A stretch of 34,772 nucleotides of DNA from Woeseiaceae bacterium (lineage in GTDB: Bacteria > Pseudomonadota > Gammaproteobacteria > Steroidobacterales > Woeseiaceae). The notes under the pieces were generated by a model. That model saw only the letters and a program-made list of their open reading frames with translations, was not told where the DNA came from and searched no databases. Of the stretch, positions 1 to 34,772 are shown one piece after another (the first letter of the stretch is position 1; each line of letters starts with the position of its first letter). The translations under genes were made by a program, and so were the position numbers. The DNA lies in NCBI GenBank assembly GCA_030066655.1, contig JASJBE010000053.1, positions 1-34,772 on the forward strand, written 5' to 3'.

Positions 1-176
1 TTCTCGACGTCTTGCGGCGTCGCACCGGGCCAGGATGTCTGCACAGACACCGTTCGCACCTCGAGGTCCGGAATCATCTGCACCGGGACACGAATCGCGG
101 CCAGCACGCCGAGCACCGAAATGATCAGCGCCACGACCGTCATCAGGATGCCGTTCTTGACGAAGGCCTCGAACAT
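1..176 (-). CDS. RND efflux transporter permease (AcrB/MdtB type), N-terminal fragment
   Basis: Only the first 58 or so codons lie in the window; the gene runs off the left edge. The translation begins MFEAFVKNGILMTVVALIIS, the first membrane helix of hydrophobe/amphiphile efflux RND pumps. It continues with a conserved periplasmic stretch containing VPVQMIPDLEV and the family hallmark WPGATPQDVE. RND permeases are inner-membrane proton antiporters that take substrates from the periplasm or outer leaflet and pass them, through an adaptor, to an outer-membrane channel. The ATG lies 2 bp after the stop of the adaptor gene, so the two are surely co-transcribed and probably translationally coupled. 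The substrate cannot be told from this fragment. Confidence 0.9.
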   Translation of the reverse strand, partial: MFEAFVKNGILMTVVALIISVLGVLAAIRVPVQMIPDLEVRTVSVQTSWPGATPQDVE

Positions 177-178
177 GC

Positions 179-1258
179 TCAGCGGCTCCCGTCCAGTATC
201 GTGACGGTCTGGCCTTCCTGCAGCGTCTCGTTGCCGCGCACGACGACGAGGTCATCCTCTGCGAGACCGTTAATGACTTCGATGTAGCCGCCGAACTCGA
301 AGCCCGTGCGCACGAGCCGTTCATGAACGATGGGTAGCTCACCCGTGTCGTCGATGACCCAGACCGTCACGCGACCGTCCGGGAAGCGCAGGATTGCGTC
401 TCTGGACACCGTGATGCCTCTGCGTCCGGTGTCCACCTGAATTCTGCCGCGGACCGACATTCCGGGCGTGATCGCAAGTGCCTCACCTGCGTCAGCGCTG
501 TCGGCCAGGACCCTGACGAGGAAGGTGCGAGCACCCGGGTTCTTGATCGGCACGATCGTGTCAACGCGAGCCGGTATGGAGCGACCGGGCAGCGCGTCAA
601 ATGCGATCTCAACGGGCGTGTCGGGGGAAATCGCGCTGAAGTTTTCCTGCCCGACACGGAAGTCGAAGCGCAGGTTGTCGGTGGCGACCAGCTCGAGCAG
701 TCCGTCGCCGGGGTTCACCCACTCGCCGAGCTCCGTGTTGCGCTCGCTGATAACGCCGGCGAAGGGCGCCTTCAGCGTGTGCCGTTCGACTATGGCGCGC
801 TGCTCACGCGCGGCCGCCCGTGCGGCCATGAGCGCTGCCTCGTCGCTCGTTACCTCGGAGCGAAGCGATTCGATCTGCGTGCGGGCAACGCCTCGCTGGG
901 CGCCGACCTTTTCCGCTTCAGTGAACCGTCGTTTCGCATCGTCGACGGCGATTTCGCCCTGCTGCACTTCGGCCTCGGCGCGTTCCAGCGCCAGCTGGGC
1001 GAGTTCTGCGTCCAGCCTGAGCAGGGGCTCGCCGATCTCGACGCGATGTCCCTCATCAATCACGAGCTCGGCCACGAGCCCGGCAACCGCCGTGCTGAGC
1101 ACGGCCCGTCGCGGCGACGTGACGGTGCCGGTCACACTAATCTGGTTGACGATGGTCCGGTCGGAGACCGGCTCGACCTGCACCGGCGCCTGCGCGAAGG
1201 CTGCCGACGACAGCAACAGAAGCAATCCTACGGATTTAGGGCATTGATGCGCTGGCAT
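179..1258 (-). CDS. RND efflux periplasmic adaptor subunit (HlyD/MFP family)
   Basis: This 359-residue membrane fusion protein should bridge the RND permease encoded just downstream and an outer-membrane channel. Residues 1-22 look like a signal peptide ending in AFAQ; no lipobox Cys is seen, so it is probably a soluble periplasmic adaptor. The order is typical: a first lipoyl half (ISVTGTVTSPRRAVLSTAVAG, about 40-65), an alpha-helical hairpin rich in Ala, Glu and Arg (about 85-155), the second lipoyl half (HTLKAPFAGVISERN, about 160-175), then beta-barrel and membrane-proximal domains ending GLAEDDLVVVRGNETLQEGQTV. A GAGAGA stretch precedes the ATG. No outer-membrane factor gene is visible; it may lie outside the window or be a shared TolC. 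Confidence 0.93.
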   Translation of the reverse strand: MPAHQCPKSVGLLLLLSSAAFAQAPVQVEPVSDRTIVNQISVTGTVTSPRRAVLSTAVAGLVAELVIDEGHRVEIGEPLLRLDAELAQLALERAEAEVQQGEIAVDDAKRRFTEAEKVGAQRGVARTQIESLRSEVTSDEAALMAARAAAREQRAIVERHTLKAPFAGVISERNTELGEWVNPGDGLLELVATDNLRFDFRVGQENFSAISPDTPVEIAFDALPGRSIPARVDTIVPIKNPGARTFLVRVLADSADAGEALAITPGMSVRGRIQVDTGRRGITVSRDAILRFPDGRVTVWVIDDTGELPIVHERLVRTGFEFGGYIEVINGLAEDDLVVVRGNETLQEGQTVTILDGSR

Positions 1259-1674
1259 GGTGTCTCTCGTGGACGACGGGGCCGGACCGGTGCGCTCCGC
1301 CTGAAAACCGCCATTCGCTGGCAGTGTCGGTCTTGAATCTTGCCTCGGTCGCGAAAGACCGTCGGGCCTAAGTGAACACTAACAGACCCGCGCTGACGGC
1401 GGAAAGCTGGTTTCTGGTGAATCAGGATGTAGGATAGAGGCAAGGACTCATTGAGCCGCAGTCGCCGTCACGGGCGATATCGTGAGTCAGGGGTGCCGTA
1501 GACCGAACGGCCGGCTGTTCAAAAGGTCGTCGCTTTAGCGGACCGCTTAGGGAATCTGCGAGCCTCTGCAAACGGCCAGAAGCACGCATTGATCCCACTC
1601 TAGAGCCGCTATCTTGATTCAACGCAATCGGAAAAATAGAGTGTCGATGACTGTTTTGGAGAGTTGAGACCTTC
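1259..1674. other. Divergent intergenic region, 416 bp
   Basis: This gap separates the leftward efflux operon from the rightward lipoprotein gene. ORFs here lack homology cues and are shadows. The only site supported with any detail is the sigma70-like promoter at 1614-1642. The efflux operon must also have its promoter here, but no convincing hexamer pair could be assigned. Confidence 0.5.
1614..1642 (+). promoter_or_regulatory. Candidate sigma70 promoter for the lipoprotein gene
   Basis: TTGATT (1614-1619) and TAGAGT (1637-1642) are separated by 17 bp and each matches four of six consensus bases. The predicted start of transcription falls near 1649, about 29 nt before the ATG at 1678. Assigned by eye only. 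Confidence 0.35.
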
Positions 1675-1677
1675 GTG

Positions 1678-2238
1678 ATGCCGAAACGAATCTTTGTACT
1701 GGCCGGGCTCTGTACACTTGTCACAGTCCTCTCAGGCTGCGCGGCACCTAACGTGAATGAACCCCAAGAATGGACCTACCTTCCGGCAACCCTGCCAGAG
1801 GGGCGGTGGACCGGCAACGTAGCCACCCGAAACATTCCGGACATGGACAACGACGGTGAGTGGCAACAAGCAATTTCAATAGAGAACTGCGACGGATCTA
1901 CTCGTCTACGCTTCAAAGGAGAGGAAGGGTACAGCGCTCCAACGATTCTCCAAACATACTCCTTTGCGAGTACTTACCTTTTATTTTACCAGGCGACGGA
2001 GTTCGCGGATGGCTCTGGATGGTCGGAGACTCAAGCCTGGACGCTCGTCGACGCACGACCCAAAGGGTGGAGCATTGCCCAATCGAGATCAGTCATCAAC
2101 CAGCAAATGGACCCCGACGAACCGTGGTTCACGTTCCGTCGCCTGGGTTTTGGCTGGCTTGAGTACGACCCCGATTGCGATCGAAAAAGATCACACGCCC
2201 AGCAATGGAAGGTGTTTGATCCTGTGGTATCGCAGTGA
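1678..2238 (+). CDS. Hypothetical secreted lipoprotein
   Basis: An unrecognised protein of 186 residues. The N-terminus is a clear lipoprotein signal: a short basic start (MPKR), a hydrophobic core, then LSGC with the lipid-modified Cys at about residue 21. The mature part is soluble, with several Trp, Asp and Gly residues (for example LPEGRWTGNV and FADGSGWSETQAW) and ends with a DCDRKRSHAQQW stretch. A GTG at 1675 directly precedes the ATG at 1678; the ATG is preferred. Ser at position +2 after Cys is not evident (the sequence is CAAPN), so outer-membrane sorting is possible if the Lol rule applies. The 3' end overlaps the convergent DUF1801 gene by 48 bp. Base composition here is poorer in GC than the flanks. 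Confidence 0.7.
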   Translation: MPKRIFVLAGLCTLVTVLSGCAAPNVNEPQEWTYLPATLPEGRWTGNVATRNIPDMDNDGEWQQAISIENCDGSTRLRFKGEEGYSAPTILQTYSFASTYLLFYQATEFADGSGWSETQAWTLVDARPKGWSIAQSRSVINQQMDPDEPWFTFRRLGFGWLEYDPDCDRKRSHAQQWKVFDPVVSQ

Positions 2239-2610
2239 CAACAGAATGCAGTGCTCCAGAGCTGCTGTCGGAATCTTATCGTCTTTATGAAAGACGATTG
2301 CTCTGTTGCCTTCGAAATCGAATGAGTCGGAATAGACTTCCTTGAAGGTGTCTACGAGCTTCGAATTACAGTTGAAATACACCGCGAAATGCTCAGGCCT
2401 GGATTCCTTCCAGCCTATTCTCACTGTGCTGCCTTCGTCAGCCAGATAGCTCGGCTCTCCCCATTTCAACGTCTCTTGGACTTCGCCAACATCCGAATTG
2501 TTCGTGGCAACGTCGAAAATCAACTCTCGAAGCTGCATCAGTCTGAGACGAATTTCCTTCGGGTACGACTGCAGCTTCTTCGCTACGTCCGGGTTCTCAA
2601 CTCTATCCAT
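2191..2610 (-). CDS. DUF1801 domain protein (YdhG-like)
   Basis: A 139-residue cytoplasmic protein without signal peptide. It resembles DUF1801 proteins: a helical N-terminus (VAKKLQSYPKEIRLRLMQLRELIFDVA), then the typical ETLKWGEPSYLADEGSTVRIGWK stretch and a strand-rich core (FAVYFNCNSKLVDTFKEVY). The biochemical role of this fold is not established. It is transcribed against the upstream lipoprotein gene and their 3' ends overlap. No strong Shine-Dalgarno sequence precedes the ATG. The gene sits in the lower-GC stretch and may have been acquired with its neighbours. Confidence 0.75.
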   Translation of the reverse strand: MDRVENPDVAKKLQSYPKEIRLRLMQLRELIFDVATNNSDVGEVQETLKWGEPSYLADEGSTVRIGWKESRPEHFAVYFNCNSKLVDTFKEVYSDSFDFEGNRAIVFHKDDKIPTAALEHCILLSLRYHRIKHLPLLGV

Positions 2611-2695
2611 GCGGCCATTTGCTAAGCGTCGGAAACCATCATCCTACTCCAAAGCACGTGGATGGCGGCTCGCAGTCACCTACAGATAATCACTT

Positions 2696-3256
2696 TTAGT
2701 TGCCAGTGCCCGACTTCGGGGTGCTCTCTGTTCGAGGTAATGAACACTGGCAATGCGCTTCACCTTTCCACTGTTCATGATTGCACTGCTTGAAGTGCTG
2801 AAACGCTGAATCTCCCCAACGAATGGGTTGCTGGTAGATAATCTCCTCCTTCTCAGCGTCGACGATAAAGTCGGATCCCGCTACTCGTCCCCACCACAAT
2901 CGGACGGCGATCAGATTCTCATTGATCCACTCTGCCTTGGAGATCGTCTTAGTATTCGGAAACCGAATTTCGAGTAAGTACGGGCGCTCGTTGAAGATAA
3001 TCAGACGTGGAAACCAGTCCGGGTCCGAGTCCTTCGCGCGGCCTGTGATGTCGAATGAATATGCGCCGTTTGGGGAAATGGTCCCTTCGAATGCGGCGGT
3101 CGGATCGATTTTCTCTACAGAAACCTGAACCCGCGTCATCTTGCCGGATGCGTATATTCGAGTCGTCTCCCAACAATTGGGACTTGTGTGAAACTCCTGC
3201 GCGCGTACTGAAACCGACAGAAGACTCAGCAGAATCAGGGCAATCGAGCGCATCAA
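2696..3256 (-). CDS. Hypothetical secreted protein
   Basis: An unrecognised protein of 186 residues. It starts with a classical signal peptide (MMRSIALILLSLLSVSVRAQ; cleavage likely after VRA, residues 16-19), so it is probably periplasmic or extracellular. The mature part holds alternating strands with aromatic residues, including TAAFEGTISPNGAYSFDITG, a Trp-rich segment (IAVRLWWGRVAGSDF) and a Cys-containing tail (FKQCNHEQWKGEAHCQC). Three Cys at the end plus one near residue 28 could form disulphides. The tail looks unstructured. It lies in the lower-GC stretch and is divergent from the beta-lactamase-family gene. No function is proposed. Confidence 0.65.
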   Translation of the reverse strand: MMRSIALILLSLLSVSVRAQEFHTSPNCWETTRIYASGKMTRVQVSVEKIDPTAAFEGTISPNGAYSFDITGRAKDSDPDWFPRLIIFNERPYLLEIRFPNTKTISKAEWINENLIAVRLWWGRVAGSDFIVDAEKEEIIYQQPIRWGDSAFQHFKQCNHEQWKGEAHCQCSLPRTESTPKSGTGN

Positions 3257-3630
3257 ACAGTGCCCTCTGTTGCCAAGATGAAGCTCATCGTCACAGTCCG
3301 GAATGCATCAGCTGCCGTCAGTCTACCCCGAATTTGCTGTGCGGCCAGAAGCGGTTCCAAATCAGTCACTGCTATTAATCTCCAACGCTCTAGATTGCAA
3401 ACTCAGTGTCTCAACGGCCAGAAATCACTGCACCAGGGGTAGCTCTTGTAAACGACTTCGGTTTCGCTCAGAGCCATGCGGCCACGAGGGGCTGATGAAT
3501 GCGAGAGAGCGACAGCCTGCCGTCCAGAAAGGGATCAAGCGGCCCGGTCCGGCAAATCTGACCAGTCGATACTCGATAGGCGGTAAGATACCGCTCCGAC
3601 CTGTTCGAGTAATCCTCACGGGAGCAAGTT
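3257..3630. other. Divergent intergenic region, 374 bp
   Basis: This gap lies between the leftward secreted hypothetical gene and the rightward beta-lactamase-family gene. The predicted ORFs inside it are mutually overlapping and lack homology cues. A small perfect hairpin lies at 3580-3594, and GGGAG just before 3631 is a good ribosome binding site. No convincing promoter hexamers were found. Confidence 0.5.
3580..3594. repeat. Short inverted repeat upstream of the beta-lactamase-family gene
   Basis: GCGGTA (3580-3585) and TACCGC (3589-3594) are perfect 6-bp arms with a 3-nt loop, 36 bp before the start codon. It could be an operator or a 5' UTR hairpin. No regulator is identified. Confidence 0.3.
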
Positions 3631-5094
3631 ATGCGAATTCGAAGCACTATCGTTTGCCTCATCGCCGCCACGATGGCGATGACGGCGCAAGCGGATACAA
3701 CCCCCCAATCTTTAGAACTCGACGCGCGACTGCGCGCCGCAGAAGCCTGGTTCGACAAGAAGATGGTCCGCGAGCTGGTGCCGGCGGGGACGGTTGCGGT
3801 CGTCCATGATCAGGACTTTGTCTGGGAGCACGCTTACGGTGTGTCCGACGTCGCCTCCGGGCGAGCGGCCGAGCCCTCGACCACATTCAGCATCTGCTCG
3901 ATTTCGAAGCTGTTTACGTCAATCGCAGTGATGGACCTGGTCGAGTCGGGGCGTGTCGATCTCGATGCTGAACTGTCTGACTATCTTCCCGAGCTGGAGC
4001 TTGAGAACAGCGACGAGTTGGTCGTCGAGCCGGTGACGATCAGGGGCTTGTTGAGTCATTCCTCCGGTCTTCCGCGCGAAGGTATTGGCACCTACTGGAA
4101 CTCGACGGATTTCCCGGACGTCGACGATCTCGAGCAGACCGTTAATTCCCTGGGGCTGCAGTACACCCCGTTTACCAACTACCAGTACTCCAACATCGGC
4201 ATGTCGTTGCTCGGCAAGGTCGTTGCGTCCGTGTCGGATATGTCATTCGCGACTTACGTGCAGACTCGGATCCTGCAGCCGCTCGGTCTCGATACCGTGT
4301 CAACGGACCTGCCGCTGGACGGTGACCAGGGTCGATTCGCGACGGGGTATACGCAACACGATGCGACCGGGAAACGTCGCGCGGTAGAGCCCTATCAGCT
4401 GAATGCGTTCTCGCCGGCAGCGGGATTCGCGGCGTCGGTGCTCGATCTCGGCAACTTCGCAGCGTGGCAGTTCAGGTTGCTCGAAACGGGTGAGCCCGAG
4501 GTGCTGGAACGAAGAACCCTGCGAAACATGCATCGTGTGCACTGGATGGATCCGGGAGACCCCCAAAGCGGTACGTTCGGCCTGGGTTTCAGTCACGACA
4601 AGCTGGGCGACACGGCGGTCGTAGGGCACGGGGGTTACTGCCTCGGCCACCGCTCATACCTTGCAATGGACACCAGGAACAACGTGGCTGTGACCGCCAT
4701 GGTCAATGTCAATGACGTCTCGCCGGAGGCACTCGTGTCCGTCGTGCACAGCCTGACGGCTGGCGCAGTGACTGCGATGGCCGAGACGGGCGGCGAGGAA
4801 GCTGAAGACAAGATCTCGGATTTGATGGAGTTTGAAGGCGCCTACACGTGGCCCGACTTCCCGATGGGTGCCTACATCATCCCGACGGCGAGCGGCGAGC
4901 TCGTATCGATAGGCCTCTACAGCGACAGGCCTGGCGACGATCCCGCCACCTATGTGCGTGTTGAAGGCGACCTCTTCAGGGCGAAGCGAAAGGACGGTGA
5001 CCTCGGCGCGACCCTGCTGTTCGAGCGGGACGATGCCGGCCGCGTTGTATCTTTCGTCAACGACGGTTACCGCAACCTGCGGCGCGACCCGTAA
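3631..5094 (+). CDS. Exported serine beta-lactamase-family hydrolase (class C / PBP4*-like)
   Basis: A 487-residue protein of the Beta-lactamase (PF00144) fold, which covers class C beta-lactamases, D-aminopeptidases, esterases and PBP-like enzymes. Residues 1-21 form a signal peptide (MTAQA). The catalytic motifs are visible: SISK (nucleophile Ser90, Lys93), Tyr-Ser-Asn at 186-188 (YxN), and HGG at 333-335 in place of KTG. HGG in the third box is common in the non-beta-lactamase members such as esterases and peptidases. About 110 C-terminal residues after the hydrolase domain (from roughly 375) form an extra strand-rich domain often seen in these proteins. A GGGAG ribosome binding site precedes the ATG. 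The true substrate is unknown, and antibiotic resistance should not be assumed. Confidence 0.88.
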   Translation: MRIRSTIVCLIAATMAMTAQADTTPQSLELDARLRAAEAWFDKKMVRELVPAGTVAVVHDQDFVWEHAYGVSDVASGRAAEPSTTFSICSISKLFTSIAVMDLVESGRVDLDAELSDYLPELELENSDELVVEPVTIRGLLSHSSGLPREGIGTYWNSTDFPDVDDLEQTVNSLGLQYTPFTNYQYSNIGMSLLGKVVASVSDMSFATYVQTRILQPLGLDTVSTDLPLDGDQGRFATGYTQHDATGKRRAVEPYQLNAFSPAAGFAASVLDLGNFAAWQFRLLETGEPEVLERRTLRNMHRVHWMDPGDPQSGTFGLGFSHDKLGDTAVVGHGGYCLGHRSYLAMDTRNNVAVTAMVNVNDVSPEALVSVVHSLTAGAVTAMAETGGEEAEDKISDLMEFEGAYTWPDFPMGAYIIPTASGELVSIGLYSDRPGDDPATYVRVEGDLFRAKRKDGDLGATLLFERDDAGRVVSFVNDGYRNLRRDP

Positions 5095-5095
5095 C

Positions 5096-5176
5096 AAAAG
5101 GGGACATTCTGCTTTTCCGGGAAAAGGAAAAAAAAAGGGGGACATTCTGCTTTTCCCGGAAAAGCAGAATGTCCCC
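5096..5176. repeat. REP-like palindrome with a decayed second copy, upstream of pullulanase
   Basis: A perfect inverted repeat lies at 5138-5156 and 5158-5176 (19-bp arms, 1-nt loop), starting GGGGACATTCTGC. Directly before it, 5100-5126 repeats the same GGGGACATTCTGCTTTTCC with only a short 7-bp symmetrical core (5112-5126), as if one arm had been lost. The same palindrome occurs at 8978-9018. GGGGACATTC-type palindromes are, to my knowledge, dispersed in many proteobacterial genomes and linked to REP-associated tyrosine (Y1/IS200-like) transposases; none is encoded here. It may also stop transcription from the preceding gene, whose stop codon is 2 bp away. Confidence 0.8.
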
Positions 5177-5296
5177 AAAACTGGCACGTCGCTGCCGGGC
5201 GCCGCAATGAATACGAATACATTGCATTGACTGAAATGCACCCCCTGCCTACCGTTATTCGAGGGATAAAAATGGATGATCTGGGGGGGTCATATC

Positions 5297-8200
5297 ATGT
5301 CGTCGATACTCATCGGTTCGACCCGAATTGCGCTTTTTGGCGTTCTGCTCGCAGCTTCTCTACTACTTTCCGCCACGGCGCACGCCGATCACACCAGTGA
5401 TCCCGCGGGTGTCGCGCTCGTCGGCAACCTGCAGGAATCGCTGGGTTGTCCCGGCAACTGGCAGCCGGACTGTCCGTCCACGGAGCTGAGCAACGTGGCC
5501 GGCACATCGCTGTGGCAGGGCACATTTTCCGTCCCGGCCGGTTTCTGGGAATGGAAGGTTGCTCTGAACGACACCTGGGACGAGAGCTACGGCGATGGCG
5601 GGGACAATTTCCAGCTCGATCTCCAGTCGCCTCGCGATATCACGATCATTTACGACCACGAGACTCATGTCATCGAACCGGCGCTGGTCACGGTCGCCGG
5701 TAGCCTGCAGGAAGAGCTCGGCTGTCCAGGCGACTGGCAGCCGCCGTGCAGCGCGACGTTCCTGACCTACGACGCCGAGGACACGGTGTGGCAGGGCGTC
5801 TTCAACGTGCCTGCCGGTGACTGGGAGTACAAGGCGCCGCTCAACGGCACATGGTTCCTGAACTACGGACTCAACGCGGAACGCAACGGCGGCAATATCC
5901 CGCTCAACCTGTCCGAAGCCGCCGACGTCAAGTTCTACTTCGAACGCGGCACGAACTGGATCACGAGCAATCGCAACTCGGTGATCGCGTCGATCCCGGG
6001 CAGCTTCCAGTCGGAGCTTGGCTGCTCCGGCGATTGGCAGCCGTGGTGCCTGAGGTCCTGGTTGCAGGACCCCGATGGCGACGGCCTGTACACGTTTGCG
6101 ACCCGCGACATTCCGGCGGGCACCTACGAGTTCAAGGTCGCTCATAACGAAAGCTGGGACGAGAACTACGGCGCCGGCGGTGTTCGGAACGGCGCCAACA
6201 TGCAGCTCATCGTCCCGAGCGACGGCGCGCTGGTCGTATTCACGTATGATCCTGTGACACATCTCGTCGAGATCAGTGGCGAACTACCGAAGGGCAATAT
6301 CGACGAGGCACGCGCCTACTGGCTGGCGCCCGGCGTCTTCGCCTGGCCGATTGCTGACGGCAACAACGTCACGCTGCACTACAGCGCCGATGCCAGCCTC
6401 GTCATTACCGGTGACGGTCTCGAAGGTGCGGATGGCACGGCACCGCTGATGCGCAATGGCGTCGTCGACGGCGCCATCGCCGAGAAGTTCCGGCACCTGG
6501 CCGGCATGCCGGTGTATACGCTCGATTCTGCCGCGATCGCCAGCGTGCCTGCGATCCTGAAAACACAGTTCGCGCTCGCGGCGACCGACAGCGAAGGCGG
6601 GGCGGTCGATGCGACCGGCGTACAGCATCCGGGCGTGCTCGATGAGCTGTTTACGTACGACGGTGAGCTGGGCGTGTCGTGGGAGGGCAAGACGCCGACC
6701 GTCCGGCTGTGGGCGCCGACCGCGCGCTCGGTCAATCTGCACGTGTTCGACAGCTCCGATGAAACGAGTGTCGCCAGTGAGGTCGTCGCAATGACCGAGG
6801 ACACGGCGACCGGTACGTGGAGTGCGGTCGGCAACCCGGGTTGGAATCGCAAGTACTACCTGTACGAGATCGAAGTCTTCGCACGCTACTCGGGGCAGGT
6901 GGAGACGTTCTTCGTGACCGACCCGTATTCACACAGCCTGTCGATGGACAGCAAACGCACGCAGATCGTTAACCTCGACGATCGTGACCTGAAGCCGTGG
7001 CGCTGGGACCGCCTGCGCAAGCCGCGCCTCAGGGCCCCGGAGGACATCGCGATTTATGAGCTGCACGTTCGCGACTTCAGCATCCACGACGACACGGTGC
7101 CGAAGGCCTTCAAGGGTACGTTCTCGGCGTTCGCACTGCCGTGGACCTATGGCTCGCGGCACCTGCGCCGCCTGTCACGCGCCGGCCTGTCGCACGTGCA
7201 CCTGCTGCCGGCCTTCGACTGCGCGACGATTCCCGAAGATCGCAGCACGCATGCGGACCCGGGTGACCTGTCCGGCTTTGCGCCCAACAGCGAGGAGCAG
7301 CAGGCCGCGATCGACGCGATTCGCGACCAGGACGGCTTCAACTGGTGCTACGACCCGTTCCACTACACGGTGCCGGAGGGCAGCTACTCGATTCGTCCGG
7401 ACGGGGCGGCGCGCATCCGCGAGTTCCGTGCGATGGTCTCCGGCCTGAATCGCATCGGCCTGCGCACCGTCATGGACGTCGTCTACAACCACACCAGCGG
7501 CAGCCAGGGCGGCGAGAAGTCGGTGCTCGACAAGGTCGTGCCCGGCTACTATCACCGCCTCAACGACGCGGGCTACATCGAGACGTCGAGCTGCTGTGCA
7601 AACACGGCGACCGAGCACAACATGATGGAGAAGTTGATGCTCGACTCGCTGAAGACCTGGGCGACCGAGTACAAGGTTGACGGCTTCCGCTTCGACCTGA
7701 TGGGCCATCACACGAAGGCCAACATCGAGAAAGCGCGTGACATGCTGCAGTCGCTGACGATGAAAGACGACGGCGTCGACGGCAGTGCGATCTACCTCTA
7801 TGGCGAGGGTTGGAACTTCGGCGAGGTCGCGAACAACGCGCGCTTCCAGCAGGCCACGCAGGCCAACATGGGCATGGGCACGGGCGTCGGGTCGTTCAAT
7901 GACCGGATGCGCGACGCCGTCCGCGGCGGCGGCCCGTTCGACTCCGGTGAGGCGCACGTCCGTCGGCAGGGCTTTATCAATGGCCTTTATACGGATCCGA
8001 ATGCGCTGAATAGCGGCAGCCAGGGCGAGCTCGACGAACTGCTGCGGTTGACCGACTGGATTCGCTTGGGCCTCGCGGGCACGCTGGCCGACTTCCAGTT
8101 CATGGATAGCAACGGCAACCTCGTACAGGGTCGCGATATCGACTACTTCGGCAATCCCGGGGCGGGCTACACGAGCGATCCGCAGGAGATCATCAACTAC

Positions 8201-8932
8201 GTCGCAGCACACGATAACGAGACCTTGTTCGATATCAGCCAGTACAAACTGCCGCTCGCGACCAGCATGCATGATCGCATCCGTACGCTGAACCTCGGCA
8301 ACAGCATCATCGCCCTAAGCCAGGGTGTGCCGCTGTTCCACGCCGGCCAGGACATCGCACGATCGAAGTCGCTGGACAGGAACAGCTTCAATTCGGGCGA
8401 CTGGTTCAACTTCGTCGACTGGAGTTATTTCGAGACGGGCTGGGGCAGGGGGCTTCCGCCCTTCGGTGACAACCAGAATAACTGGTCTGAACAGTCGGCG
8501 CTGCTCGGCAACCCGTCGCTCGGTGACATCGACCGGCAGGATATTCGCGCTGCCGCCAAGCACACGCGCGAGATGCTGAGGATCCGCAACAGCTCATCGC
8601 TGTTCCGCCTGCGGACCGGACAGGATATCCAGGAGCGCGTCGAGTTCCACAACACGGGCCCGAGCCAGGTGCCGGGGCTCGTTGTCATGAGCCTGCGTGG
8701 TGACAACGACATCGAGATCGTCGTGCTGTTCAACGCGTCACCGGATGAGCAGAGCTTCTTCCTCGACACCGGTGAGGACAGCGAGTTCGAGTTGCACCCG
8801 ATACAGGAACGTTCGTTTGATCGCGTTGTTCGCCGTGCGGAGTATGACGAGGACGATTATACGTTTACGGTACCGGCACGGACGACGGCTGTGTTCGTCA
8901 ACGAGGACGCGGAAGACGAAGACGACGATTAG
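5297..8932 (+). CDS. Secreted pullulanase-type alpha-1,6-glucosidase (GH13_13)
   Basis: A 1211-residue secreted starch-debranching enzyme that should hydrolyse alpha-1,6 branches in pullulan, glycogen or amylopectin. The chosen ATG (5297) has GGGGGGG 8 bp upstream; an in-frame ATG at 5276 lacks this. A signal peptide ends near AHA. Three repeated X25/BaPul-like modules follow (about 35-315), each starting like [15 protein letters not shown] and ending near [10 protein letters not shown]. Next come a pullulanase N2-type domain (from [14 protein letters not shown]), a CBM48-like domain ([16 protein letters not shown]) and the catalytic barrel: DVVYNH, then [11 protein letters not shown] with nucleophile Asp800, GEGW with acid/base Glu837, and AAHDNETL with Asp973. 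A DUF3372-like C-terminal domain ends in an acidic tail. The gene stands alone between two REP-like palindromes. Confidence 0.95.
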
Positions 8933-8977
8933 CTAGATCTCCCGCGCATGGGCGGGTGTCAGGCAACGGGGTCATAA

Positions 8978-9018
8978 GGGGACATTCTGCTTTTTCCTGG
9001 AAAAAGCAGAATGTCCCC
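8978..9018. repeat. REP-like palindrome downstream of pullulanase; possible bidirectional terminator
   Basis: Perfect 20-bp arms (8978-8997 and 8999-9018) surround a single T. The arms start GGGGACATTCTGC and differ from the copy at 5138-5176 by one extra T in the T-run. It lies between the convergent pullulanase and FHA genes and is followed on the plus strand by ATTTTCTTTTC, so it could end transcription from the left as well as being a dispersed REP element. Confidence 0.8.
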
Positions 9019-9158
9019 ATTTTCTTTTCGGAAACGTCCTGATGGCAGAAGCCGCCAGAATCTCAGCCAGTCTCGCTCCTTGCGCCTCGCGAGCGCGCTG
9101 TCTCTCTGAGGGCCCGCTTCGTATCACTGTCGCCGCCTGCTGAAGTTTCTCTGTGAAC

Positions 9159-10769
9159 TCAGGTGCCGACGTGCTCGTATCTGAACGTGCTCTTGCCGAG
9201 CAGCAGCGCATCGCCGTCGGCGAGTTTGTGCCGCGAGACACGCCGGCCGTTAATGCGGAAGCCGTTGGTGCTGCCGGCGTCCTCAACGATCGCGGTGGCG
9301 CCATCGATCAGGATGCGCACGTGATTGCGGCTGATGTACTTGCTGTCGATCTGGATGTCGCTCAAGTGTGAGCGGCCGACCGTGATCGAGTTGCCGATTA
9401 GCGGATAGCAAACCTGTTTGTCGAGCTTGCTGCCATCGGTGACGAGGACGTGCTCGGGTTTGTCCGTGGCCGGGTCCATAAGTGCTTCCGGTTCGATCAT
9501 AATTTCGTCGCCACCGTCGAAGACCTCGTTGAGGTCGTCATCCGCCGGTTGCGGCTCATCCCAACGGCTGTCGATCTGCACGTCCAGCGCCCGGATGCTG
9601 TCGCCGATCGATGACAGGCGATCCACGCTCATGTCGAGTACGTCGAGGTCGCCGCGCTTGCAGTCGAGTTCGTGCTCCAGCGTCTCGACGATCTCACGCT
9701 GCGCCTCCAGTTCGGCCTCAACGCTCTCGCGCGCCGATTCCGATTCGAGATACATGACGTCAAGCTCGTTGGCCCGGATCTCCAGCTCGGCGAACCGTTC
9801 CTGCAGGCTCGCTAGTTCGTCGGCGGCCTCCGATGCGTCGCTCCGCAGCTGCTGCTCCAGTGCCTCACTGTTCTTCAGTGCCAGTTTCAGCTCGGCGATA
9901 CGCGCGTCGTACTCGGTTCGCAGCTCCGAGAGGACCGCCTTTTCATTCTTGAGGTCAGCGTCGATCCGTTGCTCGTTGGCGCGTTGCGCATCGAGGTCCG
10001 AACGCAATGTCCGGATGGTTTCGTCGCGACGCTCGAGCTTGTTCCTGACTCGGTCGATCTCTCGCTTCAGGTCGGCCGATTCAGCGTGCAGCGTACGCAA
10101 CTCGTCGGTCTGTTCCTTGAACAGCTCGTGTAGTTCCGAATGCGCTGACTCCCGCTCTCCGTGGCGTCCCGAGACGTCGGCAAGCTGACGCTGCAGATCA
10201 GCAACCGACTCTTCGAGCGCCGCCCTCTGCCGGTCCTTGTCTGCGAGTGCTGACTCGTGGCTCTCGATGGCCCTGGCCATGCCTTTGATCGTGTCCTCGT
10301 ACTCACGAATCCGGTCGTCGGCGCCGTCCCATTTGCCCTTGCGATGCTTGATGTAGTCGTCGAGGTCCTCGATCTTCTTCTTGAGCGACGTATTCTTGCT
10401 CTCCAGCTTGACGATTCGCCTCTCGCTCCCATCCGCGGATTCTCTCGCGGCCTCGAGGTCGTCCTCGACGGACTGCTTCTGCGTGACGAGCGCGTCGCGG
10501 TCCTTGCGAATCAAATCCAGCTCCTCCTGCAGCTCGGCGACCTGTTGCTCCCGGGTAGAGAGCTTGCGCTCGACGAGCTGCCACTTCTTCTGCAGCGTCT
10601 CGCAGTCGCGCTCCAATTGACGTACCGAGTAGGACGCAGAACCAGCCGAGGCCAGTAACCTCGGTGCCTCGATGGTCGAGCCGTCGATGTCGTAGTCGTC
10701 GCCGAACAGAACCGGGTTATTTGCGGTTTCATCATTCTCGTTGCCGACGTTTGTGTTCTGGTCTGCCAT
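9159..10769 (-). CDS. Long coiled-coil protein with C-terminal FHA domain
   Basis: A 536-residue protein with no signal peptide or membrane segment. Residues about 50-390 are one long heptad-rich coiled coil (many Glu, Lys, Leu, Arg). The last 84 residues (453-536) are a forkhead-associated domain with its hallmark positions: GRS at 465-467, SRNH at 480-483 and STNGFRING around 500-508. FHA domains bind phosphothreonine peptides, so this is likely a cytoplasmic scaffold or adaptor whose contacts depend on Ser/Thr phosphorylation. It follows the LuxR-type gene by 9 bp with a GGGGG ribosome binding site, so they form one operon divergent from the amyloid-like operon. No kinase gene is in the window, and its role in that export system is only inferred from position. 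Confidence 0.88.
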   Translation of the reverse strand: MADQNTNVGNENDETANNPVLFGDDYDIDGSTIEAPRLLASAGSASYSVRQLERDCETLQKKWQLVERKLSTREQQVAELQEELDLIRKDRDALVTQKQSVEDDLEAARESADGSERRIVKLESKNTSLKKKIEDLDDYIKHRKGKWDGADDRIREYEDTIKGMARAIESHESALADKDRQRAALEESVADLQRQLADVSGRHGERESAHSELHELFKEQTDELRTLHAESADLKREIDRVRNKLERRDETIRTLRSDLDAQRANEQRIDADLKNEKAVLSELRTEYDARIAELKLALKNSEALEQQLRSDASEAADELASLQERFAELEIRANELDVMYLESESARESVEAELEAQREIVETLEHELDCKRGDLDVLDMSVDRLSSIGDSIRALDVQIDSRWDEPQPADDDLNEVFDGGDEIMIEPEALMDPATDKPEHVLVTDGSKLDKQVCYPLIGNSITVGRSHLSDIQIDSKYISRNHVRILIDGATAIVEDAGSTNGFRINGRRVSRHKLADGDALLLGKSTFRYEHVGT

Positions 10770-10778
10770 AGCGACCCC

Positions 10779-11456
10779 CTATTTTTGTGACGGCATGTGG
10801 CTGTCGTTAAGATTGTGCACGGCGGAGACGATCGCCGTACGAGTCGACACGCCAAGCTTGGCGCGCACGGATTTCAGATAGGCGCGCACGGTTTCGACGC
10901 TGATGCCAAGATGCTTCGCGATTTCCTTGTCCGTGCCGCCCGCGACCAGTTCTTCGACCACGTCGGCCTCGCGCTTCGACAGGCGGAACAGGCCCTTGAT
11001 CTTTTCCAGGTCCAGCGCATTCGGCTGTGGATTGCCGATGGGTTCGATCAGTGCGGCGAACTTCGGATCCAGGTCGACGACACCGCCGTCGAGCTCGAAG
11101 ATGCGGATCGTCCAGAACTGGTTGTCGAGCACCGTGAGTGCGCAGCGCTGGCCGGGCTTGTCGACGACGACCTGGCGCGTCGCCTTCCGCATCGGGCGCG
11201 CGCCCAGCGTGATCAGGTGGCGGGCTTCGTGCAGCGCCTTGTCGATGAGCTCCGGCGTGATCGTCGCCGTGAAGACCTCATCAGCGGGTTCGTTCTCAGG
11301 CAGGCAGGAATAAACGAGATCACCATCCTTGTCGAGGATGAAGAGAATCGGTCGGTTGCGGCGCCTGAGAATGTCCGACAGTTTGAAGTCATACTTCTCA
11401 TCCGCCTTGTTGAGGTCGTACGAAACGAGCTTAATGTCCGTCGGACTCAGATCCAT
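10779..11456 (-). CDS. LuxR-type transcriptional regulator with N-terminal sensor-like domain
   Basis: A regulator of 225 residues. The C-terminal 55 residues are a LuxR/GerE helix-turn-helix: LSKREADVVEELVAGGTDKEIAKHLGISVETVRAYLKSVRAKLGV. The N-terminal 150 residues are not a response-regulator receiver or an autoinducer-binding domain that I recognise. They have a PAS-like flavour (RPILFILDKDGDLVYS, then CALTVLDNQFWTIRIFEL). The frame is open upstream to 11651, but the ATG at 11456 is preferred because AGGAACG precedes it and the upstream extension is not protein-like. It is the first gene of a two-gene operon with the FHA protein and is divergent from the fap-like operon across 432 bp, which makes it the obvious candidate regulator of that operon. 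Confidence 0.87.
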   Translation of the reverse strand: MDLSPTDIKLVSYDLNKADEKYDFKLSDILRRRNRPILFILDKDGDLVYSCLPENEPADEVFTATITPELIDKALHEARHLITLGARPMRKATRQVVVDKPGQRCALTVLDNQFWTIRIFELDGGVVDLDPKFAALIEPIGNPQPNALDLEKIKGLFRLSKREADVVEELVAGGTDKEIAKHLGISVETVRAYLKSVRAKLGVSTRTAIVSAVHNLNDSHMPSQK

Positions 11457-11567
11457 CGTTCCTATACCCGCCTTTCGGACGATTCGCTCGCCCTTCTTGG
11501 AATTTGCGCTGCGGAGGTGCGCTGAGTGCCACGCATTGTCCGCGCGATTGTTGTTACCACTTCGATC

Positions 11568-11596
11568 AAAATAGCGCCCGGTCTCGCCCAAAGCAA
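11568..11596 (-). promoter_or_regulatory. Candidate promoter for the LuxR-FHA operon
   Basis: Read on the minus strand, TTGCTT (11596-11591) and TATTTT (11573-11568) are spaced by exactly 17 bp. The predicted transcript would start near 11561 and carry a leader of about 105 nt. The CRP-like site is centred about 90 bp upstream of that start, a position compatible with class I activation. Hexamer matches are moderate, so this is a by-eye proposal. Confidence 0.35.
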
Positions 11597-11643
11597 CGGC
11601 GAAAAAGCACAAAATCCGCGGCAAAGTCGCGCGTTTCCGGGAC

Positions 11644-11659
11644 TGTGACACGCGTCACA
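11644..11659. promoter_or_regulatory. CRP/Clp/Vfr-type binding site
   Basis: TGTGA (11644-11648), six bases, then TCACA (11655-11659) is an exact match to the consensus TGTGA-N6-TCACA; the symmetry extends one base each side to CTGTGA/TCACAG. The flanks are non-coding. It is 195 bp from the LuxR ATG and about 230 bp from the first subunit ATG. In a gammaproteobacterium the binder would be cAMP-CRP, Vfr, or the c-di-GMP-responsive Clp. Confidence 0.7.
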
Positions 11660-11709
11660 GCAGCACCTGCGACAGCGCACCTTGTGACCCGATTTCACTC
11701 CCCAGAATT

Positions 11710-11730
11710 GGTGTACCCAACCCGGTGTAC
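11710..11730. repeat. GGTGTAC direct repeat in the divergent control region
   Basis: GGTGTAC occurs at 11710-11716 and again at 11724-11730, 14 bp start to start. This could be a tandem operator for the neighbouring LuxR-type regulator. There is no direct evidence of binding. Confidence 0.3.
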
Positions 11731-11888
11731 TGCAGCTTGGGACCCCGTGATGGGAATTGTTCACATCGTCAGTCCGCGTAGATTTACCTGCAGCAAGAAC
11801 TACGGCGCGGCGCCTGTTCGACCGAGCAGATTCCGTCCTTATCACGGTTGTGCTTCTGCAACCAACGCAAGGCAGAGGGAAATCACGA

Positions 11889-13217
11889 ATGACTACAAAC
11901 ACGCAAACAACACGCAGTCTGCTGACGTTGTTCGCGCTGTCCGTGCTGGCGACGCCGGCCATGGCAGACGACAGCGGCGGCGACATCGAGAATAGTGGCA
12001 ATACAGCCGCTGCAGGATCCTCGATGGCAAACGAGGAGTCGGATGCAAGCACGACGACCGTCAATACGGAAGACACGACGGTTACTAACGAGTCCAACAG
12101 CAGCGACAATGCAGACTACAGCACCAATAACATGACCGGCGCGACGAACAACAGCGCGTCCGCCGTGGACGACAGCGCTTCGGTCGCAATCAGCAATGCC
12201 GGCAACGACAACCTGAATAACAGTTCGTCAAACACGGCCGATTCCGACTTGAGCAGCTCAAACGCCCAGATTCTGGGTGCTTCAGCTAACAACGGTAGTG
12301 ACGCGTCTGCGGACAACAGCAACAATTCGGACTCGAGCACAAACAACAGCACAAGTGCGACGAACAGTAGCGCATCCGCTGTCGACGATAGTACGGCCAT
12401 CTCTGCCAACAACGTCGGCAACGGCAATCTGAACAACAACTCGACAAACACGGACGACGTCGACATCAGCAGCTCGGACGCGCAGAACATGGGCGCTTCG
12501 GCTAACAATGGCAGCGATGCGACGGTCAACAACAGCGACAGCTCCGACGATAGCATCGTGGGCGGCCTGCACGGTTCGTCGGTGGCCAATAACGGTGGCA
12601 CGTCCAACCTTAACGACAGCGACAATTCTGATGACAGCTACGCCGATGCCAGTGGCGGGGGTGCAGCTGCCGCCAACAATGGTGGCACGGCAACGGCCGA
12701 CAACCGCACGACTTCGATGGAAAACGAAGCCGAAGCATCCGGCAACTCGGTAGCGGCCAACAACGACAGCGACGCGACGATCAACAATAGCGATGGCTCT
12801 GTTGAGAACGAAGCGGAAGCAGAGAGCTACTCTGCTGCAGCGAACAATGACAGCGTCGCGTCTATCGACAACAGCGACAACTCGCTGGATCAGGACAACT
12901 CCGACAACAGCAGCGCGTCGGCTTACTTCCGCGGTGCAGCCGCCAACAACGGCGGCGCGGCGGAGATTGACAACAGCGTCTCGCTCGGCACCGTTGCGAT
13001 CAGCGAAAGCGATCTGGATGCGGCCGTGACGGACAACAGCACCGGCACATCGGCTTACCGAGAGGGCAGCGCCGACGCAAGCAACGATGTCGGTGGATCG
13101 TTCTCCGGCGCGGCAGGAATCAGCGTTGCAGCACAGAACGTTGGTCAATCGTCGGCCGTTCAACAGAGCGTCAACGTCCAGTCGAACCTGGGTACGGGAG
13201 CCGATCCTGCACAGTAG
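11889..13217 (+). CDS. Repeat-rich secreted protein, putative functional-amyloid subunit A (FapB/FapC-like)
   Basis: A 442-residue exported protein of very low complexity (Asn, Ser, Asp, Ala, Thr, Gly), without Cys or Trp and with almost no basic residues, hence strongly acidic. The ATG at 11889 has AGAGGGA upstream and begins a signal peptide ending PAMA. The mature start is DDSGGDIENSGN. Residues 79-150 and 151-222 are two tandem 72-residue repeats; 276-303 and 304-331 are two 28-residue repeats around ENEAEA and AANND. The tail (about 405-434) has FSGAAGISVAAQNVG then QQSVNVQSNL. It is the first gene of an operon with a C39 peptidase and a barrel pore, so it is proposed to be an extracellular fibre or matrix subunit. 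Sequence similarity to known Fap subunits is not evident by eye; an adhesin or ice/salt-protective coat protein is an alternative. Confidence 0.75.
   Translation: MTTNTQTTRSLLTLFALSVLATPAMADDSGGDIENSGNTAAAGSSMANEESDASTTTVNTEDTTVTNESNSSDNADYSTNNMTGATNNSASAVDDSASVAISNAGNDNLNNSSSNTADSDLSSSNAQILGASANNGSDASADNSNNSDSSTNNSTSATNSSASAVDDSTAISANNVGNGNLNNNSTNTDDVDISSSDAQNMGASANNGSDATVNNSDSSDDSIVGGLHGSSVANNGGTSNLNDSDNSDDSYADASGGGAAAANNGGTATADNRTTSMENEAEASGNSVAANNDSDATINNSDGSVENEAEAESYSAAANNDSVASIDNSDNSLDQDNSDNSSASAYFRGAAANNGGAAEIDNSVSLGTVAISESDLDAAVTDNSTGTSAYREGSADASNDVGGSFSGAAGISVAAQNVGQSSAVQQSVNVQSNLGTGADPAQ
12123..12554 (+). repeat. Two tandem 72-residue coding repeats in subunit A
   Basis: Residues 79-150 (12123-12338) and 151-222 (12339-12554) align without gaps. 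Both start TNN, contain SASAVDDS, then LNN, NT, a GASANNGSDA block and a Ser/Asp/Asn-rich end. The same period occurs in subunit B. Confidence 0.8.
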
Positions 13218-13258
13218 TGCACGTATTCGCAATTCATAACACTATGGGAAACAAGACA

Positions 13259-14554
13259 ATGAACAGTCAAAAACTACGTGAACTGGCGCTGGCGGCTGTG
13301 GCAATAGCGTTCAGCGGAGCCGCACTGGCCGATACCGATATCGAGAACAGCGGCAACAACTCTGATCTGGGTTCGTCAATGGCCAACGATGGCAGTACGG
13401 CGACCACGTCAACAGAAAACACCAGCACATCGAGCTTTACCGACGCGAGTGACAGCAGCGACAACAGCAACAGCAGCACCAACAACACGTCTACATCCGA
13501 TACGGCAGCGGCGTCCGCAGCGGATAGCAGTCTCGCTGTGGGTGTCTCCGACACGCTGAATAACAATGGCAATAACAGCTCGACGAACAGCGTGACGACA
13601 GACGGCAGTGGCTCGATGGCTGCCGGCGCCGCCGCGTCTGCAAACAATACGAGCACGTCCAGCGTCGACAACAGCGACAACAGCAACGACAGCACCAACA
13701 ACACGTCGACCGCAGATACTGGCGCCGCTTCGGCCGCAGACGGCAGTCTGTCAATCGGTGTTACCGACACGCTGAACAACAACGGCAACGACAACTCGAC
13801 GAACAGCTTTACCGCTGATGGCAGCGGTTCGTCGGCGAGCGGCGGTGCGGCATCGGCCAACAACAACAGCTCGTCGAGCGTCGACAACAGCGACAGCTCC
13901 AACTCGAGCGGTGTGCTCGGTGCCGGCGGCTCTGCGGTCGCCAATAATGGCGGTACGGCCAACCTTGACGGCAGCGACAACAGCGACAGTAGCTCTGCTT
14001 CAGCAGGCGGCAACGGCGCGGCAGCGGCAAATAACGGCGGCACGTCAACGGTCGACAACAGCCAGGACATCACCGAGAACGAAGCGGAGGCCGAAGGCTA
14101 CTCGGGCGCTGCGAACAACGGCAGCACGGTTATGGTCGACAACAGCGACAACAGCGTCGAGAACGAAGCAGAGGCCGACGGGTACTCGGGCGCTGCGAAC
14201 AACGGTAGCACCGTCACAGTCGACAACAGCGACAATTCGGACGACAGCGACAACTCAGACAGCAGCTACGCAAGTGCCGATGCGGGTGGCGCTGCAGCCA
14301 ATAACGGCGGCACGGCTTCCATCGACAACAGCATCTCGCTGGGTGGTGTGGCCGCGAACACGTCGACATTGTCGGCAACCGTGTCCAACAATGTTGTGCA
14401 TACCGATGTTTCCAAGGACTCGACCGTAACGACGAGCAACACACTGACGGATTCATTCTCTGATGCAGCTGGTATCAACGTCATCGGCCAGAACGCCGGC
14501 GACAACAGCCTGATTCAGCAGAACGTCAACGTTCAGTCGAACCTCGAACTGTAA
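13259..14554 (+). CDS. Repeat-rich secreted protein, putative functional-amyloid subunit B (FapB/FapC-like)
   Basis: A 431-residue paralogue of the preceding protein, encoded 41 bp downstream. The ATG at 13259 is preferred over upstream in-frame starts because GGGA lies 9 bp before it and the signal peptide (ending GAALA) then starts normally. The mature N-terminus DTDIENSGN and the following GSSMAND copy those of subunit A. Two 72-residue repeats (74-145 and 146-217) and two 28-residue ENEAEA repeats (272-299 and 300-327) have the same periods as in A. The C-terminus is FSDAAGINVIGQNAG then LIQQNVNVQSNL. There is no Cys or Trp and the composition is acidic. It is probably co-assembled with or nucleated by its paralogue outside the cell. 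Confidence 0.75.
   Translation: MNSQKLRELALAAVAIAFSGAALADTDIENSGNNSDLGSSMANDGSTATTSTENTSTSSFTDASDSSDNSNSSTNNTSTSDTAAASAADSSLAVGVSDTLNNNGNNSSTNSVTTDGSGSMAAGAAASANNTSTSSVDNSDNSNDSTNNTSTADTGAASAADGSLSIGVTDTLNNNGNDNSTNSFTADGSGSSASGGAASANNNSSSSVDNSDSSNSSGVLGAGGSAVANNGGTANLDGSDNSDSSSASAGGNGAAAANNGGTSTVDNSQDITENEAEAEGYSGAANNGSTVMVDNSDNSVENEAEADGYSGAANNGSTVTVDNSDNSDDSDNSDSSYASADAGGAAANNGGTASIDNSISLGGVAANTSTLSATVSNNVVHTDVSKDSTVTTSNTLTDSFSDAAGINVIGQNAGDNSLIQQNVNVQSNLEL
13478..13909 (+). repeat. Two tandem 72-residue coding repeats in subunit B
   Basis: The two 216-bp units (13478-13693 and 13694-13909) encode repeats starting TNNTST, with a central TLNNNGN, then TNS, DGSGS and a SANN block, and ending SVDNSD. 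The period and order of blocks match those of subunit A. Confidence 0.8.
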
Positions 14555-14568
14555 GGGTGTAAACGGCT

Positions 14569-14600
14569 GCTGCGCCGCGGACTCACGTTCGCGGCGCAGC
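14569..14600 (+). terminator. Strong GC-rich hairpin between subunit genes and assembly genes
   Basis: GCTGCGCCGCG (14569-14579) and CGCGGCGCAGC (14590-14600) form a perfect 11-bp stem with a 10-nt loop. It is not followed by a T-run, so it is not a classical intrinsic terminator. It sits 14 bp after the subunit B stop, where it could partly attenuate transcription or protect the upstream mRNA from 3' exonucleases, giving more subunit than export machinery. Confidence 0.6.
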
Positions 14601-14626
14601 TATCTCAATACAGCGGAGTAGTGCCA

Positions 14627-15070
14627 ATGATGAATCAAGTTCGAAAACTGGCGCTGGCGTTGGCCCCGGTGTTCTTCTTCCCCGTGGCCAGTGCCGACGA
14701 GACTGTCGAGGCGCCCGCAGCTGATGCCAAGGTGCCGGAGATCCAGGAGGTCGCCGAGAACGTGCTAACCGAAACGCTTTCCGGCCTTGATGCCTTCGAA
14801 TCCAGCGCGACGCTGAGCGACGATGAGCTCGGTACGCAACGTGCTAAAGAGAAGATTGAACTGGCTGAGATTACGATCAACGATCAGGAGCAGTCTGGCG
14901 ACGTCACTGACAACGTGGCGATCGGCAACACGACCGGCGATAACCTGATCGACGGCAACGCGTTCAGCAATTCCTCCGGCTTCCTGAGTACCGTGCAAAA
15001 CTCCGGCAACAACGTTCTGATCCAGAGTTCGACGATCATCAACGTGTCCGTCGACGCGCCCAGTAACTAG
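14627..15070 (+). CDS. Small secreted protein with amyloid-like C-terminal motif (fap-like operon)
   Basis: An exported protein of 147 residues. GGAG at 14614-14617 fits the ATG at 14627 (9 bp) better than the GTG at 14621. The signal peptide ends near VASA. The middle is acidic and helical (VPEIQEVAENVLTETLSGLDAF and RAKEKIELAEITI). The last 40 residues change to Asn/Ser/Gly-rich: GNTTGDN, then FSNSSG, QNSGNN and LIQSSTIINV. This tail has exactly the same spacing as the C-termini of both repeat subunits. It may be a minor subunit, nucleator, or chaperone that competes for the same docking site; FapA in Pseudomonas is a comparably small protein, but equivalence is only by size and context. 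Confidence 0.7.
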   Translation: MMNQVRKLALALAPVFFFPVASADETVEAPAADAKVPEIQEVAENVLTETLSGLDAFESSATLSDDELGTQRAKEKIELAEITINDQEQSGDVTDNVAIGNTTGDNLIDGNAFSNSSGFLSTVQNSGNNVLIQSSTIINVSVDAPSN

Positions 15071-15087
15071 CCGGAAGTCGTCGATAC

Positions 15088-15816
15088 ATGAACAGCAACA
15101 TCGCACGGAGGTTTGAGCGCTGGTCGCTGCAGCTGCGGGACCTTGTGACCGGTGCCGTACTGCTGGCGGCAGCGCTCCCCGTTTTTGCGGGCTCGGTATG
15201 GCTGCCGGACGGCGCCGGAGTCAGCAACATATCGATGCGCAGCATGCAGGAGACCAAGTTCTCGCAGGTTGTCCGCCAGCAGTACGACTTCAGCTGTGGA
15301 TCGGCGGCCATTGCGACCCTGCTGACCTATCACTATGAACGCGAAACGACAGAGAGAAATGCGTTCGAGGCGATGTTCGAGGTGGGCGACAAAGAAAAAA
15401 TCGCAACGGCCGGTTTCTCCTTGCTGGACATGAAGGGCTACCTCGAGTCGATTGGCTACGGTGCGGATGGCTATCAAGCGTCGCTGGATACACTCCAGGA
15501 AGCTGCCATACCCGCCATCGCGCTTATCAATGTCAGGGGTTACAGGCACTTCGTGGTTGTCAAGGGCGTCGATGACAACGAGGTGCTGATTGGCGATCCA
15601 GCCCTTGGGCTCAAGTATATGTCGCGACAGAAGTTCGAGTCGGTTTGGGATAATGGCGTGCTCTTCATCATCAAGACGGAGCCCGAAATGGGCAAAAAGA
15701 ACTTTAACCAGAGCGTCGAATGGGAACAGCTGGCCAGGGCGCCGCTTGGCAATACCATGCCGGGCGAAAGCCTGTCCGGGCTGACCGTCGACTTGCCGAG
15801 AATCGGAGATTTTTGA
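15088..15816 (+). CDS. C39-family papain-like cysteine peptidase (FapD-like)
   Basis: A 242-residue exported protein of the peptidase C39-like fold. A signal sequence or N-terminal anchor (LVTGAVLLAAALPVFA) ends near residue 34, so the enzyme acts in the periplasm. The catalytic residues are visible: Cys70 in YDFSCGSAAIATLL, His154 in GYRHFVVVKGV and Asp170 in IGDPALG. The fold matches the stand-alone C39 peptidases encoded in fap operons (FapD), which are needed for fibre export. The likely substrates are the subunits or the coiled-coil part of the pore. No double-glycine leader typical of bacteriocin C39 transporters is shared by the neighbouring proteins. The stop lies 1 bp before the next start codon. 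Confidence 0.87.
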   Translation: MNSNIARRFERWSLQLRDLVTGAVLLAAALPVFAGSVWLPDGAGVSNISMRSMQETKFSQVVRQQYDFSCGSAAIATLLTYHYERETTERNAFEAMFEVGDKEKIATAGFSLLDMKGYLESIGYGADGYQASLDTLQEAAIPAIALINVRGYRHFVVVKGVDDNEVLIGDPALGLKYMSRQKFESVWDNGVLFIIKTEPEMGKKNFNQSVEWEQLARAPLGNTMPGESLSGLTVDLPRIGDF

Positions 15817-15817
15817 G

Positions 15818-16969
15818 ATGTCGACCTTCGCATTGGTGCCTCGCGCCGAGGACCCCCATATAAAAGCGCTTGTCGCCACGTATGCTCCAATCGGGCGTCA
15901 GATTCGCCGGCAGGAGCAGCTGCGTCGCCGCCTGCTGGTTGCTGTCTGCGCGTTGGCCGTCACAGCGGGCGTGCTGTTGACGTGGCAGCTTCCGCTTGCG
16001 CTGAAGCCTGGTTACCAGGCGACCGCTACGATGACGCCCGAGATTGCGGCCGAGCTTCGCGAGGAGCGCGAACAGTTCAACGAGCGCCTCGTTGAGTTGG
16101 AGGCACAGCTCGCGATAATCAACCTGCAACGCGACCAGATTGACGATGAACGCGCAGAGCTGCAGGTGCAGGGCGACCGCCTGGAAGCGCTGATTGCCGC
16201 GGCGAGTGTTGAGCAGTTGGATCTCGAGCAGCGCGCGCAGCATGGCTCGAAGCTCGACGAAGAGATCGCGGCAATGGCGGCGCAGCGCGAGCAACTCGCA
16301 GAACGGTTGTCGCGGTTCGACGCTCAGGGCGAGCTGCTGGCCGTGGAGTTGCTCGCGGTCAATGCGCAGCGCAAGGAACTCGAAGCGCAGCGACAGAAAA
16401 TCAACGAACAGCAACGGGCGCTTGCCCAGCTCATCGATCGGGCAGAAGGGCTGTACAAGCGCGCTGCCGCCGCAGGCATCGATTCAGCCCTCGACGAAAC
16501 GTCGGCGGTGAAAACCGAAGAAGATCCGCTGATGAACTCCTTCAGCTATGACGTGGCGGCGGTAAACGACTTGATCGTGCAAAACGTCAAGCTCGACGAG
16601 ATGCGTGGTGGCTTCAGCATTGGCGACGGTCTCGACGTATCCATCGGCTTCACGCAGACAGGTTCAATTAACGGCATCGAGCAGTTCCACAACCAGTTCA
16701 CGATCAACAGCATGGCGCAGGGTTTCTCGGAGTCCGACCTGCTGAACATGAACTCCGTCCTCGTACAGCAGGGTGACGGCAATTTCGTGTCGCCCGGGGT
16801 TATCGAGGCCATGGGCAGCAGCTTCGGCAGCATCATCCAGAACTCGCTCGACGACCAGACTATCGCTACCGAAACGGTGCTCGACATCTCCCTGCACAAC
16901 GTGCCGGGTGCGGTCATGGGTATATCCGGTGAGCAGGCCCTGCTGGATAGCCTGACCTCGTACCGCTGA
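15818..16969 (+). CDS. Membrane-anchored periplasmic coiled-coil protein with C-terminal beta domain (fap-like operon)
   Basis: A 383-residue protein. Residues 1-37 are basic and cytoplasmic (RRQEQLRRRLL), 38-58 form one membrane helix, and about 74-215 are a long Glu/Gln/Arg/Leu-rich coiled coil that should project into the periplasm. The last 150 residues form a separate domain beginning FSYDVAAVNDLIVQNVKLDEMRGGF and containing SIIQNSLDDQTI, which weakly echoes the C-terminal motif of the subunits. The position matches fapE, but an inner-membrane anchor plus coiled coil is not what I know of FapE. It could link the inner membrane to the coiled coil of the pore encoded next, like an adaptor. 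The start follows the C39 stop by 1 bp. Confidence 0.75.
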   Translation: MSTFALVPRAEDPHIKALVATYAPIGRQIRRQEQLRRRLLVAVCALAVTAGVLLTWQLPLALKPGYQATATMTPEIAAELREEREQFNERLVELEAQLAIINLQRDQIDDERAELQVQGDRLEALIAAASVEQLDLEQRAQHGSKLDEEIAAMAAQREQLAERLSRFDAQGELLAVELLAVNAQRKELEAQRQKINEQQRALAQLIDRAEGLYKRAAAAGIDSALDETSAVKTEEDPLMNSFSYDVAAVNDLIVQNVKLDEMRGGFSIGDGLDVSIGFTQTGSINGIEQFHNQFTINSMAQGFSESDLLNMNSVLVQQGDGNFVSPGVIEAMGSSFGSIIQNSLDDQTIATETVLDISLHNVPGAVMGISGEQALLDSLTSYR

Positions 16970-16987
16970 TCGCAGGGGATGACGATA

Positions 16988-18262
16988 GTGATACGCGCAC
17001 TCCAACTTCGAACAGGGATACTGGTCGCCATCGCCCTGGCGCCACAAATGGCGATCGCCGACGGAGCAGCGGGCGCCGGGGAAGACCCACTGTTGCAGAA
17101 GATGCAGGCGGTCAACGCGCAGTACACCGAGCTACTCGACAAGATGGACACAATCGAGGCGCAGCGGCGCAAGATAAAGCAGCTGATGCAGGAGATCGAG
17201 GAGCTAGAGCAGCATCGCGGTGGGTCGTCTGCGCCGCCTGAGGAAGACGAGCCGACCGAGGTCGCGACGGAAAGACGCGAAGAGCTTGAGGCTCAGGCGC
17301 AGGAACAGCAGATGCCGGAGCTGCCGCGAATCAGCGATGATGTTGGCGGCGTGCTGACCCGCCGGGGTCGATTTACGCTTGAGCCGTCTATCGGTTTCTC
17401 GTATTCGTCGGTGAACCGCATCGCGGTAGAGGGCTTTACGATTCTTCCCGCGCTGCTGGTCGGTATCATCGACGTCGTCGAGGCCGACCGCGAGACCTAC
17501 ACGGCTCGTTTGACGGGGCGCTACGGCATAACGAATCGATTCGAGGCAGAGCTCAGCAGCTCGTGGCTGTATCGGGATGATTCGACGCGGTCTCGCGAGT
17601 TCCTGACCGGCGCCGTAGAGGACACCGTCTTCAATGCCAGCGGCGATGGGCTCGGTGACATCGAGCTCGGCCTGCGTTATCAGTTCAAACGCAGCAAACC
17701 GACGTCGCCGTTTCTGACGGCCAATCTCAGAATCAAGTCGGATACCGGCACCGACCCATTCGAGATTGCGACGATGTCGACCCTTGCCGGGCAACCGCAG
17801 TTCTCGACCGAGCTGCCGACGGGCTCGGGCTTCTGGAGCGTCAATCCGAGCCTGAGCTTCATCTATCCGTCAGACCCCGTCGTGTTTTTCGGCAGCATCG
17901 GCTACTTGTGGACCATCGAGGATGACAAGGGCACGTGGCTCGACGAGGAGGGCAACATCGCCGGTTTCGGCAGAGTAGACCCGGGTGATGCGTTCCGCGC
18001 GAGCTTCGGTCTCGGCTTGGGTCTGAATGAGAATTCGTCGTTCAGTATCAGCTACAGCCTCGACCAGTTCACGCGGACGCGGATCGAGACGGCCTCAAGT
18101 CCGAGCATCGCCGGATCGGACGTCACGATCGGCAAACTGCTGATTGGCTATTCACTGCGTACGCCGAACGGCACGCCGCTGAATCTCGCCGTCGGCATAG
18201 GCACTACGGACGAGGCTCCCGACACAGACATCACCTTCAGGATGCCTTTCCATTTCGACTAG
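16988..18262 (+). CDS. Outer-membrane beta-barrel pore with N-terminal coiled coil (FapF-like)
   Basis: About 424 residues. The GTG at 16988 has AGGGG at a normal distance, whereas the in-frame ATG at 16979 directly abuts it. A signal peptide ends near QMAIA. It is followed by a heptad segment (LLQKMQAVNAQYTELLDKMD to QEIEELEQH), a charged linker, and then about 300 residues of alternating strands of an outer-membrane barrel (GRFTLEPSIGFSYSSV, LGDIELGLRYQFKR, ITFRMPFHF). FapF of Pseudomonas is about this long and has the same plan: a trimeric barrel gated by a periplasmic helical plug or coiled coil. It is therefore the predicted exit channel for the two repeat subunits and the last gene of the operon. 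Confidence 0.82.
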   Translation: MIRALQLRTGILVAIALAPQMAIADGAAGAGEDPLLQKMQAVNAQYTELLDKMDTIEAQRRKIKQLMQEIEELEQHRGGSSAPPEEDEPTEVATERREELEAQAQEQQMPELPRISDDVGGVLTRRGRFTLEPSIGFSYSSVNRIAVEGFTILPALLVGIIDVVEADRETYTARLTGRYGITNRFEAELSSSWLYRDDSTRSREFLTGAVEDTVFNASGDGLGDIELGLRYQFKRSKPTSPFLTANLRIKSDTGTDPFEIATMSTLAGQPQFSTELPTGSGFWSVNPSLSFIYPSDPVVFFGSIGYLWTIEDDKGTWLDEEGNIAGFGRVDPGDAFRASFGLGLGLNENSSFSISYSLDQFTRTRIETASSPSIAGSDVTIGKLLIGYSLRTPNGTPLNLAVGIGTTDEAPDTDITFRMPFHFD

Positions 18263-18432
18263 GTGACGGCGCTCCCTGATCTTCCAGTCACGGCAACGAA
18301 GCCAGGCAATCGGCAATGCCCGCGCAGCGTCGTCATCGGGCGCATCGATGGACTGTCGCTGATCGAGCATTCCTTCAGGCAGAGTCACTCCGCCTAAGAC
18401 ACGACCAGGCGTACGACGGTCGCCCGACGTGA

Positions 18433-18927
18433 TTAGCCGTTCTTTGCCAGGCGCTCCTGCAGGTACTTGTATTCCTTGTGGGCGAGGCGCCCGCAGTCGC
18501 CCCCGACGAACTCGACCAGCGTCTTGCCGACGAACGGAATACCGCAGTCGACCGTCAGACGGACATGATTGGTGCAGCCGGTCTTGGTGGGCTTCAGTTC
18601 CAGCGATCCTGATACCGTGACCGGCACATTGGCGATATCAATGTCGAGGTCTGCCGCATACACGTCGCCGTCGAGGTACTCCCACTCTTCCGACTGTTCC
18701 ACGACATTCCACGGCTGCAGGAACTTGCTGAGCACGCCGGGTACATTCGCCGGTACCTCACGCACGAACGTAACGATCGCTCCTTCGTCGTCCGTCGTGC
18801 ATTCCTCGACACTGATATTGCGCGCACCCAGCGCCTTGTGCTTCGCCTTGATCTCCTTCTTGCTCGTGAACATCGCGTAAAGCTCATCGGTGCTGTGCAC
18901 GTACTTGTGCTTCTGGTAGATCTCCAT
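18433..18927 (-). CDS. DUF2505 domain protein
   Basis: A 164-residue cytoplasmic protein of the DUF2505 type, a START/SRPBCC-like helix-grip fold predicted to bind hydrophobic ligands. Visible features are the N-terminal YVHSTDELYAMFTS, the central FLQPWNVVEQSEEWEY, and a C-terminal helix (FVGGDCGRLAHKEYKYLQERLAKN). The ATG is 1 bp downstream of the HMG-CoA reductase stop, so it belongs to the WS/DGAT-HMGR operon. A helix-grip protein in an isoprenoid/ester operon suggests binding of a lipid intermediate, but this is inference. It ends 170 bp from the convergent pore gene; no clear terminator was seen between them. Confidence 0.82.
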   Translation of the reverse strand: MEIYQKHKYVHSTDELYAMFTSKKEIKAKHKALGARNISVEECTTDDEGAIVTFVREVPANVPGVLSKFLQPWNVVEQSEEWEYLDGDVYAADLDIDIANVPVTVSGSLELKPTKTGCTNHVRLTVDCGIPFVGKTLVEFVGGDCGRLAHKEYKYLQERLAKNG

Positions 18928-18928
18928 G

Positions 18929-20101
18929 CTACCGGTTCCGCCCCATTTGCTCGTGGCTGCTCACCCACTCGTTGGCGAGGATGGCCGACGACAGAGAGAT
19001 GTCGCCTGCCAGCACGACGGCGGTAATGATCTCGGCGAGCTTGTCGCCTTTACCGGTGCCGTAGCAGTCCATTATTTCGAGGCATTCGCGCTGTGTCTGC
19101 AGGCCCGTGCCACCACCGTAGGTGGCACAGATCAGCGCCGGCAGCGTCGTCGACCAGTACAGGTCGCCGTTGTCCAGCATCTGGCAATAGTTCATGCCGG
19201 CATGCGACTCAGACACGTTCGCCGCATCCTGGCCGCAGGCGATGAACATGGCGGCGATACCGTTCGCCGAGTGTGCGCCGCTGTATGAAGCACCTGACAG
19301 GTGAGTGCCGATGCCGGCGATCTGCCGGAACTTGTAGAGCCATTCCGGCTCGATGCGCAGCAGCTTTTTCGCGACGTCGCGCTTCAATACGAACTCTGCG
19401 ACAACGCGTTTGCCGCGCGTCTGGATCATGTTCATCATCGAGTGCTTCTTGTCGGTGTCGATGTTGCCGGACAGGATGTAGCGCGGGTTCGCCGGATGAT
19501 TGGTCTTGATCCATTCGCAGGCATACAGTGTCGCCTTGCCGGTCATGTTCTGGCCCGCCGCGTCGCCTGTCGTGTAGCAGAATCGCGTGTAAAGCATGTT
19601 GGCGACTACGTATTTCTCAATTTCTATCAGTTCGGGGACATCCACAGAGGCCCTGACGACGGCGCGAATGGACTCGATGTGTTCATCCAGCCACTTGCCG
19701 AATTCGCGCGCGTCCAGCGCGCTGTCGAACAGGAAGACCGGCGCCCTCTGCATCGAGTGCTTGACGACCGTGGTTCTGCAACCACCGCATTCGCTGATGA
19801 CGCGCATGCCGCGGCTGTAGCTCGCAACCAGCGTGCCTTCGGTGGTCGCCATCGGAATGTAGAAATCACCCTGCGCGTGCTCGCCGACCATCTTCAGTGG
19901 TCCGGCGATGCCGATCGGTATCTGCGCCGTGCCGGTAAAGTTCTCGATGTTGCCCATCGTCGTTTCCGGATCGATAGAGAAGTTCGTCACCTTGTCCAGC
20001 TTGGCGCCAGTCTCAGCCTCGATGAACTCGGCGCGTTTCTTCGCCATCTCGCGGGTGTGGTCGTTGCCCTTGTCGCGGGGAATTGAGTGTCGTTCGGTCA
20101 T
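18929..20101 (-). CDS. HMG-CoA reductase, class I-like
   Basis: A 390-residue enzyme of the hydroxymethylglutaryl-CoA reductase family, which makes mevalonate from HMG-CoA using NAD(P)H. The class I landmarks are seen: NIENFTGTAQIPIGIAGPL, Glu88 in ATTEGTLVAS, Lys218/219 in NIDTDKK, Asp292 in CGQDAANV, and His383 in SSHEQMGRNR at the very C-terminus. The dinucleotide loop reads GDAAGQNM instead of the usual GDAMGMNM, and GGGT is preserved in ATYGGGTGL, so it is a divergent member. A GGAG precedes the ATG. It lies between a WS/DGAT gene and a DUF2505 gene. No other mevalonate-pathway gene is in the window. Most Gammaproteobacteria use the MEP route, so either the rest of the pathway is elsewhere or the substrate differs. 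Confidence 0.9.
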   Translation of the reverse strand: MTERHSIPRDKGNDHTREMAKKRAEFIEAETGAKLDKVTNFSIDPETTMGNIENFTGTAQIPIGIAGPLKMVGEHAQGDFYIPMATTEGTLVASYSRGMRVISECGGCRTTVVKHSMQRAPVFLFDSALDAREFGKWLDEHIESIRAVVRASVDVPELIEIEKYVVANMLYTRFCYTTGDAAGQNMTGKATLYACEWIKTNHPANPRYILSGNIDTDKKHSMMNMIQTRGKRVVAEFVLKRDVAKKLLRIEPEWLYKFRQIAGIGTHLSGASYSGAHSANGIAAMFIACGQDAANVSESHAGMNYCQMLDNGDLYWSTTLPALICATYGGGTGLQTQRECLEIMDCYGTGKGDKLAEIITAVVLAGDISLSSAILANEWVSSHEQMGRNR

Positions 20102-20129
20102 TTCAAACTCCGATGAGCGTTCTGCTCGC

Positions 20130-21524
20130 TTAGACGGCCTCCTCGAGTTCGACCAGTGACTGTTCCAGGTAGTCGATCAGACGCTGGACGCCAGGCACCG
20201 TGCTTCGACATGCGACGATGCCGAAGTCGAGACTGTCGTGGTAACTAACTAATGTGATGTTCAGTGCAAAACCGTGGAATACCGCAGATACGGGATACGT
20301 GCCGAGTAGCGATGCGCCGTTCAGATACAGCTGCTCCCGTGGTCCGGGCACGTTCGAGATCACCGTACTGACCGGCGGGAACCAGTCGGCGACGCCCATC
20401 AGGCTCGAGATAAACAGCGGAGTCTGTACCAGCGTGGCATAGAGCCCGGCCTCGCGCGGCGACAGCTGGCTGAGCATCTCCTTGCCGGACTGCGTCGACG
20501 CAACAATCGTCTCGAGACGCTCCTCCGGATCTTCATGGCGGGTGCCGAGGTCGGCAACGATGTAGCTGATGGCGACCGGTGAATCGAAATCGTCTTTCTT
20601 CCTGACTGAGACGGGCACGAGCGCGCGCAATGAGTGCTCTGGCAGCTCATCCTGTTCCTCGAGGTAGCGCCTGAGCGCGCCGGAACACATGGCGAGGACG
20701 ATGTCATTTAGCGTGACGCCCGCCGCCTTGCTGACGGCACGTATGCGATCGATGCTCCAGGACTGCGCGACGAATCGACGAGCGCTCGAGACCTTCGTGT
20801 TGAGCATCGTGTGCGGGACGTGTCGCCACGGCACAGCGAGCCCATCGCCAAACCCCAGCCACGTCGTGGCGTAGCTTTTTAGCAGGCCGAGAACATGAGA
20901 GGACGTCTCGAATTGCGTCTTAAAGAACTCGGCAATCGCATTGAGCTCCGACTCGCTCGGGTCAAACTTGTGCTTCTTGCGGTGTTTGTGCGCCGCTTTG
21001 TACCTTTCATGCGCCTCAATCGAGAACGGCGAAATATCAATAACCGCTTCGGGATCGGGTGAGCAACCGCCCTCGGTAAGCTGCATGCCGGCAACACCAT
21101 CGACCGTCGCGTGATGGACCTTCGTGTAGACAGCAAATTCACGATTCTTCAGGCCCTCGATCAGGTGCACCTCCCAGAGCGGACGGCTGCGGTCGAGCAC
21201 CGTCGAGTGCAGCTGCCCCACCAGCGCAAACAGCTCGCGATAATTGCCCGGGCTGGGCAACGCGGCCTGGCTCACGTGATAGTCGAGGTCGATGTCGTCG
21301 GCTTCCTCCCAGCGGAGCGGCCCGAAGCGGCCCAGCACGCTGTGGCCGGCGAGGTGAGCGAAGGGTTTGCGAAGTTCGGTTGTGGAACGATACGAGTCAG
21401 CCAGCCGGGCCATGAAGGTCCGGCGGTTCACGCGATCCGGGAATTTGAACAGGCTCACGCCGCCGACATGCATCGGCGTCTCCGGCGTTTCGAGCATCAG
21501 GAACCCGGACTCTAAGAGACTCAT
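20130..21524 (-). CDS. Wax ester synthase / diacylglycerol acyltransferase (WS/DGAT family)
   Basis: A 464-residue bifunctional acyltransferase of the WS/DGAT (O-acyltransferase) family, which joins acyl-CoA to long-chain alcohols or diacylglycerol to form storage wax or triacylglycerol. The catalytic HHxxxDG is present (KVHHATVDGVAGM, His137-His138, Asp142-Gly143). Also seen are the N-terminal MSLLESGFLMLETPETPMHVGG, PLRWEEADD, SRPLWEVHLIEGL, and the later NDIVLAMCSGALRRYL and SNVPGPREQLYL. The ATG at 21524 (AGTGGACAG upstream) is preferred over the GTG at 21533. It is first in an operon with HMG-CoA reductase (28 bp) and DUF2505, so a polyisoprenoid or sterol-like alcohol acceptor is worth considering. 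Confidence 0.93.
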   Translation of the reverse strand: MSLLESGFLMLETPETPMHVGGVSLFKFPDRVNRRTFMARLADSYRSTTELRKPFAHLAGHSVLGRFGPLRWEEADDIDLDYHVSQAALPSPGNYRELFALVGQLHSTVLDRSRPLWEVHLIEGLKNREFAVYTKVHHATVDGVAGMQLTEGGCSPDPEAVIDISPFSIEAHERYKAAHKHRKKHKFDPSESELNAIAEFFKTQFETSSHVLGLLKSYATTWLGFGDGLAVPWRHVPHTMLNTKVSSARRFVAQSWSIDRIRAVSKAAGVTLNDIVLAMCSGALRRYLEEQDELPEHSLRALVPVSVRKKDDFDSPVAISYIVADLGTRHEDPEERLETIVASTQSGKEMLSQLSPREAGLYATLVQTPLFISSLMGVADWFPPVSTVISNVPGPREQLYLNGASLLGTYPVSAVFHGFALNITLVSYHDSLDFGIVACRSTVPGVQRLIDYLEQSLVELEEAV

Positions 21525-21580
21525 TCTGTCCACTACCGGATTCTACCGAATTGCGGACCCGAATAAGCGCCGTAGCGCAT

Positions 21581-21604
21581 AGGTATTTGTATGTATAAAT
21601 ACCT
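21581..21604. promoter_or_regulatory. Palindromic operator candidate at the WS/DGAT promoter
   Basis: AGGTATTT (21581-21588) and AAATACCT (21597-21604) are perfect 8-bp arms around an 8-nt AT-rich spacer that is itself partly symmetrical. It lies 57 bp upstream of the WS/DGAT ATG in an otherwise GC-rich gap. The minus strand also reads TATACA inside it, a possible -10. The form suits a TetR-type or other dimeric repressor. Confidence 0.5.
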
Positions 21605-21821
21605 GAAATTACGACGAAAGTCGGCGTCGGATGGCCGTTTATCGGCGCACCCTACGGCGTCGTTCATGAGCTGGGCCGAGGTGACACACTGCGACCGGGT
21701 TCTGCTCGCACCAAAGCGTTCCGGGCCATGTGTGCGACAACGCACAGTGCCAAGGGTATGACGTGGTTTAGAGTGAGTAACCCAGATGCAGATGGCCTGA
21801 TTCCCGGCAGGAGCGAGACAC

Positions 21822-23369
21822 ATGGCAGACGCACCCGACATAGCGATACTGGTTGAGAAGATCGAAGCGCGTGACGCGTCGGCGGTGCCGGCAATCACAG
21901 CGCTGAGCGATCGCTGCCAGGTCGACGGGCACAACCGCACGTTGTTCGACGTTGCAATCCTCGCCAACAACGCAGAGGTGATTGCGCTGCTAGCATCAGA
22001 CGCGGATGCACTCGAGTTCGCTCCGCCGGTCGACGAGAAGAACACGAACCAGATGAGAAACACGGCGGCGAGTTTCGGTATCGACGTGCCTGTCTCGAAG
22101 CTTGAGGCGATGCTCGAGAAGTCATTCGGGCAGGACGTCCCGTACGGGCGAGCACCGCTGCACTCCGCCTGCAGGGCAGGGAACGCCGAGGCGATGCAGA
22201 CGCTGCTCGCTGCCGGCGCCAGAATCGATACCAGGGACGTGATGGGTCTCACCGCGGCGGAGCTGGCTTTCTACGCGCATGGGGAGCCGGGGCTGCGAGA
22301 CTTCGTTGCTGCGTTCAAGCGCAGTGATCGGGCGTCGCTGCCCGTGGGCAAACGCCTGCTGCGGGAGACCTTCGCCTTTCCCGACGTGATGGAGGAATTG
22401 CTGGCGATCGGGAAACTCGATTCGTACGCGCGGCGCCTGTTGTTCTGTTACCGGTGCGCCTGGCTCGACATCGATGCGGTGCAGACGCTGCTGGCGGAAG
22501 GGCACGATCCGAACAAGGGTGTCACGTCCGAGATTAACCCGGTATGGAACGCCTGCACGTCGGCCTTGCTGTGGGACGAAGCGATTCCGGGTGGTCTCGA
22601 CATGGCGTTTCACTACACAAAGCACCTTGGGCACCCCGATGCGAGCTCAATCTCCGTCGACAACGCGCTTCTGAATGAAGACGGCTCCAACTTCGGCAAG
22701 CTGTTTTCAGAAGCTCAGCGGAAGCAGAGCGAGCAGAAGAAGATGGTGAGCAAGATGACGATCGATCCTGAGGTCGAGCAGGACGTGATTGCACGCCGAA
22801 TCCGCTTGCTCGACGTACTGTTAGCGGCCGGGGCCGACGTCCCCCTGGCCCGAAAGAAACTGGAGTTTCCGTCATTCGGCGAACTTAAGCAGATGAACCT
22901 TGGCGCCGTGGCCGACCGGCTGAAACAGCGGGGAAAAAATGCTGCGCCGCCTGAGAAAAAGAAAAAGCCGGCCGCGTCGACGTGGTGGGAAGTGCCGGTC
23001 GAGACCGGTTTGAACGTTGAGTACTGGCCCGTCGAAGGGGCGGGCGGCCTGTTGCGCCTGGCTCTGAGCAACACGTACGGCCCGATCGACGGTGTCACAC
23101 TTTGCGTGAGCCTGTCTCGCGATGAGTCAAAGCCCGCCGATGAATGGAGCGCATTAACGCCGGTCGCCGAAACCATCGATGTTGACGGTGAGGTTGTAGC
23201 GCGAGCCAGCCTGACCGAAAAGGTCTACGGCGAGACTCCGTGGGAGGCGGTCTACGAGCTGTCGCTGGACAAAGCCGGAGACGAGAAGGTGTTGTGGATC
23301 CGCCTCGACCACGACGAGTATGAAGAGCTGGCAGGCGAGCTCGACCCGTGGAGGTTCGCCAAAGACTGA
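21822..23369 (+). CDS. Ankyrin-repeat protein
   Basis: A 515-residue cytoplasmic protein (no signal peptide, no membrane segment). AGGAG precedes the ATG. The N-terminal half has ankyrin repeats: one degenerate around residues 38-65 (NRTLFDVAILANNAEVIALLA), one clear around 108-137 (GRAPLHSACRAGNAEAMQTLLAAGARIDTRD), and further ones near DIDAVQTLLAEGHDPNKG and RIRLLDVLLAAGADVPLA. A Lys-rich linker (EKKKKPAAS) leads to a C-terminal strand-rich domain of about 135 residues that I do not recognise (WWEVPVETGLNVEYWPVEG to the end). Ankyrin repeats bind partner proteins; the partner is unknown. It is divergent from WS/DGAT across about 300 bp. Confidence 0.85.
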   Translation: MADAPDIAILVEKIEARDASAVPAITALSDRCQVDGHNRTLFDVAILANNAEVIALLASDADALEFAPPVDEKNTNQMRNTAASFGIDVPVSKLEAMLEKSFGQDVPYGRAPLHSACRAGNAEAMQTLLAAGARIDTRDVMGLTAAELAFYAHGEPGLRDFVAAFKRSDRASLPVGKRLLRETFAFPDVMEELLAIGKLDSYARRLLFCYRCAWLDIDAVQTLLAEGHDPNKGVTSEINPVWNACTSALLWDEAIPGGLDMAFHYTKHLGHPDASSISVDNALLNEDGSNFGKLFSEAQRKQSEQKKMVSKMTIDPEVEQDVIARRIRLLDVLLAAGADVPLARKKLEFPSFGELKQMNLGAVADRLKQRGKNAAPPEKKKKPAASTWWEVPVETGLNVEYWPVEGAGGLLRLALSNTYGPIDGVTLCVSLSRDESKPADEWSALTPVAETIDVDGEVVARASLTEKVYGETPWEAVYELSLDKAGDEKVLWIRLDHDEYEELAGELDPWRFAKD

Positions 23370-23442
23370 CGGCTACCCGCGGGCCCGTCTCGCCTACCGA
23401 CAGGCCCGGGTCCTGGCAAGCTCGATCACGGTTCAGCTCCCG

Positions 23443-25833
23443 CTAGGCAGAGCTCGCAACCGCGACCGGCTCTTCCACTCTTGGCGTTGGCTTGACGAGG
23501 TAATGAGCCAGGGCCGGCAGCAGTGTCAGCGCGCCGAGCATGTTCCACAGGAACATGAACGTCAGCATCAGGCCCATGTCTGCCTGGAACTTGATCGGCG
23601 AGAAGATCCAGGTGCCGACGCCGATCGCCAGCGTGAAGCCGGTGAAGCCGACGGCCATGCCCGTCGTGCGCAAGGTTCTTACGTATGACTCGTACACATC
23701 GTGACCGCGCTTCAGGTACGTATTCATCTTGCTGTAGATGTAGATGCCGTAGTCGACGCCGATACCAACGCCCAGCGCGATGACCGGCAGCGTCGCCACT
23801 TTCACGCCGATACCAAGTAAGGCCATCAGCGCCTGGCCGAGCACCGACGTCAGCGCCAGTGGCACGATGATGCAAACCACCGCGCGCCAGGACCGGAACG
23901 TCACGAAGACGAGGAAGCTGACCACACCATAGACTAGCGCCAGCATGTGGTACTGCGCGGCGCTGATGACGACATTGGTCGCCGACTCGATGCCGGAGTT
24001 GCCGGCGGCGAGGACGAAGCTGACCTGGTCGCTATTGTACTGTGCACCGAAGGCTTCGGCGTCGCGAGTGACGGCCTCGAGCGTCTCAGCCTTGTGGTCG
24101 TCGAGGAAGATCAGCACCGGCACCATGCTGCAGTCGGTGTTGATCAGGTTGCTCGGTACGTGCTGCAGCGAGTTGTTCAGGATGTAGCGGTTGCGGCTCA
24201 GGGCATGCCACTTCGGGTTGCCCTCATTCATCGCCATCGTGACTCGCTTCGAGATATTGATCAGCGAGATGACCGACTGAACGCCGGGCGTGTTGCTCAT
24301 GACCGACTGGAAACGGTCGATCGCGGCAACGGTCTCGTAGTCACCGCAAGCCTGCGGCTGCGTTTCGACCATGACGACGAAGACGTCGGTGCTGGTCGAG
24401 AAGTTCTCGGTCAAAAAGGCGTTGTCGAGGTTGTAGCGCGAGTCGGGTCGCAGTTCCGGCGCGCCGGGGTCGAGGTCGCCGATCTTCAGGTTCTGGCCAC
24501 CGATCAGGCCGACGCCGAACAGGACGATGCCAACGATGATCGTCGCCGGCGCGTAGGGTTTCTTCGCGAACTGGGCGATAAACGGCGCCAGGCGAGCCGG
24601 TGCGGACTCCCTCTTCCTAATGTAATTCATGCAGGAATCGGTCAGGCCCGTGTAGGACAGCAGTACCGGCATCAGCAGCAGGTTCGTGAAGATCAGTACC
24701 GCGACGCCGATACTCGCCGTCATGGCGAGTTCCTGGATGACCGGGATCTCGATGACCATCAGCGTCAGGAAGCCGATGCCGTCACTGATCAGCGCAATGA
24801 AACCGGCGACATACAGCGCCCGGAATGCGCGGCGCGCCGACCAGTAGGCGCCGATGCCGAAGAAGAAGCGGGCGGCGACGTTGTTGATGATCTGCACGCC
24901 GTGACTGATGCCGATGGCGAACACGAGAAACGGCACCAGCATCGAATAGGGATCGAGGCCGAAACCCAGCGCGCGCAGCAGGCCCAGCTGCCAGACAACG
25001 CCGACCGTCGAGCAGAATAGGGGTATCAGCGTAGCGTAGTAACAACGCGAGTAGAGCAGCAGCAGGACTTTGGTGATTACCCAGGCCGCGAGGAAGAACA
25101 GCGCGACCTGCACCGCGCCCTCAATCAGGTCGCCGACGATCTTGGCGAATCCCGTGACCCTGATCTTGATCGTGTCCGTCTCATACTTGTCGCGGACGAG
25201 CTGCTCGACGCTGTTCGAGAAGTCGCGGTAGTCCAGCCGCTCGCCGGTCTCCGGGTTGGTGTCGGTCAGCGGCGCGATGATCGTCGCCGACTTGAAGTTG
25301 TTGGCGACCAGGCGCCCGACCTGGCCTGAGCGCAGTACGTTGATCCGCAGTTGCTCGAGCGACTCCGGCGAGCCGTCATAGGAATTGGGAATCACGGCGC
25401 CGCCGCGGAAGCCCTCTTCGGTGACCTCGCTCCAGCGGATGTTGGGCGTCCAGATCGACTGCAGGCCCGCGCGATCGACGCCGGGTATGTAGAACACCTC
25501 GTCGTTGATCTGCTGCAGCGCCGCCTGGAAGTCCGCATCGAAGATATCGCCTTCCTTCGCCTGGACGATGATGCGTATCGAGTTGCCGAGGCTCGCGAGG
25601 TCCGCCCGGTTCCTGAGGTAGTTCTGGATGTACGGGTGCGAGGTCGGGATCATCTTCTCGAAGCTCGCGTCGGGCTTCAGCTGGGCCGCGTGGTAGCCGA
25701 AGAACAGCGTCAGAAGCGAGAACAGGACGATGACGATGACGCGGTTCTCGAACAGCAATCGTTCCGCCAGCGGCGCCTTGGCCCCATCCAGGCCCGTTAC
25801 GTCGGAGTGGGGGTCTTTATGCTCAATAGTCAT
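23443..25833 (-). CDS. RND-superfamily exporter, MMPL type
   Basis: About 796 residues, with the two-fold plan of MMPL/HpnN-type exporters: one helix near residue 35-52 (VIVIVLFSLLTLFFGYHAAQ), a periplasmic loop of about 170 residues, five helices at about 230-400, a second single helix near 430, a second loop, and five helices at about 625-785. The loops carry MIPTSHPYIQNYLRN and PELRPDSRYNLDNAFL, typical of this subfamily. It should use proton flow to move hydrophobic molecules from the inner membrane. The ATG at 25833 (GGAGGG upstream) overlaps the YCF48-like gene's TGA. It is the last gene in the four-gene DUF1302/DUF1329 module. Its length is below that of HAE-type pumps, and no MFP gene accompanies it. 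Confidence 0.9.
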   Translation of the reverse strand: MTIEHKDPHSDVTGLDGAKAPLAERLLFENRVIVIVLFSLLTLFFGYHAAQLKPDASFEKMIPTSHPYIQNYLRNRADLASLGNSIRIIVQAKEGDIFDADFQAALQQINDEVFYIPGVDRAGLQSIWTPNIRWSEVTEEGFRGGAVIPNSYDGSPESLEQLRINVLRSGQVGRLVANNFKSATIIAPLTDTNPETGERLDYRDFSNSVEQLVRDKYETDTIKIRVTGFAKIVGDLIEGAVQVALFFLAAWVITKVLLLLYSRCYYATLIPLFCSTVGVVWQLGLLRALGFGLDPYSMLVPFLVFAIGISHGVQIINNVAARFFFGIGAYWSARRAFRALYVAGFIALISDGIGFLTLMVIEIPVIQELAMTASIGVAVLIFTNLLLMPVLLSYTGLTDSCMNYIRKRESAPARLAPFIAQFAKKPYAPATIIVGIVLFGVGLIGGQNLKIGDLDPGAPELRPDSRYNLDNAFLTENFSTSTDVFVVMVETQPQACGDYETVAAIDRFQSVMSNTPGVQSVISLINISKRVTMAMNEGNPKWHALSRNRYILNNSLQHVPSNLINTDCSMVPVLIFLDDHKAETLEAVTRDAEAFGAQYNSDQVSFVLAAGNSGIESATNVVISAAQYHMLALVYGVVSFLVFVTFRSWRAVVCIIVPLALTSVLGQALMALLGIGVKVATLPVIALGVGIGVDYGIYIYSKMNTYLKRGHDVYESYVRTLRTTGMAVGFTGFTLAIGVGTWIFSPIKFQADMGLMLTFMFLWNMLGALTLLPALAHYLVKPTPRVEEPVAVASSA

Positions 25834-27017
25834 CACTGACCCTCCGTGTTGTCGGCTGCCGTATCGATGACGGCGATTCCGCCGAAGCCGGCCAACAGGA
25901 TTCGGCCGTCCGATGCGAGATCGACGTCGCTATAGACCAGGCCGCCATCTGTCGGTATTTCGCGAAACGTTACGCCATTGTCGTCACTGAACAGGACAGC
26001 GCCAGCCGCACCCGCCAGAACGACCGTTCCGTCGTCGGTTGCCATACCGGACATCAGCGTGCGCTGGTCATTCGTCTGCACCGGTACCCAGCTCGCGCCT
26101 TCGTCCGTCGAACGGAATACGTTGCCACGCAGCCCGAAGATCAGCAGGCTGCCGTCGCCGGCCGAGACGGCATCGAAGAAGGATCCGGCATACACGTAGT
26201 CGACGCGCTCCCAGCTATCGCCGTCGTCGGTCGACCGCAGCAACGTGCCGGCCTCACCCGCGACGAGCAGCGTGCCGGCGGAGGAGCGAGTGATGCCGTA
26301 CAGGTGATACTTGTCGGGGTTGTCGAGACGATTGCTCTCCATCTTCCAGGTCTGACCGCCGTCGACCGTGTGCAGGAAGACGCCGTACGCACCCAGCGCG
26401 AAGCCTTCACTGTCGTCGGCGAACCAGACGTTCAAGAGCGGCGACGTCATGCCTTCGTCGATGGCTGCCGTCGCCTCCTCGAGGGCAAACATCGTGTCGT
26501 CCAGTGCCCACTCCAGGTCCTCACGATTTTCTGCTGTTGCGTTTTCCAGCTCCGCGCGCTGCGCTTCGGCTTTTTCCTCGAGTTCGCTGACGGACAAGCG
26601 AGCAACATCGGAGCCGGTCAGCTTGACCTCCCACGTAGCACCGTTGTCGGAGGAGTGCAGCAGGAAGCCGTCATGAGCGGTCGCCCAGGCCTCGCCGGAA
26701 CCGCCGAAGGCCACCGACGTGATCGTCAGAGAGATTGGAACATCAGCCTGTGTCCAGGACTGACCGCCGTCGTCCGAATAAAGGATGTGTCCACTCTCTC
26801 CGGCCACAAGAAGCCGCTCGCCACTGCGAGCGAAGTCGAGTAACAGGCTCTGTTCGGCGAGCTCCGACTGCAACGACGGCAGCATGGCGAACTCGGTCGG
26901 CTCGCTAAGACCGGTGCTGATCCAACCCAGTGCGACGACAAGAACCGCCGCATGGATTGCGGCGGTTCCTGTAGGCGCGAGCCTGTTCTTATTGCGGGCA
27001 GCTCTTGTGCGCCTCAT
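25833..27017 (-). CDS. YCF48/BNR-repeat exported protein
   Basis: A 394-residue beta-propeller-like protein related to YCF48/HCF136 and BNR-repeat proteins. It starts with a basic N-region and a hydrophobic stretch (AAIHAAVLVVALGWISTGLS), a signal peptide or anchor. BNR/Asp-box-type repeats follow: ILYSDDGGQSWTQ, LLHSSDNGATWEV, FLHTVDGGQTWKM, LLRSTDDGDSWER, VFRSTDEGASWVP and VLFSDDNGVTF. Residues about 138-190 interrupt the propeller with a Glu/Ala-rich helical insert (ELEEKAEAQRAELENA). Such proteins are regularly encoded between DUF1329 and MMPL genes in proteobacteria, so it is probably a periplasmic partner of the exporter rather than a photosystem factor. Confidence 0.88.
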   Translation of the reverse strand: MRRTRAARNKNRLAPTGTAAIHAAVLVVALGWISTGLSEPTEFAMLPSLQSELAEQSLLLDFARSGERLLVAGESGHILYSDDGGQSWTQADVPISLTITSVAFGGSGEAWATAHDGFLLHSSDNGATWEVKLTGSDVARLSVSELEEKAEAQRAELENATAENREDLEWALDDTMFALEEATAAIDEGMTSPLLNVWFADDSEGFALGAYGVFLHTVDGGQTWKMESNRLDNPDKYHLYGITRSSAGTLLVAGEAGTLLRSTDDGDSWERVDYVYAGSFFDAVSAGDGSLLIFGLRGNVFRSTDEGASWVPVQTNDQRTLMSGMATDDGTVVLAGAAGAVLFSDDNGVTFREIPTDGGLVYSDVDLASDGRILLAGFGGIAVIDTAADNTEGQ

Positions 27018-27041
27018 CTAATCTCCCCCCGATGTCTCTCC

Positions 27042-28397
27042 TTAGCGAACCCCGGAACGCCGCAGTGCGGCCGGCGTGTATTCGCGTTCGGACACCTTGT
27101 AGTCCCAGTTATACTGATACCCCCGGATCTCATTGTCGAGACCAATCGGCAGATAGCGACCGGAAATCAGGTCGTGGGAGACTTCTACTGCATACCACGG
27201 CACGCTGACCTGGTAGTGCAGGACGTTGTGCGCTTCCTTGACTCGCCACAGCTCACCGCGGCCGTCGTACAGGTCAGCAGCGCTGATCTGCCACGTGTCC
27301 TCGTCGACGTAGAACGTCCGCCGCGCATAGATGTGGCGCGCGCCTTCCTTCAGCGTGGCTTCAACGACCCAGACCCGATGCAGCTCATACCGCAGGTATT
27401 CCGGATTCATGTGGCCCTTCAGAAGGATGTCTTTGTACTTGAGGTTCTTGTTGCGGAGCTTGAAGGCGTTGTACGGAATATAGAGTTCCTGCTTGCCGAT
27501 GAGCTTCCAGTCGTAGCGATCGGGTGCGCCGTTGTAGAGGTCGAGATCGTCAGCGGTACGCAGCCCGTCAGAGGCCGTTCCCGGCCCGTCGTAGGCGACG
27601 TCCGGCGCGCGACGAACGCGACGCTGGCCGGCGTTGTAGACCCAGGCTGCACGAGGCTCGATCACCTGGTTGATGTTCTCGTGGACCAGCAGCACGTTGC
27701 CTTCGAGGCGTGCCGGCGCCTTGATCGACTGCTTGTAGTAGAACAGCCGGTTTTCGGGCGCGCCGTCGAGGTAGTTGGCGAAGGTCAGCTGGTCATCGAA
27801 GACGACCGGGCTGAATGCGCCGTTAGCCTGCATCGGGATCTGCGTGTAGGTGCGCCTGACACTGCCGCCACGGAAACGCAGCACGTGGTTCCAGATGACC
27901 TCGATGCCGGATTTCGGGAACGGGAAGGGCAGGTAGGAGTCGACATTTGCGAGTCCGTTGCCACCGTCCGTGGTCGTTGCCGTCAATGCGTCCTGCTTGT
28001 ATTGCTCGTACAGTTCTTCCGGATAAAGGGCCGTGCGATGCGTCGTGTAGACCGGCATGCGGAACGTGTCGGGATAGCGCTTCAACAGCGCGATCTGCCC
28101 TGGTGAGAGATTGTCCGCGTACTGCTCGTAGTTCTGAGCCGTAATCGTGAACAGCGGTTGCTCGTCCGGGAACGGATTGACGAGCGGTTCGCCATCGACG
28201 TAGCCGGCGGGGGCTTCCTTCATGCCGCCGGTCCACGCCGGAATCGTTCCGGCCGCGTTTCCAGCGCGCTCGGCGCCAATCGGCGTGAATTCGTCGCCGC
28301 CGAGGCTCGCCGCCTGTTCAGGCGTGATCTCGGCGAAAGCGCCTTGAGCGAGTAGTCCAATCGCAGCCAGGAATGTGGTTCTCGTGATGGTTCTCAT
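27042..28397 (-). CDS. DUF1329 family exported protein
   Basis: A 451-residue protein of the DUF1329 family. The signal peptide (MRTITRTTFLAAIGLLAQGAFA) is followed by the family's usual beginning ITPEQAASLGGDEFTPIGAERAGN and the conserved TIPAWTGG. Later landmarks are YPDTFRMPVYTTHRTA, LPFPFPKSGIEVIWNHVLRFRG, and the C-terminal HDLISGRYLPIGLDNE. DUF1329 proteins are periplasmic, related in shape to LolA/LolB-like lipid carriers, and nearly always paired with DUF1302 barrels, as here (24 bp downstream of the DUF1302 gene). The probable job is to carry a hydrophobic molecule between the exporter and the outer-membrane barrel. Confidence 0.93.
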   Translation of the reverse strand: MRTITRTTFLAAIGLLAQGAFAEITPEQAASLGGDEFTPIGAERAGNAAGTIPAWTGGMKEAPAGYVDGEPLVNPFPDEQPLFTITAQNYEQYADNLSPGQIALLKRYPDTFRMPVYTTHRTALYPEELYEQYKQDALTATTTDGGNGLANVDSYLPFPFPKSGIEVIWNHVLRFRGGSVRRTYTQIPMQANGAFSPVVFDDQLTFANYLDGAPENRLFYYKQSIKAPARLEGNVLLVHENINQVIEPRAAWVYNAGQRRVRRAPDVAYDGPGTASDGLRTADDLDLYNGAPDRYDWKLIGKQELYIPYNAFKLRNKNLKYKDILLKGHMNPEYLRYELHRVWVVEATLKEGARHIYARRTFYVDEDTWQISAADLYDGRGELWRVKEAHNVLHYQVSVPWYAVEVSHDLISGRYLPIGLDNEIRGYQYNWDYKVSEREYTPAALRRSGVR

Positions 28398-28421
28398 GAT
28401 TAATTGCTCCTGGTGTTCGAT

Positions 28422-30323
28422 TCAGAAATTGACCGAGAATGACAGTGACAGGAAGTCACGATCCTCGATCGTGTTGTAGTCGCCTCCCGAGAAGGCCGTG
28501 TAGGCCAATGACCCGACGTACCGGTTCAGGTATTCGCCGGTCAGGCTCACCGTCACAGCTTTCGCGCCCTCGTTGAAGTTCGTGTTCGGCGATACACCGT
28601 CCACGTCATGTGACCACGCGATGGCGGGCGTCAGGTTGATGCCGGCAAACGCGTTGTTGTACTCGAGGCCGGCGCGAACGCGATATCCCCAGGACGAGTC
28701 CGTCACGTAGCCGTCGTTGTTGCAGTTCACGGGGTTCGTGTTCGGGACGATCGCAGGTACTAGGTCCTCGAGTGGCGGCGGCGGGACGAAGCCTTCGCAC
28801 GTCAGGTTGGCGGGCAGACCGGGCAGCGGCGGGATGCCGAGCGCCGACAGCGGAATCGGTTCGAAAGCGCCCATGCCGTAGATCGTGTTTCGGCCGTAAC
28901 GCTGTACCGACTGGTCTGGCAGGCTGCCGACCCAGTTGCCGCCGATCTCGGCAGCGAACGACAGGCGGTTGGCACCCATGACCTGCTCGAAGAAGCGGAT
29001 GAAGGTGACCTGAGCCTGCGTGAACGGCAGTTCGTCGTAGCCTGATACCGGGTTACCGAAACCGGCGCCGAGCACGATCGGCGTGACCGTTGACCACGGT
29101 GCGTAAGCCAGCGCGGCCTGCAGGATCTCGGTGGCGTTGATCTGTACCGGGTAATCCGGCCGATAGCTGACTTCACCGGAAACCGCGAAGCCCGCGAGGT
29201 TCGTCGCGAAACTTACGCCGAACAGTTCGATGTCTTCCGGGAACTCGGCGAAGTACTGCGGGTTGCCACCTAGCGGATTGCCCGGAATAAACGGTGCGTC
29301 CGGCGGGCCGCCGCGGATCGGGTTCGTTGACGTGAAGCCGCCGAGGTATGGCGTGCGGCTGTGATAGTTCATGTAGTAGATGCCGAATTCGGAGCCGGCG
29401 AGTTTCTCCGCGAAGTAGCGGATGCCGATGCCGTACTGACCGTCGTCGTCGGGCTCGATGTCGGGCAACCGGGTGACGAACAAGCCGCCGAGCATGTTGA
29501 CCTGGTCGCTGACCGCGTTAGACACGGTAACGACGTTACAGCCTGTGGCACCGACGTCATTCGTCGAGAAGTATGTGCCGCAGCCATCGATGACGGTCTT
29601 TTCCCATTCGTACTGGTAGAAGAGGTCTATGTTCAGCGCGTCGGTAACGCCGGCGGAAACCGTCAGCATGCCAACCGGCAGCAGGCCTTCCTTGATCTCG
29701 GCGCCCGGGCGACGGAACGCGGAGACGTCGATCGGGTTGATCGTGTTGATGCCGTTCTGGATGAAGGTGCTCTCACCCCAGCTGGCGACCTGGCGACCGA
29801 GTCTCAAGTCGATCGGCGCCTCCTTCTCGCCGACGTAGAACGTGTTGTAGATGAAGGCGTCGAGAAGCTCGATGCCGGAGGCCTTCGCAAAGTCGTCGAA
29901 GCCGCTGTCATCCAGCGTCTCGTTCGGCGTGTACAAATTGGCCGAGTTGCCGTGCGGGCGTTTGCCGTTCTCCAGCTCCTCGTCGTACCAGTACTTGGCG
30001 CGCAGGAAAATCCCGAAGTCGCCGTTGCGAAGTTCGAGGTCGTGTACGCCTTTCAGGATCAGCGAGTAGATGTCGCCGTCTTTGTAGTTGAGGTCGCCGT
30101 CGTCGGCGGTGCCGGTGGATGCCGTACCGAAGGAGGGCGCGTTGCCCGGCGTGACCAGTCGCGGCTCTATTTCCGACATGCGCCAGTTCGCGCCTATCGA
30201 GATCTGCGAATTGAAGCTGCCTTCAAAGTCGCCCCATTCAAACTCGGCTGCCGTTGCAGGAAAGCTGAGCGCACCTGCGGCAAGCAGCAGCCCAAGGGAT
30301 GCGCTTCTTAGTTGCCCGTTCAT
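28422..30323 (-). CDS. DUF1302 family outer-membrane beta-barrel protein
   Basis: A 633-residue outer-membrane protein of the DUF1302 family. The signal peptide (LGLLLAAGALSFPATAA) is followed by FEWGDFEGSFNSQISIGANWRM, the typical first strand. Further family features are LRLGRQVASWGESTFIQNGINTINPIDVSAFRRPG and the many alternating strands ending FLSLSFSVNF with a C-terminal Phe, the outer-membrane assembly signal. It heads an operon with DUF1329, YCF48-like and MMPL genes at 24-bp spacings. GGGGG precedes the ATG. The barrel is the likely surface exit or entry point for the hydrophobic cargo of the module. Confidence 0.93.
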   Translation of the reverse strand: MNGQLRSASLGLLLAAGALSFPATAAEFEWGDFEGSFNSQISIGANWRMSEIEPRLVTPGNAPSFGTASTGTADDGDLNYKDGDIYSLILKGVHDLELRNGDFGIFLRAKYWYDEELENGKRPHGNSANLYTPNETLDDSGFDDFAKASGIELLDAFIYNTFYVGEKEAPIDLRLGRQVASWGESTFIQNGINTINPIDVSAFRRPGAEIKEGLLPVGMLTVSAGVTDALNIDLFYQYEWEKTVIDGCGTYFSTNDVGATGCNVVTVSNAVSDQVNMLGGLFVTRLPDIEPDDDGQYGIGIRYFAEKLAGSEFGIYYMNYHSRTPYLGGFTSTNPIRGGPPDAPFIPGNPLGGNPQYFAEFPEDIELFGVSFATNLAGFAVSGEVSYRPDYPVQINATEILQAALAYAPWSTVTPIVLGAGFGNPVSGYDELPFTQAQVTFIRFFEQVMGANRLSFAAEIGGNWVGSLPDQSVQRYGRNTIYGMGAFEPIPLSALGIPPLPGLPANLTCEGFVPPPPLEDLVPAIVPNTNPVNCNNDGYVTDSSWGYRVRAGLEYNNAFAGINLTPAIAWSHDVDGVSPNTNFNEGAKAVTVSLTGEYLNRYVGSLAYTAFSGGDYNTIEDRDFLSLSFSVNF

Positions 30324-30417
30324 TTTTAACCCCCGAAATAGGTGTGTTCGTGTTGTTAAGCGTCAGTGCGCGGTCAACCGGAAACCCGGCCAGAACACGC
30401 ACTGCCGTAGTTCCCCT

Positions 30418-30441
30418 ATTCGCTCATATTGGGGGGCGAAT
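30418..30441. promoter_or_regulatory. Inverted repeat upstream of the DUF1302 operon
   Basis: ATTCGC (30418-30423) and GCGAAT (30436-30441) flank a 12-nt spacer containing TCATATTGGGGG. It lies about 95 bp upstream of the DUF1302 ATG in the 177-bp gap after the patatin gene. It may be an operator for the envelope operon; short arms make this tentative. Confidence 0.3.
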
Positions 30442-30500
30442 TGTCATTGGGATAAACCGAGAGACGGCCTCGGTTTACTGCTGAAGCTTGATGTCGGGTG

Positions 30501-31976
30501 TTAGCTCGCCCGGCGGGTGATGTCGCTGGCGACCTGCAGCAGGCTGTCATCCATCTCGTTCAGGATGTGGTTCAGCTTGCGGCCGATCTTCGTCTGCACA
30601 CGAATCTGCTCGATTTTCGGCCACGCGGCGCGCTCGCCCATTTCCATAAGGTCGATGACCTCGTCAAGCGATCGGTGCGCCAGCAGTTTCAGCGGGTTGA
30701 ACAGGCGCCGGTCGGGCAGGATGTTGATGTCGCCGACATAGTCCTGGTTGATGATGCCGAGCGCGAAGTTCGCGACGCGGCTGGCCCTGGCGCTCAGAGA
30801 CAGCGGTTTTTCGACCAGGGAAACGCCGGCGTTGATCCACTCCCGCGCCGTTGCTCGCGCGACCGACTTCACCGTGTGCATGACGGTCTTCTTCTCGCCG
30901 TCTGCATGCGTCATGAACGGGAAGATGTGCGGGTTGACCTGGCTGACGATGAAGTGATTGACGCCGTAGACGCGTGCCAGCCGCTTCGCCGGCAGGTCAT
31001 CGCTAATCGAGCCGTCCACCCATTTGCGCGACGCCAGGTAGGCCTGACGCTCGCCGCGGTCGTTCTTCGCGCACAGCGTGACAGCCGGGAAGAAGCCCGG
31101 GATTGCCGCAGACGCCATGACGGCCTCGCGGACGAAGACGTTCGGTGTCGTATACGCATTCAGCAGGCGCGACGTCTGGTGCTTCTCGGCGGCGGCGATC
31201 GAGACATTCAGGTGACGCCCACTACGTTCCAGCGACTCGAGAAAAGTCAGGTCGGGTATCAGCCGTTCGAGGACTTCCTTGACTTCCTCGGTACTGGCGA
31301 CTTCCGGCGCAAATTCCAGCAGCCGCCCGAGGATTCCCTGGTCGCGTTCGATCTCGTGAACCAGGTTCTCGGGCTCGAAGATGTTCTCCAGTTCGTCATC
31401 GCCGTGTGTGCTGACCAACGCACCGACGATCGCGCCGCCACTGCTGCCGGACAGGATCGACGGCAGCAGCCTCTCCTGCGCCAGCGCCTTGACGACGCCC
31501 ATGTGGAAATACAGCAACGATCCGGCGCCGCTCATCATCAACGCCGAGCAGCCGTAGCAGTGCTGGGCGCGACGGAAGAAGTCCAGTCGTGTCTCTAACG
31601 GGATATCGTTCGCGGCGTCGCTCGCGAGCATGTCGAGCGACCTGACGACCTCGTCGACATAGGCCACGATCAGCTTCTTGGTGCCGAACTGGGCTTTGCC
31701 GAACAACCTCGCATGACCCATGCCATCGATGTTGCCGTGCAGACCTTCGTTCAGTGAGAACAGCAGGCCCTCGCAGTCGCCGCGGCGGCGCTGGCGCTGC
31801 AGCCGGTTTAAGCGGGTGCGAATCGAGCCGTAGTCAAAGTACTTGGATACGTCCGTTTGCTTCCACTTTTCCGTACCCGTTGCCTTGTCATGGGCAATGG
31901 CGGCCTTCTTCCATTCGGCATAACTTTCGGCGGCAGCCATCTCCGCCTCGAGGCGTTTTTTCAACGAGAAAAGCAT
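30501..31976 (-). CDS. Patatin-like phospholipase / triacylglycerol lipase with DUF3336 domain
   Basis: A 491-residue cytoplasmic or membrane-associated lipid hydrolase. The N-terminal 150 residues are the DUF3336 domain (YAEWKKAAIAHDKATGTEKWKQ, DYGSIRTRLNRLQRQRRRGD), which also precedes the patatin domain in the yeast Tgl3/4/5 and plant SDP1 triacylglycerol lipases. The patatin part shows the oxyanion-region SGAGSLLYFHMGVVKAL, the lipase elbow GSSGG with nucleophile Ser179, and catalytic Asp321 in KWVDGSISDDLP. The expected activity is hydrolysis of neutral storage lipids or phospholipids, matching the WS/DGAT enzyme encoded 9 kb away. It is alone upstream of the DUF1302 operon and divergent from panB. 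Confidence 0.92.
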   Translation of the reverse strand: MLFSLKKRLEAEMAAAESYAEWKKAAIAHDKATGTEKWKQTDVSKYFDYGSIRTRLNRLQRQRRRGDCEGLLFSLNEGLHGNIDGMGHARLFGKAQFGTKKLIVAYVDEVVRSLDMLASDAANDIPLETRLDFFRRAQHCYGCSALMMSGAGSLLYFHMGVVKALAQERLLPSILSGSSGGAIVGALVSTHGDDELENIFEPENLVHEIERDQGILGRLLEFAPEVASTEEVKEVLERLIPDLTFLESLERSGRHLNVSIAAAEKHQTSRLLNAYTTPNVFVREAVMASAAIPGFFPAVTLCAKNDRGERQAYLASRKWVDGSISDDLPAKRLARVYGVNHFIVSQVNPHIFPFMTHADGEKKTVMHTVKSVARATAREWINAGVSLVEKPLSLSARASRVANFALGIINQDYVGDINILPDRRLFNPLKLLAHRSLDEVIDLMEMGERAAWPKIEQIRVQTKIGRKLNHILNEMDDSLLQVASDITRRAS

Positions 31977-32292
31977 ATAAATTCAGTCGTTTAACCTAGG
32001 CTAGAAAGCGTACACCTGTACGCGTCGTAGCGCGAGCCGTATTCACCGCAATTTGTCTAATGAGCTTATTGAATATCCAAAATACTGGTGCCCGCGGCCG
32101 CGCAGCGCGATACTAGGGCAGCTGTCAATCGGGGCGCGCTAACCGCATAAGCCTTTGCGATTGATGGATTTCGGACTTGATCCAACGAGGACAGGTACCA
32201 GTGAAAATTAGACCGTATGACTACGGCCGTTTCGGGCCGCTCCAACCTTATGCCTTGATCAGACCTCTCAACATAATGTGGGGGTTGCGGGC
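31977..32292. other. Divergent gap between patatin lipase and panB, 316 bp
   Basis: The right third holds a candidate 31-codon ORF (32201-32296). The left two thirds carry an AT-richer stretch (about 32040-32090) that may hold promoters for both directions. No firm hexamers, riboswitch or terminator could be assigned. Confidence 0.45.
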
Positions 32293-32296
32293 ATGA
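32201..32296 (+). CDS. Possible 31-residue leader ORF coupled to panB
   Basis: A GTG at 32201 with GAGGACAGG just upstream opens a frame of 31 codons starting MKIRPYDYGRFG, rich in Pro, Tyr, Leu and Arg. Its TGA (32294-32296) overlaps the panB ATG (32293-32295). The good ribosome binding site and the ATGA overlap suggest translation coupled to panB. No homology is recognised; it could equally be chance open frame in a leader. Confidence 0.35.
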   Translation: MKIRPYDYGRFGPLQPYALIRPLNIMWGLRA

Positions 32297-33084
32297 CCAA
32301 TGTAACGACGTTCAGGCAGAAGAAGCGCCAGGCAGAGCTCATCTCAATGGTCACCTGCTACGACGCCTGGTCTGCCAGGATTCTGGCCGACACCGATATT
32401 GACGCCCTGTTGGTCGGCGATTCACTCGCGGTTGTCATGCACGGCTTCGACTCCACGGTGCATGCGACCATGGACATGATGGCGATGCACGTGGCGGCCG
32501 TCGCTCGCGGCGCCCCCGACAAGTTTATTGTCGCCGACATGCCATTCCTGTCTTGCAGCAAGGGCGTCGAGGTGGCCCTGGATGCCGTCCAGGCGCTGAT
32601 GCAGGCGGGTGCTCACGCCGTGAAGATTGAAGGTGCTGACCACCAGCTCGAGATCATCGAGCGCATCGTCGAGGCCGGCGTGCCGGTGATGGGCCATCTC
32701 GGCCTGACGCCGCAGTCGATCCACCAACTGGGCGGCCACAAGATCCAGGGCAGGGACGACGCCGGCGGAGAGAAGATACTAATGGACGCCGAGGCGCTCG
32801 CGGGGGCGGGCTGCTTCGCGATCGTTCTGGAATGCGTACCCAGCCTGTTGGGCCAGCGCGTCTCTCGCAGCATTGATGTGCCAACCATCGGTATCGGGGC
32901 GGGTCCGGGGACAGACGGGCAGGTGCTGGTTCTGCATGACCTGTTGGGCACCGACCCGACGTTCTCGCCGACCTTCCTGAGACGCTACGCAGACGGACAC
33001 ACATTCATCACCGATGCCGTGCAGGCGTTCCACAAGGATGTGACACAGGGGGCTTTCCCCGCCTTGAAGGAAAGCTTCCAGTGA
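32293..33084 (+). CDS. panB: 3-methyl-2-oxobutanoate hydroxymethyltransferase
   Basis: This 263-residue enzyme adds a hydroxymethyl group from 5,10-methylene-tetrahydrofolate to 2-oxoisovalerate, giving ketopantoate, the first step of pantothenate synthesis. Family landmarks are MVTCYDAWSARILADTDIDALLVGDSLAVVMHGFDST, VKIEGADH, GHLGLTPQSIHQLGG, FAIVLECVP and PTIGIGAGPGTDGQVLVLHDLLG. The length equals that of E. coli PanB (264). The ATG at 32293 is chosen over a GTG at 32278 because the protein then starts at the usual place. Its stop overlaps the panC start by 4 bp. Confidence 0.97.
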   Translation: MTNVTTFRQKKRQAELISMVTCYDAWSARILADTDIDALLVGDSLAVVMHGFDSTVHATMDMMAMHVAAVARGAPDKFIVADMPFLSCSKGVEVALDAVQALMQAGAHAVKIEGADHQLEIIERIVEAGVPVMGHLGLTPQSIHQLGGHKIQGRDDAGGEKILMDAEALAGAGCFAIVLECVPSLLGQRVSRSIDVPTIGIGAGPGTDGQVLVLHDLLGTDPTFSPTFLRRYADGHTFITDAVQAFHKDVTQGAFPALKESFQ

Positions 33085-33857
33085 TTGTCGCCAGGACCCT
33101 CGGAGAACTAAGAAGCTGGCGAGACGCCGTCGACAGCGAAGCTCGCGTCGGTTTTGTCCCGACCATGGGCGCGCTGCACAAGGGCCATACGTCGCTGATC
33201 GAGCGGAGCCGCGCAACCTGTGATGCCACCGCGGTGAGCATCTATGTCAATCCGACGCAGTTCGACAACGCGGATGACCTGGCAAGCTATCCGGACACAT
33301 TGCAGGACGATCTGGCCCGGCTGGAAGCGTTGAGCGTCGATTGCGTGTTTGTTCCTGCCTATCAGGACCTGTACCCGGACGATTTCGCTTACCGGATCGA
33401 GGAGCGCCAGTTCAGCAGCACGCTTTGCGGTGCGCACAGGCCGGGCCACTTCACCGGGGTGCTGACTGTCGTGATGAAGCTCCTGAACCTCGTGCAGCCG
33501 GACGCGGCCTTCTTTGGAGAAAAAGACTTCCAGCAGTTGACGCTGATCAGGAACATGGTCGACGCGTTTTTCATGAATGTCGAGATAGTTGGCTGTCCGA
33601 CCATACGGGAATCCGACGGTCTCGCCATGAGTTCGCGCAACCTGAACCTGGCGCCGTCCGATCGCAGGCAGGCGCCGATCTTCCATGAGATTTTGGAGAA
33701 GGCATCCAGCGACGACGATGCGCGCCGCCAGCTTGGGGAGGCTGGGTTCTTGGTCGATTACGTCGAGACGATAGAAGGTCGTCGTCTTGGCGCCGTTACC
33801 GTGGGGCCCACCGGGCAGTCGGTACGGCTGATCGACAATACTGAGCTGGAGATGTAG
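33081..33857 (+). CDS. panC: Pantothenate synthetase (pantoate-beta-alanine ligase)
   Basis: This 258-residue enzyme condenses pantoate with beta-alanine using ATP, forming pantothenate. The start is a GTG in a GTGA overlap with panB. The ATP-binding HIGH-like motif is MGALHKGH (residues 29-36). Also present are SIYVNPTQF, GHFTGVLTVVMKLLNLVQPDAAFFGEKDFQQL and the KMSKS-like IRESDGLAMSSRN. It is about 25 residues shorter than E. coli PanC, mostly in the C-terminal domain. The next gene starts 2 bp after its stop. Confidence 0.96.
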   Translation: MIVARTLGELRSWRDAVDSEARVGFVPTMGALHKGHTSLIERSRATCDATAVSIYVNPTQFDNADDLASYPDTLQDDLARLEALSVDCVFVPAYQDLYPDDFAYRIEERQFSSTLCGAHRPGHFTGVLTVVMKLLNLVQPDAAFFGEKDFQQLTLIRNMVDAFFMNVEIVGCPTIRESDGLAMSSRNLNLAPSDRRQAPIFHEILEKASSDDDARRQLGEAGFLVDYVETIEGRRLGAVTVGPTGQSVRLIDNTELEM

Positions 33858-33859
33858 CG

Positions 33860-34630
33860 ATGCTTCTGTGTCTGGATGTGGGCAACAGCCAGATTTTCGG
33901 CGGCGTGTTTGTCGACGATGAGCTCAAATTGCGGTTCAGGCGCACGTCGCAACTCAGGAGTTCGTCGGATGAACTGGGTGTGTTCTTTCGATCGGTGCTG
34001 CGTGAGAATGGCATTGAGCACGACAGGATCAGCAATGTGGCCATCTGCTGCGTCGTTCCCGACCTGCTCTATTCGCTCAGGGCCTGTTGCCAGAAGTATT
34101 TTTCGCTGGAACCGATCGTGCTCAGGCCGGGCGTCAAGACCGGACTGAAGATTCGCTACCAGGATCCGAAGGAAGTCGGAGCGGATCGGATCGCGGATGC
34201 GGTCGGTGCAACAGTGCTGTTCCCGGACCGAAACCTGGTCGTTGTTGACTTCGGTACGGCGACAACGCTCTGCGCAACGACGAAGAAGAAGGAGTTCCTC
34301 GGCGGGAATATCCTGCCGGGCGTGCGGTTGTCGATGGAAGCTCTGGCGGAGCGCACGGCGCAGCTGCCGGCCGTTGAGATTCTCCCGCCAGACCGGGCCA
34401 TCGGTCGAAACACGGTCGAGAGCATCCAGTGCGGGCTGTACTGGTCCAATGTCGGCATGGTCCGCGAGGTCGTCAGCCGCATTACGGCCGAGAGTTTCGC
34501 GGACGACGCGCCGCTCGTTATCGGCACCGGCGGTTTCGCCCAGCTGTTCAACCGCGAGGACCTATTCGACGAAGTGGTTCCCGACTTGATCCTGACCGGT
34601 CTGCGGGAAATCGTTCGCTTAAACACCTGA
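33860..34630 (+). CDS. coaX: Type III pantothenate kinase
   Basis: This 256-residue enzyme phosphorylates pantothenate, the committing step to coenzyme A. It has the ASKHA-fold phosphate loops of CoaX: LCLDVGNSQIFGG at the start and VVDFGTATTLCA in the middle, plus GADRIADAVGA and GGNILPGVRLSMEAL. Type III kinases are insensitive to CoA feedback and need a monovalent cation. It is the third gene of a panB-panC-coaX operon, so synthesis and phosphorylation of pantothenate are co-expressed. panD is absent from this operon. Confidence 0.96.
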   Translation: MLLCLDVGNSQIFGGVFVDDELKLRFRRTSQLRSSSDELGVFFRSVLRENGIEHDRISNVAICCVVPDLLYSLRACCQKYFSLEPIVLRPGVKTGLKIRYQDPKEVGADRIADAVGATVLFPDRNLVVVDFGTATTLCATTKKKEFLGGNILPGVRLSMEALAERTAQLPAVEILPPDRAIGRNTVESIQCGLYWSNVGMVREVVSRITAESFADDAPLVIGTGGFAQLFNREDLFDEVVPDLILTGLREIVRLNT

Positions 34631-34684
34631 TCCCAAGTGCGCCGCGCGCCGGAGAAAACGGCCGGCCCGGACCTCACAAACGCG

Positions 34685-34707
34685 TGTTTCGTATTGTTTT
34701 CGAAACA
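34685..34707. terminator. Weak hairpin after coaX
   Basis: TGTTTCG (34685-34691) and CGAAACA (34701-34707) form a 7-bp stem with a 9-nt loop, 55 bp after the coaX stop. No strong T-run follows, so terminator function is uncertain. Nothing else was recognised between 34631 and the window end. Confidence 0.3.
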
Positions 34708-34772
34708 TCAGTGAAATCTTTCTGTAGCAGCCGCTATCTAGTATCTCCGGTCTCAACAAGAAGCAAAAAACT

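What the first reader, a model, noticed from the sequence alone, without database searches (positions are those of the whole stretch)
11889..18262. Fap-like functional-amyloid export operon with unfamiliar subunits
Seen: six co-directional genes encoding two acidic Asn/Ser/Asp/Ala repeat proteins with signal peptides, a small secreted protein, a C39-like peptidase (Cys70/His154/Asp170), a membrane-anchored coiled-coil protein, and a signal-peptide/coiled-coil/barrel protein. Known: Pseudomonas fapABCDEF encodes amyloid subunits, a C39-like peptidase (FapD) and a coiled-coil-gated barrel (FapF). Inference: this is a distant or parallel version of that system that makes an extracellular fibre or matrix. 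It differs in having Cys-free acidic subunits, an inner-membrane coiled-coil component, and its own LuxR/FHA regulatory pair.
Basis: partly seen in the sequence, partly recalled or inferred. Interest (0 to 1): 0.85.

Follow-up and report, generated by a model that had tools for sequence, protein, structure and literature searches.

The report
Sister system to Pseudomonas amyloid export
This is a gene set related to, but distinct from, the one Pseudomonas uses to secrete amyloid fibres, and comparing it with its relatives points to a cut site for the fibre-export protease, whose target had been described as undetermined.

Summary
The operon is real. Its barrel is a FapF homologue by sequence (E 4.7e-70 to FapF crystal sequences) and fold (Foldseek ranks 1-18 are FapF). 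Its C39 peptidase is FapD-like. The set subunit–small–C39–FapE-like–barrel recurs in distant bacteria. It is not Fap sensu stricto: a C39 tree puts classical Fap in its own clade, both proteins miss NCBI's FapD/FapF cut-offs, no FapA was found, and the three Fap repeats give way to 28-residue Asn/Ser/Asp repeats plus one Fap-like C-terminal module.

The "membrane coiled-coil protein" is the FapE counterpart. It carries a C39 double-glycine leader, L...RGG|F: 81 of 91 homologues, shuffles 1.4. Classical FapE has [L/M]...RG[R/K]|[Y/F] at the same place (15 of 15; 16 of 18 fresh hits exactly). FapD's substrate was reported as undetermined, with FapE suspected (PMC5557850, PMC6173800). In the window the site follows a transmembrane segment and a predicted 145-residue helix, so cleavage would free the FapE-like domain from an inner-membrane tether. 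Cleavage and fibre formation are inferred.

The parts
11889..13217 (+). SubA, acidic Asn/Ser/Asp/Ala repeat protein (442 aa) with signal peptide; 28-residue imperfect repeats (ANNGGT...DNS type)
   Evidence: no Pfam match at E 1 and only a chance-level NCBIfam match, E 0.058
13026..13193 (+). SubA C-terminal Fap-like module (residues 380-435)
   Evidence: match to the sister-clade subunit C-terminal model i-E 2e-17; the subunit C-termini align with the classical Fap repeat at E 1e-4, reversed control 0.21
13259..14554 (+). SubB, paralogue of SubA (431 aa), same repeat type, 72-residue super-repeat
14378..14548 (+). SubB C-terminal Fap-like module (residues 374-430)
   Evidence: i-E 1.2e-19
14627..15070 (+). 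Small secreted protein (147 aa): leader-like segment plus one Fap-like repeat
   Evidence: Fap repeat versus this family E 7.2e-5, reversed control 0.28
14813..14848 (+). Leader-like segment LSDDELGTQRAK of the small protein; keeps L-12, E-8, L-7, R-3 but has AK in place of GG
   Evidence: homologues elsewhere carry L...RG[G/R/K], 31 of 89
15088..15816 (+). FapD-like periplasmic C39 cysteine peptidase (Cys70, His154, Asp170)
   Evidence: PF03412 6.5e-24; NCBIfam FapD model 157.5 bits, below its cut-off of 330; tree; catalytic columns
15818..16969 (+). FapE-like protein with N-terminal transmembrane segment, 145-residue helix (residues 74-218), leader site and C-terminal beta domain
   Evidence: profile match to classical FapE
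16592..16612 (+). Predicted C39 site L259-DEM-R263-G264-G265 | F266
   Evidence: L259 invariant and R263, G264, G265 at least 90% conserved in 57 rows; 81 of 91 homologues versus 1.4 in shuffles
16979..18262 (+). FapF-like outer-membrane barrel with N-terminal coiled coil and plug-like helix
   Evidence: FapF 5o67 E 4.7e-70 by profile; Foldseek E 1.6e-24 to FapF, TMt 0.80-0.86; AF2 pLDDT 85
17204..17224 (+). Predicted second C39 site L76-EQH-R80-G81-G82 | S83 at the end of the barrel protein's coiled coil
   Evidence: same site in three of the four nearest relatives (L015, L017, L018; not L016)
10779..11456 (-). LuxR-type regulator, divergent; helix-turn-helix at the C-terminus (longest ORF runs to 11651)
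   Evidence: PF00196 6.4e-14; conserved beside the operon in L015-L018
9159..10769 (-). Coiled-coil protein with C-terminal FHA domain
   Evidence: PF00498 1.8e-15; present beside the operon in L015-L018

Best explanation
This is a sister version of the Fap amyloid-export system. The subunits, the small protein, the C39 peptidase and the barrel protein go to the periplasm by Sec (inferred from signal peptides). The FapE-like protein stays in the inner membrane through an uncleaved N-terminal helix and reaches across the periplasm on a 145-residue helix (predicted). The C39 peptidase recognises a double-glycine leader, L(-7)xxxR(-3)G(-2)G(-1), and cuts after it (predicted). This frees the C-terminal FapE-like domain and, in this lineage, also cuts the barrel protein between its coiled coil and its plug-like helix, so that the pore can open or be reset. 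SubA and SubB leave through the FapF-like pore and assemble outside, held or started by the single Fap-like module shared by the subunits and the small protein (inferred). Shown here: gene conservation, homology of the peptidase and barrel, the motif and its placement. Inferred: cleavage, order of events and fibre formation.
For: Barrel equals FapF by sequence and fold. C39 equals FapD family with an intact active site. Conserved layout. L...RGG in the FapE-like protein 81 of 91 (79 of 89 after removing repeats), against 0 of 94 C39 and 0 of 76 subunit proteins. Of 15 further sister-clade places covering the region (14 genomes; two of them also in the set), 15 read RGGF. Classical FapE has the same-placed [L/M]...RG[R/K][Y/F], 15 of 15 and 16 of 18 fresh hits, the other two being HGKF and TGKY; 7 of 8 genomes of one such family have a FapF above NCBI's cut-off. 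The motif matches the C39 consensus L-12, E-8, L-7 and hydrophobic -4 (PMC6363468 passages). FapD catalysis is required and FapE was the one protein with complete N-terminal loss in mass spectrometry (PMC5557850 section 8). AF2 puts the FapE-like site at a short helix between a disordered linker and a beta domain.
Against: No experiment on this clade was found. PMC5557850 says Fap proteins lack canonical C39 sequences, and it suspects GG/GA motifs in FapE and the FapF linker; classical FapE has R/K, not G, at -1 of the site proposed here. PMC10638192 describes FapD as modifying FapC (passages). Within the window's own lineage two of four relatives deviate from GG: RAG in L016, RGA in L018. The window small protein has RAK. 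The barrel site is sparse: 11 of 85, shuffles 2.2 (maximum 6), absent from seven bona fide FapF linkers read. FapE-to-sister profile matches are modest (probability 65-68%, E 8e-6 to 5e-5) and rest mainly on the motif region; the Fap repeat does not match the FapE-like domain (0.82). Homologues were gathered with profiles that include the motif columns. The beta domain has no PDB match (best E 0.61). The subunit bodies matched no family.
Confidence: 0.72

Rival explanations
1. The operon is a Fap-type exporter, but the C39 protein acts as a chaperone or docking factor that binds the leader without cutting; the motif is a binding tag that recruits FapE-like and barrel proteins into one complex.
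For: C39-like domains without catalysis exist and recruit substrates (PMC6363468 abstract). Classical FapE has R/K rather than G at -1 and the window small protein keeps the leader but not GG.
Against: The catalytic Gln, Cys, His and Asp are invariant in 95 of 95 and 16 of 16 sequences, and the catalytic Cys of FapD is required for secretion (PMC5557850 section 8).
Confidence: 0.12
2. The secreted product is not an amyloid fibre but a disordered, acidic Asn/Ser/Asp-rich matrix or cation-binding layer; only the export machine is shared with Fap.
For: Subunit bodies are acidic (pI 4.05), low in Gln, and differ from clade to clade. A model from 15 classical repeats finds only 2 of 76 sister-clade subunits at E 1e-3.
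Against: A single Fap-like module is kept at the C-terminus, the bodies have a 28-residue period, and FapE-like and small partners are retained.
Confidence: 0.25
3. The system is the Fil putative pilus system of Acinetobacter or a related pilus rather than a Fap relative.
For: NCBIfam FilB and FilC models match (1.7e-39 and 1.1e-15).
Against: FapD and FapF models match better (2.9e-46 and 1.4e-49); the one Acinetobacter C39 in the tree lies on a long branch apart from the window.
Confidence: 0.03

Closest known systems
Fap, functional amyloid of Pseudomonas (fapABCDEF)
   Same: FapD-type C39 peptidase, FapF-type coiled-coil barrel, FapE-position protein with the same leader-like motif, paired repeat subunits, gene order subunit-subunit-C39-E-F
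   Different: No FapA found; subunits lack the three Fap repeats and keep one Fap-like C-terminal module; extra small protein; FapE counterpart is membrane-tethered by a long helix with a GG (not G-R/K) site; linked LuxR/FHA pair; both proteins below NCBI's FapD and FapF cut-offs
Double-glycine (C39) leader processing by peptidase-containing ABC transporters
   Same: Leader with L-12, E-8, L-7, hydrophobic -4 and GG at the cut
   Different: The peptidase here is a free, predicted periplasmic protein without an ABC transporter, and its proposed substrates are large envelope proteins
Acinetobacter Fil putative pilus system
   Same: C39 peptidase and a barrel: the window proteins also match the FilB and FilC models
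   Different: Those matches are weaker than to FapD and FapF; one Fil C39 lies apart in the tree
Curli (csg)
   Same: Also secretes repeat proteins to make a matrix fibre (PMC5557850 introduction passages)
   Different: No curlin-repeat or CsgG family among the Pfam matches of these proteins

Membership tests
Fap system sensu stricto | FapD: periplasmic C39 peptidase with intact active site | tested here: met
   PF03412 6.5e-24, Q64/C70/H154/D170 invariant; periplasmic place inferred from the N-terminal hydrophobic segment
Fap system sensu stricto | FapF: barrel with periplasmic coiled coil and plug helix | tested here: met
   trimer state not tested
Fap system sensu stricto | FapD and FapF above NCBI's curated equivalog cut-offs | tested here: not met
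   157.5 bits versus 330 and 169.1 versus 700. The classical-like loci also miss the FapF cut-off (0 of 369 genomes passed); 7 of 8 genomes of one family pass
Fap system sensu stricto | FapB/FapC with three imperfect Fap repeats | tested here: not met
   no significant classical-repeat hit in SubA or SubB (E 6 each), one in the small protein at 4.1e-5, searching six proteins; a single Fap-like C-terminal module by the sister-clade model
Fap system sensu stricto | FapE between fapD and fapF | tested here: inconclusive
   position and leader motif agree; profile match E 8e-6 to 5e-5, mainly the motif region; sequence otherwise diverged, long helix added
Fap system sensu stricto | FapA | tested here: not met
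   model from 4 FapA: best window E 0.11; no hit at E 0.01 in 80 sister-clade loci; hits in 8 of 17 classical loci, 4 of them the model's own rows. FapA loss is common in Fap (PMC3792158)
Fap system sensu stricto | C39 inside the classical Fap clade | tested here: not met
   17 classical sequences form one side of a branch (95/89) without the window
Fap system sensu stricto | Secretes amyloid fibres | not testable with these tools
   needs protein or cells
C39 double-glycine leader substrates | L-7, hydrophobic -4, G-2, G/A-1, preferably L-12 and E-8 | tested here: met
   FapE-like family, 92 scored sites of 94 rows: L-7 90, G-2 88, G-1 90, V/L/M/I at -12 86, E-8 40 (rows L157 and L158 repeat L017 and L015)
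C39 double-glycine leader substrates | Observed cleavage after the motif | not testable with these tools
   needs protein or cells
Curli | Curlin repeats and CsgG | tested here: not met
   no such Pfam match at E 1 among the six proteins

The most novel reading that the evidence does not exclude
FapD-family peptidases are periplasmic double-glycine-type proteases with one leader code, [L/M]-7 xxx R-3 G-2 [G/R/K]-1 | [F/Y], which defines the cut in FapE throughout the Fap superfamily and, in some lineages, in the barrel and a small partner. In the window lineage the leader is the end of a periplasm-spanning, inner-membrane-anchored helix, so cutting it physically uncouples the FapE-like domain from the inner membrane as the pore is unlocked. 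This sister clade appears about as common as classical Fap in the samples examined, and screens gated on Fap repeats would miss it.
Probability: 0.55. Interest if true: 0.82.

Novelty: new variant of a known kind. Interest (0 to 1): 0.72.

Why it matters
The substrate of FapD, an essential protease of Pseudomonas biofilm amyloid, was stated as undetermined in 2017 and 2018, with FapE suspected (PMC5557850 section 8; PMC6173800 passages), and a 2025 review says only that it is thought to process FapE and FapF (PMC12822426 passages). The sister clade keeps an undisguised double-glycine leader, which turns that question into a named residue that a single cleavage assay can test. It also qualifies the 2025 statement that Fap is an evolutionarily 'fixed' system: that survey required Fap-repeat homology, which these subunits largely lack.

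Tried and rejected
Cys-free subunits as a distinguishing feature: rejected, 9 of 10 classical FapB/C sampled also lack Cys.

A general C39 site in the barrel linker: rejected as universal (11 of 85, shuffles 2.2, one of the 11 lying inside the barrel; seven bona fide FapF linkers lack L...RGG); kept only for the window lineage and a few others.

A relaxed motif ([LM]...[RKSTVA][GA][GRKA]) was useless for barrels, C39 and subunits, because shuffles reach the same counts.

Structure search of the FapE-like model gave no match (best E 0.61). Promoter and terminator scans were near the shuffled expectation (3 found against 1.5; 6 against 7.2).

Rows that did not follow their group in the C39 tree: L043 and L156 (G212) lie on the classical side, the latter joined to long ABC branches; five ABC rows lie on the sister side; some joins are unsafe. 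L127 was dropped from the residue comparison because only part of its C39 was matched; L156 was also left out there.

ORF starts are the first possible ones, so some leader lengths are overestimates; one search corrects for overlap with the C39 gene only, and its automatic pick took a wrong upstream motif in L016 and L018, whose sites come. The scoring missed two rows (L024, L033), which the strict pattern finds (one search does not list them as lacking it).

One search chose wrong strands for some fresh loci; redone.
Full report
WHAT IS THERE. The six ORFs of 11889-18262 are as described. Pfam gives clear matches for two of them: PF03412 C39 in the fourth (6.5e-24) and Phenol_MetA_deg in the sixth (2.2e-8). 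NCBIfam matches the fourth best to FapD (2.9e-46, 157.5 bits, cut-off 330) and the sixth best to FapF (1.4e-49, 169.1 bits, cut-off 700); the Fil models of Acinetobacter match less well. So both are relatives below the curated membership line. Of 36 genomes of the same genus 1 holds a close orthologue of the C39 protein, and of 23 of the same order outside the genus 1 does, so the operon is sporadic.

THE BARREL. A profile of 55 homologues finds the FapF crystal sequences at E 4.7e-70 over the barrel; the next different PDB protein is at 0.24. The AF2 model (pLDDT 85.1) has a helix of residues 37-80, a second helix 96-109 and a strand-rich part from 132. Foldseek ranks FapF chains 1 to 18 (best E 1.6e-24, TM by target 0.80-0.86); next comes the COG4313 channel at 5e-11. 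This is the layout described for FapF: coiled coil, plug helix, barrel (PMC6173800 passages).

CONSERVATION OF THE SET. With each ORF given to its best-matching model, the 80 loci hold a small protein in 76, a FapE-like protein in 78, a barrel in 69 and a subunit in 59; the small gene is adjacent to the C39 gene in 72 and the FapE-like gene in 77. The subunit, small and FapE-like models share a module, so they overlap. Of the 57 loci with at least 3.5 kb on both sides, all five components are present in 41. The barrel is often on the other strand or moved.

TWO CLADES. In 369 gammaproteobacterial genomes the FapF model gives two bands: 16 genomes at 307-456 bits and, besides the window, 17 at 111-171 bits, with weaker matches below (my count from the table; one of the 17, G212, has a C39 that does not group with the sister clade). 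A maximum-likelihood C39 tree of 122 rows puts 17 classical Fap sequences, Aeromonas included, on one side of a branch (95/89); the window sits in a five-row clade with L015-L018 (100/96) among the sister-clade rows. The sister rows themselves are not one side of a branch (3 changes), because L043 and L156 fall elsewhere and ABC rows fall among them. One genome, G071, holds both systems (L132 and L147). In 398 Pseudomonadota genomes, classical FapE is found in 20 and the sister FapE-like protein in 16, the window's genome included.

THE FapE COUNTERPART AND THE LEADER. Most of its homologues are short secreted proteins without the long helix; the median distance from the hydrophobic segment to the motif is 27 residues in 91 proteins, against 207 in the window. 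What they share is a leader: in an alignment of 57 rows, L259 is invariant and R263, G264, G265 are at least 90% conserved. The strict pattern L...RGG occurs in 81 of 91 (window excluded), against 1.4 on average in shuffled copies; after removing repeated proteins it is 79 of 89. In C39 proteins it occurs in 0 of 94 and in subunits in 0 of 76. The ten without it read RAG, RGA, TGG, VGG, TGK or MxxxRGG variants. Two of them, L016 (RAG) and L018 (RGA), belong to the window's own lineage; GA is a known C39 cut (PMC6363468 passages). Positions agree with the C39 leader code (L-12, E-8, L-7, hydrophobic -4, GG; same passages): among 92 scored sites of 94 rows L-7 is 90, G-1 90, F or Y at +1 81, V/L/M/I at -12 86 (rows L157 and L158 repeat L017 and L015).

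CLASSICAL FapE HAS THE SAME SITE. In 15 of 15 classical FapE proteins the same place reads [L/M]xxxRG[R/K][Y/F], and the Aeromonas FapE reads ELAHLRGRY. In a fresh sample, 18 classical hits (17 genomes) outside the model's genomes carry G-2, [R/K]-1 and [Y/F]+1 in 18 of 18 and R-3 in 16 of 18, the others being HGKF and TGKY. Fifteen sister-clade places other than the window (14 genomes; two, in G130 and G071, also fed) read RGGF in 15 of 15; L201 is a fragment without the region and L203 is a second piece of L197. Seven of eight genomes from one family in that sample have a FapF above NCBI's cut-off, and FapE read from them has, for example, LKDAEMADLRGRY. Rouse and colleagues found FapD catalysis essential, FapE's first ~70 residues missing by mass spectrometry and the target unclear; they stated that Fap proteins lack canonical C39 sequences and pointed to GG and GA motifs in FapE and the FapF linker (PMC5557850, section 8; its supplementary figures not seen). 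The site proposed here is not a GG or GA motif in classical FapE and fits their data, but trypsin would itself cut after R/K. PMC10638192 instead describes FapD as acting on FapC (passages).

OTHER CARRIERS OF THE LEADER. The small proteins carry L...RG[G/R/K] in 31 of 89 (shuffles 0.5). In the window and its four nearest relatives the place reads RA[K/R] instead. The window barrel protein carries IEELEQHRGG|SS at the end of its coiled coil, as do L015, L017 and L018 (same pattern) but not L016; over 85 barrels L...RGG is found in 11, ten of them ahead of the barrel by reading, against 2.2 in shuffles (maximum 6), and seven bona fide FapF linkers lack it. So a barrel cut is plausible for the window lineage and a few others only.

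SHARED REPEAT MODULE. Profile comparisons link classical Fap repeats to the small protein (7.2e-5) and to the subunit C-termini (1e-4); classical FapE to the small protein (2e-5); and FapE-like to small (8.6e-10). Reversed controls gave 0.2 or higher. Comparisons that failed: Fap repeat versus FapE-like 0.82 and versus classical FapE 0.0068; FapE versus whole subunits 0.81 and FapE-like versus whole subunits 0.069. The subunit bodies differ: SubA and SubB repeat with a 28-residue period (identity at lag 28 of 0.21 and 0.24, 0.12 expected), and other clades have other Asn/Ser/Asp repeats (first 12 of 76 subunits read).

WINDOW-LINEAGE FEATURES. AF2 predicts a helix 13-57 spanning the hydrophobic segment, one helix 74-218 (about 21 nm if straight, my arithmetic), disorder at 219-245, a short helix over the leader and a beta domain 273-360 (pTM only 0.32, so relative placement is not predicted). 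All four nearest relatives have a hydrophobic segment starting at residue 34-52 and more than 200 residues before the site; their helices were not predicted. A separate group (L046, L059, L076, L081, L082, L094) also has long spacers but after an ordinary N-terminal hydrophobic segment. The divergent LuxR and FHA genes are beside the operon in all four nearest relatives; no other FHA hit, and no other hit to the LuxR N-terminal part, reached E 1e-4 among the 80 loci. This fits dedicated regulation, which is inference.

LITERATURE. Dueholm 2013 found that FapD and FapF models hit larger families and left them aside (PMC3792158, abstract and part 1 of the Results). The 2018 review noted co-located fapD and fapF homologues in five further phyla (PMC6173800, passages), so the existence of a wider family was glimpsed. 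The 2025 review required Fap-repeat homology, counted 1602 clusters and called Fap 'fixed' (PMC12822426, passages). I found no paper that gives the FapE site or describes this clade's components in searches; these cover open-licence PMC only, and of the longer lists I saw only the first 12 to 30 titles.

Noticed in passing
window 5276-8932 (+): A 1218-aa pullulanase with three X25 stretches beside a beta-lactamase-fold protein (3631-5094).
   Followed up: no
window 20130-31976 (-): A co-directional run: WS/DGAT acyltransferase, MMPL transporter, BNR-repeat protein, DUF1329, DUF1302 and a DUF3336/patatin lipase; looks like a storage-lipid or sterol-related cluster.
   Followed up: no
window 18433-20101 (-): HMG-CoA reductase (PF00368, 2.1e-120) next to a DUF2505 protein just downstream of the operon.
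   Followed up: no
L124 6767-7081 (-), L126 6749-7168 (-): Two classical Fap operons have an extra first gene upstream of fapA (104 and 139 aa) whose product carries a leader-like segment (SELHEISGK, DQLGQVRGLF); possibly a classical counterpart of the window's small protein.
   Followed up: partly
L042, L055 (Acidithiobacillus): Sister-clade C39, but with a 309-357 aa subunit made of several Fap-like modules; may bridge the two subunit types.
   Followed up: no
L046, L081, L094 (Sphaerotilaceae and kin): FapE-like proteins with 440-660 residues between the N-terminal hydrophobic segment and the RGG site.
   Followed up: no
L164 5224-9595: A complete sister-clade operon on a Polymorphobacter plasmid; apart from the C39 peptidase all its genes are annotated as hypothetical.
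   Followed up: partly
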